Of a DNA stretch of 64,000 nt, positions 1-64,000 are shown piece after piece. The stretch lies in assembly GCA_003228915.1 (NCBI GenBank), contig QIGL01000086.1:1-64000 (forward strand), read 5' to 3'. The stretch is from Acidiferrobacteraceae bacterium (GTDB lineage Bacteria; Pseudomonadota; Gammaproteobacteria; Acidiferrobacterales; SZUA-150). The translations under genes were made by a program, and so were the position numbers. The stretch's first letter is position 1; every line of letters starts with the position of its first letter. A model generated the notes under the pieces. It worked only from the letters and a program-made list of their open reading frames with translations, was not told where the DNA came from and did not search any database.

Positions 1-96
1 GTTCTACAGTGGGCGGGAATGCAATAGGATTGTCTGGAACAATCCTTGCCATGGAGTCGTCCACTGCGGTCGAGATGACAATTGGTCGGAGCTTAC
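1..96. repeat. Partial copy of a MITE-like/palindromic intergenic repeat (right arm), abutting the rplS stop codon
   Basis: cactgcggtcgagatgacaattggtcggagcttac (about 62-96) matches ctacggtcgagatgacaatagatcagagcctccc at about 17822-17855. Also holds an 8-bp perfect hairpin aggattgt-ctgga-acaatcct (26-46). Confidence 0.6.
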
Positions 97-441
97 TTAA
101 ATCTTTTCTTTAATCCTTGCGGCCTTGCCAGAAAGATTACGCAAGTAATAAAGCTTGGCGCGACGAACCGCACCCCGTCGCTTTACTTCAATCTTGGCAA
201 CATTGGGGCTATATAAAGGAAAAACACGCTCAACGCCTTCGCCGTATGATATTTTCCTGACGGTAAACGAAGAATTAAACCCTCGGTTACGACGGCCAAT
301 CACCACGCCTTCATAAATCTGGAGCCGTTCTTTACCGCCTTCTACAACCTTAACAGACACGGCAACCGTATCGCCGGGACCAAAATCGGGCAGTTCCCGA
401 CCCATTTGCTGTGTTTCAATTTCATTAATGATGTTGCTCAT
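97..441 (-). CDS. rplS: 50S ribosomal protein L19
   Basis: 114 aa; [32 protein letters not shown]...[22 protein letters not shown] is typical L19. Confidence 0.98.
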
Positions 442-1205
442 TTTTTAACTCCTGCCTTGATTCTGTCTTGCTGAAAATCATTCAACAAGGCCTGTTCTTC
501 GTCATTCAAAATTCGTTTGGTCAGCAAGTCCGGTCGCTTTAGCCAGGTGCGTCCCAGGGACTGCTTCAATCGCCACCTTCTGATTTTCTCATGGTCCCCG
601 GACAACAAAACCTCCGGTACCGTCTTGTCCTGGTAACTTTCAGGACGGGTAAAATGTCCGCAATCAAGCAAGCCATCGACAAAAGAATCCTGCTCTGCCG
701 AGGCCTCATCACCCAGTACACCGGGCAACAACCTGATGACACTGTCTGCGATTACCATGGCGGCCAGTTCACCGCCTGAAAGCACGTAATCACCAACCGA
801 CCATTCTTCATCTACTTCGTCTTCGATCAGGCGCTCATCAATACCTTCGTAACGACCTGCCAAAAAAATCAGTTTTTCCCGACTGGCCAATTCCTTGACG
901 CCTTCATGATCCAGGCGCCGACCTTCGGGTGTCAAATGAATGACGCTGGCTTTCATGCCAATTTCATTCTTTGCCGCTGCCAGGGCTTGAGCCAGTGGCA
1001 ACGCCTTCATGACCATGCCGGGTCCGCCACCGTAGGGGCGATCATCGACTGTACGATGGGGATCCGTCGTAAAATCACGGGGATTCCAGCACCGTAACTC
1101 AACTAATCCCTTGCTAACTGCCCTGCCCGTCACACCATAATCCGTGATCGCGGCGAACATCTCGGGAAACAACGTAATCATGCCGATCTTTATATAAGGT
1201 TGCAT
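438..1205 (-). CDS. trmD: tRNA (guanine37-N1)-methyltransferase TrmD
   Basis: [50 protein letters not shown] motifs; canonical neighbours. Confidence 0.98.
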
Positions 1206-1206
1206 G

Positions 1207-1806
1207 CTAATCGGTATCCCAATCGAGCTGCCAATCCACCCGCATCATTCCCTGGTCCAGGTCTATTTCCTGTACGACTTCCGGGATATAAGGAATCAGG
1301 CATTGTTTTGCCTTTTTTGAACCCTCTGAACCTTTAGTCTCGGCAATATTCACGACAATCACGTCGTTGGCACCGGTTTCCATTATATGGTCAACCCGAC
1401 CCAATGTTGCGCCGTCCAACCCAAAAACTGTCAGGCCTTCCATATCTGTCCAGTAGTACTGTCCTGCAGGCAGGGCCGGTAACTGTGATCGCGGGATTGA
1501 AATCTCGTGATCAATCAATACCCGAACCTGATCCCGGTCATCAAAACCAGATAACTGGGCGACAATCCCTTTGCCTTGCTGGCGACCTGCAATTAATTGC
1601 AGGGTCTGCACTTGCTCAGTCTTGGCAGATGCTGTCTTTACTGGTTTGGCCAACTCATCAGCCGGACTGAGTTGCCAGGTTTTGTACGCTAAAATACCTG
1701 TAATCGGGCGGGTATAAGAGTAAACCTTGACCCAACCCTTGATGCCATAAACACCCGTAATCTTTCCAACAATGACCTTTTCTTCCGGTTTCTTGCTGTC
1801 GGCCAT
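1207..1806 (-). CDS. rimM: 16S rRNA processing protein RimM
   Basis: [20 protein letters not shown]..., [29 protein letters not shown]. Confidence 0.96.
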
Positions 1807-1857
1807 AAGCCTTCTAACTACCGAACGACTGGTTCAGACGCCTGATTCAAGCGCTGG

Positions 1858-2106
1858 TCAGGCGGCTTTTGCAGCCTGTTTCAGTAATTTTGCCACGCGA
1901 TCTGAGGGTTTAGCGCCCTTTTCTACCCAGTACTGGGCGCGCTCTAAGTCAATGCGCAGCGTCTCTTCTTCACCAGTGGCCATTGGGTTAAAAAATCCCA
2001 ATTGCTCAACGTTTTTGCCAGTGGTCGCGCGCCGACTGTCACCGACGAAAATCCGGTAATAAGGTCGTTTTTTAGCGCCACCACGGGCCAATCGTATTGT
2101 TAACAT
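1858..2106 (-). CDS. rpsP: 30S ribosomal protein S16
   Basis: [25 protein letters not shown]... Confidence 0.98.
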
Positions 2107-2263
2107 GTATTCGTCCTCGGTTTCCGATAGGAAATAACATCATCTGGCCGTTCGGGCCGGAAAGCGCGCAATTCTACCTTTTTGGTGGGAAAAAGAAAGC
2201 CTTTATGGGCTATTTTTCAGTACTTAAAGATCGGGTGAAATTATTGGAGAAAACTATAAACTC

Positions 2264-2812
2264 TTATTTTACTCCGGAAATTTGCTTAACAAAGCCTAAA
2301 TAGTCTGCCCGCATCCAGGGCCGTCCGCCCAGGGCAAGATATTGCAGCCTGCCTTGCGGGTCGACAAAAAAACTTGAGGGCAGCCCGCGGGGCTGCCAGC
2401 GCTCTGTGGCAACACCTTCCAGGTCGAGGGTTGAGTCCAGATCTGGGGCAACAATGGTTAAAAACTCGAATACGGTATCATCAGATTCGGCCGTATTAAC
2501 CAGGAAAAAGGCTATTTTGTCTGCTGGTAGCTGTTTAAATAACGCCTGAATGCTGGGCATCTCCTTCCGGCAAGGGCCGCACCAACTGGCCCAAAAATGG
2601 ACCAACACCCATTGGCCATGAAAATCCTTCAAGTCACGGACGACTCCATCACTATTACTCAAACGCAAGGCGGGCGCGGGCCGGCCATCAAGTTTAATCA
2701 GTCCTTTAGGTAACTCAACGGCAAATGCCAGGTTACCAGCACCTGCCAACCAGACCAGCATAAAAAACAGTAGGGTTCGGGTAGGTTTTTTCATAATTTC
2801 ACCTGCCGCCAC
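2264..2812 (-). CDS. TlpA/ResA-like thioredoxin-family protein with signal peptide
   Basis: WVLVHFWASWCGPCRKEMPSIQAL (CxxC thioredoxin fold), N-terminal hydrophobic segment. Confidence 0.9.
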   Translation of the reverse strand: MAAGEIMKKPTRTLLFFMLVWLAGAGNLAFAVELPKGLIKLDGRPAPALRLSNSDGVVRDLKDFHGQWVLVHFWASWCGPCRKEMPSIQALFKQLPADKIAFFLVNTAESDDTVFEFLTIVAPDLDSTLDLEGVATERWQPRGLPSSFFVDPQGRLQYLALGGRPWMRADYLGFVKQISGVK

Positions 2813-3371
2813 AGCGGATTGTTTGGGTTGCCAGTTTCAGCCTTTTGCGTCCATCTGCCCCCAGGCGAAAAACCGGGGTCACCATGATTTTACCGGATGT
2901 TGCCGCCAGTACCAGGTTACCGCCGACGCCCTCATCAGGACGCAAATCCCGGGACGTGGGCAACAAGGTCCAGCGAAACGTGGCCTGACTATTCTTAGGC
3001 AGGTTAAGCTGCTGCCAGCGTTTGCGCCAGTATTGCTGGCCCAGTCTGTTTATATTTTCGCCAGACTCGCTGTTAATCAACCAGTTGGCTGGCTCAAGCC
3101 AAACAATATCGCGGGAAAGGTTTTTGACAATCACCGTAAAAAAACACACTTCGCTAAAGACCTGGGTGGCCTTTGCCGGGAAACCACGACCTTCATAAAA
3201 AGCCGCCATTTGATCCGGGGTACGCGGTATCATTTTAAAACTCAAAGTCGCGTTGCTGACACTAACCGCTTCGGTTTTATTGCCCACAGCGTAAACTGGG
3301 GCCAGACTTGTAATTGATAAGACGCCAGCCACTACCAAAACCAGAAAATTACTATTTTTTAACATCATCAT
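2799..3371 (-). CDS. Hypothetical periplasmic protein
   Basis: ORF track starts at 3488; the internal MMMLKNSNFLVLVVAGVLSITSLAPVYA (about 3371) is a better signal-peptide start and reduces the overlap with mlaA. Confidence 0.65.
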   Translation of the reverse strand: MMMLKNSNFLVLVVAGVLSITSLAPVYAVGNKTEAVSVSNATLSFKMIPRTPDQMAAFYEGRGFPAKATQVFSEVCFFTVIVKNLSRDIVWLEPANWLINSESGENINRLGQQYWRKRWQQLNLPKNSQATFRWTLLPTSRDLRPDEGVGGNLVLAATSGKIMVTPVFRLGADGRKRLKLATQTIRCGGR

Positions 3372-4260
3372 CACTGAATAACAGGGCATCAAATTCAGCA
3401 TCCTCAACAACCGGCGGATTGCCGTCATAAATTTTGAACAACCGTTGTTGCTTATAGGCCTCACGCATAAAAATATAAGGATCGCCACTTGAGGCCTCTG
3501 TTAAAACATCCTTGGCACCCAATAACCGGGCACGATCATCAATGATATCAGTGATCGCCAGGCCCCAGTTTATGGAAATAGGCTGCACATAGGTATAAGG
3601 ATTGGTTACCCAGTCACCAGTCCAGCCAACGGTATCACGCATGTTCCTGGCCCCGATAACCGGCCAAACAACAAACGGACCATCACCAATACCCCAAACG
3701 GCCAGGGTCTGACCAAAGTCTTCATCATGTTTTTCAAGCTGCATATAGCTGGCAACATCAATAATTCCTAACAGGCCAAGGGTGGAATTAATCAGTAAAC
3801 GGCCCGTGTCAGAAGCGCCGTCGATAAATTTCCCCTGCAGAAAACTATTAGCTAATACGGTAAATTCATTCAGGTTGGAAAAAAAGTTAGTGACGCCAGT
3901 GCTAATATAATGAGGCATAATAATTTTATAGCCTTTGGCCGTTGGTTTTAAAACAAACTCATCGAGTCCATCGTTAAAAGAATACATGGCCCGGTTAAAG
4001 CCCTCCCATGGATCAGTATCGATTTCAGCGTCAAGATCCTGCTCAGTCGATGGCGCAGGACTTTGGATTTGATCGTTAGTGATAAACTCGGTTGTCGTAA
4101 TTTCTGTTGGCACGGCCCCTTCTGCATTAATACCAGATGCGCTAGCCACTTCTGCCTCATCAACAGTGGCACAACCCAGCACCAACAAATATGCCAATAT
4201 AGTCGCGATTTTCCTGCTTTTACCCGGAAATTGTGTGCCTTTCAGAAGAACCGATACCAC
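3352..4260 (-). CDS. mlaA: MlaA/VacJ family lipoprotein
   Basis: DPWEGFNRAMYSFNDGLDEFVLKPTAKGYK, lipobox-like LVLGC, GDGPFVVWPVIGARNMRDTVG. Confidence 0.95.
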   Translation of the reverse strand: MVSVLLKGTQFPGKSRKIATILAYLLVLGCATVDEAEVASASGINAEGAVPTEITTTEFITNDQIQSPAPSTEQDLDAEIDTDPWEGFNRAMYSFNDGLDEFVLKPTAKGYKIIMPHYISTGVTNFFSNLNEFTVLANSFLQGKFIDGASDTGRLLINSTLGLLGIIDVASYMQLEKHDEDFGQTLAVWGIGDGPFVVWPVIGARNMRDTVGWTGDWVTNPYTYVQPISINWGLAITDIIDDRARLLGAKDVLTEASSGDPYIFMREAYKQQRLFKIYDGNPPVVEDAEFDALLFSDDDVKK

Positions 4261-4451
4261 TTAGCTACCCCATTGAATTCAAACAATTATTTTACAAAAA
4301 TTGCCTGTCGTTAGTTTGCAATAAATCGTCGTCAGAGTGTATCGATAATTTTAATATCCGGCTCGCTAGTGCGCCATAGCAAGCGTCATTCCCTGTGCTA
4401 TGTTTAAGGATGCATTTACCTTAATTTTAATAGGCTAGCTGGACTTCGCAA

Positions 4452-6125
4452 ATGCCACTAATTCTGGACACAGGTTGCAAAAGCTTACCGGGCAAACAGG
4501 CAGAGAATCACGATGCTGTCACCGTTGCCTACCCCGCACCCGTGCCCTATAACAAACCAGCCGTGCTGGCCATTGCTGATACGGTGGATGAGTCTGACGA
4601 ACTGGATGTGGCCACCCTGGCACTTTCAAGCTTGAGTGAAAATATTTATGCGGCTCCACTTTCATGGTCTTTAAAACGTGTCATGAAAGAAAGTTTTAAT
4701 GCGACCAATAATACCCTGGTAGGCAGCTCAACCAGCACCGGTGCCACCACCCTCTCGGCCCTTGTTTTGCATAAACACCACTGGGTGATCGGCCATGTAG
4801 GCGATACCCGTGTCTGGTTATTACGTGACGCCCGTATTCGTCAATTAACTCACGACCATACACTGACGACTCTGGAAATGGGCTCGGTCGTCACCAGTGC
4901 TTGCGGACTAAATACTGAAATGGATTTACAAATCCTGCATGGTGATCTGCAAGAGGGGGATATTTTTTTGCTGACCTCGGATGGTATTCATGATGTGCTC
5001 AACGGCACTTCGTTGCTGGCGCATTTAATAAAAGATGATACGGCAGAAACAATGGCCAGTAATATTGTCCGGGGGGCAATAACTGCGGGTAGTGCTGACA
5101 ATGTTAGCGCTTGTGTTGCCAAAGTTGAAAAACTGCCTGATGTGGAAACGGAACGCGGTACCGATTCAATTTCTGCCTTACCGGTTTGTTCACTACCACA
5201 CAAAGGCGATACTGTAGATGGTTTTCAAATTCGAGGGCTGGTCCACAAAGGCCGACTGGCCCGCATTTATAAAGCAACTAACCAGAAGTCTGACAAAACT
5301 GTGGCCTTGCGATTTCCTATTCCGGGTCTGGCCGATGATTCTGCCTACATTGATGCTTTTCTGAGAGAAGAATGGATTGGTAAACGCCTGGATCATGACC
5401 ACTTTGTCAAAGCTTATGATATCAGCCCACAACGCCGCACGGTTCTTTACTCGGTACTGGAATACCGACGCGGAGAGAATCTTGGCAAACGTATCGAAAG
5501 AAAAGGTTTTCTGGCAATTGATGAATCGATATATTTAATCAAACAACTCCTGGAAGGACTGGTCTATTTACATAAACAGGGTGTAATGCACCGGGATATT
5601 AAACCTGGCAATATGCTGGTAGACAAAAAGAAGCGGCAGTTATCACTTATCGGGTTTGGATTAAGCAGTATCGAACAGCTCCAGGATCGCGGTGCTGATA
5701 CCAAGGCCTATAGCGGCACAAAAAGTTACATGGCGCCTGAATTACTGGTGGGTGATGAAAGTGATCAACGTGCCGATATTTATTCCGCCGGTGTCACGCT
5801 CTACAGAATGATTACCGGTCATCTCCCCTATGGCAGTGTTTCCGCCACAATAACTACGAACTTTAATTCATTTACTTCAGCCGAGCATTACATTGCTGAT
5901 ATTCCGGAATGGTTACAGGATGTGATGAAAAAGGCTTGCGCAGTCAACTTTGAAGATCGCTTTAGCACTGCGGTCGAATTTCTTGACGCCGTCAATAACC
6001 CGCCTGTTTTGCCTGAGCAACAAACAACGGGGCATAATCAGCCGATCACTGCCGAACCCTGGCAATGGATGATGATTGGAGGTATTACTGTTTTACTGGG
6101 CATGCTCGTTTATTTGTTTCTTTAG
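4452..6125 (+). CDS. Bifunctional PP2C-type phosphatase / Ser-Thr kinase-like protein with C-terminal TM helix
   Basis: PP2C motifs IGHVGDTRVWLLRD, LLTSDGIHDVL, SADNVSACV; kinase fold GVMHRDIKPGNMLVD, SGTKSYMAPELLVG, QRADIYSAGVTLYRM; C-terminal MMIGGITVLLGMLVYLFL. Confidence 0.9.
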   Translation: MPLILDTGCKSLPGKQAENHDAVTVAYPAPVPYNKPAVLAIADTVDESDELDVATLALSSLSENIYAAPLSWSLKRVMKESFNATNNTLVGSSTSTGATTLSALVLHKHHWVIGHVGDTRVWLLRDARIRQLTHDHTLTTLEMGSVVTSACGLNTEMDLQILHGDLQEGDIFLLTSDGIHDVLNGTSLLAHLIKDDTAETMASNIVRGAITAGSADNVSACVAKVEKLPDVETERGTDSISALPVCSLPHKGDTVDGFQIRGLVHKGRLARIYKATNQKSDKTVALRFPIPGLADDSAYIDAFLREEWIGKRLDHDHFVKAYDISPQRRTVLYSVLEYRRGENLGKRIERKGFLAIDESIYLIKQLLEGLVYLHKQGVMHRDIKPGNMLVDKKKRQLSLIGFGLSSIEQLQDRGADTKAYSGTKSYMAPELLVGDESDQRADIYSAGVTLYRMITGHLPYGSVSATITTNFNSFTSAEHYIADIPEWLQDVMKKACAVNFEDRFSTAVEFLDAVNNPPVLPEQQTTGHNQPITAEPWQWMMIGGITVLLGMLVYLFL

Positions 6126-6134
6126 GTTTTATAT

Positions 6135-6299
6135 CTACTCCTTCATTTGCCACAGACGAATATATATCCTTCCACCTACTTTTAGTGCGCCGGCAGGCTC
6201 ACCGAAAAAAATGCCAGTCAGAATTCCCAGAATCAATGCAATAATGACTCGTTAAAAGGCGCTGAATTTATTATAAAAATTTATTACTGCCGTGGTCAT
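6135..6299 (-). pseudogene. 5' remnant of a dicarboxylate/amino acid:cation symporter (DAACS) gene
   Basis: Minus-strand translation MTTAVINFYNKFSAF*RVIIALILGILTGIFFGEPAGALKVGGRIYIRLWQMKE*; resembles the DAACS N-terminus (LGILxGxxFG...LKxLGxxFIRLLKM) with an in-frame stop, then truncation. Confidence 0.6.
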
Positions 6300-6388
6300 T
6301 GCTGGTACCTGCGTCATAGAAAATTGGGGCGATTCTACAACAGTTCATTATTGGGATGTATATTGCTTTTTTTACCTGGCATAGAAAC

Positions 6389-6410
6389 CACTATATAGTG
6401 CAGGTATAAT
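6389..6410 (+). promoter_or_regulatory. Candidate operator/promoter for the AI-2E transporter gene
   Basis: Perfect 12-bp palindrome cactatatagtg (6389-6400) immediately before caggTATAAT (-10-like, 6405-6410). Confidence 0.4.
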
Positions 6411-6510
6411 CGTGCTATCGGCATGATGTGGTAAGGCATTCTTTAAGTAAAGCCGGGTAAATTATCGACAACAATAAAAACAGTTACTGTTTTATAATCG
6501 GGAGATCTAA

Positions 6511-7614
6511 ATGGGCAAGACCTCAGATAATGCTTCAAAACAAAAATCAAGCAGCCAGCAAATTGATGTTGCTATCCGTATCGGATTAATCGCGCTGCTG
6601 GCGTTCTGGTCACTTTATATCGCCGCCCCTTTTGTGGTCCCGGTTATCTGGGGCATTATCATTGCGGTAGGCAGCTATCCCTTGCATCGATTAATACAGT
6701 CAAAGTTGGGACTGAGTAACGCATTAAGCGCCACCTTTTATACATTGTTGTTGCTCGCGTTGCTGATTACACCCACGGTTATGCTTAGTGGCGCTTTAAT
6801 TAATGAAGCGCAATCACTCACGGCAAAAGTGAACAAAGGAACCTTCACCATTCCACCTCCTCCAGCCAGCGTCAAAGAATGGCCGCTGATAGGCGAGAAA
6901 GCATCAGCTTTCTGGCTTGACACCTCGCAAAACCCCAAGGAAACATTGCGGACGGTACAGCCGCAGCTTCAACAAATGGTTAAATGGCTGATAAAAACTG
7001 CTGCAGGCGCCGGCTTTACCGTCCTGATGTTTATATTTTCGATTATTATTGCTGGTGTATTTCTGGCCACGGCAGCTAAAGGAAGACGAGCAGCAGAAGC
7101 CATAATGACGCGGCTGGTTGGTGAAAATGGCAAACGCATGACCGACCTGGCCCAGGCGACCGTCACCAGCGTGGTTAATGGTATTCTGGGTATCGCAATA
7201 TTACAGGCCTTGCTGGCGGGCCTGGGATTCATGGCCATGGGTATTCCGGGAGCCGGTGTACTGGCACTGATTTGCCTGGTGCTCGCTGTCGTGCAAATAG
7301 ACATCCTGATTATTCTCATCCCGTTGTCAATTTATGCATTTTCAACTGCCGGTACGGGTGTCGCAATCATGTTCCTGGTCTGGAATATTGCCGTCGGTCT
7401 CATGAATAATGTACTGAAACCCATTCTTCTTGGGCGTGGTGTCAAGGCGCCGATGGCAGTGATATTCATCGGTGCTATCGGCGGTATGTTGGCGCACGGA
7501 ATTATTGGTTTGTTCATAGGCGCAGTTGTTTTTGTATTGGGCTATACGCTGTTCATGGTCTGGCTTGATGAAGCCGATACAGCGAGTACAACTGGCAAAT
7601 CTTCTACAAGTTGA
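6511..7614 (+). CDS. AI-2E family transporter (UPF0118/PerM-like)
   Basis: 367 aa polytopic; VNGILGIAILQALLAGLGFMAMGIPGAGVLALICLVLAVVQI, LKPILLGRGVKAPMAVIFIGAIGGMLAHGIIGLFIGAVV. Confidence 0.93.
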   Translation: MGKTSDNASKQKSSSQQIDVAIRIGLIALLAFWSLYIAAPFVVPVIWGIIIAVGSYPLHRLIQSKLGLSNALSATFYTLLLLALLITPTVMLSGALINEAQSLTAKVNKGTFTIPPPPASVKEWPLIGEKASAFWLDTSQNPKETLRTVQPQLQQMVKWLIKTAAGAGFTVLMFIFSIIIAGVFLATAAKGRRAAEAIMTRLVGENGKRMTDLAQATVTSVVNGILGIAILQALLAGLGFMAMGIPGAGVLALICLVLAVVQIDILIILIPLSIYAFSTAGTGVAIMFLVWNIAVGLMNNVLKPILLGRGVKAPMAVIFIGAIGGMLAHGIIGLFIGAVVFVLGYTLFMVWLDEADTASTTGKSSTS

Positions 7615-7651
7615 ATGTGATATTTTTTATCAGGGCCAGAATATAATTGAC

Positions 7652-9226
7652 GTGTTAGACAAGCTACCTGGTAAACGGCTACTGCTTCTGGTTTTGGCTG
7701 GTAATCTTCTGCTGCTCCCGGCTTGCACAACACTTGGTCCCGACTACCAGGAACCAGATGTAGCCTGGTTACAGGACTGGGAGCCTGGCGCGTATGCGGT
7801 TACTACTGATCAAGCTGGCCAAAAACAGATTGATCTTCGCTTCTGGTGGCAATTATTCAATGACCCGGCACTCAACAAACTCATCGCGTCAGCACGTCAG
7901 GAAAACTTACAGTTACGCATTGCCGGCTTAAGAATATTCGAGAGTCGTGCTTTACTAGGCATCGCAGGCAGCAATCGTTATCCTCAAGTACAACAGATTG
8001 GTGGTGCGATTAACTATGTGAATAACCAGTTTTATGGCGGTGATTCACCTGCACCTAATCAAAGTTTTGGTAATGCCAGTGTTGGTTTTAACCTGGGTTG
8101 GGAGCTGGATTTTTGGGGGCGTTTTCAGCGAGGCATCGAATCTGCGGACGCGGCATTTTTTGCCTCGATTGCTAATCAACAAGACGTACAAGTACTGGTC
8201 AGTGCCCAACTAACGGATCTGTATTTTGCCTATCGTACCACTGAATCACGCATCGTTATTGCTTATAAAAATGCTGAAATTCAAAAACGCAGCTATGAAA
8301 TTACTGACACTTTGTATCGCAACGGTGAAAATTCAGAACTGGATCTGCAACAGGCAAAAACGCAATACCTGGGAACGCTGTCGAGTATTCCAGCGTTAGA
8401 GATAACACTACTGAAAATTCGAAATTCATTATCGGCTTTACTGGGTCGTCCGCCCGGTGAAATACCTGAATTGACTGTTACAGATTACAAACTGCCAGTC
8501 GTGACCACTGATAGCATCCAGAAGATTCCAGCAAAGCTGCTGAACCGTCGTCCCGACATTCGCGCAGCGGCATGGCAGGTCGCGACCCAATCGGCCCAGA
8601 TCGGCATTGCCGAGGCAGATTATTATCCAGCAATATCGCTATTGGGTAGTATCGGCCTGTCAGGCAACAGTCTTGGTGGAAGTTCGTCTACAGGCAGTTT
8701 ACAGATTGGCCCAAGCCTGAAGTGGAACATTTTCGATTATGGTCGTATTAAAAACAATGTGCGGGTCCAGGATGCCAGGCTGCAACAACTGATCGAATCC
8801 TACCAGGACGCAGTTTTGCAAGCAGCCAGGGAGGTAGACGATGCTGCCTACAGTATTCAGAAAACGGCTGAACAAAAAATTCTGGTTGATAAGGCCGTGG
8901 TAGCATCGGAGCGGGCACTGGAAATAGCGAACATTAGATACCGGGAGGGTTATGCTGATTTTCAACGGGTACTGGATGCGCAACGGGCAAAATTTAACCA
9001 GGCCGAGCGTCAGTTGCAAACTCATGGAGATCATATCAGTGCAGTCATTGCTCTGTATAAGGGACTTGGTGGCGGCTGGACTGAGATGCCTGTTACAAAA
9101 CTTGTCCCAGAAAAAACGAGCGCAACAATGCAAGAACGTAGCAAATGGGGCGACTTATTGATCCACCCATTATCTGAATCCAGGGTCAATCAAGAATCTG
9201 CTCAGGAGAGCTCTGAAAATGACTGA
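7652..9226 (+). CDS. RND/MFS efflux outer-membrane factor lipoprotein (NodT/TolC-type)
   Basis: LLLLPACTTLGPDYQEPDV lipobox; LNRRPDIRAAAWQVATQSAQIGIAEADYYPAISL. ORF track starts at 7526; a GTG at 7652 (VLDKLPGKRLLLL) is the more likely start. Confidence 0.93.
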   Translation: MLDKLPGKRLLLLVLAGNLLLLPACTTLGPDYQEPDVAWLQDWEPGAYAVTTDQAGQKQIDLRFWWQLFNDPALNKLIASARQENLQLRIAGLRIFESRALLGIAGSNRYPQVQQIGGAINYVNNQFYGGDSPAPNQSFGNASVGFNLGWELDFWGRFQRGIESADAAFFASIANQQDVQVLVSAQLTDLYFAYRTTESRIVIAYKNAEIQKRSYEITDTLYRNGENSELDLQQAKTQYLGTLSSIPALEITLLKIRNSLSALLGRPPGEIPELTVTDYKLPVVTTDSIQKIPAKLLNRRPDIRAAAWQVATQSAQIGIAEADYYPAISLLGSIGLSGNSLGGSSSTGSLQIGPSLKWNIFDYGRIKNNVRVQDARLQQLIESYQDAVLQAAREVDDAAYSIQKTAEQKILVDKAVVASERALEIANIRYREGYADFQRVLDAQRAKFNQAERQLQTHGDHISAVIALYKGLGGGWTEMPVTKLVPEKTSATMQERSKWGDLLIHPLSESRVNQESAQESSEND

Positions 9227-10361
9227 GAATAAAAAAAACCCCCTTGTTGAGACTGACCAGGATACAGAAGAAGGAGGGAAAACGGCGCTTACTACGGTTA
9301 AAAAAGGCACTGCCGGGATTTTACTGGCAATTTTTCTGAGCCTGGTCTGGTACCTGGTTTCCGACAGATATACGCCCTACACACAACAGGCACGAATACA
9401 GGGCTTTGTAATTGGCGTTGCCCCAAAAGTCGGTGGCGTGGTTACCAAAGTCTGGGTAAAAAATAATGAGACCGTGGCGGCCGAACAGACTTTGTTTGAG
9501 ATTGACCGTTCACAATATGAAATCGCCCTGAAACGGGCCAGGTCTGATCTTGAAAACACAAAAAAACAAATTGGTGCTGGTGCAGCCGGGGTGGAGTCGG
9601 CAAAAGCAAATTTACTTGCAGCAAAAGCCAATGCGATCAAAGCAGATCAGGATGCAAAACGTCTGGAGCGATTATACAAAGAGGACAAGGGTGCAATCTC
9701 TGTCAGGCGCCTGGAATTGTCTCGCGCTTCCCTGAAACAGGCGCAGGCTAAAGTGTTGGCTGCAAAAGCTGAAATTCAACGTGCCAAAGAACAAAAAGGT
9801 GATGACGGCATGGACAATGCACAACTTAAGACGGCACAGAGTGCGGTCGAAAAAGCGGCCCTGGATCTTGAAAATACCGTTGTCCGGGCTTCGGCAGCGG
9901 GGATCATCACTGAACTGCGTGCTGATGTTGGCCAGTATGCTGGCAATGGTACTGCGGTAATGACACTTATTGCCATACAAGACTACTGGATACGGGCAGA
10001 GTTTACTGAAAATAACCTGGGGCATATGCAGGTTGGTACGCCAGTAGAATTGGTAATTGATGCCATGCCGGGCAATGTCTTTAGCGGTAAAGTACGCAGT
10101 ATTGGTCTCGGAGTAGCTACCGGGCAGCCACCAGCGGCGGGCAATCTACCAACCATAGAGAATAACCGTGACTGGTTACGCCAGTCACAACGCTATCCCG
10201 TCATGATAGAAATTGATCGTGAGCATCGTAAAAGAATACGGAATCATGTACGGATTGGTGGTCAGGCAGAAGTGATTGCCTACAGTGATGGCGCCTGGCT
10301 GACGCAGCTGATTGGCATGATTTACATCCGCATCATGAGCCTGTTCTCCTATGCCTACTAG
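9219..10361 (+). CDS. HlyD/EmrA-family membrane fusion protein
   Basis: N-terminal TM, VIGVAPKVGGVVTKVWVKNNETVAAEQTLFEIDRSQY, coiled coil, TVVRASAAGIITEL. Confidence 0.93.
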   Translation: MTENKKNPLVETDQDTEEGGKTALTTVKKGTAGILLAIFLSLVWYLVSDRYTPYTQQARIQGFVIGVAPKVGGVVTKVWVKNNETVAAEQTLFEIDRSQYEIALKRARSDLENTKKQIGAGAAGVESAKANLLAAKANAIKADQDAKRLERLYKEDKGAISVRRLELSRASLKQAQAKVLAAKAEIQRAKEQKGDDGMDNAQLKTAQSAVEKAALDLENTVVRASAAGIITELRADVGQYAGNGTAVMTLIAIQDYWIRAEFTENNLGHMQVGTPVELVIDAMPGNVFSGKVRSIGLGVATGQPPAAGNLPTIENNRDWLRQSQRYPVMIEIDREHRKRIRNHVRIGGQAEVIAYSDGAWLTQLIGMIYIRIMSLFSYAY

Positions 10362-10419
10362 CTTCAAATTAATTGATCGTAGTCATTACTCTGCCCGGTC
10401 GCACGGTAAATAATCTACG

Positions 10420-11448
10420 ATGCATATCCAGGCCAGGCGTATATTTCGCTTAAGTATTATCCCGGCACTGACCCTGGTTATCGCTTACGGTCTGCAAATT
10501 CCGCTGCCTTTTATTGCACCGCTGTTTGCCTTCATGTTTGCGGCAATGCCAGGACCTCCCATGGGACCGAAGAGTTTGTTTGGGCTATTAGTTGTAATAA
10601 TCATAACTTGTGGCGTGGGACTCCTGCTGATACCAATGTTGCTGCATTACCAGTTTACTGCTCTCCTGGTTGTAGCCCTGGGCTTGTACTTTAGTAACTA
10701 CCTGACAGTGAATATGGGTAAGGTATTATTCGGCACCTTTCTCACAATCGGTTTTACCCTGATATCGGCAGCCGGTACAGTCAGTTTCGGTCTTGCAGTC
10801 CTGGTCATTAAGGGTCTTGTGCTGGGTGTCACTATCGCGGTTTTTTGTCAGTGGATGATTTATCCCTGGTTGCCGGATGATCCTGCCACGATTTCAGAAA
10901 AGTCGGCAAAACCGGTCACTGCGGATCAATCCAACTGGATAGCCCTACGCAGTACAGCAATAGTACTTCCGGTATATTGGCTGGTACTCACCAACCCTGC
11001 TACCTATATGGCCCTTGTCCTGAAAGCGGTTTTACTAGCTCAACAAAGCTCAATGGTAAATGCAAAAGATGCGGGTAAGGAACTCCTGGGCTCCACTTTC
11101 CTGGGCGGTGTTTTTGCTGTAATTTTCTGGATGTTACTGGGCATCTATACTAATTTATGGATGTTCTTTCTGTGGATGTTATTAGCGTGCCTGTATTTTG
11201 CTTGTAAAATTTACCAGTTAATCCCGACACAGTTCCCTGCCTCTTTCTGGACAAACGTGGCCATGACCATGCTGATAATGCTAGGCCCGGCCGTTGCAGA
11301 CAGCGCCAATGGCAAAGATGTCTATGCAGCATTCTTCAGCCGCATGAGCCTGTTCATAGGCATCACCCTTTATGCCTGGTTAGCCTTATACGTGATGGAA
11401 TATCTTCGTACTTACCGACGCAACAAACAGGCTGCATCAAACATATGA
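10420..11448 (+). CDS. DUF2955/FUSC-like inner-membrane protein
   Basis: 342 aa polytopic, directly follows the HlyD gene; looks like the DUF2955 family. Confidence 0.75.
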   Translation: MHIQARRIFRLSIIPALTLVIAYGLQIPLPFIAPLFAFMFAAMPGPPMGPKSLFGLLVVIIITCGVGLLLIPMLLHYQFTALLVVALGLYFSNYLTVNMGKVLFGTFLTIGFTLISAAGTVSFGLAVLVIKGLVLGVTIAVFCQWMIYPWLPDDPATISEKSAKPVTADQSNWIALRSTAIVLPVYWLVLTNPATYMALVLKAVLLAQQSSMVNAKDAGKELLGSTFLGGVFAVIFWMLLGIYTNLWMFFLWMLLACLYFACKIYQLIPTQFPASFWTNVAMTMLIMLGPAVADSANGKDVYAAFFSRMSLFIGITLYAWLALYVMEYLRTYRRNKQAASNI

Positions 11449-11466
11449 TCCTTCGGAGAATTATAA

Positions 11467-11919
11467 ATGTTGACTAACTTCTTACTGGGCTTGCCAACGA
11501 TGGTGTTGAGCTTATTGCTGCAAATTGTTCTTATAGTAATTGCCATTCGTTACTACTATCGCAAGCATTATACCAGGGATCAGGCATCGTTTTTGTCCAG
11601 CCTGGTGGTTATTAGCAGTATCATGTTATTACTGGTTATTGGTAACCTGGGACAAATTGCCTTATGGGCACTGTTGTTCCTGATGTTAGGTGAGTTTCAG
11701 CAATTTGATACTGCATTCTATCACTCGGCTGTTAATTTTGCGTCTCTGGGTTATGGTGACATCGTTATGTCAGAAAAATATAGACTGCTTGGTGCCCTCG
11801 AAGCTATCAATGGCGTATTAATGATCGGTGTATCCACTGCTGCCCTTATGTCAACATTTCAAAATGAGACAAAAAAATTACAGGCAGAGCGACACAAATC
11901 GACAGATAACACTAAATAG
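11467..11919 (+). CDS. Two-TM potassium-channel-like protein
   Basis: Selectivity-filter-like FASLGYGDIVMS between hydrophobic helices; 150 aa. Confidence 0.85.
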   Translation: MLTNFLLGLPTMVLSLLLQIVLIVIAIRYYYRKHYTRDQASFLSSLVVISSIMLLLVIGNLGQIALWALLFLMLGEFQQFDTAFYHSAVNFASLGYGDIVMSEKYRLLGALEAINGVLMIGVSTAALMSTFQNETKKLQAERHKSTDNTK

Positions 11920-11966
11920 TTCACGAACGGTTTAAAGAATTAATCTATTTATCAAAGGGGAGCTTC

Positions 11967-12428
11967 GTGATAACAAAAGCAGTAATTGAAAATAAACATG
12001 CCGGGTCATTCTCGAAACGGCAACAATTATTTTTCAGGTATACATTTTTCGTATTGATTGATCTAACGGTATTAAACCTGTTCAGCCAATATTGGGATTA
12101 TGTTTTTATTCAAACTTTCACGATTTCATTGCTGGCAGCAATATTACTGCAGGTATTGCTACAGGCAACCCTCATAATAGAGCACCGGGTAGCTAACTAT
12201 TTTAAAAAAAAGCCGGGCTTAAAAGCCAAAGTTTTGCGAGGCCTCTCTACCTGGGCGATACTTTTTATTTCAAAACTGTTAATACTCGAAGCTATCAACG
12301 TATCATTTGGTAACAGTGTTTTATTTAGTGGGCCAATACATGGACTGGTTGCGTTTATTATTGTTGTGATTACAATACTCATTGTGGAACAGGCTATGTC
12401 ATGGATATACAGGTCACTGGCTGAATGA
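11967..12428 (+). CDS. Hypothetical membrane protein (about 4 TM)
   Basis: Hydrophobic 153-aa ORF, same strand and close spacing to the channel gene. Confidence 0.6.
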   Translation: MITKAVIENKHAGSFSKRQQLFFRYTFFVLIDLTVLNLFSQYWDYVFIQTFTISLLAAILLQVLLQATLIIEHRVANYFKKKPGLKAKVLRGLSTWAILFISKLLILEAINVSFGNSVLFSGPIHGLVAFIIVVITILIVEQAMSWIYRSLAE

Positions 12429-12615
12429 TTTTCATGACAGAGGCCCGCGTATGCCCACTTTTACAAAAAAATAAAATGAAATGATGTAAGCTAGACAGAA
12501 TGTTTACGTTTCAATAAATACTGGCAAACTTGAGGCGTTCTGACACGGATCTTCTCCATTCTAAAAACGTAGCTTCAGCACGACTGGCCACTGATATTAC
12601 AAATAAATATCTGCT

Positions 12616-13722
12616 TTAATTCGCATCGGTCTGCTTGTTTGCCTGGACCACACAATTCCGACCCCGATTCTTGGCTTTGTAAAGCGCGGTATCAGCCTGC
12701 CTGACTAACCAGTTACAAGCCTGGGTTTGATCAAGGTTGGCAGCAGTTAGCGTAGACACGCCAATTGAAATAGTAATTGTTACAGGCACCGAACTTTGCC
12801 AGTCTTGTTTGTTGGCGATACGTTCTCGTAAACGCTCGGCGATCTCTACAGTATGGCTAGCGTCGGTCTCTGGCAATAAAAGCACAAACTCCTCACCACC
12901 GTAACGGGCCAGTACATCACTTGCCCGCAAATCACTGCCCAGTTCAGTAGACACTACTTTCAATACGTCGTCGCCAACCTGGTGGCCGTATTGATCGTTT
13001 ACTTTCTTGAAAAAATCGATATCCACAATCATGCATGACAAGGCGCCATTATTTCGATACCAGCGTTTAACTTCTTCTTTCAGGCGACGCTCAAAAAAAC
13101 GACGGTTTGATAATCCTGTCAGGGGATCGGTTAGGCCATCTTCACGCAATCGTTCGTGAACAAGGACATTATCAACTGTGACGGCAGTAACTGCAGTCAG
13201 GTGTTGCAACATGTCTGTAGCTGAAGAACTTGAAAACCTGTTTGTTTTACAGCTGCCTTGGTTGAGCGAGCCTATTAAACGATCTTGTACTATCAACGGC
13301 GAGATTGCCGCAGAGTTTAATGTGCCTTCAAATTTTGGAAAAAAAGTATTTTGCAGGGTATCGTCACAGATGCCCAGCATCGGGCGGTTAAAATTACTAA
13401 AAAGTATAGATAAGTCGTCTGGCTCCAGGCGTACAAAAGCGGGATGAGGCGCCTGCTTACCACCCTGTGTTAACAGGCGGGTAATTTCATAATCATTATC
13501 AAAACAGGCTAGCGTGATGCAGTCGATATCGGGAAAGGCCTGGGGGAAACCGCCTGACAACCCGTCAATCAGCTCATCAAAAGTTTTGGCGCCAATCAAG
13601 CTAATTTCAATAAACCGGAATCCCGACCACACCTCGGCATTGTGCTTGACGCTGCCTTTAAGGTCGGATAGTTGCCGCCGTAGCCGTACAATCTCTGTTA
13701 CGGCATCAAAAAGACGAAACAA
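12616..13722 (-). CDS. Diguanylate cyclase with N-terminal DUF484/GAF-like domain
   Basis: RYGGEEFVLLLPET active site with RASD five residues upstream (I-site); TDPLTGLSNRRFFE. Confidence 0.92.
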   Translation of the reverse strand: MFRLFDAVTEIVRLRRQLSDLKGSVKHNAEVWSGFRFIEISLIGAKTFDELIDGLSGGFPQAFPDIDCITLACFDNDYEITRLLTQGGKQAPHPAFVRLEPDDLSILFSNFNRPMLGICDDTLQNTFFPKFEGTLNSAAISPLIVQDRLIGSLNQGSCKTNRFSSSSATDMLQHLTAVTAVTVDNVLVHERLREDGLTDPLTGLSNRRFFERRLKEEVKRWYRNNGALSCMIVDIDFFKKVNDQYGHQVGDDVLKVVSTELGSDLRASDVLARYGGEEFVLLLPETDASHTVEIAERLRERIANKQDWQSSVPVTITISIGVSTLTAANLDQTQACNWLVRQADTALYKAKNRGRNCVVQANKQTDAN

Positions 13723-13794
13723 GGATCTCGGTTTTTCTTTATTCGTTGCTCATCCCTTCTATAAAAATGACGCTTGGTTTAATAACCCTTCGTA

Positions 13795-14532
13795 CTAGCC
13801 TGGCAACCCAAGCCTTTTAAGAATTTGCTTGGCAGGCATATAACCCCCCAGCATACTGCCGTCTTCCAATATAATAGTCGGTGTGCCGGTAATGCCAATA
13901 TGTCTGCCCAAACTATAATTTTTCATGACCGGGTTATCACATTCTTTATATTCAAGTTTCTCGCCACGCTTGGCCATACCGATGGCCTTGACCCTGTCTT
14001 TGGAACACCAGACTGCCACAGATTTACGAAAAGTAGGCGTCGCCGGGCCATTTCTTGGATAGAGTAAATACCGGATGCGCACACCCGCTTTCACCAGCTC
14101 GGGGACCTCTTCATGCAGTTTTGCACAATAGGGGCAATCCACATCGGTAAAAATGGTCAGGGTCCGTTTCACCTTTTTAGGCTCGATAATTATCATTAAA
14201 TCTTCTGGTAATGCGTTCACCATACTGGCCAGCAAGGTTTGCTGCCTTTTTTCCGTTAAATTCTCTTTATTGTCCACCTTGATGATTTTACCAACCACCA
14301 GATGCTTGCCATCACCCGTCACATAAACGATTTGCATGCCAACCTCGATCTCGTACAGGCCTTTAACAGGCGATTTACGAATCGATTTGATTTCAAGGCC
14401 TGGCATGGATTGCTTTAGCTGTTGCCTGATTTCTTTGGGGCCTGCCTGAGCGGCCTGGCTTAACAGCAAAAGCTGTAACAACGTGATTGCCGTTAAAAAA
14501 TTAAGTTTCAATATTTTTCTCCATACATTCAA
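13795..14532 (-). CDS. dsbC: Thiol:disulfide interchange protein DsbC/DsbG-like
   Basis: FTDVDCPYCAKLHEE, signal peptide, ITGTPTIILEDGSMLGGY. Confidence 0.92.
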   Translation of the reverse strand: MNVWRKILKLNFLTAITLLQLLLLSQAAQAGPKEIRQQLKQSMPGLEIKSIRKSPVKGLYEIEVGMQIVYVTGDGKHLVVGKIIKVDNKENLTEKRQQTLLASMVNALPEDLMIIIEPKKVKRTLTIFTDVDCPYCAKLHEEVPELVKAGVRIRYLLYPRNGPATPTFRKSVAVWCSKDRVKAIGMAKRGEKLEYKECDNPVMKNYSLGRHIGITGTPTIILEDGSMLGGYMPAKQILKRLGLPG

Positions 14533-14553
14533 TAGGTTAAATATATACTACAA

Positions 14554-17500
14554 TTGTTGCTAAGGATTATAGCAAAAAACTGCCAATACTTTGTGACAGA
14601 TGAGACCCAGGTTCTATACTTAAGTTCTATACTTAAGTTGAGCGCCAGAAGTATAAGAATAATCAATTTTAAGGGGCATAGGCGCTACACGGGCTCGTCG
14701 TACCATGCTGGCCTTACAACTTATATAAAAAAAGCAGGTCTTAACTTGAGCCAGGAAACCCGCACTACCGGCATTCACGCATTCTTTAAACTTATCCGCC
14801 TGGACAGTATTCGTTCGCGGATTATTTTTGCTTCTGTTATTTTTATGTTACTTCTATTTGTGGCTGCCTATTTTTCCAGTTTACTGGTGTCACGCACAAA
14901 CACAGCGAGCACCTCAAATGCATTTGAAAGACAACAGACTCTTGCCCTGTTAACTGAAATTACAGATGCCATCTGGAAAATTGAGACAACACTTCAGCTA
15001 TATCTGATTGACCCTAATGATTTTTATAAAGTTGAAATTATTACGACGCTCGATGATTTAACCTCCAAACTGCCTGAGCTAAACCTGCTTTCATTCTATG
15101 AAGACACAGCAAATAATGACCAAATAATCATACTACTTGATAATTATATCAAAAAATTGAACAGGAAAGTTAATGATATAATTGAAATTAGAAAAGATGA
15201 TAATGCTATATTTCCTGCTGGCAGTATTACCTCGAAACGAATGGCGCCTGTCGATGTAGAATTTCTGAAACAAGTAACAGAAGTCATTGGTAATGTAAAA
15301 GTAGACATTGGTAGCTCGAAAAATAACGCAGTCAAGAATCATTTTCAGAAATTAAAGCATGAATGGCTGGTTATGACATCATCATTTAATCATCTCGCTG
15401 CTATTAAAAATAATTTAAATAAAATAGAGTTATTTGATGCTGTCAGTCAGCAAAAATTACATGTGACTAAGCAGGCTGATTTAATACAAGCGAACTTTGA
15501 TATTCTCACGAGCTTTCAAAATAATAATTTTCTGTATAGCCCATTGGAGAAATCTCTTGATAAACTAAAACGTCTTGCATCTGTCTGGTCAACATATCAC
15601 CAACAGGTTATGGAGCTTTACCTGGCTGACAAGAAGAGAAAAGATTTAGCACTGATGAAACTGGAAGTACTCCCTTTGTTTAAGCAAATCTGGATAACAA
15701 TTAACCTTCTGTCTGACAATATTGTTGAATTTACCTCCAAAGATATTATCGCCATGAGGGAAACATCTGGAAAATTATCAAACGCAATATGGTTGCTTGC
15801 TTTCATTGGGGCTTTAACAACTATATTGGGCATCATAATTTATGAGTATACCGTTATCAGACCCATTGCAAATGTTTCTAAAGCCCTTAATGCGGAAGCA
15901 ACGGGAACCCCTGGACCTGAATTAGCCACAAGCTCTGCGTCTGAAATTAATGACCTGGTTACTGCATTTTCTGCCATGCGTTCGAAAGTAAATTCTCGTC
16001 AACAACGATTACAGGCAATCTTTGATAACGCGGCTGAAGGTATTGTCACTACTGACGAACATGGAATTATTGATCGAATCAATAACGCTGCTGAAAAGCT
16101 TTTTTTATGTTCTATAGAAGATGTAGTCGGGAAAAATATCAGCATGTTAGTACCTAAACCAGATTCTGACATACAAGGTAAGTATATGGATCAAGTTCTT
16201 ATGAATGATACGCATCATTACCTTGACCGTGAAAATGAGGTTACAGGCAGACGAACTGATGGCACTACGTTCCCGATGTCCCTGAAAGTCAGCAAGATAA
16301 AGCTGGAAGGAAAAATAATATTCAGTGCGCTGGTTTCCGACATTAGTGAACGCAAGGCAATGATGGAGCACCTAAAAAATATAGCTGAAAGAGATACGCT
16401 CACTGGTTTAAGAAATCGTTACATTTTTCAAATTGAACTGGATCGTGTTGTCCATGAAGCACGCCGGGGTACGAATGTAATTTGCGCTGTATTATATATA
16501 GATCTTGATAATTTTAAATACATTAATGATACCCTTGGTCATGCTGCTGGCGACCGATTGCTTACCGAAGTAGCAGATATACTTGGCAAGCGAACCCGTA
16601 GAAGCGATCTTATATCTCGGTTCGGTGGTGATGAATTTACCCTGCTGGTCTATGATACCAATTTCGATGCAGCAAAAAATATTGCCGAAGATTATCAAGC
16701 TAACTTATCGAATCATATTTTTAACCACAAGGGTATAAGATACGATATAAGCTGCTCGATTGGCGTCTCTTTGATATCAAATAAAACAAAAAATGCAGAT
16801 GAGGTTTTATCACAAGCCGATTTTTCCTGCCACCTGGCAAAAACTGCAGGAAAAAATTGTGTACACATGTTTAACCCGGAAAGCGAATCAGAAATTACAA
16901 CGCTTACAAAAGATATAAGCTGGTCAAGAAAAATCAGAGATGCAATAGATAATAATCAATTCTTTCTTCATTATCAGCCAGTAATAAATTCTACTACGCT
17001 TTCAGCTGAATATTTTGAGGTATTGATCAGGCTAAAAGGTGAAAACAATGAAACTATAATGCCTACTGGTTTTATTCGCACCGCCGAGAGATTTGGCCTG
17101 GCACCAGAAATCGATAAATGGGTAATAGAAAAAGCAATAACTAAATTAGCACAGTATCTTAAAGATAGTCCCGGAATAAAGTTTTCTATTAATTTGTCTG
17201 GTAAATCTGTGTCTGAGACAAGTGTGCTGACTGTTATTCAACAAGCGATAGAGACCAGTGGCGTAAATCCAGAGGCTATATTATTTGAGGTAACAGAGAC
17301 TGCCGCTATTGCCGATCTTTCTGCTGCCAGGCTTTTTCTTACGGAATTAAGAGCCATGGGATGCCAGACTGCAATCGATGATTTTGGTGCAGGCATGTCA
17401 TCTTTTACGTATTTGCAGGATCTGCCAGTAGACGTTGTTAAAATTGATGGTAGTTATGTACACAACCTGGATAGCAATCCAGTTAACCTGGCCCTGGTCC

Positions 17501-17685
17501 AGGCCATGAATAATATTGCCCATGCCCTCGGCTGCAAAACTGTCATTGAGCACGTAAGCAAAAAAGTTGATTTTGAGGCGGTATCCGGTCTTGATATTGA
17601 TTATTACCAGGGATATTATTTTCAAAAACCTGGCGCTGCACCACTGTACGAGGTAAAAAAAACCGTAATTAAAAAATCTGGCTAG
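14554..17685 (+). CDS. Membrane sensor PAS-GGDEF-EAL protein (start uncertain)
   Basis: RFGGDEFTLLVYD with RRSD I-site, TDEHGIIDRINNAAE (PAS), YFEVLIRL and DDFGAGMSSFTYLQDLPVDVVKIDGSYV (EAL). The true start is probably downstream, near the FFKLIRLDSIRSRIIFASVIFM TM segment. Confidence 0.92.
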   Translation: MLLRIIAKNCQYFVTDETQVLYLSSILKLSARSIRIINFKGHRRYTGSSYHAGLTTYIKKAGLNLSQETRTTGIHAFFKLIRLDSIRSRIIFASVIFMLLLFVAAYFSSLLVSRTNTASTSNAFERQQTLALLTEITDAIWKIETTLQLYLIDPNDFYKVEIITTLDDLTSKLPELNLLSFYEDTANNDQIIILLDNYIKKLNRKVNDIIEIRKDDNAIFPAGSITSKRMAPVDVEFLKQVTEVIGNVKVDIGSSKNNAVKNHFQKLKHEWLVMTSSFNHLAAIKNNLNKIELFDAVSQQKLHVTKQADLIQANFDILTSFQNNNFLYSPLEKSLDKLKRLASVWSTYHQQVMELYLADKKRKDLALMKLEVLPLFKQIWITINLLSDNIVEFTSKDIIAMRETSGKLSNAIWLLAFIGALTTILGIIIYEYTVIRPIANVSKALNAEATGTPGPELATSSASEINDLVTAFSAMRSKVNSRQQRLQAIFDNAAEGIVTTDEHGIIDRINNAAEKLFLCSIEDVVGKNISMLVPKPDSDIQGKYMDQVLMNDTHHYLDRENEVTGRRTDGTTFPMSLKVSKIKLEGKIIFSALVSDISERKAMMEHLKNIAERDTLTGLRNRYIFQIELDRVVHEARRGTNVICAVLYIDLDNFKYINDTLGHAAGDRLLTEVADILGKRTRRSDLISRFGGDEFTLLVYDTNFDAAKNIAEDYQANLSNHIFNHKGIRYDISCSIGVSLISNKTKNADEVLSQADFSCHLAKTAGKNCVHMFNPESESEITTLTKDISWSRKIRDAIDNNQFFLHYQPVINSTTLSAEYFEVLIRLKGENNETIMPTGFIRTAERFGLAPEIDKWVIEKAITKLAQYLKDSPGIKFSINLSGKSVSETSVLTVIQQAIETSGVNPEAILFEVTETAAIADLSAARLFLTELRAMGCQTAIDDFGAGMSSFTYLQDLPVDVVKIDGSYVHNLDSNPVNLALVQAMNNIAHALGCKTVIEHVSKKVDFEAVSGLDIDYYQGYYFQKPGAAPLYEVKKTVIKKSG
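14611..14636 (+). repeat. Perfect 13-bp tandem duplication
   Basis: gttctatacttaa gttctatacttaa. Confidence 0.95.
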
Positions 17686-17855
17686 GGAAACTCTGATCAA
17701 TACATGCTTACCATCCCGACATATATTTGTCATTTGGGCATATGTTAGTCATTCCGACCGAAGCGGAGGAATCTTGTCACTTCCTGTAACTACTGAGGTT
17801 CCGCGGGTTGAGATCTCTCCGCTACGGTCGAGATGACAATAGATCAGAGCCTCCC
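17685..17855. repeat. MITE-like palindromic intergenic repeat
   Basis: Outer inverted arms gggaaactctgatc / gatcagagcctccc; inner arms gtcattccgaccgaagcggaggaat / ctctccgctacggtcgagatgac; shares its right arm with 1-96. Confidence 0.75.
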
Positions 17856-17894
17856 CCAGATAATTCCCGGTATTATCGATATTGGCTAGATAAA

Positions 17895-21181
<3,287 letters not shown>

Positions 21182-21183
21182 AT

Positions 21184-24100
21184 CTACACAACCATCTCCA
21201 TGGCTTCCTCCACATCAACTGCAACCAGTCTTGACACGCCCGGTTCAGACATGGTGACGCCCAACAACAACTCAGCTGTCTCCATGGTGATCTTGTTATG
21301 CGTGACATAGAGTAGCTGGGTTTCGTTAGACAACTGTTTCAGTATTTCAGAATACCTTTCAACATTGGCGTCATCTAATGGTGCATCAACCTCATCCAGC
21401 AAACAAAAAGGTGCGGGGTTTAACTGGAAAATAGAGAATATTAGTGAGACTGCGGTTAAGGCTTTTTCACCACCGGACAATAAGTGAATGGTACTGTTCC
21501 GCTTGCCTGGTGGTCTCGCCATTACAGTTACGCCTGTATCAAGTAAATCATTGCCCGTCAATTCAAGATAGGCATGACCACCGCCAAATAGCTTGGGGAA
21601 AAATGCCTGGAAACCGGTATTAACCTTGTCGAAAGTTTCCTTAAAACGAGTGCGGGTCTCGCGGTCAATTTTTTGAATGGCTTCTTCGAGAGTCGCCAGT
21701 GCCTGGGCTAAATCATCAAACTGTTTATCGAGGTACGTTTTTCTTTCTGATTGTTCTTCAAATTCTTCAATCGCCACAAGATTAATTGGCCCAAGACGCG
21801 AGATACGGCGGGCAATTTTTTCAGATTCTTCCTGCCAGGCTTCGGCATCGGCCTGTTCAGGCATGTCTGCAATTACTAGTTCAACTGTGAGATTTGATTC
21901 AGCCAGTTTTTCTTCCAGGGTATCGCGACGAACAATCACTTCCTGCCTGTCGATTCGGTTTTGCTCCATGCCCTGTCGGCATAATTGCGCCTGTTCTTCC
22001 TGGCTTGTTCTATTTTTTTCTTGCCCGCGCAAGTCCTCATCCAGGTCTGCGACAACTTTTCGGGCAGATGTCATATCTTTTTCCACAGCTACCTGGTTGC
22101 CAAGATGCTCTTCAAGTTGTGCTTTTAATGTCTGCTCCGGGTCCACATCACTGGATAAGTGTGTTATCAGCTCCTGGCGACGATTGCTAAGTTGTGACAA
22201 TTGTGACTCCAGTCTTTCAATGCTCTGCTGGGTAGACTCAAAAACTGTATTGATACGCTGGTGATCTATTTCCAGCCTGTGCAAACCATCCCGTTTGTCG
22301 TTCGCCAACTCTGTCGTAGACGCCAATTTATTTTTTAGTTCGCCCTGCCTGGATTCAAGAAAATTTCGTTTGTCGGCATGGGAACCAGACATGCCTTCAG
22401 CATTTTCAAGAATTTTCATAGAATCCGTTAAGGTACTGCTATTCTCTTCAATGCCCGCTTCCAGCTCGGTTATGTCATTTGAAATTTGCTTTAATCTGTT
22501 TTCAGTCTGGTTAGCCTGTGTTTCACTTTTGCCCAGCTCGGTTAATATTTCAGTTTTTTCCCGTGTCGTCTCTGTGATAATTCTTCGCAACCCGTCCCGG
22601 TTACTTTCCTGATCTTTAATGCTTGAGCGAAGTGATTCGAGACCTGCCTGTTGCTGATTGATTTTTGCTTCAAGACCACTGAGCTTATTCTCGATAGACT
22701 CAATTTCCCGGGCCCTTGCCAGTATCCCTGCATTAGCCCCCTCCTGGTTAATCAAACTAATCCAGTTTGGTCCCAACAAAATACCTGATTTGGTAACTAT
22801 CGATTCATCATCAGCCAGCCCGGATCTTCTTTTGTTAGCGTCAGCTAAATCTTCAGAAAATTTTACCTTGCCTGCCAACGGGAACAAGTTAAATTCTGAT
22901 TGAATTTTATTCAATAATGAATCGTCACTGACCGTATTTGTTGTTGTGGTATTTTCAAGCACTGCAAGACTGGATGTTTTTAGCGATTCCAGATCCCCAA
23001 TGACCGGGTCGAGTTTATCAACACAAACTGCTGCCAGCGCGTTTCCCAATACCCGTTCTACCGCTTTTTCCCAACCATCTTCAACCTGAATCTTGCCTGA
23101 TAGTCTTGGTTTGTCTGACAGGTTTTTATTGTTTAACCAGCTTGCCAGTTGGTCATCATGTTTGCCTTCTGCATTTTCCTGCAACTCACGTAAAGAATCG
23201 AGCCTGGCGTTTAATCCATGTAACTCATTTTTCTCGACATCGAGCGCTGCACTACCGGAATCAACTGCTATTCGATTGTCCTGAATTTCAGTTTCCAGTA
23301 TTTCGAGCTGTTGTTCCGAGTCTGTACTTCGTTTACTTATTTCTTCTGCTGACTGGCGTAATTGATCAATATTTTCACGGGCCAATGCCTCATTGAGGGT
23401 CTGTTGTTCGGCCTGTAAACGATCCAGACGCACTTTTGATTGTTCTATTTGGGGTTTGATGTGCTGTATTCGTGATCTTTGAATTTCGGCGGCCTTTTCA
23501 GGCTCGGCGGCAATCTCACTAAACGACTGCCACTCTTGTTGCCAGTTTTGTAAATCAGATTCAGCTGTCGTCATCGCTTCAAGTGCTTCGTTAAACTGTT
23601 GTTGCACAGTTTCAATATTCGGTTTGGCGCTGGCAAGTTGCACTTCAAGATCAGATAACAGGGCTTTGTCCTCGGTTAAATGATCGCTCGCCTCTTGCCA
23701 TTGTTGATTAACCTGCTGCTGTTCGCGCTGCTGCTGGCGTCGCGTATCTTTAGTATGTTGAATTTTTTGTTCTATGTTATTTACTTCTGCACCGACAGAA
23801 TAAAATTTTTCCTGTACCTTGTTCAGGTTGTCATTGGCTTCAACCTGTTTTGCCCGTAATGATTCGATGCGGGCTTCGATCTCTCGTTGGACGGCTAAAA
23901 CTGCATCCAGCTCTGTTTGTTTTTGAGAAAGTATCTTATCATTTTCCTTGAGCTCGACTGAAAGTTTCTGCCAGCGCAATACAATCAGCTGCGCCTGCAC
24001 CTGGCGTTCATTTTGTTTTAAGTCTTTATATTTTGCAGCTGCCTTTGACTGGCGCTGTAATTTTTGAATCTGGGTATCAAGTTCACGACGAATATCTTCT

Positions 24101-24681
24101 ACCCGCTCAAGATTTTCCCGGGTATGGCGCATCCTGTTCTCGGTTTCACGACGACGCTCCTTGTACTTGGAAATACCGGCAGCCTCTTCAAAAAATCCCC
24201 TGAGATCTTCAGGTTTGGCTTCAATGATCCTGGTTACCATGCCTTGTTCAATAATTGAATAAGCGCGCGGCCCCAAACCAGTCCCCAGAAATAAATCGGT
24301 AATATCTTTTTTTCGGCAGCGGGTTTTATTGATTGAATAATCTGAATTGCCATCTCGGGAAGCCTCGCGCTTGATTGATATTTCGGTAAACGAGGCATAT
24401 TGACCTGGAGCTTTGCCTTGCTTGTTCTCAAAAATAAGCTCAACAGTGGCTTTACCCACTGGTTTGCGGGTATTGGATCCGCTGAAAATAACATCAGCCA
24501 TGGAATCGCCACGCAGGTGTTTGGCAGAACTCTCGCCCATCACCCAACGCACCGCATCAATAATATTGGACTTGCCACAACCATTTGGTCCAACAACACC
24601 TATCAAATTGGCGTTAATGGGAATGGTGGTAGGATCTACAAATGATTTAAAGCCGGCTAACTTGATTTTTTTCAGACGCAT
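21184..24681 (-). CDS. smc: Chromosome segregation protein SMC
   Basis: MRLKKIKLAGFKSFVDPT...GVVGPNGCGKSNIIDAVRWVMGE; LLSGGEKALTAVSLIFSIF; CLLDEVDAPLDDANV. Confidence 0.98.
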   Translation of the reverse strand: MRLKKIKLAGFKSFVDPTTIPINANLIGVVGPNGCGKSNIIDAVRWVMGESSAKHLRGDSMADVIFSGSNTRKPVGKATVELIFENKQGKAPGQYASFTEISIKREASRDGNSDYSINKTRCRKKDITDLFLGTGLGPRAYSIIEQGMVTRIIEAKPEDLRGFFEEAAGISKYKERRRETENRMRHTRENLERVEDIRRELDTQIQKLQRQSKAAAKYKDLKQNERQVQAQLIVLRWQKLSVELKENDKILSQKQTELDAVLAVQREIEARIESLRAKQVEANDNLNKVQEKFYSVGAEVNNIEQKIQHTKDTRRQQQREQQQVNQQWQEASDHLTEDKALLSDLEVQLASAKPNIETVQQQFNEALEAMTTAESDLQNWQQEWQSFSEIAAEPEKAAEIQRSRIQHIKPQIEQSKVRLDRLQAEQQTLNEALARENIDQLRQSAEEISKRSTDSEQQLEILETEIQDNRIAVDSGSAALDVEKNELHGLNARLDSLRELQENAEGKHDDQLASWLNNKNLSDKPRLSGKIQVEDGWEKAVERVLGNALAAVCVDKLDPVIGDLESLKTSSLAVLENTTTTNTVSDDSLLNKIQSEFNLFPLAGKVKFSEDLADANKRRSGLADDESIVTKSGILLGPNWISLINQEGANAGILARAREIESIENKLSGLEAKINQQQAGLESLRSSIKDQESNRDGLRRIITETTREKTEILTELGKSETQANQTENRLKQISNDITELEAGIEENSSTLTDSMKILENAEGMSGSHADKRNFLESRQGELKNKLASTTELANDKRDGLHRLEIDHQRINTVFESTQQSIERLESQLSQLSNRRQELITHLSSDVDPEQTLKAQLEEHLGNQVAVEKDMTSARKVVADLDEDLRGQEKNRTSQEEQAQLCRQGMEQNRIDRQEVIVRRDTLEEKLAESNLTVELVIADMPEQADAEAWQEESEKIARRISRLGPINLVAIEEFEEQSERKTYLDKQFDDLAQALATLEEAIQKIDRETRTRFKETFDKVNTGFQAFFPKLFGGGHAYLELTGNDLLDTGVTVMARPPGKRNSTIHLLSGGEKALTAVSLIFSIFQLNPAPFCLLDEVDAPLDDANVERYSEILKQLSNETQLLYVTHNKITMETAELLLGVTMSEPGVSRLVAVDVEEAMEMVV

Positions 24682-24774
24682 GGTTTTACCGAAATACTCA
24701 CGAAATATTCAATGTTGGGCAAATTGGGCTACAATCCGCCGCGAGATACGCAAAGCTAGCATAAGGGAAAGTAA

Positions 24775-26838
24775 ATGCCTACCAAGAAACAAAAGGGAGC
24801 AAAAAATGGTCCCGGCAAAACACTGGAATCGTTTGAAAACCCGCATCCTGAGCGGGATTATATTATTGAGATTGAAACCCCGGAATTTACCTGTGTCTGC
24901 CCCAAAACGGGCCAACCCGATTTTGCCACTATCCAGATAGAATATGTGCCTGACAAGGCCTGTATTGAACTCAAATCCCTGAAACTCTACTATTGGTCTT
25001 ACCGGGATCAAGGGGCATTCCACGAGAAAGTAACCAATACTATTCTGGATGACCTGGTCGCTGCCATTGCACCCCGATACTTACATATCAATGCGATATT
25101 TAATGTCAGGGGCGGCGTCTACACCACAATTCAGGCCGAATACCGGCGGCCCGGCTGGCAGCCATTGCCCCCGGCCCCGGACCACTTGCCTAGAGAAAAA
25201 CAGGATTTCCCCCATGACAGGCCAGACCAAGGGGTAAAACAAGACTCTGATACAAGCCAATCAAGTACAGCCCAGTCGGCAGGTGCATCAGGGCAAATGC
25301 CTGCCCAGACTACTCAAAGGCCTGCTAACGAAGCCATGACAACACGCCGCCAGCGTTTCCCCATGCTCGGCAGGGCCAGGAACAAAACCCCTGTCGCAGC
25401 ACCAGAGGTGGTACCTGAAATCACGCCTACCCCAGATGCCTCACCGTCAGCGCCTGAGGCGTCGCCAAGCCCTGATCAAACACAAGGCCCAGAGCATCAA
25501 CCTACTAAAACATTAGATGTGCCTCCACCTGAAGAGGTATTCGCTCGTGATAACCCTGTTTACCTGGGAATTGATCTCGGGACCACTGGTTGCCGCATAG
25601 TGGCAGTGGATTACAGCGGTAACCAGATCACCCAGGCTGAGAGCCCCATTGCCAGCCCCGCACGTCGTGATAACCAGGTCACCCAGGACCCTGACCAGTG
25701 GTGGCAGGCAGTCAGTGCCTGTCTTGATAATATTTTTCAGGTCGTCGAACCTAAACAAATACATTCTATTGCCGTTGATGGCACTTCCAACACTATCCTG
25801 CTTTGTGATAAACAGGGCGTGCCTGTGACCACGGGCCTGATGTATAACGACAGTCGCGCCCAGGCTGAAGCCGCCTTGATTGCCAAGGTTGCAGACAAAA
25901 ATTCCGGCGCCCATGGTGGTAGCAGTGGCCTGTCAAAATTACTCTGGCTGCAAAATAAAAAACTGGACAAAAAAGCAGCCTATGTACTGCACCAGTCAGA
26001 CTGGATTACTGGCAAGCTCATGGGGAGCTGGGGGCACACAGATCACAATAATGCCCTAAAATTAGGATTTAACCCGGAAACACTAAATTGGCCAGACTGG
26101 TTCCCGGCACTTAAAGTCGAGACCAGGTTATTACCTGAAGTCACCGCTCCCGGCGAAGAATTGGGGACCATAAGCCAGGAAATCGCCATGAGTTTTGGTA
26201 TGGCTAACGACACGAATGTCGTGGCTGGCACCACTGACGGCACAGCTGCTTTTCTGGCAGCAGGCGCCACGACGCCGGGTCATGGGGTCACTTCCCTGGG
26301 CTCTACCCTGGTCATTAAATTACTCTCAAAAAAGCCTGTATTTTCACCTGAACATGGCGTTTACAGCCATCGCCTTGGCAACCAGTGGTTAGCCGGCGGC
26401 GCCTCTAACAGCGGGGGGGCGGTTTTATTACAATATTTTAAACCTGAACAAATGACTGAAATGACACAAATGCTGGATCCCGGGAATCTTACCGGCCTTG
26501 ATTATTATCCATTACCCGCCGTCGGTGAGCGATTTCCTGTTAATGATCCGGATATGGTGGCCAGGCTGGAGCCGCTGCCAAGCGACAGTGTTACCTTTTT
26601 TCAGGCCATGCTTGAGGGGATTGCCAACATCGAGGCCCAGGGATACAACCTGCTGGCAGACCTGGGCGCCCCCAAAGTAGTTGAGATTCGAACAACCGGT
26701 GGCGGCAGTCACAACGAACCCTGGCAACGTATTCGTGAAAATATCACCGGCGCAAAAATGATGCCGGCAAACTCTGATTTGTCAGCCTATGGCACGGCAC
26801 TACTGGCGCTCGGCATTGTTAAGGAACGTTTCCAATAA
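24775..26838 (+). CDS. Fusion: N-terminal QueF (preQ0 reductase) + Pro/Ala/Gln-rich linker + C-terminal FGGY carbohydrate kinase
   Basis: aa 1 to about 128: [47 protein letters not shown] (QueF). aa 260-687: [82 protein letters not shown] (FGGY). Single uninterrupted frame. Confidence 0.93.
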
Positions 26839-26870
26839 AAAACGCCCCGAAAAATCGGGGCGTTTTTATT
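26838..26870. terminator. Rho-independent (bidirectional) terminator
   Basis: aaaaacgccccga-aaaa-tcggggcgttttt directly after the QueF-kinase stop, between convergent genes. Confidence 0.93.
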
Positions 26871-26912
26871 TTAATAACTCTGGTAAATATAAAATTCTAC
26901 CAGCAGCAGCAA

Positions 26913-27230
26913 TCAGGCATCAACGACTGCACTAATTTCACCTGATTCGCCTTTGTTGTCTTTCCATGTAATTTTAATCTTGTCGCCATTCTTGGCCTTT
27001 GGTAAACGGAATCCCAGCAAGGGGTCTTCAGAAACAGCAATTCCCAGGTTCGCTTCCGCTGCCAGCTTGCCGTTGTGCATGAGACTCATGTTTTGAATCC
27101 AGTGTGCCGGAATTACTTTTTTGGTTTTTTTGTCCTTACGCAAGCCTGTTTCCATTGGGTGGCTAACAAGAACCAGGACTTCAACCATGCCATCCTGAGT
27201 ACGGGTACGAACTTTCATTTTACGAGCCAT
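26913..27230 (-). CDS. soxZ: Thiosulfate oxidation carrier protein SoxZ
   Basis: 105 aa; LVSHPMETGLRKDKKTKKVIPAHWIQ. Confidence 0.93.
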   Translation of the reverse strand: MARKMKVRTRTQDGMVEVLVLVSHPMETGLRKDKKTKKVIPAHWIQNMSLMHNGKLAAEANLGIAVSEDPLLGFRLPKAKNGDKIKITWKDNKGESGEISAVVDA

Positions 27231-27275
27231 TTAAACTTTCTCCTGTCCAGATAGTTTCTGTATTATGGTCTTGGC

Positions 27276-27749
27276 TTACCCGCCACAACCGCCAACAGTA
27301 ACCTTGATTTTTGCTTTTGATGAATATAATTTTCCACCTGATTTAACGACAACCTGCACGTCCGATGTCTTCGCCATCTTGATGCGAGCGCTGAAGTAAC
27401 CACCTGCGCTGGGCAGTTTAATGTTAGCTGTCAGGGGCATAGCGTTAGCTGTCACCATTATGGTAATTGCTTCAGGATTAGGGATTGTAGTTTTGATTGA
27501 AAAGGGAACAACAGAGCCATTTTCTGCCTGTATTGGTGCCCGGATTTTAACGTCCTTGCTTTCAATAACCTGGTCACTGCCATAGAGTGATTTTAAAACC
27601 AGACCCACTTTCTTGCTGCTAAATGCTTTTTTGGGCCAGGATGCTGCCATGGCGCTAACCGGGGTCAACAAACCAGCGGCAGCGGCAGCCAACACGGCAC
27701 TACTGGCCACGGTACCCTTGATAAATTTCCTTCGATTGAGATTGCTCAC
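27276..27749 (-). CDS. soxY: Thiosulfate oxidation carrier protein SoxY
   Basis: Tat-like NRRKFIKGT signal; C-terminal KVTVGGCGG carrier motif. Confidence 0.93.
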   Translation of the reverse strand: MSNLNRRKFIKGTVASSAVLAAAAAGLLTPVSAMAASWPKKAFSSKKVGLVLKSLYGSDQVIESKDVKIRAPIQAENGSVVPFSIKTTIPNPEAITIMVTANAMPLTANIKLPSAGGYFSARIKMAKTSDVQVVVKSGGKLYSSKAKIKVTVGGCGG

Positions 27750-28100
27750 TAATTACTCCTTACCTTTGTATAAATCATGATTTATTTAATAATACTGCCT
27801 TGCTTGTTTTTACCAACAACCCGGCAATAAACTTAAAACAGGCGCTAAAACTGACCTGTAAGAACTGGCCTCATAGAACGCCTGATTCTAGACGCAAGCT
27901 ATCTCGGATTTATTCCCACAAGACCCTAAAATCTCTTGTGTACAGTTTTTGGGAAACAGGACTATACAGTAAGTGCTTGAATATCAGGGTAATAATTATT
28001 TATACCATAGTAATTATATGTTATTACGTTTTTATTTTAATTGTGAAGTTGTCGTAACATCCCGGTTTCAGCAGATTTATTCACTACTATCAGTCGCCAA

Positions 28101-28826
28101 CTAATCTACTGTTAAAAAAACCAACGATGAAGTGAGCGATCCGTGATTAAAGTCACCGAGCAACAAGTCCTCATTGACATCCCTGGCATGTACAACCCAC
28201 GTATACCATCCGCCCGATTTTATTAATCCCTTCGGTAAACTATATTCATTATGCGGCAAGAGCGGCGAACTATGAATGACCTTACCGCCTTCCCACATAT
28301 CCCTGATTGTTACTTTATAATATCCTGCTTCGGGTATTTCTTGCCACGAAAGTGCCGTGGGTATTTGAATTATATCTAGTGAACTGGCAGGTGTAATATT
28401 TTTAGCGGCGGGCATTTTTTTTATATTAATGTAATCTTTTGCAATTATTGTTTCACCGCCAGTTAGTTGTATAACTGCCTTGTACCAGCCATCTTGCTCA
28501 TTCGAGTTAGTCGCGAATCTAGCGAGATAAATTTGTTTGTTCCTGTTATTTTTTAATTTTTTAACTTTAAAACTTTCCAGGTTAAATGCTCCCACCTTGC
28601 TGTTATCTGGCCTGAAGACGGTAACACTTTCTATTTTTTCGTAATCAAGTGTTGAAAAAACCGCTAAAAAAATTAATGGTTGGCCAGGCCAGTTACAAAT
28701 ATGGAGATCAAAAAAACCGGCAGAAGTGTAATGGGGGTCATGTTCAAGTATTTCATTGTCACTATTAGTAATACAGGAGCTAACCAGGAATGCTGTGATT
28801 AACAAGATACATCCGATTTTTTTCAT
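28101..28826 (-). CDS. Hypothetical lipoprotein
   Basis: MKKIGCILLITAFLVSSCITN lipobox. Confidence 0.65.
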   Translation of the reverse strand: MKKIGCILLITAFLVSSCITNSDNEILEHDPHYTSAGFFDLHICNWPGQPLIFLAVFSTLDYEKIESVTVFRPDNSKVGAFNLESFKVKKLKNNRNKQIYLARFATNSNEQDGWYKAVIQLTGGETIIAKDYINIKKMPAAKNITPASSLDIIQIPTALSWQEIPEAGYYKVTIRDMWEGGKVIHSSPLLPHNEYSLPKGLIKSGGWYTWVVHARDVNEDLLLGDFNHGSLTSSLVFLTVD

Positions 28827-29002
28827 GACTGAGATAATTTACGCACGCTCTTATGTTGAATGAAATAATCTGGAAACAGAACTATAAATAATATCAGACA
28901 CCATACACGGGGGGACTTACAAATAACTTACATATTAACCAGTTGAGAGATATTCAGGATTTTTACCCGTTTACCCTGTATTAATCGGGCTATGAGATAA
29001 TT

Positions 29003-29446
29003 TCAGTTCTTTTTCAGACGCAAATTCGCATCCCGTAATCGACTGCTGATGCTACCCATAATCCCTAAACTTAATTCTGGATAATTAATAATAAGCGCGC
29101 GTAATTTTGATTTCTCAAGAGCAAGCAGTCCGCTATCCTCCATTACATAAGCTGTTGCTGATCGGGGCTTATCGTCAAACATGCCCATTTCTCCGAAACA
29201 TTCTTTGGCGCCCAGCTCGACAATAAATTCTTTCTTCCCTGGATTAGTCTCTAGCGAAATACCTATTTTTCCGTATTCGATTATGTACATTCTGTCGCTT
29301 GGGTCATTAATATCAAATACTCTTTCGCCAATAAAACAGGCCTCTTCCTCCAGCTCATGGGCAACTACACGTAAATCTTCGGTCGATACCTTTGAAAATA
29401 TCGGGGCTTGCTTAAGAAGTAATATGCGTTCAAATAGATCCGACAT
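29003..29446 (-). CDS. Cyclic nucleotide-binding domain protein
   Basis: APIFSKVSTEDLRVVAHELEEE..., GAKECFGEMGMFDDKPRSATAYV (cNMP phosphate-binding cassette). Confidence 0.88.
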   Translation of the reverse strand: MSDLFERILLLKQAPIFSKVSTEDLRVVAHELEEEACFIGERVFDINDPSDRMYIIEYGKIGISLETNPGKKEFIVELGAKECFGEMGMFDDKPRSATAYVMEDSGLLALEKSKLRALIINYPELSLGIMGSISSRLRDANLRLKKN

Positions 29447-29459
29447 TATTAAATTTTAC

Positions 29460-32087
29460 CTAAGAAAGTACTATTTGTTTTGTTACTACTTGCACCCAGG
29501 GATCCTGCCGCCGGGTGCACCAGTGGATAACGTCCTTAAAATCACCAAATATAGAATAACGCTTGTTTTTTTCGATACCACCATCATATATCTGGCCCAG
29601 CATTTTGGATAAATGCCTGTTCTTTAGATGACGCATCACCTCGCAGGCATAGGCTATTTGCCGATTGTCACCGCTTTTAAGGCCTGCCCTTATAATATTA
29701 ATAGTTGATTTGTCCTCCACATATTCCAGGGAGGCCAGTGATAAATCAACAAACTGTTGAATTCTCTCTTTAAGTATTGCCTGTAATAGTTGCATTGCAG
29801 TCTGCGATGTTAATACTTTGTTATCCGGAATAATCTTAATTGCCGCACGACATTTCAGCGCATCCTCAACTTTCGCTTCAGCTATTCTTTCGTATATGGC
29901 TACATCCGGCAATATTAGCCTCAGGCCATGAAGTGCAGATTGCTGTGCCCTGGGGGTGCACTTGTTATTAATAATCCATCCAAATAGCAAGCCAGCCGGA
30001 TTACTGCTTCTGTTCTGCAATACCTCAATCGCACATTCTCTAACCCTGGGATGACTATCCTCCAGCATAATTAAAGCAGAGTCTTCGATGACAGCAGCCG
30101 GTAGATGAATGTGACAATCCACTGCTAATATCCGAATCTCCGGATCCTCTTGCTGCAACAGATTTTTTAACAAGGAAGACTCATCATTATTTGTGATGAC
30201 AGGCCAAATATACAGGACACGCAATACTGCTTTAACAATTTGACTGGAATCATGGAGTAAAAGTTTTTTTAATATAGGCCCATATTCTTCCAGGTAATGC
30301 TGCTCGAGTAATTGCAGGCCTGCCAGAATTGCTGTGCTGTCTTTACTTTCGAGGAGTGTCCCAAGAGCTTCTTTCGCTTTCGATTCCAGTGCAATTATTT
30401 TGTATTGGAATACGCCATAAATCCCTACTGAGCATAACCTGGGATTTTTATCATAAACGCAACTTTCAACATCGATCATTGCACGTGAACTTTTTTGATT
30501 AAACAATAAAGAATATATCGTCGCTTTCAGATGATTATCTGATCTTTTTAATATCACCCACAATTCTTCTTCTATTTCTCGCAGGTCAATATCAATAATT
30601 AATTTAAGAAGTCGATCACTAAGGGCATGGTCTGCAGTTCTAATTCTTTCAAGCACAACCTGCAAGACTTGCTCAGGATATTCTTTAGCCAATAATTTTG
30701 CATATGAAACAGAGATATCGCTATCTTCCTGCACTACACCTTTTTTTAGCTGGTTGATTAATTCAATACTGCCCGTGTTTACCCCCTCGGGAATAAATAC
30801 TTTTGCGCGCAGTGTAGACAATATCGCATTCACATAAGCCGAATTAATCTTTATATTATAATACAGGTACACAAATACAGAAAATAACCCTGCGTATAAA
30901 TATATTCTAAATTCTTCAAGGTTTTGCATAAACAACAGAAAACCACCTGTCACAATCAGTGCACATGGCAACACCAGGGCAAGTGATAACGCACGGGCCC
31001 TGCCCTGCATATAATCAGGCAATGCATTAAATAATAGATTTCTTACAGGGCTCCTTATGGCAGTCATAATAACTTCTTTGTTGAAACTGGCGAACAATGC
31101 AGCAGGAAATGTAAAACTCAAGATAAGAAATAAATAACTTGTCAGTGTCGTTACCGGAAATACCAGATTTATTTTTTTTATACCAAATATGCGAAATAAC
31201 TTACTGGTCAGGAATGCCTGGATTAATAAAGCAATAGTACCGTTTACTACTGTCAGTAAACCAAAAAATGTACTGAGCGATTCTTCTGTACTGAAAGTCT
31301 CAGAATAAATACTATTTACCGTATAAGTTATAATGTAGAAACCAATCACGATAAAGAATAATGCCAATGATAAAGATCTGAGTAACCTGGAACGCTTTGC
31401 AAATTGCACTCCCTGGATTATCTGGTCTATCGAATAAGCCAGTCCTTTTCTGCCTTTCTTCCCTGATCTGAAATATGGTGAGACGCCGGACCGTCTGTGA
31501 CGAATAATTATCAATGTTAAAGCAATTAATATAAGCGCCACCCATAACAGGATAAAATTCTGGACACCGATTACCGGCGAAGCAAAAGTTAAAGCCAGCC
31601 CACCAATTATTTTCCCGGATTGTGCCGCAGCAAAAATTAACGGGGTTAACCTTTTGGCCTGCATTGTTTCAAGATTCTGATTCACATACAGGAGTGCATG
31701 CATCATTAATAATTCTGATGCGACTTCGTAAACAAGATAATATAACGGGTAGGCGTTACTCCACTGCAAGACACTAATCAGAACCCAGCACCCTAGCAAT
31801 AATATTGTCGTTGCAGCAATGATAACTACAAAAAATTTTTCTGCTGCAATTCTGTCGGCAAACGCAGCATACATTGCGCTGACAATTGACAATAAAATAC
31901 CGAAGGAAATGTACATTACGGGCAAATATTCAATGCCGTAACGTTTAAAAAATAGTGTATCAGCTGAACCACGACCAACAGCCAGCCCCGCCCCGATTAA
32001 TAAAAACAATACGAGAAAGTATGCTGTTGAGTAGTGTTCATCTTCCTTGACTAAAAAGAATTTTGCCAGTCTGTCAGGCAGGTTCAT
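29460..32087 (-). CDS. Npt/ADP-ATP-translocase-like MFS protein with C-terminal HEAT repeats
   Basis: 875 aa; N-terminal polytopic region (FFKRYGIEYLPVMYISFGI...), C-terminal alpha-helical HEAT-type repeats (LEDSHPRVRECAIEVLQNRSS). Confidence 0.78.
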   Translation of the reverse strand: MNLPDRLAKFFLVKEDEHYSTAYFLVLFLLIGAGLAVGRGSADTLFFKRYGIEYLPVMYISFGILLSIVSAMYAAFADRIAAEKFFVVIIAATTILLLGCWVLISVLQWSNAYPLYYLVYEVASELLMMHALLYVNQNLETMQAKRLTPLIFAAAQSGKIIGGLALTFASPVIGVQNFILLWVALILIALTLIIIRHRRSGVSPYFRSGKKGRKGLAYSIDQIIQGVQFAKRSRLLRSLSLALFFIVIGFYIITYTVNSIYSETFSTEESLSTFFGLLTVVNGTIALLIQAFLTSKLFRIFGIKKINLVFPVTTLTSYLFLILSFTFPAALFASFNKEVIMTAIRSPVRNLLFNALPDYMQGRARALSLALVLPCALIVTGGFLLFMQNLEEFRIYLYAGLFSVFVYLYYNIKINSAYVNAILSTLRAKVFIPEGVNTGSIELINQLKKGVVQEDSDISVSYAKLLAKEYPEQVLQVVLERIRTADHALSDRLLKLIIDIDLREIEEELWVILKRSDNHLKATIYSLLFNQKSSRAMIDVESCVYDKNPRLCSVGIYGVFQYKIIALESKAKEALGTLLESKDSTAILAGLQLLEQHYLEEYGPILKKLLLHDSSQIVKAVLRVLYIWPVITNNDESSLLKNLLQQEDPEIRILAVDCHIHLPAAVIEDSALIMLEDSHPRVRECAIEVLQNRSSNPAGLLFGWIINNKCTPRAQQSALHGLRLILPDVAIYERIAEAKVEDALKCRAAIKIIPDNKVLTSQTAMQLLQAILKERIQQFVDLSLASLEYVEDKSTINIIRAGLKSGDNRQIAYACEVMRHLKNRHLSKMLGQIYDGGIEKNKRYSIFGDFKDVIHWCTRRQDPWVQVVTKQIVLS

Positions 32088-32120
32088 GGCATATAATTAT
32101 AATTATTAATCTCGGAATTT

Positions 32121-35100
32121 TCAGGCTACTGGCCTCAGGCCAATAATATTTTCAGGTTTATTTTTTTTATCATGAGCTAGCGAGTATACGACTGGCAAAA
32201 GCAAAAGACTGACAATCATGGAAAACGAGAGGCCACCAACAATGGTAATAGCCAGGGGTTGCAACATTTCTGCGCCTGACCCGATGCCAATTGCGAGTGG
32301 CAACATGCCAACAACGGTAGTAAGCGTGGTCATTAAAATAGGCCTTAACCTCAATTTTCCAGCCTCCAGTATAGAATCCGTTATGCTTAACCCGCGTAAC
32401 TTCATTAGCTCAATATACTCAACCAGCACAATAGCATTGTTGACCACAATACCGACAAGCATAATTATTCCCAGCCAGACGGGCATAGACATTGGTGTTG
32501 ATGTCACTACCAGGCTGATTGCCACGCCGATGAAAGCAAACGGTACACATACCATAATGACTGCTGGATTCTTCAGGGATTCATACTGAATAGACATAAC
32601 AACAAAAACCAGAAATAGCGCAAGTGCCGTCAATAATGTTGTGGTGTTCGTTCCTTCTTTTAAAGTCACGTCAGTGCCTGTATAAAATAAATTATAATCC
32701 CCTGGTAATACCAGATCTGCCAGTCGTTTTTTTACTTCTTGCGTTACCTGGCCTAAAGGTACTTCGCCTGATAGTGACGCAGTTATTTCTACACCACGAA
32801 TCTGGTCAATGCGTGTGATCGTTGCTGGAGAAGGAATAAGTTCGACGAATGCTACATCACGCAAATATATTGCCTGGCGTTGCTGAGATTTTCCGAATAA
32901 CAAAACTCCCCCTAAAGAATCCGGACTGTTTATTTCTTTTTTAGGCAGCCGGATACGGATGGGGTAATTTCGGTCACCTTCAAGGTAATCACTAATAACA
33001 ATGCCTTCCAATGCAATTTTAAGCGCTTTACCTACGGCTGCAGTATCAACTTCAAGTTCTGCAGCACGTTCGCGATCAATCTTGATGGCAAATTCCTGCA
33101 GTTTGTCTTCCATGGAATGTTTGATATTTCTGATGCCTTTTATCCCCTGCAGCCTGCCTACAACTTCCTCGCCATAATTGGACAATGAATCGAGATCCGG
33201 GCCTTGTATGGCAATACCAATATCATCATCGCTACGCCCGGTTCGTACGCCCCTGATACCCCGCACCCTTACGCGCACCTTGACCCCGGCGAGTTGTGAT
33301 TTTTTAAGGGCACGACGATAATTTTTTGCCCAGTCCTGGGCAGATATATTCCTTTCTGCCAGCGGTACAAGCTGGACTTTTAAACTACTTTTGTTGGCTA
33401 TGGTTCGTTCTGTCCGACCAAATATCCTGCCACCAACCAGGGTAAAAATTCCTTCTACATCGCCCTGATCGTGGGCAAGCTGCTCCAGGAAAACGACGCC
33501 TTCATCCATTTCATCCAATGAAATTCCGGTATCCATGGTGACGCTCAATGATATTCTGCCATCGTCCATTGCCGGTAAAAATTCATTTCTTCCGGAAGTA
33601 AACACAACAGTCAATGCGATAACCAATAATGCAAACATGACAATAATTATTAGTCTGGGCGCTCTGATAACAGACTCAAGCAGTGCCCGATATAAACCCT
33701 GGAGTTTTGTCATTGCGCGACTGACAACAACATTAAGCTTTCCGGTTGCTTGATTAGACATTCTTGCTGCCAGGCTGGGTACCAGTGTTAACGCCACAAA
33801 CAGTGAGCCAATTATGGCCGCTGTGATGGTAAAAATAAGTTCACGAAATAATAATCCGACAAGGCCGCCAATAAATAGAAATGGTAGTACGGCTGCAAGA
33901 TTTGTGGAGGTCGCAGCAACAATAGCACTATTGACTTCGCCGGCAGCAGCGATTGATTTTTGATTATCCTTATCGTGATTTGCATGATCAATTGTTGCAA
34001 TTGTTCCTGTCGAGAGGTGTTTGCCACTACCTTCTTTTTTGTGACGGGCAATATTCTCGAGCATGACAATGGTGTTATCTATTAACATGCCGATACCGAG
34101 TGCCAGACCGCCTAAAGTCATTACATTAAACGTCAGGCCAGCCAATGCCATTAAAACAAATGTCACCAGGATAGAAATCGGTATCGCGGTACCAATAATT
34201 AGTGTGCCCCTGATATTTCCTAAAAAAGCATACACAACCAACATTGCCAGCAAAGCACCGCTGACTGCCGCCATTGTGGCATTCGACAGCGAATTTCGAA
34301 CGTAACGCGCCTGGTCAGACACCTGGTGCAAGACCACATCTTCAGGAATCAGGCCATTATTTTTTAGCCATGCTAGGCGTGATTTGACAAGATCAGATAC
34401 TTCAACTGTATTTGCGTTTGGTTGTTTCTGTATGGATAGCTTGACCCCGGGAATACCATTATAGCGAACACGCAGTCTCTCATCTTCCTGGGTATCAACT
34501 ACCTGGGCAACCTCTGATAGCGATATCATATCGCCTGATTTCAGACGAATCGGTAGTGAAGCTATCTCGCCAACCGTTTTGAATCTGCCAGCTGTCCGGC
34601 TTGTGTATTCCTGGCGAGACATTAATAAACGACCGGAGGGTTCATCCCGATTTGCCAATTGCACGGCCTCAGAAATATTATCGACAGACAATCCCATGCC
34701 AGCCAGTCGCCTTTGATCAACTAAAATTTGAATTTCTCGTTCCAGGCCACCACCTATCTCAACTGCAGCAACACCTGGCAGGTTTAGAAATCGTTTTCTA
34801 AAGTTATGATCTGCCCACTCCCTAAGCTCGACTGAGCTTTTTAAATTTGAGCTGGCAACAAAAACCATGACGGGAATTTGCGCAGGATCCATTTTAAATA
34901 TAATGGGGGGATCAATACTGTCAGGTAAAAATCTCTTGGCGCGATCGAGTCGGGTACTTGCATCCCGCAGCGCTATATCAATATCCTTGCCGTACTGGAA
35001 AAACAGATCTACCCTCGAGGTTCCTTCCGATGTTTCTGACTCGATTGAAGTTACGTCTTCTGTAATTGACAACTGCTCTTCCAGCTGTCGAGTAATACGA

Positions 35101-35315
35101 TCTTCCATGATTGATGCCGAAACACCGGCATCCAGTACACGCACACCAATCTGGGGATAGATAAGTTGCGGTAGTAAATTGATTGCCAGCCTGTCAATAG
35201 CAAAAAAACCAAGTACGACAATCGTTAGCACCAACATGCCAGTGCTAACCGGATGATGGATAGACCAGGCTGCCAGGCCGCCCTTAGCCACTGTCTTTTC
35301 CCGACTGCTGTTCAA
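32121..35315 (-). CDS. RND-family efflux permease (HAE1/AcrB-like)
   Basis: 1064 aa; SIMEDRITRQLEEQLS, ALGIGMLIDNTIVMLENI, PVWLGIIMLVGIVVNNAIVLVEY. Confidence 0.96.
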   Translation of the reverse strand: MNSSREKTVAKGGLAAWSIHHPVSTGMLVLTIVVLGFFAIDRLAINLLPQLIYPQIGVRVLDAGVSASIMEDRITRQLEEQLSITEDVTSIESETSEGTSRVDLFFQYGKDIDIALRDASTRLDRAKRFLPDSIDPPIIFKMDPAQIPVMVFVASSNLKSSVELREWADHNFRKRFLNLPGVAAVEIGGGLEREIQILVDQRRLAGMGLSVDNISEAVQLANRDEPSGRLLMSRQEYTSRTAGRFKTVGEIASLPIRLKSGDMISLSEVAQVVDTQEDERLRVRYNGIPGVKLSIQKQPNANTVEVSDLVKSRLAWLKNNGLIPEDVVLHQVSDQARYVRNSLSNATMAAVSGALLAMLVVYAFLGNIRGTLIIGTAIPISILVTFVLMALAGLTFNVMTLGGLALGIGMLIDNTIVMLENIARHKKEGSGKHLSTGTIATIDHANHDKDNQKSIAAAGEVNSAIVAATSTNLAAVLPFLFIGGLVGLLFRELIFTITAAIIGSLFVALTLVPSLAARMSNQATGKLNVVVSRAMTKLQGLYRALLESVIRAPRLIIIVMFALLVIALTVVFTSGRNEFLPAMDDGRISLSVTMDTGISLDEMDEGVVFLEQLAHDQGDVEGIFTLVGGRIFGRTERTIANKSSLKVQLVPLAERNISAQDWAKNYRRALKKSQLAGVKVRVRVRGIRGVRTGRSDDDIGIAIQGPDLDSLSNYGEEVVGRLQGIKGIRNIKHSMEDKLQEFAIKIDRERAAELEVDTAAVGKALKIALEGIVISDYLEGDRNYPIRIRLPKKEINSPDSLGGVLLFGKSQQRQAIYLRDVAFVELIPSPATITRIDQIRGVEITASLSGEVPLGQVTQEVKKRLADLVLPGDYNLFYTGTDVTLKEGTNTTTLLTALALFLVFVVMSIQYESLKNPAVIMVCVPFAFIGVAISLVVTSTPMSMPVWLGIIMLVGIVVNNAIVLVEYIELMKLRGLSITDSILEAGKLRLRPILMTTLTTVVGMLPLAIGIGSGAEMLQPLAITIVGGLSFSMIVSLLLLPVVYSLAHDKKNKPENIIGLRPVA

Positions 35316-36378
35316 CTGGGGTCGCAGTTTTTTGTCCCACTTGTTTTACTTTCTTGCCATCGCCAAGACCAAGAAAACCTTTTATCACCACCTTGTCGTT
35401 CTCAGCCAGGCCTTCAGTGATTTCAACTTTATCGGACAAGCGCAATCCGCTTTTCACCGCCAGTCGTTTTACCCTGCTCTCATCATTTATCAGGTATAAG
35501 TATTCGCCTGCCCGGTCCCTGCGTAATGCCATAAAAGGAATCACCAGGCGCTTTTTTTCACCAGTGCTAAGAGTCACCCGGTTAAATTGTCCTGCCTGTG
35601 CTTTTGCAGGTACGGGATCAAGTGTGACTTCTATTTTGCCAAGGCGGGTTTGCGGATCAACGGTTGGATATATTCTTAAAATTTTACCGGCAAAACTTTC
35701 TGGTCCTAATGCATCAATCCTGATTGAAGCGGAATCACCTACTTTCAAATGCGGTAATACGAGTTCAGATACCTGGACATCAGATATCAACTCCGAAGGA
35801 TCAACTATTGTCAGCAGGTGTGTGTGCTTGGGGGCGACGTCTCCTGGCTCAATTTTTCGTGCTGCGACCTTGCCAGGGAATGGTGCCTTAATGGTCATGT
35901 AACCCAACCGCGTAGATAATAATCGCTCTTCTGCTTTTGCTACCTCATAGGCAGTCTCTGACTTGAGATAAATTTCTTCAGCTATTAATTGTTTCTTTTT
36001 TAATTTTTTTAATCTCAGGGCATCACGTTTTGCCTGTCGCAGGTTGGCCGCAGCCTTATCCCATTGCGCCCTGAGCAGGGTATCATCGAGGCGAATCAAA
36101 ACCTGTCCGGTTTTTACAGAATCACCCTGGCGAACAGTTACTTCCTTGATTCTGCCTTCCGCCTGGTTGAATATTTTTACTTCACGTATCGCCCGTAAGC
36201 TTCCGGCCCTGTCTGCTACATAACTAAGAGACTCGTAACGTGCAGTGGCTGCCTCGACAAGGTGACTGGCTGCTGTTTTTTTATTCTTGCCAGTGTCATC
36301 GCTGCATGCGACTAAAACTGCCGGGATGCTAATCAGCATAAAAATCTGCAGGAGAAATTTTGGCGAGAAAGATTTCAT
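35284..36378 (-). CDS. RND efflux periplasmic adaptor lipoprotein
   Basis: PAVLVACSDD lipobox; EGRIKEVTVRQGDSVKTGQVLIRLDDTLL, IKAPFPGKVAARKIEPGD. Confidence 0.94.
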   Translation of the reverse strand: MKSFSPKFLLQIFMLISIPAVLVACSDDTGKNKKTAASHLVEAATARYESLSYVADRAGSLRAIREVKIFNQAEGRIKEVTVRQGDSVKTGQVLIRLDDTLLRAQWDKAAANLRQAKRDALRLKKLKKKQLIAEEIYLKSETAYEVAKAEERLLSTRLGYMTIKAPFPGKVAARKIEPGDVAPKHTHLLTIVDPSELISDVQVSELVLPHLKVGDSASIRIDALGPESFAGKILRIYPTVDPQTRLGKIEVTLDPVPAKAQAGQFNRVTLSTGEKKRLVIPFMALRRDRAGEYLYLINDESRVKRLAVKSGLRLSDKVEITEGLAENDKVVIKGFLGLGDGKKVKQVGQKTATPVEQQSGKDSG

Positions 36379-36390
36379 AGTTTTATGATG

Positions 36391-36873
36391 TCACGAATTT
36401 GTTTCAAGTAATTTTTGCAGTTCACCGAGCGCCTGCTCATAAACTTCGCGTTTGAATTCTATCACGCGCTCCAGTGGCTCCCAGTAATCAAGCCAACACC
36501 AGTCATCAAATTCAGGCCGATCACTACAGTCCAGGTTAAAATCTGATTCTTGGCCAGTAAGCCGTAACAAGTACCAGATCTGTTTTTGGCCACGGAAATT
36601 CGATTTTCCTTGCTGATTTCTCAGGAATTGTTTCGGAAGATCATAATAAAGCCATTCCTGAGTGCGGCCAAGCACATCCACGTGATGAGCATGCAGGCCC
36701 ACTTCTTCATGGAGCTCGCGAAACATTGCCGCTTCCGGACTTTCCTTGTAATTTATTCCGCCCTGGGGGAACTGCCAGCCACGCTGGCCACAACGACAGG
36801 CCCAAAAAACTTTATTTTGGCGGTTACATAAAACAATACCCACGTTGGGGCGGTATCCGTTCTGATCAAGCAT
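36391..36873 (-). CDS. rppH: RNA pyrophosphohydrolase RppH (Nudix)
   Basis: [21 protein letters not shown]; Nudix box [23 protein letters not shown]. Confidence 0.97.
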
Positions 36874-37023
36874 TGACTGAAATCCTGCAACTTACTAATA
36901 ATTAATCAATATTTTTTCACGTTCCGGCAGTGACAGCAATCAAATCATGACAATAAGACTTTATCACGGACCCACAAACCACTATGCTTGGCCTCCAAAA
37001 AAGCTTTCTTGATAAAAATCTCC

Positions 37024-37680
37024 ATGTACCTCGCCATTTTTGATCTGGATAATACCCTGCTAACCATTGATAGCGATTATGAGTGGGGTCGTTTTCTGGT
37101 CGCTAAAAACCTGGTTGATGGCGAGAATTATGAGCTGAAAAACCAGCGGTTTTACGAAAACTACAAAAACGGGACCCTGGATATCCATGAATTTCTGGCC
37201 TTTTCCCTGCAGCCCTTAACGCAATTTGACCAGCAATCACTGGCAAAACTCCATCAGGAATTCATGGAATCACGAATTTTGCCCAATATCGCGGCAGGCG
37301 CCCGGGAGCTCATAAAGAAACATCACAATCAGGATGCCAATTTGCTCGTAATCACTGCCACCAACAGTTTTGTTACTGCGCCGATCGTTAAAGCCCTTGG
37401 TATTCCCCATTTAATTGCCACTGAACCTGAAATCATTAACAAGAAATACACGGGTCGCGTGAGCGGCACGCCCTGTTTTCGCGAAGGTAAAGTCCTGCGA
37501 CTGCAAAGCTGGCTGGCTAAAAACAGGCAGGATTTACGGAACAGCTGGTTCTACAGTGACTCTCATAATGATTTACCGTTGCTTAATCTAGTCGATAACC
37601 CAATCGCGGTTGATCCAGATCCTGAACTGAAAAAACATGCCCAAAAACATGACTGGCCTGTTATCTCGCTACGCCAGTAA
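37024..37680 (+). CDS. HAD-IB family hydrolase
   Basis: MYLAIFDLDNTLLTIDSDYEWGRF; SHNDLPLLNLVDNPIAVDPDPEL. ORF track starts at 36988, but MYLAIF at 37024 is the better start. Confidence 0.92.
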   Translation: MYLAIFDLDNTLLTIDSDYEWGRFLVAKNLVDGENYELKNQRFYENYKNGTLDIHEFLAFSLQPLTQFDQQSLAKLHQEFMESRILPNIAAGARELIKKHHNQDANLLVITATNSFVTAPIVKALGIPHLIATEPEIINKKYTGRVSGTPCFREGKVLRLQSWLAKNRQDLRNSWFYSDSHNDLPLLNLVDNPIAVDPDPELKKHAQKHDWPVISLRQ

Positions 37681-38666
37681 TGAAAAAAAACCCAATGCAT
37701 CTTAAACCACGAAATTTAACGATAATACTGCTATTAGCCATGCCTGTTAGCCTGGTGCTGGCATTGAAATATGGCGCTACACCCATAGACTGGACATCGA
37801 TATGGCTGGCGTTAAGCCGGCAAACACAAGGCATCCCGATTACCATTGTCTGGGAACTCAGGCTGCCAAGAGTGCTGACCGCCTTTGCCGTAGGCGGTCT
37901 CTTGTCCCTGTCAGGCGCTTTATTACAGGTATTGCTGCGCAACCCACTGGCAGATCCTTACGTACTGGGTATTTCAGGTGGCGCGGCAACGGGCGCATTA
38001 CTCAGTATGTTATTTGGTATTAGCGGTTACGCCCTGAGCGGTAATGCCTTTATTGGCGCGCTTTTTTCCATGATCCTGGTTTTTGGTCTGGCCCATAGCC
38101 ACAGCGCCTGGACACCGGTACGACTGTTGTTGACCGGTGTCGTGCTTGCGGCTGGCTGGGGCGCCGCCATTAGCTTCATCCTGGCAATCGCACCGAATAG
38201 TAATCTCCAGGGCATGTTGTTTTGGTTGATGGGTGATTTAAGTAATGCTGATGCACCCGCATTGCCAGTTTATACCGTCGCCATTGGTCTGCTATTGGCG
38301 CGGGTGCTGGCGCCCTCCCTGAATCTGTTGTTGCGAGGTGAGCTGGTTGCCAGTGCCCTGGGTGAACGGGTAAAAAAATTGCGTATTATTATTTTTTTAC
38401 TGGCTTCCGCCATGACGGCGGTGGCAGTCACTGCAGCAGGGACAATTGGTTTTGTTGGTCTCGTAATCCCCCACTTACTGCGCCTGGCTGGCAGTAATGA
38501 TCACCGTGATCTCATTACCCAGTCCATGTTGCTTGGCGGGATATACCTGGTTATTGCAGACACCCTCTCCCGTACCATCATGTCACCACTACAATTGCCG
38601 GTAGGGGTGTTGACTGCATTTATTGGTGTACCCCTGTTTCTCTACCTGTTGTGGAAAAATAAATAA
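37680..38666 (+). CDS. btuC: FecCD/BtuC-type ABC transporter permease
   Basis: LRLPRVLTAFAVGGLLSLSGALLQVLLRNPLADPYVLGISGGAATGALL; GLVIPHLLRLAGSNDHR. Confidence 0.9.
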   Translation: MKKNPMHLKPRNLTIILLLAMPVSLVLALKYGATPIDWTSIWLALSRQTQGIPITIVWELRLPRVLTAFAVGGLLSLSGALLQVLLRNPLADPYVLGISGGAATGALLSMLFGISGYALSGNAFIGALFSMILVFGLAHSHSAWTPVRLLLTGVVLAAGWGAAISFILAIAPNSNLQGMLFWLMGDLSNADAPALPVYTVAIGLLLARVLAPSLNLLLRGELVASALGERVKKLRIIIFLLASAMTAVAVTAAGTIGFVGLVIPHLLRLAGSNDHRDLITQSMLLGGIYLVIADTLSRTIMSPLQLPVGVLTAFIGVPLFLYLLWKNK

Positions 38667-38671
38667 CTGCC

Positions 38672-39472
38672 ATGATATTACTTGAAACCTGTGCTTTATC
38701 CGCTACTGCAGGACCTGGTTCGGCAGAGCAAAAGACATTATATGAAAATCTCAACCTGAAAGTTCATGCTGGTGAGAACTGGGCCGTGCTCGGCCCCAAC
38801 GGCTGTGGTAAAACAACGCTTTTACACACCCTGGCAGGACTGGTAGAACCTGAGTCAGGAGCCATAAAATTATGCGACAAACCGATAAAAAGCTGGCCCC
38901 ACAAAAAACGCGCGCAACAAATTGGTATTTTATTTCAACAGGAAGAAACGCTTTTCCCGGCATCAGTGTTTGAAACAGTACTGACAGGTCGTCACCCCTA
39001 TATCATGGCGCGTGGACTACAAGCCTTGCTTGACTGGGAAGATAGCGAAGATTTCGCTATTGCAGAACAGGCCTTAAAAGATGTTGGTTTGCTGTCAATG
39101 AAAAACCGGTCAATTACAACATTATCAGGCGGTGAATGGCGCCGGGTTATGATTGCTGCCTTGCTGGCACAAAAGACCAACATCAATTTATATGATGAGA
39201 TTTCGAATCACCTGGATCTTAATCACCAGCAAAAATTGTTGAAACTTATATCGAAACAAGTTGAAAATAAAAACCGGGCCAATATTTTTGTCCTGCAGGA
39301 TATTAACCAGGCTTTACGCTACTGTGAGTTCGGTCTGCTTCTTTTTGATAATGGCCAGCATATAATGGGGTCACTTCATGAGATTATATCTGAAGGCACA
39401 CTGGCAGAGCTTTATCACTGCCCGTTTACGGTTCTGGAACACAAACTGGGAAATATTTTTTTACCGGCATAA
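38672..39472 (+). CDS. btuD: ABC transporter ATP-binding protein (BtuD/FepC-like)
   Basis: LGPNGCGKTTLLHTLAG; LSGGEWRRVMIAALLAQ; INLYDEISNHLDL. Confidence 0.88.
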   Translation: MILLETCALSATAGPGSAEQKTLYENLNLKVHAGENWAVLGPNGCGKTTLLHTLAGLVEPESGAIKLCDKPIKSWPHKKRAQQIGILFQQEETLFPASVFETVLTGRHPYIMARGLQALLDWEDSEDFAIAEQALKDVGLLSMKNRSITTLSGGEWRRVMIAALLAQKTNINLYDEISNHLDLNHQQKLLKLISKQVENKNRANIFVLQDINQALRYCEFGLLLFDNGQHIMGSLHEIISEGTLAELYHCPFTVLEHKLGNIFLPA

Positions 39473-39621
39473 AATAATAATTAAAGCATTTAATTAAAAA
39501 GCGCAGGATAATTCCTTATAACTGTTATATTTTGTGTCTTGTTTGACAGGACTAATTGACCACCATAAAGTGCGACTGCTTCTGGGACTGACAGCGTAAT
39601 TTATACCGGTAAGGGCTCTTA

Positions 39622-40263
39622 ATGATCACGAATAATAAAATACTGCTGGCTACAATTTTTATATCAATAAGTGCCCATGCTGGTGCGTTTTACTTGTGGC
39701 AACCAACCAGTAGTACCCAGTATTCCTTGATCAACCCAGGTCAGATACAAATCAACATTGTTGCCACAAGCTCAAAAAGTTACAGTAAAAAAAAGACTAC
39801 CGACAATCTCCCTCTTCCTGAAAATATTAAAGCTGCCTCAAGTTCTGTCAATCGCACGTCCAAAGGTGATAGAAAAGTGGCCAATGGCAGTGTCCGTATG
39901 GAAAATGAGAACAAGATTCTCTTCGAGGAAGATACTTCAACCAACAGCTCAGCCAACAAACTAACGGTTCAACTGCGCGGTAAAATCAAAACCGCATTAC
40001 AAAAACACTTGACCTATCCACAAATCGCACGACGTCGTGGCTGGCAAGGCACTGTCACGGTATATGTTACTGTAAAGAGCAATGGTGACGTGCGGCAAGT
40101 TAAGCTTGGCAAGAGCTCAGGACATTCACTGCTTGATGAATCTGCTATCACGGCTTTGAAAAAAGTTGGCCGGCTGGATGAATTAAAACCATTATTGCAG
40201 GGACGAACAATTCCTATCGAGTTACCCATTAAATACTTATTAAAAGACCTGATAGTCGGGTAA
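39622..40263 (+). CDS. TonB-family energy transducer
   Basis: N-terminal TM; YPQIARRRGWQGTVTVYVTVKSNGDVRQVKLGKSSGHSLLDESAITALKKV. Confidence 0.88.
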   Translation: MITNNKILLATIFISISAHAGAFYLWQPTSSTQYSLINPGQIQINIVATSSKSYSKKKTTDNLPLPENIKAASSSVNRTSKGDRKVANGSVRMENENKILFEEDTSTNSSANKLTVQLRGKIKTALQKHLTYPQIARRRGWQGTVTVYVTVKSNGDVRQVKLGKSSGHSLLDESAITALKKVGRLDELKPLLQGRTIPIELPIKYLLKDLIVG

Positions 40264-40345
40264 TTATTTTGCTAAAAATTGTGAATTTTTGCAGGCGCAA
40301 TAGAACCATAAATTAGAATTACTTTGTTTATATATTTTCTAAAAA

Positions 40346-41263
40346 TTAATCATTTTTACTTCTTACGTCATCAAGAAATCTACACATTCTATCGGCAGCC
40401 AGTAATATTCTCGGGCCCTGTCTGTGTATCCAGTCAGGATTCAGCCACAGAAAGTTATTGTTCTTTACTGCCGTAATTCCTTGCCATTGCTGCCAGTACG
40501 CCAGCCAACCTGGTTTTTTATCTCCCGTGGAGGCCGTAATAATTACGTCAGGATTTTTTTGCAACACAGATTCAAAATCTATTGTCGGCGTATAAATTTT
40601 CTGTTGGCCAAAAATATTGACTCCTCCACAAAGTTTTATTACGTCGCTGATAATATGTTCAGAGTTTACGGTTAATATTGGTTTGTGCCACAATAGGTAG
40701 AATACTTTAAGCTGTTTTTTGTTGCTATATTTTAATTTTAATTTAAACAATTTATTCTGATAGTCATTTATAGCTTTATTAGCTTGTTTTTCGGTCCCCG
40801 CTAATATTCCCAGTTTTTTTATATTTTCAGCAATATCCTCCAGTTTTCCTGGTTCACTCAGAAATACTTTAAATCCCAGATTTTTTAGTCGAGATATATT
40901 TTCCTTCCGATTACCGCTTAACCAGCCAACGATTAAATCAGGGCGTAAGGCCAGTATTGATTCATAATCCAGCTGCCCTGCCCGTCCAATTTTTTTTATA
41001 GCTAGTGCTGTTTTCGGATAGTCGCTACCAACAACTGTTGCGACAATTTTCTCTCCCGCGCCAGCAGCAAACAACAATTCTGTGATGTGTGGTGCCAGGC
41101 TTATAATTCTTTTTGCAGGACGATCCAGTATAATTTTACTACCGCCATCATCAACCACTTGAATTGTCGATGATGCAAACGAGTGGTTAGCAGGGAAAAA
41201 TAGAAAAATAATGTAGCCTAAAACAAAACCACAATAAGTTATTAGTGAGTATAGTGTGTGCAA
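40346..41263 (-). CDS. btuF: Cobalamin/siderophore-type periplasmic binding protein (BtuF-like)
   Basis: RPAKRIISLAPHITELLFAAGAGEKIVATVVGSDYP; ILALRPDLIVGW. Confidence 0.88.
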   Translation of the reverse strand: MHTLYSLITYCGFVLGYIIFLFFPANHSFASSTIQVVDDGGSKIILDRPAKRIISLAPHITELLFAAGAGEKIVATVVGSDYPKTALAIKKIGRAGQLDYESILALRPDLIVGWLSGNRKENISRLKNLGFKVFLSEPGKLEDIAENIKKLGILAGTEKQANKAINDYQNKLFKLKLKYSNKKQLKVFYLLWHKPILTVNSEHIISDVIKLCGGVNIFGQQKIYTPTIDFESVLQKNPDVIITASTGDKKPGWLAYWQQWQGITAVKNNNFLWLNPDWIHRQGPRILLAADRMCRFLDDVRSKND

Positions 41264-41290
41264 ATGACTATTTTTTAATTTATTATTTAT

Positions 41291-42193
41291 TTACCAGCCC
41301 GAAAATATTCCCAAAAAATCGCTCAATGAAATCAACAGTACGACAGTCAACCAAAAAAACATGACCCGCCAGCTCAGTGCTAGTGCCTGACGCACATGGC
41401 CCGAGGCTGGCTTATCAAGGGTTATATCTTCAGTTCCGTTTGGATATTGAAGATGCAGTGCACCAAAACCAGCTGCCTGTAATGTATCCCGGTTATCGGA
41501 CCAGGCATCAGACCTCCGCATCCAGTTATTGATCGCTTCTTCGAAATTTCCAACTATTGCATAACTCAGGGCCGTTAGCCGGGCTGGTACCCAGCCCAGA
41601 ATTTTGTTAACTGAAATAGCCGGTTTACCAAACTCTTTAAATTGCTCATTGTCCCTGCCCCAGATATGATCCAGCACGGTAGACATTCTCTGAACCGCAG
41701 CACCCACCGGACCAAAAAATAAAAACCAGAAGAGTGGCGCAATAGCTGTGGCATTCAATTCGAATAAAACAGCCTTAACAGAGGCCGATGATATTTCAGC
41801 TTCATTCTCACGACTACTGTTACCGCTTAACTGGCGTAAATACTCATTGGCATCCAGTAATCTGCCATTTTCAAGTGCATTTGAAAGTTCGGTTGCCTGA
41901 TTGTTCAATCGGTGCAAATTCACACAAAAATACAAGATCACGACATCAAAAATAAAGCGAAATAACCAGCCAATTTCACCCAGTACATACCTGCCAATTA
42001 GAATCGCAAACGTAATGGGTAATAGCGCCAGTAACAATGCCGCCCAACCCTGTTCGCGGGTGCCGGTATTAAACCTCTGCTCAATGTAGTCAGCCCAGTC
42101 ACGATACCAGCTGGACGGATCGAGGTCGGCCTGCAGTGGTGCCAGCCGATCCAGCGCCAGCACTAGCAGCGAAGCAATCAAAAATTCTATCAT
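41291..42193 (-). CDS. ampE: AmpE-like (CobD/CbiB-related) membrane protein
   Basis: NATAIAPLFWFLFFGPVGAAVQRMSTVL, GWVPARLTALSYAIVG; adjacent to ampD. Confidence 0.8.
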   Translation of the reverse strand: MIEFLIASLLVLALDRLAPLQADLDPSSWYRDWADYIEQRFNTGTREQGWAALLLALLPITFAILIGRYVLGEIGWLFRFIFDVVILYFCVNLHRLNNQATELSNALENGRLLDANEYLRQLSGNSSRENEAEISSASVKAVLFELNATAIAPLFWFLFFGPVGAAVQRMSTVLDHIWGRDNEQFKEFGKPAISVNKILGWVPARLTALSYAIVGNFEEAINNWMRRSDAWSDNRDTLQAAGFGALHLQYPNGTEDITLDKPASGHVRQALALSWRVMFFWLTVVLLISLSDFLGIFSGW

Positions 42194-42259
42194 TTATGTA
42201 TTTAGTATGATTATAGACAGGCATGACTGTACCGGTCACACAGGGTGTGACGCAAGCGT

Positions 42260-42850
42260 CTAAACGTTCAATAATGTTTTATACCTGGGCCAGTCAAAAT
42301 GTGGCCCGGGGTCGGTCTTGCGACCTGGCGAAATATCAGCATGTCCGTATATACGATCTGCATTGATAGCAGGATACTCAGTAAATATTACACTGCTTAA
42401 TTCTACCAACATATTATATTGTTGATCTGTAAAAGGTAACTGGTCACAACCCTCCAGCTCAATGCCAATTGAGAAGTCATTGACACGGTTTCTGCCCTCA
42501 CATTCTGACTCGCCCGCGTGCCAGGCCCTGTCATTTAACGAGACAAACTGAATCAGTTCACCAGTGCGCTGTATCAACACGTGCGCCGATACCTCCATAC
42601 ATGATATTTCCTGAAAACTTTCATCTCCTGCAGGGTCAAGTTGGTTACAGAATAATTGAGCTATATATTCACCACCAAATTTTCCAGGCGGAAGACTAAT
42701 GGCGTGAATGATGAGAACTTCCGGGAATAAATTATCCGGTCGAGCATCAAAATTGGGAGAGTTAATTTGTTTCGCTGGCTTTATAATTCCCGTATCAGGC
42801 GGGATAACCATTTTTACTCCTGTTGCAGAATTGTTAGACACACTGTTCAT
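42260..42850 (-). CDS. ampD: 1,6-anhydro-N-acetylmuramyl-L-alanine amidase AmpD
   Basis: VLIIHAISLPPGKFGG, SIGIELEGCDQLPFTDQQY, IYGHADISPGRKTDPGPHFDW. Confidence 0.95.
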   Translation of the reverse strand: MNSVSNNSATGVKMVIPPDTGIIKPAKQINSPNFDARPDNLFPEVLIIHAISLPPGKFGGEYIAQLFCNQLDPAGDESFQEISCMEVSAHVLIQRTGELIQFVSLNDRAWHAGESECEGRNRVNDFSIGIELEGCDQLPFTDQQYNMLVELSSVIFTEYPAINADRIYGHADISPGRKTDPGPHFDWPRYKTLLNV

Positions 42851-42944
42851 AGCGCTGTAATTATATCAATTTAACAGTATTTTTCCATTTACTTACTGTG
42901 AGTTTCTAAGGGGATATGGCGCTTTCCTTGTTCCAGCGCACTAA

Positions 42945-43701
42945 TTATGCGTGTTTGACATTGACCTGGTGCAAGCTCGCATCAATTACTTTTACGATAT
43001 CATGATGGCCATTTTGTTTGGCAAAATACTTTGCGTTTTTTCTCTGGTCGTTTTCTATTGATAGAGTCGCACCAGAATTAATCAATAAAATTACAATAAT
43101 GGCCGCACCAACATAGGCTGCATTCATTAATGCGGTATAACCTGACCTGGATCGAAGATCCTGGTGGGCACCCCGGCGCAATAAATATTTTACAATTTCT
43201 ATGTGTTCTGCATGGGCCGCTTTCATTAGCGCTGTTTCACCCCTGGCATCCGGCTGATTGATCGCAGCCCCGGAAGATAATAATTTTTTTATAACTTTGA
43301 TATAACCCTTGTTGGCTGAAATAGATAATGCAGTCATGCCATCATGGGTTATCGCTGCAACGTCTGCACCTGTTGTAATTAATCTTAATGCCAGTTCAGG
43401 TAATTCTGAGTGCAGGGCCTCCAACAAAGGAGTGACTCGCATTTCATCGACAATGTTAATGTCGGCGCCTTTTGCGATCAGGTAGTCTGCTATATCTTCA
43501 TGTTGATTCCTGATGGCATAAAATAATGCAGTATCATGCAGTATCACCATTGCCGTCGGGAGCATTGAGATCGCAGCCGGTTTGTAAAATAGTAGCAGCC
43601 ATGTCTAGCTGGCCAATTTCGCAAGCCCGGTGCAGGGGGTTAATTTTGTCTTCAAGTACTTGTATTTTAACGACATTTTCAATTGTTAACGCCATATACA
43701 T
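42945..43701 (-). pseudogene. Ankyrin-repeat protein, frameshifted by a 10-bp tandem duplication
   Basis: Upstream frame MYMALTIENVVKIQVLEDKINPLHRACEIGQLDMAATILQTGCDLNAPDGNGDTA* and downstream frame ...DTALFYAIRNQHEDIADYLIAKGADINIVDE... join perfectly if one of two atgcagtatc copies (43526-43545) is removed. Confidence 0.85.
43526..43545 (+). repeat. Perfect 10-bp tandem repeat inside the ankyrin gene
   Basis: atgcagtatc atgcagtatc. Confidence 0.97.
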
Positions 43702-43912
43702 GCCCTTTTTTCAGGTACTTATATATAAGTATAGCAACACCAACATGATGTAAAGGTTTTTTATGGCATAGTGGCTTAATAATCAGAAAATGAGTTTATT
43801 TCAGATTCTCTTAAAAAAATAATGGGTGCCCTTATCCTAACGACAATAAGCGGCTAATTTCATATGCTCCTGATCAAACGATTTAATTATTTTAGGATTT
43901 TTCTCACCTAGT

Positions 43913-44851
43913 TTAAGTAAATTGCATTTCACTTAAATTTTTTCTATCACGAAAATTTGCAATAGAATAGACAATGTGGCGACTGTCGGGACACCATTCA
44001 ACACCGAAGATACCTTTTCTCTCATAAACAACAGTGGCTGTATTATTTTTGTTTAGCTGTACAAGCTTTTCTATATCCTGTTCTCTGTAGTTTGAGAGTG
44101 AAACTTTTCTGATTGTTGATTCCAGAAATAGTAATTTTTTACCATCAGGGCTGTACCTCGGATCACTAACCTCGATACCTGACTGCGACTCATTTAATGC
44201 AAACCTGGTTGTTTGTGTGCGGCTCACTAGGTCATACTCAATAATCTTTTTCTTGTCCTCTACAAACACCACTTTCGTGCCATCAGGGTGCCAGTCTGGC
44301 TGCCAGCATCTCAAACCGTTACAGGGCAAATGCTCGCCCTTCTCTTCTTCTATATCATAAATGACGACCCGGGCATGATTTTCTGCATTCATGGCATCAT
44401 GATAGACAATTTTTTTACCGTCAGTTGCATATCTGGGTAGAAGTGACCCTGGTGCAATATTAGGCACGGTACTTACTTCGCCACTTTTCAGATCTATCTC
44501 AACTATATTATTTGGTGCACCATTATACTTTTTCACGTCTGTGATTACTTTTTCCCCTGACGGATGCGGGTTTGGTTGGCCCATTATTTCCACATTCTCG
44601 TATGAATCGTTCTTATACTCCTTCTCAATCCCCTTCTTCAGATCAAGAGTGACAATGGTAAAGCCTTTATCGACTCTGCGGCTAAAGTCTGCCTTCATTC
44701 TCAAATAGGTAATTTTACTGGGATAGTTTTTTATTTCTGCGGAAAGATTATTTGATGAATTTACTTCTTTTGAAACACTATCTGGTTGGTTTCTTTCTGT
44801 GCAGGCAGCAAGAATAATAAAAATAGAAAGTAATATTAATCGTTTAGGCAT
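43913..44851 (-). CDS. TolB/WD40-like beta-propeller lipoprotein
   Basis: MPKRLILLSIFIILAACTERNQ lipobox; repeated blades (PRYATDGKKIVYHDA, WHPDGTKVVFVEDKK, PRYSPDGKKLLFLES, WCPDSRHIVYSIANF). Confidence 0.82.
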   Translation of the reverse strand: MPKRLILLSIFIILAACTERNQPDSVSKEVNSSNNLSAEIKNYPSKITYLRMKADFSRRVDKGFTIVTLDLKKGIEKEYKNDSYENVEIMGQPNPHPSGEKVITDVKKYNGAPNNIVEIDLKSGEVSTVPNIAPGSLLPRYATDGKKIVYHDAMNAENHARVVIYDIEEEKGEHLPCNGLRCWQPDWHPDGTKVVFVEDKKKIIEYDLVSRTQTTRFALNESQSGIEVSDPRYSPDGKKLLFLESTIRKVSLSNYREQDIEKLVQLNKNNTATVVYERKGIFGVEWCPDSRHIVYSIANFRDRKNLSEMQFT

Positions 44852-44856
44852 GCTAA

Positions 44857-47800
44857 TTAGATAGTGCTTCCATGGACATAGGAATTTTTCTTTTCATCTA
44901 TTTCATAATTATTGGATTTATTTGCATCCTTTTTATACAGGGAAATAAAAATACCCTGGTCTGTGGGTATTAGTGTCTTGTTATTACCAAACGGATCGTA
45001 GGCTACCGTTAGATAAAGGGCATGAAGATCATCAGGTATATCCTTGCCACTGATCTGCCAACTCAGCCTTTTTTTCTTGATGTCATCTTCATTGACATCC
45101 TGAATATTCGGCAACAGGGTCTTTTGGGATGAAATAAGATAATCAACCCTGTCTTTTTCACTGTCATTCGCTGCCGTTTTAATGCCGCGCAATTCTGTAA
45201 TGACACGGCCATTATTTCCATGATTATAGAGATCAATTTTAACTTGTGCCTGCTCGAATAATGTTGCATGAACGCCGCGATTATGCACCCTGGTGATCCA
45301 TTTCAATTCTGCATCATAAGCAAAAACTAAATTAAAAAATTCACCCAGTTCTTTGCCCAGGTTATCTTTAAATTCTTTATATTTGAGATTTTTTTTCTGT
45401 TGATTGCTCTCGCCTGGTTCTATGTAGGCCTTCTCGCCCCAGTAACAGCGTAACAACCACTCTTCAATAGGCGTTCGGGCAAAATAAACACCCAGTATTA
45501 AAGCGATAATCCCGCCAATCACACCAATAATAGCCAGCACCCAGCCCACCACAGGTACGGTTGCGGAAGCTGCTGCTGCCTCAAATAACAAGATTGCCCC
45601 GCCAATTGCTGCAATACCTCCAAAGACTGCTGAACTCATGTATATATTGGCACGAAATTTTGTGCCTGTTTCTCTTTCTACTGCAGACTTTTCAATATCT
45701 GCCAGCAGGCCAGATATGTTTGCTGCAATGCCCAGCAGACCCGCGGCTTTGCCCAGTGTTTCGCCGATAACCACATAACCGTTAACCTTTGCTGCAAACT
45801 GGCTCAATTCTATACCCTTCTGAATCGTTTGCAGGACAGTGTTACTGGCATCATAAAAATCGGCAGTATTATTGATGCCTTTGTTCAGCAAGTCTTTCCA
45901 GGCCAGGCCCAAACTAATAATTTGAACGGCAGTAATTATTTTAACCGGCACCCGGTTCATATATTCAATCGTCTGTTGCGAGACTGCAGCGGATGGACCA
46001 ATGAAAATTGTTTTGACTTTAATCTGGCCAGTACTGCTTTGTTTAATTACGGGTACTGAACTGGGGTAATGCATATTGACAGATGCCTTGCTGGAAGACA
46101 TTTTTTTCCAAAGCCCATGATCCAGTTCTTTTTCGATCACTGGTATGCCATATAAATGGCTAATAGCGCCTCTAAGATTATTCCACTTGACTTCTTTGTT
46201 TAATTTTGTGAAAGGTAACGCAAGAATATTCAGGATATTTTCAAGGGCCGCATAAGCTTCACTGGTTATTTTTAATGTGTCCTGGATCATTTTTTCATGA
46301 TCTTTTAAATTACTGACAGTATAATACTGAATACGGCTTTCAAACTCTTCCTGAGTTTTTTGTTTTAATATATCCTCGTCCTGTTTTTTTATCTGGTTAT
46401 CTATAACAGACAACATGTCTTTATTTAAGATAATGCTTAAACAATTATTGGTGATACTTTTATCACTATTAAGTTCTTGCTCCAGGTAGGCTCTACCTTG
46501 CTCACTATGGCTGATATTAGTAATAATATCTGACCAAACAGCCAAGGCTTGTCCGCCTGATTTTCTTTTTTCAGGACGGTCATAACCTTCAGAAAGTTCA
46601 AAATCCTGAAAAGCCTGAAAAATAGTCCCGGCACCGGACTTTTCAAGATGAGCAATAAGTTTTTCGATTACTTTTTCTGCTTTTTGTTCTCTTTTTCCCA
46701 GCTCCTCATCATAGTCTTTAATAAATTCAGAGGGGGTTTGGCCGCCGATCCTTTTTAAGAAATCAGCATTATCCTCATCAGATTTAACAAGTTGATCACA
46801 GTACCTGGCAATCACGACTTTGGTGTTTTCTTCACTCTTTATCCAGCTCGATACATCTTCTACTTTTCTGTGAAAATCAATATTAATTGTCCTGGCCAGG
46901 CCAATAGGATCTAACAGCACAACAACCGGGCATTCGCTGTCTTTATACTCATTTTCGGATTCTGTTTTATTTACAGCAGTCAATAATTGGGCGAGACGCG
47001 GGGTTTCAAGTCTTTTGTCAATGTTTTCATTATTTTCATCATGGGCGCGAGACACGGGCATTAGGTAAGTCTCCCTGAGTTTACCTGATCCATCTGCCTT
47101 GCTCAGGTCTATTTTTTGCGCCCTTTTTTCAAGCAGGCTTTTGTCTGCTTTGTACTGGTCATATTTTAGTGTTTTGTGGAGCTCTTCTATGTATCTTGGG
47201 TCTTTTTTATCCAGGCCACCTAGCTTGCAAATATACTCCCAGCTCCATTGGTGCTCGGAAAAACACATGTGGATTTCCGGTGCTTTTCCATTAATAGTTT
47301 CAGGCAAGGCAATCACTGCTTTTTGCTTATCTTCAGTAATACAGGGTCGATTATCTTTGCACTGTTGTGCCGCCAAATTAACATCATAATAACTCCACCA
47401 AGATAGTGCAGTTCTTGGGTCAAGGTTGGCATTATTATGCACCTTGCCTGCCCATGGCTCGACTGCATAAATTTCTCGCCATAAAAACCCATCTATGAAT
47501 ATATAGATGTAACCGGTACGCAAATGCACGAGTTTGTCACTATCACTCTCCCAGAAACTGACAGGGAAAACAGGCGTAAGCTTGGTTTTACTTTTATCTA
47601 CTTTTTCGCCTTTTTTGACCGAATCACCAATACCTAATGGAATCCAGTAATAATTATTATCTTTAACGGGGTATTTTTCTGTATCAAGAAATTTATGAAT
47701 AGCACGCCTATCGCCATTTATTCCAATCAGGGGTACGCCTCTGTAAGCATTGGCGTCATCCTGAAATCTGAGCCAGACATTATAAGAACCCTTTTTAATG

Positions 47801-47913
47801 CGTTCGTAAGTCAATCGCCGCAATGGCTGACCTGACTCATCGGTCCCCTCGGGCAATGCACTGCCAAGAGGCAGGTCCAAAACCGTGTTTTTAAATAATG
47901 CTGTACCCGCCAT
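44857..47913 (-). CDS. Putative T6SS effector, VasX/BTH_I2691-like, with C-terminal transmembrane segments
   Basis: LRTGYIYIFIDGFLWREIYAVE, CPVVVLLDPIGLARTIN; hydrophobic VFGGIAAIGGAILLFEAAAASATVPVVGWVLAIIGVIGGIIALILGVYF; directly downstream of the PAAR-like gene. Confidence 0.75.
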   Translation of the reverse strand: MAGTALFKNTVLDLPLGSALPEGTDESGQPLRRLTYERIKKGSYNVWLRFQDDANAYRGVPLIGINGDRRAIHKFLDTEKYPVKDNNYYWIPLGIGDSVKKGEKVDKSKTKLTPVFPVSFWESDSDKLVHLRTGYIYIFIDGFLWREIYAVEPWAGKVHNNANLDPRTALSWWSYYDVNLAAQQCKDNRPCITEDKQKAVIALPETINGKAPEIHMCFSEHQWSWEYICKLGGLDKKDPRYIEELHKTLKYDQYKADKSLLEKRAQKIDLSKADGSGKLRETYLMPVSRAHDENNENIDKRLETPRLAQLLTAVNKTESENEYKDSECPVVVLLDPIGLARTINIDFHRKVEDVSSWIKSEENTKVVIARYCDQLVKSDEDNADFLKRIGGQTPSEFIKDYDEELGKREQKAEKVIEKLIAHLEKSGAGTIFQAFQDFELSEGYDRPEKRKSGGQALAVWSDIITNISHSEQGRAYLEQELNSDKSITNNCLSIILNKDMLSVIDNQIKKQDEDILKQKTQEEFESRIQYYTVSNLKDHEKMIQDTLKITSEAYAALENILNILALPFTKLNKEVKWNNLRGAISHLYGIPVIEKELDHGLWKKMSSSKASVNMHYPSSVPVIKQSSTGQIKVKTIFIGPSAAVSQQTIEYMNRVPVKIITAVQIISLGLAWKDLLNKGINNTADFYDASNTVLQTIQKGIELSQFAAKVNGYVVIGETLGKAAGLLGIAANISGLLADIEKSAVERETGTKFRANIYMSSAVFGGIAAIGGAILLFEAAAASATVPVVGWVLAIIGVIGGIIALILGVYFARTPIEEWLLRCYWGEKAYIEPGESNQQKKNLKYKEFKDNLGKELGEFFNLVFAYDAELKWITRVHNRGVHATLFEQAQVKIDLYNHGNNGRVITELRGIKTAANDSEKDRVDYLISSQKTLLPNIQDVNEDDIKKKRLSWQISGKDIPDDLHALYLTVAYDPFGNNKTLIPTDQGIFISLYKKDANKSNNYEIDEKKNSYVHGSTI

Positions 47914-48452
47914 TACTCTTCTCCACCATCCGGTTGCTCGATAACCACAGATGATTTCAACATGTGAAAGTTATTACCTTTAACGTCTACCGTATATTCA
48001 AAACCAGGATCTTCAGCTTCTTTTGTTTCTGCTTCAGTGGCTGATAATTCAGGTGGTTGCCCAGCACCTGGCTGTTGCAATGGTACGGGTGGTGTATTTT
48101 TATTATTTGATACCATGAGATCGGTTTGCCTGACAGCGGGAATGCCTTCGATATAAACATTGGCGGAAAATGTAATGAACTCTGCCATGCCCTTTATAGA
48201 TCCAGATGACACGCCACCACAGGCTCCGCCCTCATCGCCCGAACTGACTGAAAAATTAGCGTCCTTATTACAGGCCGGATTGCCATTTATCATGACACTG
48301 CCGGCAGTTTTAGCTGAATTACTGGAAGTGGCAGTATTTGTATAGGGTATGGGGGGGCATTTATCCGGGGTTTTGCATACATCCACTGTTGTGAGCGTAC
48401 CCCCTGATCCTGCATGCACTGCCGTAAGGCCGTTAATGACTACATTGCTCAT
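47913..48452 (-). CDS. PAAR-like DUF4150 protein (T6SS spike tip)
   Basis: MSNVVINGLTAVHAGSGGTLTTVDVCKTPDKCPPIPYTNTATSSNSAKTAGSVMINGNPACNKDANFSVSSGDEGG. Confidence 0.88.
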   Translation of the reverse strand: MSNVVINGLTAVHAGSGGTLTTVDVCKTPDKCPPIPYTNTATSSNSAKTAGSVMINGNPACNKDANFSVSSGDEGGACGGVSSGSIKGMAEFITFSANVYIEGIPAVRQTDLMVSNNKNTPPVPLQQPGAGQPPELSATEAETKEAEDPGFEYTVDVKGNNFHMLKSSVVIEQPDGGEE

Positions 48453-48462
48453 TGTTTTATCC

Positions 48463-49650
48463 TTATGCTGCCCGTTTCGGGTTTTGTTTGCGTTTACTAT
48501 CTTGACTCAGGTGCACAGCCCCTCGCACTACATGGCTGCTGGCATCACAAACAATCAAGTTACTAATATCTGGATAACTAAATTCGAATCGCCCACAGGA
48601 CAAGGCCAATGCAATCGGTAACGTGGCTGCGCCAACATTTCCTGTCACACTGGTCATTTGCAGAATTTCCGGGCTAATAATTGTTCCTGGTTCTGGCTGG
48701 GGCGCTTCTATTTCACCTACCTGCATTGCCAAACGTTGTTTTTCTTCCAGTACAGTTGGCCATATTTTCTGCTGTACCTGGTGCCATTCCAGTTGTTCGC
48801 AGATCTCCTGACCAAATGGTAATAAAACAGTATCGATAGCCGCGGGCGATATGTTGTTTTTGCTTATAATTTCGCTAATAGAATCAGCCAAACCAAGTAA
48901 TTTTTTATGCTCGGCACAGCGGCTATTAGGCTCTGGTTTAAATGTTATGCCACTAATTTCAATATTTTCATTTTCGTCATCAGGTTTTCTTGTTTCCAGC
49001 AACAGAAATGCAGCACCTTCACCGGGGAGTTGACCATTTGGAATATCTCTGGTCAGCAGTCTGTTTTCTCTGGCCAGTTCGGCACAGGTCGCTTCATTAA
49101 TTAATGAATCTGCCCCACCAAAAATTACGGCTTGCCATTTCCCGTCTGCTAACTCCTGGCAACAAGATGAAAGAGCGTTGGCTGCACCTTCATTGACACG
49201 TATGAACCTGTATTCCATGGCGCCAAATGATGTATTCAGTTTGCTTACTGATAGATGTCTATTGTAAATCCACTCTTTAAGGTAATTTTCTGCGTAAAGC
49301 TCATTTATTGCGGCGCCTCTTGCCTCGCTCAAAGCAGGCAGTAAAATACAACAAAGAATTCTGGAATGATCAATTTCACGGTCAATTTTATCAATAATCT
49401 GTCCGAGTGCAGTACCCGCAAGCTCCATCATTCTCTCGGCAGGATTCTCTGAAGCCACCATTTCAGTCATCACACACAATGGTGAGACTGCCTCATCATC
49501 GGGGTCAGGTGACGCTACCTCTATACCCAACTCTCGACAATTAATTATATTACCGCCCAGGGCACCGTATAGAGCAAAAGGCTGGTTACCAGCTGTACAA
49601 CAAAGGCCGATATCAGTTATTACAATATTGTTTGTACTGTTAGTGTTCAA
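48463..49650 (-). CDS. Thiolase-fold / beta-ketoacyl-synthase-like T6SS-associated protein
   Basis: NEGAANALSSCCQELADGKWQAVIFGGADSLINEATCAEL and MTSVTGNVGAATLPIALALSCG resemble ketoacyl-synthase segments. Confidence 0.72.
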   Translation of the reverse strand: MNTNSTNNIVITDIGLCCTAGNQPFALYGALGGNIINCRELGIEVASPDPDDEAVSPLCVMTEMVASENPAERMMELAGTALGQIIDKIDREIDHSRILCCILLPALSEARGAAINELYAENYLKEWIYNRHLSVSKLNTSFGAMEYRFIRVNEGAANALSSCCQELADGKWQAVIFGGADSLINEATCAELARENRLLTRDIPNGQLPGEGAAFLLLETRKPDDENENIEISGITFKPEPNSRCAEHKKLLGLADSISEIISKNNISPAAIDTVLLPFGQEICEQLEWHQVQQKIWPTVLEEKQRLAMQVGEIEAPQPEPGTIISPEILQMTSVTGNVGAATLPIALALSCGRFEFSYPDISNLIVCDASSHVVRGAVHLSQDSKRKQNPKRAA

Positions 49651-49694
49651 TTTTTATATTTTCTATTGGTAAGCCAATCAATACAATCCGGTTT

Positions 49695-50753
49695 TCAGGA
49701 TGCTTTTTCCAGACTTTGCTTTGTATCGTAATTTTGATCCTCAGCCAGAATTACCCACCCTTTGCGGGGTTCTGCCCTGCTCCACGGGATCCCGGCACGC
49801 CAGATCATACTTATAATTTGGCGATCAGTATCAATAACAAGCGTGTCACATTTGGTGTTGATCTTTTGCTGATTTTGCCCCGTTACTTTCCAGGTGTCAT
49901 GATGTAACTCTGGTAAAATTAGCTCAAGTGGTTTGGCTGGTGGTATCTCAGGCAAAAAACCGGTTAAGGTGATAATTTCGCCGCCTTTTAAATTAGTGTT
50001 AAACCGCTGATCAAGGGGGGCTACGTTATAAAAAGACGGTTTTAAATCATCGCCAAATGGACATAACCCTGCCCTGGCAGACGCTTCGTCCAACGTACCG
50101 GCATCGTTTTTTCGTGGCGACCAAAAAACGGGTAAGGGACCATATCCCGCTGGCAAAGGCTGGTCCCTGGGAGATTTGATGAATTTTGGGCCTATTTCAA
50201 TCTGCGGTAATTCTGTATCAGAAAATTTAGTCGGGTCTGAAAAAAATCCCTGACCAGCCCTGTTGGCTTCAAATTCAATACCTGTCTCTCTGTCAATACC
50301 ACCGTAGGCATTTTCATACGTTAGTGGTACCGGTCTTCCGATGTTTTCCGGTTCTGATGCCCTTGGTGCAAAACGCATCCCTTTCCATGTGCGCTGCCCA
50401 AAAATACGCAGTATTTTCTGCCAGCCATTGCCATCGGGAGTCTTCATGCCCAACTTAACTTCCATCACTTTTTGGCTGGTTTGTGGCGGTGTAGCAGTGC
50501 CGTGCAAGTAAATTTCACTACCCATTTTAATTGGCGCGATTTCATTAGCAATTTTTAAACTGGTCTCGAGCGATTTACCATAATGCTGGTCTGTTTCTTC
50601 AATAGGCAATTGATCGGGCATCGGTGTGAGTTTTCCTGCTTGATCAAATTCAAAACTGGCTTTAATAACACATGTCCACTGGAATTCCTGATTCAACTGA
50701 AAACCCGGGTAGAGGCCGGCAGACCATGGTCCCTGGTTAGATAATTCAAGCAT
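49695..50753 (-). CDS. DUF2169 domain protein (T6SS accessory)
   Basis: NQGPWSAGLYPGFQLNQEFQWTCVIKASFEFD; LTYENAYGGIDRETG; FWSPRKNDAGT. Confidence 0.85.
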   Translation of the reverse strand: MLELSNQGPWSAGLYPGFQLNQEFQWTCVIKASFEFDQAGKLTPMPDQLPIEETDQHYGKSLETSLKIANEIAPIKMGSEIYLHGTATPPQTSQKVMEVKLGMKTPDGNGWQKILRIFGQRTWKGMRFAPRASEPENIGRPVPLTYENAYGGIDRETGIEFEANRAGQGFFSDPTKFSDTELPQIEIGPKFIKSPRDQPLPAGYGPLPVFWSPRKNDAGTLDEASARAGLCPFGDDLKPSFYNVAPLDQRFNTNLKGGEIITLTGFLPEIPPAKPLELILPELHHDTWKVTGQNQQKINTKCDTLVIDTDRQIISMIWRAGIPWSRAEPRKGWVILAEDQNYDTKQSLEKAS

Positions 50754-52020
50754 GGCTTGCCGCCCTGCTTGCTTCTGGTTGTCCCTGTACCTGGTTTGAT
50801 ATTTCGTTAAACAACACTTCTTGTTTGATTATCCAGGTATTACTGCTTATAGATAAAGGCTCACCAAGAGACAAAACCAGTAAATCTTTAAGATCCTGCC
50901 CAACTAACCCGCAAACCTGTTTGGCACGTTTTAATAAAAAATATTCAGAAAATTGTTCTCCGGATATTTTCCTTGCCTCGTCTTGCCAATGATCCTTGTG
51001 TTGTTGCCACCACGATACTGCCAGGGAACTATCAGGAATTAATGGTACATCGAGCGCTGCACCTGGTGCCGATTTACCATCATCGCTCACAAGTTTCATC
51101 CGGGGAACCATTGGTAGCTGTTGTCCCGTTAGCCATGTCCATGCGTGCGCAGCTAAAACGGTTTCACGGCCGTTCTCAAGATAATCAAGCAACACATTTG
51201 CTGCTTGCTTACGGCCAGTCAAAGCGAGCAAGTGCAGGCCGGGTCCGGGGTGCGATACTGCCCATGCCTCAACAAGTTGATATAACTCGTCATCCCCGGA
51301 TAATGCTGCCAATCGAATAATGGCTTCACTATTTTCAGACGGGGTTTTTGCGATTGCCGTGCTGATTTTTCTGTTTATTTCAGGATCGCCTCGTAACATA
51401 CTTCCCCACAGCGCCGATACTAGACTATCTGTCGCTATAGAAAACTGTTCGTTCTCAGAGAACAAACTGGCAAGTGCAGCTTGGAAAATATCCATACCAA
51501 ATTCTTTTTTACCGGCTGCATAATGCAGTGCGGCTGAAGCTATTTCCGGATTGTTATGATTAACGACTGCATTAACAATTGCCATGTCGATGAAAATTGA
51601 TTGGTCACGCCAGAGATTGAATAACACTGGCTGTACTTCTTCATTCGTTTGGAATAAATTGACCAGTTTTTCATTAGTACTTTGGGGATAGTTCAGGAGC
51701 GCCTGGCAGGACGCTTGCTGCTGTGAGTTATTGCCAACTAGCAATTCTAGCGTCAAATCATAAGCCTGATTTCGAATACCTTGATCATTTGATTGCAATC
51801 TTCTTGCTAAATATACATATAACTCGTGTTCTTTTTCGGGGACTGCTTCGTTGGGGTCGATTGTGTATGAGAGCACATGGATATGTACACGCTGTCGATG
51901 CTCAAGGCTCGCCATGCTATGACTGCCAACTTCGGCCTGTTTTAGCCAAAGTTTTTTTTGGCGATAAAGCGCGGCAGAAACTTCCAGGTGGGTGTCTAGA
52001 TAAGGAACTTCGGAGTGCAT
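50746..52020 (-). CDS. HEAT-like helical-repeat T6SS-associated protein
   Basis: 424 aa with helical-repeat character (SAALHYAAGKKEFGMDIFQAALASLF, AANVLLDYLENGRETVLAAHAWTWLTGQ); inside the T6SS accessory cluster. Confidence 0.65.
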   Translation of the reverse strand: MHSEVPYLDTHLEVSAALYRQKKLWLKQAEVGSHSMASLEHRQRVHIHVLSYTIDPNEAVPEKEHELYVYLARRLQSNDQGIRNQAYDLTLELLVGNNSQQQASCQALLNYPQSTNEKLVNLFQTNEEVQPVLFNLWRDQSIFIDMAIVNAVVNHNNPEIASAALHYAAGKKEFGMDIFQAALASLFSENEQFSIATDSLVSALWGSMLRGDPEINRKISTAIAKTPSENSEAIIRLAALSGDDELYQLVEAWAVSHPGPGLHLLALTGRKQAANVLLDYLENGRETVLAAHAWTWLTGQQLPMVPRMKLVSDDGKSAPGAALDVPLIPDSSLAVSWWQQHKDHWQDEARKISGEQFSEYFLLKRAKQVCGLVGQDLKDLLVLSLGEPLSISSNTWIIKQEVLFNEISNQVQGQPEASRAASHA

Positions 52021-52022
52021 GC

Positions 52023-52511
52023 TTAATTCAGCTCAATAATACTGCCTTGCAAACGTAACGGGCCTTCGGCAATACTATATATATCTTTGCCATCGACGCG
52101 AATTTTCCCGTTTGCGTGTATCTCTATACTGCTGGCGCCGGTTTTTAGGGTAATGCTTTTGGTGGCATCCAGCTGTAAATGCCCATCCTGCAAATCTATC
52201 TGTGCTTTAGGTTTTTCACTTGCTGATAACCAGCTACCCAGGATCCCTACTCCTTGTTCTGTTTCCAGTACCAGTACTTGCTGGCCCGCTTTTAATTTTG
52301 GGATAATACCGGGGATAGCTGCCAGGTAGCCAGCAACAGGTAAAATGCGATTTTCCAGCTTTATAAATATTGAACCGTCAGAATTTAGCTTATGGACCGT
52401 GGCAATTTTTGGTAGTGTAGAAACGAGATTTTCTGACTGAAAACGACTATCTGCATCAGAACCAGGTCCTTTGGCATTAATTGTTAATTTTTCCGGTGCT
52501 GATTTTGACAT
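52023..52511 (-). CDS. DUF6484-like T6SS-associated protein
   Basis: 162 aa; VLVLETEQGVGILGSWL, C-terminal beta segment ATKSITLKTGASSIEIHANGKIRVDGKDIYSIAEGPLRLQGSIIELN. Confidence 0.65.
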   Translation of the reverse strand: MSKSAPEKLTINAKGPGSDADSRFQSENLVSTLPKIATVHKLNSDGSIFIKLENRILPVAGYLAAIPGIIPKLKAGQQVLVLETEQGVGILGSWLSASEKPKAQIDLQDGHLQLDATKSITLKTGASSIEIHANGKIRVDGKDIYSIAEGPLRLQGSIIELN

Positions 52512-52613
52512 ACGCGCTCCTGTTATACCGCTAAAATAAATTAGAAAATAAAAGTATTATCCGTCCTGATTAATGACAGGTCTGGTTATTTCCATGCCTG
52601 GTTATTTCCAGAT

Positions 52614-54692
52614 TTAGTTATTTCCGACCTGGGTTCCCTTAATATTAATACTTGAACCATTAATTTCGATACTATTAGCGTCAATAGTAAGATCGCCGCC
52701 AGTAGAAATTTCTATGGTACCGCCGCCCTGGCCAATAGTGATGGGCCCACCGCCCTGACCGGCAATAGTGATGTCCTTGGCGGCTTCAATACTGATATTT
52801 CCGGACTCGACAATAATTTCCATATCTTCATCTATCACTCGCACAGACATCGACTGGCCCGTCTCGATAACCATGTCTTTGTCCGCCGACAATTCGATGT
52901 TTTCTTCATCAGCACTCATGCGAATATTTTTTTGTGCGGTCATGTCAATATTGGCGGCTGACTGGTACGTAATATCCTTGTTTTTAGTTAACAACTGGTA
53001 ACGATTTTCAACTGTCACAATCTGATCATTACCTGTCTGTAATGTATATGAGTCGCCAGACTCAAAATTCATGGTTTTAGCCGCAAAAATTTCTGCCTCA
53101 CCTTCTTCTGTCCGAAGCTGTACTTTATGGCCTTCACTATTTGCATCCAGGGATAAAATATTTTTTTTATCTTTTGTAAATAAGTCTATTTTTTCCTGGT
53201 TCTGCATATCATCCATCAATAATTCATTGCCACCCCATGTGCGTATGATATTCTGACTATTATTGCCGCTTGTGACCGGGCTTGTTGTATCAGGATTAGG
53301 TACAGCACCAATAATGACTGGCCGGTCGACATCACCATTGACACCGGTAATCAGCACTTCTGTGCCAGCATGTAACGGAAAATGAAATCCATGCTGTTGT
53401 CCGGCATAGGGTTGACACATGCGAACCGGGTGCGACGCGCCTCCCTGCTGGGTATCACCGAGATCAAATGGCAGGCGTAGTTTGTACCTGCCCTGCTCAT
53501 CCACATAGGCATAGTCACCACCGGTGGTTTCAATTTTTGCAGAAAATACACCATGAACTTTTGGGATGCGGCTTTCATCCACTGGCGGTCGGTAACGCAT
53601 ATCTGTCTTGATCATTAAAACCTGGTTGCTGTAGGTCTTGGGTGTAATTTTACCACTTCGACCACCACCAAAAGCAAAAGCAGATGATTGATCGCCTTGA
53701 TGGGTTACAGATAGTATTAAAAAATCGCCTTCCACATCGCCTTCAGGATTAACAACCGATAACACATAGCCGGGTATCAGGCCACGGCAATCTGTTTCCG
53801 CTAATACCAGGTCACGCTGCCAGTCCATTGCCTCCTGTCTTCTTCGGACTACTTGATCTCCGTCTTCCTGGTTTTTATAATTTTCACCATAGCGATAATC
53901 CAGCCCGTGTGATGCGGTACCAGATTGTGAGCTCGCTTCTGCCAGCAAGGGTGACTCAGGTGTTCGGTAATTATAATCCTTGAGCTTTACTCCGGCAGTT
54001 AAATACCTGCTGCTACGCTGGAGTTTTGAAATTGATTCTTCACCCTGAACATTTCCCGTTCCTGGTTTGTAAGTTAAGCTGTCATTTCCCGCAAGCTTGG
54101 GCGCACCATTACTATCGTCCCGGATAACCAGGACAACATTTTCTGTTTCATGGGCATAATGATAATAAATTCCCTCTCTTTCCATGAGCCTTGAGATAAA
54201 ATTAAAATCTGTCTCATTGTACTGAATAACCATTTCCCGAATTGGATAATTTCCGGTCAACTCAAATTTATATTCTGAGCTGTTAATGCCACCATCCTTC
54301 AGGACTTGTTCAATGATTGCCTTAGCATCACGATTCAAAAAAACCCGGCACTGCCTGTTTATATCCAGGCTGTATAACGGCGATGTAAAAACAATTGAAT
54401 ATTCCTCGCTATCGTCTCCCACCAGCGGGCCCAGGTGGGTCGCCTCGGATATAAGGCCATGGATCTTGCGAGGCTCGCCATCCCAGTCTATTTCCAGTAT
54501 CGCTTTTTGGTTTATTAATGTTGCTGGGTCAACTACATCTTTGATAGCCAGGCTCAACTCATATTCATAACTTTCAGAGATCGCTTCAGAGCCTTCAAAC
54601 TTGATCACGCTCACCGCTGCCGCGAGATCTTTTATCTCCAGCGAATAGTGAGTGCTGTTGTTATGTCCTTCAAATGGTGATGTAGCTGCCAT
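52614..54692 (-). CDS. vgrG: T6SS spike protein VgrG (TssI)
   Basis: DFNFISRLMEREGIYYHYAHE; VTHQGDQSS; C-terminal beta-helix IDANSIEINGSSINIKGTQ. Confidence 0.96.
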   Translation of the reverse strand: MAATSPFEGHNNSTHYSLEIKDLAAAVSVIKFEGSEAISESYEYELSLAIKDVVDPATLINQKAILEIDWDGEPRKIHGLISEATHLGPLVGDDSEEYSIVFTSPLYSLDINRQCRVFLNRDAKAIIEQVLKDGGINSSEYKFELTGNYPIREMVIQYNETDFNFISRLMEREGIYYHYAHETENVVLVIRDDSNGAPKLAGNDSLTYKPGTGNVQGEESISKLQRSSRYLTAGVKLKDYNYRTPESPLLAEASSQSGTASHGLDYRYGENYKNQEDGDQVVRRRQEAMDWQRDLVLAETDCRGLIPGYVLSVVNPEGDVEGDFLILSVTHQGDQSSAFAFGGGRSGKITPKTYSNQVLMIKTDMRYRPPVDESRIPKVHGVFSAKIETTGGDYAYVDEQGRYKLRLPFDLGDTQQGGASHPVRMCQPYAGQQHGFHFPLHAGTEVLITGVNGDVDRPVIIGAVPNPDTTSPVTSGNNSQNIIRTWGGNELLMDDMQNQEKIDLFTKDKKNILSLDANSEGHKVQLRTEEGEAEIFAAKTMNFESGDSYTLQTGNDQIVTVENRYQLLTKNKDITYQSAANIDMTAQKNIRMSADEENIELSADKDMVIETGQSMSVRVIDEDMEIIVESGNISIEAAKDITIAGQGGGPITIGQGGGTIEISTGGDLTIDANSIEINGSSINIKGTQVGNN

Positions 54693-54733
54693 AGTTTTCC
54701 TTAATTAATATTTCTTTCTATCTTTTTTTTAAA

Positions 54734-57622
54734 TTAAACTGTTGCTGAGGCTTGTTCTTCACTGCCAATCTCTGGTTTAGCGTCCCCTAACGGCTTGTTA
54801 CTCAGCTCCAGGAAATCGCAAATCAACTCATTATGTTCATCGAGGCCAAGTCTCAGGATATCTGGCATATCATCGTCAAGCATATAATTTAGCAACGTGC
54901 GCGCCACATTAGGCAGTAGTTTCCTGTCAATAATCGCATCAATATGCCGTGCACCTAATTCTGGTCGCTGGCATAGACCGGCAAGGTGTTTTAGCACTTC
55001 CGGCATGCACTGAAATTCTATTTTATGATTCAACAATAAACGTTCAGCTACCTTATCAAGCTTTAATGCCGCTATTTGTTCCAGTGTACGACTATCCAGT
55101 GGCAGGAAAGGTATAACCTGCATGCGGGCAAGCAGGGCTTGCGGGAAAAAGTCCAGTAACTGGGGTTGAATTTCTGCTTCTATCTGGTCAATGCTAAGCG
55201 GCTTTTTATTTTCATCGGTTTTTTCGGTCTTGGTCGATTTCTTTTTCCCGGTTTTAGTCCTGGGCTTGGCTTTGCCTGGCTTGGTTATTGTCTCAGTCGC
55301 TTCTGCCGACTCTTCATTATCAGCAGCATCTTGATGTGCTTGCCAGGACTCCATAATTTCATTTGCGGCCAGGTTGCTGGTCATTAGTATAACGGTATTG
55401 GAAAAATCAATTTCCCGGCCTTCACCATCGCGCATAAAACCACGATCAAAAACCTGGAAAAAGAGATTCATCACATCCGGGTGCGCCTTCTCGACTTCGT
55501 CCAGCAATACCACTGAATAAGGTCTTTGCCGTACCGCCTCGGTCAAAATACCGCCCTCGCCATAACCAACGTAACCCGGGGGTGAACCTTTCAACTGGGA
55601 AACAGTATGCGCCTCCTGGTATTCACTCATATTGATAGTTGTCAAAAATCTTTCACCACCAAATAATATTTCTGCAATTGCGCGGGCAGTTTCAGTTTTA
55701 CCGACACCGCTTGGACCCACTAGCAAAAAGACACCCATGGGCGCATCTTCTCGTGTCAGGCCAGCAGTCCTGGTGCGTAATGTTTTTCCAACTTTGGTAA
55801 TTGCCTGGTCCTGGCCGACCACCCGGTCACCCAATATTTCTTCAAATTTTAGCAGGGTACTTGCCAGGTCATGAACCATGTTACCAACCGGTATTCCAGT
55901 CCAGTCAGAAATAACACTGGCAATGACATCGGCCGTTACTTCACTGTGAACCAACACATCACTGCCCTGCGCTTGTTGAATTTCCTGGCGGGATTTTGTC
56001 AGAATTTCACGCATTTCATTTGCCAGTTTTTCTTTTTCGGCATCCAGCTGTTGATCCGTCTCTTCTTTATCCAGGCCGTTCTCCAGTAATTGCTTGCGCT
56101 GTTCTTCCAGTTTTTTTACCAATGCAAGTTCAATCTGCCACTGGAGTTTTGTCTCGACAAGTTGTGCCTGTATTTTTTTCTTGTGGTCATTCAGGTCATT
56201 TATAATTTCCTTTTCGGGCTCGATACCTTGTGCTCGCTCCTCTTCAAGATGACCCAGGCGTCGTTCTATATGGGCCAACTCTGCCTCGGCGGTCTCAACT
56301 TCTACTGGCGGACTTGCCTGGCCCATTCGCACACGGGCAGCCGCAGTATCAATCAAATCAATTGCCTTATCTGGTAATTGCCTGCCTGTGATATAACGGT
56401 TGGAGAGATGGACAGCTGCTTTAATCGCATCATCAGTGATCAATACTTCATGGTGTCGCTGATAGTATGCCTTTAATCCCGATATCATAGTGATGGCGCT
56501 GTCTACATCTGGCTCCTCAACTTTGACCAGTTGAAATCGTCTGGCCAGGGCCGCATCACGTTCAAAATATTGTTTATATTCAGACCAGGTGGTCGCGGCG
56601 ATGGTGCGCAACTCGCCCCGTGCCAGTGCCGGCTTGAGTAAATTGGCGGCATCACTACCGCCGGCATCACCACCAGCACCAATCAAGGTATGGGCCTCAT
56701 CAATAAACAGGATAATAGGTGTTGTAGATGCCTTAACTTCATCAATGACCTGTTTTAACCGTTTTTCAAACTCGCCTTTAACCCCGGCACCGGCCTGCAG
56801 TAAACCAAGATCAAGTATATTTAAACCAACATTCTTGAGATTATCCGGGACCTGGCCCTCAACCATTCTTAAGGCCAGCCCTTCAACCAGGGCAGTTTTA
56901 CCAACGCCCGGTTCGCCAACCAAAATAGGATTGTTCTTGCGGCGGCGACTCAAAACATCAACCATTTGCCTGATTTCATTGTCGCGACCAAAGACTGGGT
57001 CAATTTCTCCAGAGGCAGCACGGGCGGTCACGTCTATTGTGAACTGGCCTAACGCACCGCCATCTTCACCTGCAGGAGTGTTTGCCATACCACTGGCGGT
57101 ACCAGTCTGTTTTGAATCCTTGCTGGTTACGGGTTTACGCTGGCTCATATTTTCACTGGAGCCTTCAACCAGCTGATTAAAATTATCTCTTAAGGCATCA
57201 AGTGATATTTCGTCAAGTAGCGAAAAGTGGTTGCCGGGCAATCTGGGCGCAAGTTCAATAAGGGCATCGAGCAGCGCGCCGGAGCGTATCTGTTCGTGGT
57301 TAAAATGCAAACTGGCATTTACCCAGGCCTGCTCAAACCAGTCAAGCACAAAGGGTGAAAAACTGGGTTTGCCAGTATTGCCGGCACGACAACTGGATAA
57401 CTGTTGCAACATGCCCTGCCAAATAGCATCGGTGTCTACGTTAAACGCGCGAAACAATCGCGCCATATCACCACTACCGTCCTCCAGGCACTTGATGACT
57501 ACATGCTCAATTGTCACCTCGTAATGTGTTCGAGCCATTGCAAAACCAGCCGCATCATCCAGCATGTCTGCGCAATGATCATTTAACCGTTCCAGTAATT
57601 TTTTAACTCTTTTTACGCTCAT
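54734..57622 (-). CDS. clpV: T6SS sheath-disassembly ATPase ClpV (TssH)
   Basis: DPVFGRDNEIRQMVDVLSRRRKNNPILVGEPGVGKTALVEGLA; GVFLLVGPSGVGKTETARAIAE; SQLKGSPPGYVGYGEGGILTEAVRQRPYSVVLLDEVEKAHPDV. Confidence 0.97.
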   Translation of the reverse strand: MSVKRVKKLLERLNDHCADMLDDAAGFAMARTHYEVTIEHVVIKCLEDGSGDMARLFRAFNVDTDAIWQGMLQQLSSCRAGNTGKPSFSPFVLDWFEQAWVNASLHFNHEQIRSGALLDALIELAPRLPGNHFSLLDEISLDALRDNFNQLVEGSSENMSQRKPVTSKDSKQTGTASGMANTPAGEDGGALGQFTIDVTARAASGEIDPVFGRDNEIRQMVDVLSRRRKNNPILVGEPGVGKTALVEGLALRMVEGQVPDNLKNVGLNILDLGLLQAGAGVKGEFEKRLKQVIDEVKASTTPIILFIDEAHTLIGAGGDAGGSDAANLLKPALARGELRTIAATTWSEYKQYFERDAALARRFQLVKVEEPDVDSAITMISGLKAYYQRHHEVLITDDAIKAAVHLSNRYITGRQLPDKAIDLIDTAAARVRMGQASPPVEVETAEAELAHIERRLGHLEEERAQGIEPEKEIINDLNDHKKKIQAQLVETKLQWQIELALVKKLEEQRKQLLENGLDKEETDQQLDAEKEKLANEMREILTKSRQEIQQAQGSDVLVHSEVTADVIASVISDWTGIPVGNMVHDLASTLLKFEEILGDRVVGQDQAITKVGKTLRTRTAGLTREDAPMGVFLLVGPSGVGKTETARAIAEILFGGERFLTTINMSEYQEAHTVSQLKGSPPGYVGYGEGGILTEAVRQRPYSVVLLDEVEKAHPDVMNLFFQVFDRGFMRDGEGREIDFSNTVILMTSNLAANEIMESWQAHQDAADNEESAEATETITKPGKAKPRTKTGKKKSTKTEKTDENKKPLSIDQIEAEIQPQLLDFFPQALLARMQVIPFLPLDSRTLEQIAALKLDKVAERLLLNHKIEFQCMPEVLKHLAGLCQRPELGARHIDAIIDRKLLPNVARTLLNYMLDDDMPDILRLGLDEHNELICDFLELSNKPLGDAKPEIGSEEQASATV

Positions 57623-57701
57623 TGGTATATTCCGTTAAATAATATTTTTAATATCCTGCATTGCAACTTGTAAGTACTTGATAAAATTTTTAGTTGGCTG
57701 T

Positions 57702-58745
57702 TTATGCTGCCTGTTTTTGCCCGGGAGCACCGTTTCTTTCATTTTTCTCGTGGTCGTCTTTGTTCTGAAATTCACCACCTGACACGTTGATTGGATATTC
57801 AGCACCGGCAGCTTCGCCCAACCAGCTACGCCAGCCAAGTCGTAACCCATCATCACCCAGTGTCGGTGCGGTACCGGTTGTACCTGCTACCATGATGGTC
57901 ATGTCATACTCTATAATATTGTCGAGATACTGATTCGTTAGTTTGTCCAGCATTTTTCCGTAGGCGTGAACTGGCAATAATCTTTGCGCTGTCGTATAGG
58001 AAACCGGGCCAACCGTTATATGCACCTTGCCACCCACATCCAGCACCTGGTCACCGGTCACGGTATTGTCCCCGAGCACCATCGCCTGGCCGGCTTGATC
58101 TGTCTGGCCCAGGCCAATCGGTTTGCTTATCTGCACCCAGCGCGGCACATATTCCCTGACCTCGACCGGGGCACCAACCAATTCCCGGACCATGCCTGTC
58201 AGGCCAGTGGCGCTGCGAAAACGGCGGCCATATAAACCGGAAAAACGTAATGCTGATAACGATTTTGGTAAGTCATCGCGGCCAGATAACGCCGAAAAAT
58301 ATCGACGATACCTGGAGTCTGCCTGCTCCAGGTCAATTGCCGGCCGATATTTTTTCCATGCCAGGTACAGGAGTGCGTAGGTGCGATGACTATATATATC
58401 AAGGAATGCTCGCGTCGACTCGCCAGCAGCATCATTTCGCAAAACGGTCTGGATGAAATAGTGGGGAACCGGTGCATCTACCCCATAAAGCCCCATAAAA
58501 TTTAACTGGATATCGAGCCGACCATTTTCTTCGTTCCTGATAATGCGCTTGATATCAGCAGCCGGGAATCCAATTTCACGAGCCGGGCGAAAGCGCGCCT
58601 TTTCTTCAAACGACTTGTCCCGTTTGCCGATTGCACCCCAGACACGCTCAAGTATTCGCACGACCTGGAAAAAGTCGTAACCGGGCCCATTTTCTGCCAG
58701 GCGGCGAATTAAATCGGGGAGGCGTCGCCGAACGTCGGTTGCCAT
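57702..58745 (-). CDS. tssG: T6SS baseplate subunit TssG
   Basis: YDFFQVVRILER; MGLYGVDAPVPHYF; FSGLYGRRFRSATGLTGMVRELVG. Confidence 0.94.
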   Translation of the reverse strand: MATDVRRRLPDLIRRLAENGPGYDFFQVVRILERVWGAIGKRDKSFEEKARFRPAREIGFPAADIKRIIRNEENGRLDIQLNFMGLYGVDAPVPHYFIQTVLRNDAAGESTRAFLDIYSHRTYALLYLAWKKYRPAIDLEQADSRYRRYFSALSGRDDLPKSLSALRFSGLYGRRFRSATGLTGMVRELVGAPVEVREYVPRWVQISKPIGLGQTDQAGQAMVLGDNTVTGDQVLDVGGKVHITVGPVSYTTAQRLLPVHAYGKMLDKLTNQYLDNIIEYDMTIMVAGTTGTAPTLGDDGLRLGWRSWLGEAAGAEYPINVSGGEFQNKDDHEKNERNGAPGQKQAA

Positions 58746-60460
58746 ACGAACTCCTCGTTGCTTGGGTGGGTTTGGATGCGGGTACGAATAAAAGAATTTA
58801 CATTTGCATAACTGGAAAAGAATTTATGCAAGATTGTGCCAAATAAATAACTATCTGCAGTTGAGCCGTATGAATCATCATTCATACGAATAACCAGCTC
58901 CATGCCCCGCATGAGCGCGCCCCGTTTAATTAACTCTGCTGGTTTACAGGATATAATTTCGAGACCGGCTATACGTCTTTGATTCGGCGTTTCTGCTGAC
59001 CATTCATATAATGATAAAAGACGCCGGAAAGTATCTGTATCACTCAGCGACGCGTAATTCATTGCCATATGAGAAATTAACGCCCATTGAAAGGCTTCTC
59101 TATCCGGCGGTAATAACATGCGCGTTGGCCGCGTGATGTTGGCAAAACTGACGAAACCCGGAAAATCCGCACTCGGTGTATTGACACTGCCAATCTGCAG
59201 GTTGGCCCTGGGAATATGGCCGTTACTCGCAGTTATTTCACACGACAGGGTTTGTTCCTTGAATGACCCATCATCACTGACTGTTATATACGTTTCCGGA
59301 CGACCTGAGCCCAAGACTCGACGGCTAGCATAAAAATACCTGCCTGTGAGATCGTGTTTGAATGAATACAGTGGATCATATTCAAACCGGTCACCGGTTT
59401 TACCATCAAGGCCTATAACCTCATCAATTGAATAAACTTCCGTGCCCTGTCTTGAATGAAAATCGGCTATCACCGGGTAATCGTAACGTTGCTGGGTTAA
59501 GCTAACTGGTTCAGAGGAGCGCTTGAATAAGTTAATTGCCGGGCAACAGTGGAGCTTAAACATATCCGCACTAACACTGACATCGCGGGGTAATATCTCG
59601 TCACTATAAACCTCAATTTCAAATTCGCGCAAGCGCTCTGGCCAGGCAACCTGATCCAGGCCCAGCAAGGATAAAAACAGGTACTTCTCGCGAAAACTAA
59701 AATAGTCATGAAGCAAATGAAATCCTGAAAAACTTTGCCCGCTTAAAGGAATCAGCGACTCATCAGTACCCATGTGACTGGCAACTACCATTTCCTGGCC
59801 CCCGAGTCGGGAAGGTTGCCGGGTAGGCTCTTCTGGAAAACGTACCTGGACCATGCGTGTACCGCCTACCAACGCTTTATAAAGTAACATTGCAACATTG
59901 GGGTCGGTATGGAGATAAATTTTTAATTGGCTAAGAGAAAGGGCATCTATTTTTACGCCAGGATCAAGCTTGAAATGATATTTAAGTAACGTCCCGCCCG
60001 TGGCCGGCTCTTCTGCGGTTACTTTTTTAAGCCTGATTGGCTGAAGCTCAACCGGGTAAACGGTTCGAAAACGGCAGGTAACACTTTCCTGGATACCATT
60101 ACTTGCTTTAGTAGAAACTGGTGTCGCTAATAAACCAGCGTGTTTTGGCAAAACCTGGGTTTGCTGAAGCTGGCCCTGGCGAGGGTTAAATTCAACTATT
60201 GTTGTTGAAGGCATGGGCCGCAATAAATGTGGCCACATCAGGCTCAATAAGCCTTCGCTAACTTCCGGAATATCATCGTCAATGGTTTGGCGGATTTGGG
60301 CAGAAAGAAATGCCACTCCCTCCAGTAATCGCTCTACATAAGGATCACGATCCTTGATGGCATCAAGATTGAGCTGGCTTGCCTGCTCAGGATAGGCATG
60401 GGCAAATTCCTGGGCGGCCTCATGCAGTTGCCGCATTTCTGCGTCAAAATATTCACGCAT
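58709..60460 (-). CDS. tssF: T6SS baseplate subunit TssF
   Basis: YFDAEMRQLHEAAQEFAHAYPEQASQL...DPYVERLLEGVAFLSAQIRQTIDDDIPEVSEGLLSLMWPHLLRPMPS. Confidence 0.96.
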   Translation of the reverse strand: MREYFDAEMRQLHEAAQEFAHAYPEQASQLNLDAIKDRDPYVERLLEGVAFLSAQIRQTIDDDIPEVSEGLLSLMWPHLLRPMPSTTIVEFNPRQGQLQQTQVLPKHAGLLATPVSTKASNGIQESVTCRFRTVYPVELQPIRLKKVTAEEPATGGTLLKYHFKLDPGVKIDALSLSQLKIYLHTDPNVAMLLYKALVGGTRMVQVRFPEEPTRQPSRLGGQEMVVASHMGTDESLIPLSGQSFSGFHLLHDYFSFREKYLFLSLLGLDQVAWPERLREFEIEVYSDEILPRDVSVSADMFKLHCCPAINLFKRSSEPVSLTQQRYDYPVIADFHSRQGTEVYSIDEVIGLDGKTGDRFEYDPLYSFKHDLTGRYFYASRRVLGSGRPETYITVSDDGSFKEQTLSCEITASNGHIPRANLQIGSVNTPSADFPGFVSFANITRPTRMLLPPDREAFQWALISHMAMNYASLSDTDTFRRLLSLYEWSAETPNQRRIAGLEIISCKPAELIKRGALMRGMELVIRMNDDSYGSTADSYLFGTILHKFFSSYANVNSFIRTRIQTHPSNEEFVWQPTFGDASPI

Positions 60461-60884
60461 AACTAGACGCCTTTATCTTGCCTTGCGATACTCGTGCAGC
60501 ACCGCCACTAACAAACATCGTTTGGTAGACAACTTTATGGCCATCCCAGGTACTGCCATTAATGTCCAGTCGAATCACAAAATCGGTTTCTTCTACGGGC
60601 ATAACCGTTACCCTGACCCGTTTTAACCGGGGCTCATATTTCTCAACAGTTTTTTTGACTGAATCTACAAGATCGTTGATTGAATAGGGCATTTGCTGAT
60701 AAACAGCCGTTAAGTCCGGCAGGCCATAATCAGGTAGATGTGTGAGCACGCCTTGTCTTGCATTAAACAACCGGACAAGGTGATCCTGGATGCTTCTGGA
60801 TTGTGCATTGAGCTTATCTACAGAATCGACCGGACGGCCGTCCATAAACCGGACACTAAGCACATCAAACAGCGCAAACGACAT
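60453..60884 (-). CDS. tssE: T6SS baseplate subunit TssE (gp25-like)
   Basis: LFNARQGVLTHLPDYGLPDLTAVYQQMPYSINDLVDSVKKTVEKYEPRLKRVRV. Confidence 0.95.
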   Translation of the reverse strand: MSFALFDVLSVRFMDGRPVDSVDKLNAQSRSIQDHLVRLFNARQGVLTHLPDYGLPDLTAVYQQMPYSINDLVDSVKKTVEKYEPRLKRVRVTVMPVEETDFVIRLDINGSTWDGHKVVYQTMFVSGGAARVSQGKIKASSYA

Positions 60885-60916
60885 CGCAGTGTTTCTTCAG
60901 GGAAGATAGAATAAGC

Positions 60917-60941
60917 GCGCACCCTTGAGACAAGGGCACGC
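60917..60941 (-). promoter_or_regulatory. Strong intergenic hairpin between hcp and tssE
   Basis: Minus-strand GCGTGCCCTTG-TCT-CAAGGGTGCGC: 11-bp stem (two G-U) with a 3-nt loop and no U-tract. Confidence 0.75.
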
Positions 60942-60955
60942 ATTATCCATTCTTA

Positions 60956-61447
60956 TCAGCCGTCAGCCTTTTCGTTCCAGGAATCGCTATATTCCAGGCC
61001 GCCATCTTTATATATCCACTTAATGGTGGCATATCTCAGGCAAATTTCTTCCAGGTGCGGATAACGTTCTTTATCAATATCTTTCACGTTATGCATGATC
61101 GGGCTTACTGAAGTAACTTTGACATCTTCAAGCTCATGGGTGAAATATTCCATTTCACTACCGCTATCATTAATTTCATACCAGCTTATTGTAACTTTCT
61201 TCAATGTTTGTCCAGTACAACAAGCCTTGTACAAATAAGGTGAAGCCGAATCAAACTTTTTCAGAATCTTCAGTGATTCATGCTTGCGTGTGCCAGTTAA
61301 CGCGCCTGAATGCGGATCTGTTGGAATGCGTACTGAGTGATCAAACGATAAAACTTCTACCGTGCCTTCACGGCCAGCGATCTGAACGCCGCCAGCAATC
61401 TCTGAATTCTGGTCATCGGTTAACTTCATATATGCGGGAATTGCCAT
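60956..61447 (-). CDS. hcp: T6SS tube protein Hcp (TssD)
   Basis: MAIPAYMKLTDDQNSEIAGGVQIAGREGTVEVLSFDHSVRIPTDPHSGALTGTRKHESL. Confidence 0.96.
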   Translation of the reverse strand: MAIPAYMKLTDDQNSEIAGGVQIAGREGTVEVLSFDHSVRIPTDPHSGALTGTRKHESLKILKKFDSASPYLYKACCTGQTLKKVTISWYEINDSGSEMEYFTHELEDVKVTSVSPIMHNVKDIDKERYPHLEEICLRYATIKWIYKDGGLEYSDSWNEKADG

Positions 61448-61620
61448 GGTATACCTCCATCAAAAAATTAAAATAAACTTAAAAACCCAGAAGTTGGGCT
61501 GTCCTTGCCGATCCAGGTCTAAACCCTTATCCGGCCTCACTTGCCTTCACTTGCTTCATTACTTCAAACTGTAAAAAATTAAAACGTAAACTATTGTTAC
61601 CGGTTATTTTTGTCCTGGAA

Positions 61621-63147
61621 TTATTTTCCCTTAGGTAATTGCGCAACCAGGGACAGGCTCACATCAATGCCTTCTATCTGGAAATGCGGCATTACCGCGA
61701 GGCCAACTTTGTAAAACCCCGGGTTTTCCGGGATCTCCTGCACAGATACATTCGCTTTACGCAATGGGCGTTTTGATATCAGCGCTGGATCAGGATCTTT
61801 CATTTCGGTAACCAGTGTTTGCGCCCAAACATTCAATTCTTCCTCAAGTGCTTGCCGCGGCTTATTGGAGCCAATATTTTCGCGTTGCAGTACTTTTAGA
61901 TAATGGGCAATTTTGGATACCAGGAATATGTACGGTAAACGGGAATTAATACGACTATTCGCCGTTGCTTCCTTGCTGTCATACTCGGTTGGTTTTTGTG
62001 CTGAGTTGGCAGAAAAGAAACAGGCATAATCACTATTCTTGTAATAACTCAACCCAGGTCAGCAAATTCAAATTCACGGGTTTCCGGCAGCAATACCTCA
62101 GTTGGAATCTTGGCTTGTTTGCCACGACCTACATCATAAGTATGAATCGGAAGATTCTCTAATTTCCCGCCTGATTGCGGACCGCGAACCTGTACACACC
62201 AGCCGTTTTCCTTGTAGCTACGGGCCATGTTCGCGGCAAATGCAAAACTGGCATTGCCCCACAGGTATTTTTCCGACGTTTCATCCCGTACCGTTTCTTC
62301 ATAATTAAATTCACGTATGGGATTACTGTCTGTACCATAAGGCATGCGCAATAAAAAGCGTGGCGTCACCAGGCCAATATAACGGGCATCATCAGATTCG
62401 CGGAAGGATTTCCAACGCAGAAATTCTGACCTATCCATATAGTTGGTTAAATCATGAACGCCAACAACCTCGGACATATCCTTTTTACCAAAGAAATTAG
62501 CGCCGACTGCCCCTAAAAACGGGCAATGGGCAGCAGCAGAAACCTTGGCGATTTCGCTCAACATGCCAATATCCCGGGGAGAATTATCAAACGAGAAGTT
62601 TGAAACCATTGATGTGATCGGCTCACCACCCGGGAGTGTCATATTCCTGAATATAAACGTGTTTGAATAATCCCGCCTGTGTCGTATCAGGGGCTTCTTC
62701 AAAGTCGTCCTGAAGATCCTCTTTAGAGATGTCAAGCAACTCGATTTTGCAGTTTGACCTGAAATCAGTACGATCAACCAGGAATTTTAAACTGCGCCAC
62801 GAAGATTCAATTTCTTGAAACTTTTCATGATGCATGACTTCATCAAGCTGCTTACTAAGCGTATTGTCTATTTGGGAAATGAAAAGATCCAGCAGGTTTC
62901 GATCGATACGATCGACTGTAGTGCCAGACTTACCAACCATTTCCAGGAAAACATTAATAGCTGCTGTCAGGCGTTCTTCATATGGCGCATCTGCCATTTT
63001 CTTGGCATCACTGAATGAATTAATCGCAATACTGGAGCTGAGCGGCTTAATATCGATTTTTTCGCATAAACGCTCATAGACACTGTCGCTGCTCTCTTTT
63101 GCAGCGACCGACTGCTTGGGTTTTGTTTTTGCGGTTGCTTTGGCCAT
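61621..63147 (-). pseudogene. tssC: T6SS sheath large subunit TssC (VipB), broken into three frames
   Basis: N-part 62623-63147 ...GLFKHVYIQEYDTPGW*; middle ...MTLPGGEPITSMVSNFSFDNSPRDIGML...PETREFEFADLG*; C-part 61621-62052 SYYKNSDYACFFSANSAQKPTEYDSKEATANSRINSRLPYI. Together they cover TssC. Confidence 0.92.
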
Positions 63148-63213
63148 AATTTACTTCCTCCTTCAAGCAGATACTGTTTTTACAGATCTGTGAATAAATG
63201 GTTTCGTTCTTTC

Positions 63214-63735
63214 TTACTCTGTCGCTTCGTTTTTATCTTCGACCGTAATTGGTGCGATCGCTTCAAGTTCTTTTTTAAGATTCTCAAGCTCTGGTTGATT
63301 CTTGACAATTTTTTCAAGCTCCTTCCGGAAGCCTGTGTTATCAAGCAAGTTTGATTTCAAATCCTTGAGTAAATTTCTCATGGCCAGCATACCTGCTAAT
63401 TCAGGAATCTGTTTGGCAATTTGTTCCGGGTGGAAAGATTTATAGTTTTCAAAAGTCAGGTCGACCTTAATCTCACTACCATCGTTAGCAACTTTATTGG
63501 GAACCGTATAATTAACAACGGGCGCCAGATCTTTCATGACCTGCTCAATGTTATTGTTATCAATATTGATTCGTTCCTGTTCGCCAACCCGCCTGGCTTT
63601 TTTTGACATACTGAAGTCGCCGAGCACCAAAGTTTTGTGTGGTAATTCCAGTTTCTTCTTTGAGCCATAGGTTTCAACATCAAGGGTGATGTTGACGCGT
63701 GCTTTTGGTATTTCATTCTGAAAACTATCTGCCAT
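63214..63735 (-). CDS. tssB: T6SS sheath small subunit TssB (VipA)
   Basis: PKARVNITLDVETYGSKKKLELPHKTLVLGDFS; NKVANDGSEIKVDLTFENYKSFHPEQIAKQIPEL. Confidence 0.95.
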   Translation of the reverse strand: MADSFQNEIPKARVNITLDVETYGSKKKLELPHKTLVLGDFSMSKKARRVGEQERINIDNNNIEQVMKDLAPVVNYTVPNKVANDGSEIKVDLTFENYKSFHPEQIAKQIPELAGMLAMRNLLKDLKSNLLDNTGFRKELEKIVKNQPELENLKKELEAIAPITVEDKNEATE

Positions 63736-63736
63736 T

Positions 63737-64000
63737 TTATGCTCCTTTCGCCTTTTTAAGGCTCGTCATTCGGACTGCTTCCTGCAAATCGATTTTGCAG
63801 ACTGCAGCATGAATCTCTTTAAGCTTCTTCTCAAGTTGGGGTTTTTGGCTAACATCGGCCTTCGGTAACACCTGCTTGATTGCTGAACTTAATAACCGCC
63901 AGGTATCAATTGCAAGTGCTGGCTCCCATTGTGCTAACTCCCTGTTTTCTATATTTTTGTCAATATCCTCAAGTATGGTCATTGCCATTTCAGGCTCTTT
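63737..64000 (-). CDS. C-terminal part of an ORF continuing beyond the window, possibly TssA/ImpA-like
   Basis: Frame stays open to the window edge (KEPEMAMTILEDIDKNIENRELAQWEPALAIDTWRLL); immediately upstream of tssB. Confidence 0.5.
   Translation of the reverse strand, partial: KEPEMAMTILEDIDKNIENRELAQWEPALAIDTWRLLSSAIKQVLPKADVSQKPQLEKKLKEIHAAVCKIDLQEAVRMTSLKKAKGA

Follow-up and report, generated by a model that had tools for sequence, protein, structure and literature searches.

What links a queuosine-biosynthesis enzyme to a sugar kinase, and what is gained by making both as one protein? The question is raised by a frame of 687 codons on the forward strand at positions 24,775 to 26,838 of the window (the whole 64,000-nucleotide stretch analysed), which is uninterrupted and, from its domain matches and homologous fused frames, encodes QueF, a linker, and an FGGY kinase of the AtXK-1/SePSK type (687 aa). 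A Shine-Dalgarno-like AAGGGAA (24,763 to 24,769, +) lies 5 bases upstream of the ATG, and a rho-independent terminator with a 13-pair stem (26,838 to 26,867, +) follows the gene; the former was read from the sequence. Pfam matches above the curated cut-offs were obtained for QueF (PF14489, E 1.4e-31, aa 48-126), FGGY_N (E 6.2e-31, aa 262-494), and FGGY_C (E 1.7e-12, aa 505-679). Together with the NCBIfam matches and the hairpin, they bear out the sequence-only reading of a single frame carrying QueF, a linker, and a complete kinase ahead of a strong terminator. Inspection of the fused gene revealed no convincing internal site from which ribosomes might start a free kinase, and no preQ1 riboswitch or other Rfam element was matched within the window.

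The QueF domain covers aa 16-129 (24,820 to 25,161, +) and scores 173.4 bits against a cut-off of 86.9 for the QueF-II model TIGR03139, matching model positions 5-114 of 115. When aligned to the QueF structures 4f8b and 5udg, its residues C42, D49, H83, and E84 fall at the positions of Bacillus subtilis QueF C55, D62, H96, and E97, the catalytic Cys and Asp and the substrate His-Glu; all four are at least 97% conserved among 62 aligned QueF sequences. Exactly one place in the window's own genome matches the fused protein. A check for another queF, proposed with the initial reading, thus found only the fused one, with no second QueF in that genome. Tgt and QueC are also present, as is QueE, within a tol-pal-queE-queC cluster. 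Since the catalytic residues are intact, no second QueF was found, and QueC, QueE, and Tgt are encoded, the QueF half, a single-module QueF of the ordinary kind, most likely serves the cell as its sole preQ0 nitrile reductase in making queuosine; a working queuosine pathway through the fused domain is the natural inference. Within a few kb of tol-pal-queE-queC, a phosphoribulokinase gene adjoins a sox-like cluster, both in this genome (L164, G000:C5:55001-73000) and in relatives. A single QueC-phosphoribulokinase operon in the window's family was considered and rejected, as the tol-pal-queE-queC cluster neighbors the sox/prk cluster without forming one operon with it.

The kinase half occupies aa 261-683 (25,555 to 26,823, +), as defined by Pfam, PDB matches, and alignment to SePSK. 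Its closest PDB matches are AtXK-1 (5htr, E 3e-95) and SePSK (5htn, E 6e-91), while other solved kinases match at E 6e-23 or weaker, confirming the likeness to this group that had been proposed from the sequence alone. The catalytic residues D8, T11, and D221 of SePSK correspond to D267, T270, and D488 of the fused protein, the ATP-site residues N380/W383 are kept, and the ribulose contact Ser72 is kept as S338. A second ribulose contact, Ser222, is replaced by Gly489 in the window, and glycine is found there in 28 of the 29 fused kinases and in two separate kinases. The xylulokinase XylB model (TIGR01312) stayed below its curated cut-off (165.5 bits vs 380.25), and the fused protein was far below every cut-off of the NCBIfam models for the glycerol, gluconate, L-ribulose, rhamnulose, and fuculose FGGY kinases. 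D-ribulose kinase activity has been demonstrated for SePSK, the response of AtXK-1 to D-ribulose was weak, and the physiological role of this chloroplast and cyanobacterial group is not settled (PMC4880283). We read the kinase half as most likely phosphorylating D-ribulose to D-ribulose 5-phosphate because of the activity assayed for SePSK, the conserved catalytic residues, a near-strict co-occurrence with RuBisCO, and the presence of cbbY near many relatives. As the Ser222 to Gly change lies at a ribulose contact, the substrate could differ, making D-ribulose likely rather than certain.

The co-occurrence was seen across 370 genomes of the class, where RuBisCO was present in 137 of the 147 kinase-bearing genomes vs 47 of the 223 kinase-less ones; the kinase was called present at E below 1e-62, and the genome lists were transcribed by hand, so a few assignments near the threshold may be wrong. 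Sampling one genome per family gave 55/57 and 16/83 (odds ratio 115), which lessens but does not remove the lineage structure of the association. The odds ratio was 29.5 among genomes with this QueF type and 42 among genomes without it. The link between the kinase and QueF had an odds ratio of 4.4 in RuBisCO-positive genomes (p 0.006; 6.1 and p 0.07 with one genome per family) and 6.2 in RuBisCO-negative genomes (p 0.017; not significant with one per family). The kinase family therefore tracks RuBisCO, not queuosine, and its link to QueF is weak once RuBisCO is given. Moreover, Bradyrhizobium, Azohydromonas, and Thiocystis carry the kinase without an adjacent queF. The earlier suggestion that the kinase serves deazapurine or queuosine metabolism is not supported, because the kinase follows RuBisCO with or without QueF and also occurs away from queF. 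RuBisCO itself had no match in the genome of the window, which is 95.9% complete and does encode phosphoribulokinase; this counts against the Calvin-cycle reading, although the congener G001 has RuBisCO, and the absence reflects either a loss or an assembly gap. The near-strict co-occurrence in Gammaproteobacteria, with cbbY nearby, makes a role in Calvin-cycle salvage testable in bacteria.

On its smc side, the fused gene keeps the conserved context of the queF-kinase pair. Of the loci L131-L156, all 26 have queF and the kinase gene adjacent on the same strand; of the 72 loci L059-L130, 49 do. In relatives with two such genes, some pairs are a few hundred bases apart and others overlap by 1 or 4 bp, as measured from the longest frames with approximate starts. 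The remaining 23 of these 72 named loci have the kinase without a nearby queF, some of them being cut by contig ends. The usual layout has ligA-zipA-smc pointing away from queF-kinase-cysZ, with an aminotransferase gene and cbbY further on, on the opposite strand. In the window, smc (21,184 to 24,681, −; TIGR02168) is the divergent neighbor of the fused gene, followed by zipA (19,901 to 21,181) and ligA (17,895 to 19,904), and the smc family is found in 85 of the compared loci. The HAD-protein neighbor is a close relative of AtCbbY and RsCbbY (E 3e-52 and 6e-52), and CbbY clears xylulose bisphosphate, a RuBisCO inhibitor (PMC10212915). Since smc, zipA, ligA, and cysZ have no evident role in common with the pair, the adjacency is partly plain conservation of gene order, and within such a slowly rearranging block it is, by itself, a weak pointer to shared function. 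The pair does survive without the smc context in L064, L072, and L123. In two relatives, the unfused kinase gene beside queF seems split into two frames (L036, 2976-4282, in G007; L045, 9579-11072, in G030), where the kinase may be on its way to being lost or the sequence may contain errors.

Elsewhere in the window, soxZ and soxY (TIGR04490 and TIGR04488; 26,913 to 27,749, −) are convergent with the fused gene, consistent with a sulfur oxidizer. At 29,003 to 32,087 (−), a cyclic-nucleotide-binding protein is encoded beside an 875-aa protein with a membrane-like N-terminus and C-terminal HEAT repeats, whose N-terminal part had no Pfam match. A PP2C phosphatase fused with a Ser/Thr protein kinase lies at 4452 to 6125 (+). 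A type VI secretion-like cluster at 44,857 to 64,000 (−) contains, by eye, ClpV-, VgrG-, Hcp-, TssB-, TssC-, TssF-, and TssG-like frames, along with a DUF2169 protein, a ketosynthase-like one, and one of 1018 aa that matches VasX_N below the threshold.

How widespread is the fusion itself? Matches to the fused protein were found in 54 of 60 relatives, and frame calling on their loci revealed, in addition to the protein of the window, 28 distinct fused ones, counting the 90%-identical one of congener G001. In a maximum-likelihood tree of 62 kinases, all 29 fused rows form one clade (support 97/90), which, by the names in the genome collection, falls with Sulfuricaulis sp. and 'Candidatus Muproteobacteria'; we infer that its order is Acidiferrobacterales. 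Two relatives with separate genes, first G002 and next G003, branch just outside and belong to the same family as the window, and none of the 29 sampled members inside is a split descendant. A phylum-wide sample of 299 genomes yielded no fused form outside the order. The spread of the architecture, for which a domain search had been proposed, is thus a single clade, its 28 other members mostly from the same order, and the literature searched yielded no published account of a QueF-kinase fusion or operon. The simplest account of this phylogeny is a fusion that arose once. The QueF tail of G003 is longer and contains DLPRESRELP and SRFRQLGDRRQN, each of them similar to the fused linker, and G002 has no such tail; either the tail predates the fusion or G003 and G002 have lost the fusion. 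A contig labelled Gallionella sp. (L053), whose fused gene closely matches a Sulfuricaulis-like one, is probably mis-binned.

Between the two enzymes lies a Pro/Ala-rich linker of about 125 aa (aa 136-260, of which aa 136-258 are annotated at 25,180 to 25,548, +), which is predicted to be disordered, with pLDDT below 50 for aa 144-242 of the AlphaFold model. The linker had been described beforehand as about 130 aa and rich in Pro, Ala, and Gln; across the fused clade, Pro (20%) and Ala (17%) predominate, Arg comes next (9%), and Gln is scarce (3.5%). Between the window and the congener, dN/dS is 0.038 in QueF and 0.050 in the kinase against 0.55 in the linker, with dS equal across the three at about 0.46. 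The low ratios in both domains and the high ratio between them indicate that both enzymes are under strong purifying selection and kept functional while the linker drifts. Across the clade, the linker ranges from 58 to 136 aa and is unalignable outside one motif, with the consensus RFRMLxRxRR, which in the window's protein lies at aa 192-202 (25,348 to 25,380, +). The core R[FL][RP]MLxR, which fixes several motif positions by construction, occurs in 23 of the 28 other fused linkers and in no shuffled linker; beyond the core, position 8 is Arg in 20/24 and position 9 in 16/24. The motif sits 31-79 aa downstream of QueF and is missing from three f6 sequences, L030, and L017. A contact of the motif with either domain was considered and rejected, as the AlphaFold model leaves the linker, motif included, disordered, with a thin alignment in that region. 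Conservation of a basic and hydrophobic motif in an otherwise drifting linker implies one further shared role, which may be docking, localization, or self-association. Docking to carboxysomes was rejected, as the carboxysome protein CsoS2 is mostly confined to the unfused family f3, and only three of the fused genomes (G008, G013, G021) have it while most lack it. A motif common to other proteins of the same genomes was also rejected: an RFRMLxR DNA pattern, restricted to CGN codons for Arg and CTN codons for Leu and not fitting the RFPML variant of the window, matches mainly the fused gene, and its few other matches are chance-like.

Taken together, we consider it probable that the protein combines two ordinary activities, preQ0 reduction and a D-ribulose-type kinase salvaging a Calvin-cycle by-product, through one fusion of an old gene pair, with a further role for the motif. 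The ancient adjacent and often overlapping queF and kinase genes would have been co-expressed, and a single fusion would then have fixed that co-expression in one bifunctional protein. The kinase would salvage free pentulose lost when Calvin-cycle intermediates are dephosphorylated, its reaction need not be coupled to that of QueF, and the linker motif may add docking, localization, or self-association with a putative partner. QueF is a ring-forming oligomer, and the fusion might instead have been recruited as a scaffold, in which the QueF ring displays several kinases and the motif docks the assembly on a partner (a Calvin-cycle enzyme, the membrane, or RNA). We regard the recruited scaffold as quite unlikely; if true, it would tie tRNA modification physically to autotrophic carbon metabolism.

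The fusion could also be neutral, a stop codon having been lost between overlapping co-transcribed genes and the product tolerated across a disordered linker, with no selective role. The 1 or 4 bp overlaps in relatives, the freely varying length (58-136 aa) and sequence of the linker, and the single origin are what such an event would leave, but the retention of RFRMLxRxRR by 23 of the 28 other linkers and the lack of any split descendant in the fused clade speak against it, and we hold it to be unlikely while granting it a real chance. The related suggestion of a chance fusion whose parts work independently holds for the independent working; 'chance' is too weak a word, because one old fusion of an already conserved pair has been kept in all 29 sampled members. 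A single shared pathway, with the kinase acting on a deazapurine or queuosine compound, or QueF on a pentose-linked nitrile, and the fusion channeling the intermediate, would account for a pair conserved over much of the class, fused once, and persisting without smc in the three loci above. However, the kinase tracks RuBisCO rather than QueF and stands without an adjacent queF in Bradyrhizobium, Azohydromonas, and Thiocystis, the QueF active-site residues are unaltered, and a long disordered linker is untypical of channeling, all of which leave this pathway very improbable. Two separate genes in related genomes, named beforehand as a sign of an assembly error, were indeed found in the nearest relatives outside the fused clade, but they represent the ancestral gene pair. 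That two genes were joined artificially, through misassembly, a frameshift, or annotation, is practically excluded by the 28 other distinct fused sequences, some from single-contig genomes (G010 and G015), by the fused congener, and by a dN/dS pattern expected of a real coding frame.

The probable account, two ordinary enzymes joined once, makes this fusion a clean case of two unrelated enzymes passing from an old overlapping gene pair to one protein, and the motif RFRMLxRxRR, new here, offers a concrete starting point for learning what the fusion contributes. Compared with known systems, the fused protein resembles B. subtilis QueF and the QueF-II structures (4f8b, 5udg) in the whole domain and the catalytic Cys, Asp, His, and Glu, but single-module QueF-II stops after about 130-165 aa, whereas the fused protein continues into the linker and kinase. 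SePSK (Synpcc7942_2462; 5htn) and Arabidopsis XK-1 (At2g21370; 5htr) are the nearest solved structures over the full kinase length; in contrast to SePSK, the window kinase sits behind QueF and has Gly for Ser222 and Thr for Ser12. Chromatiales, Ectothiorhodospiraceae, and other Gammaproteobacteria (L032-L050, L059-L156) have the same two genes in the same order and on the same strand, mostly beside smc and often cysZ, but these relatives make two proteins, and the tails inspected are without the linker motif, save for the related SRFRQLGDRRQN in the QueF tail of G003.
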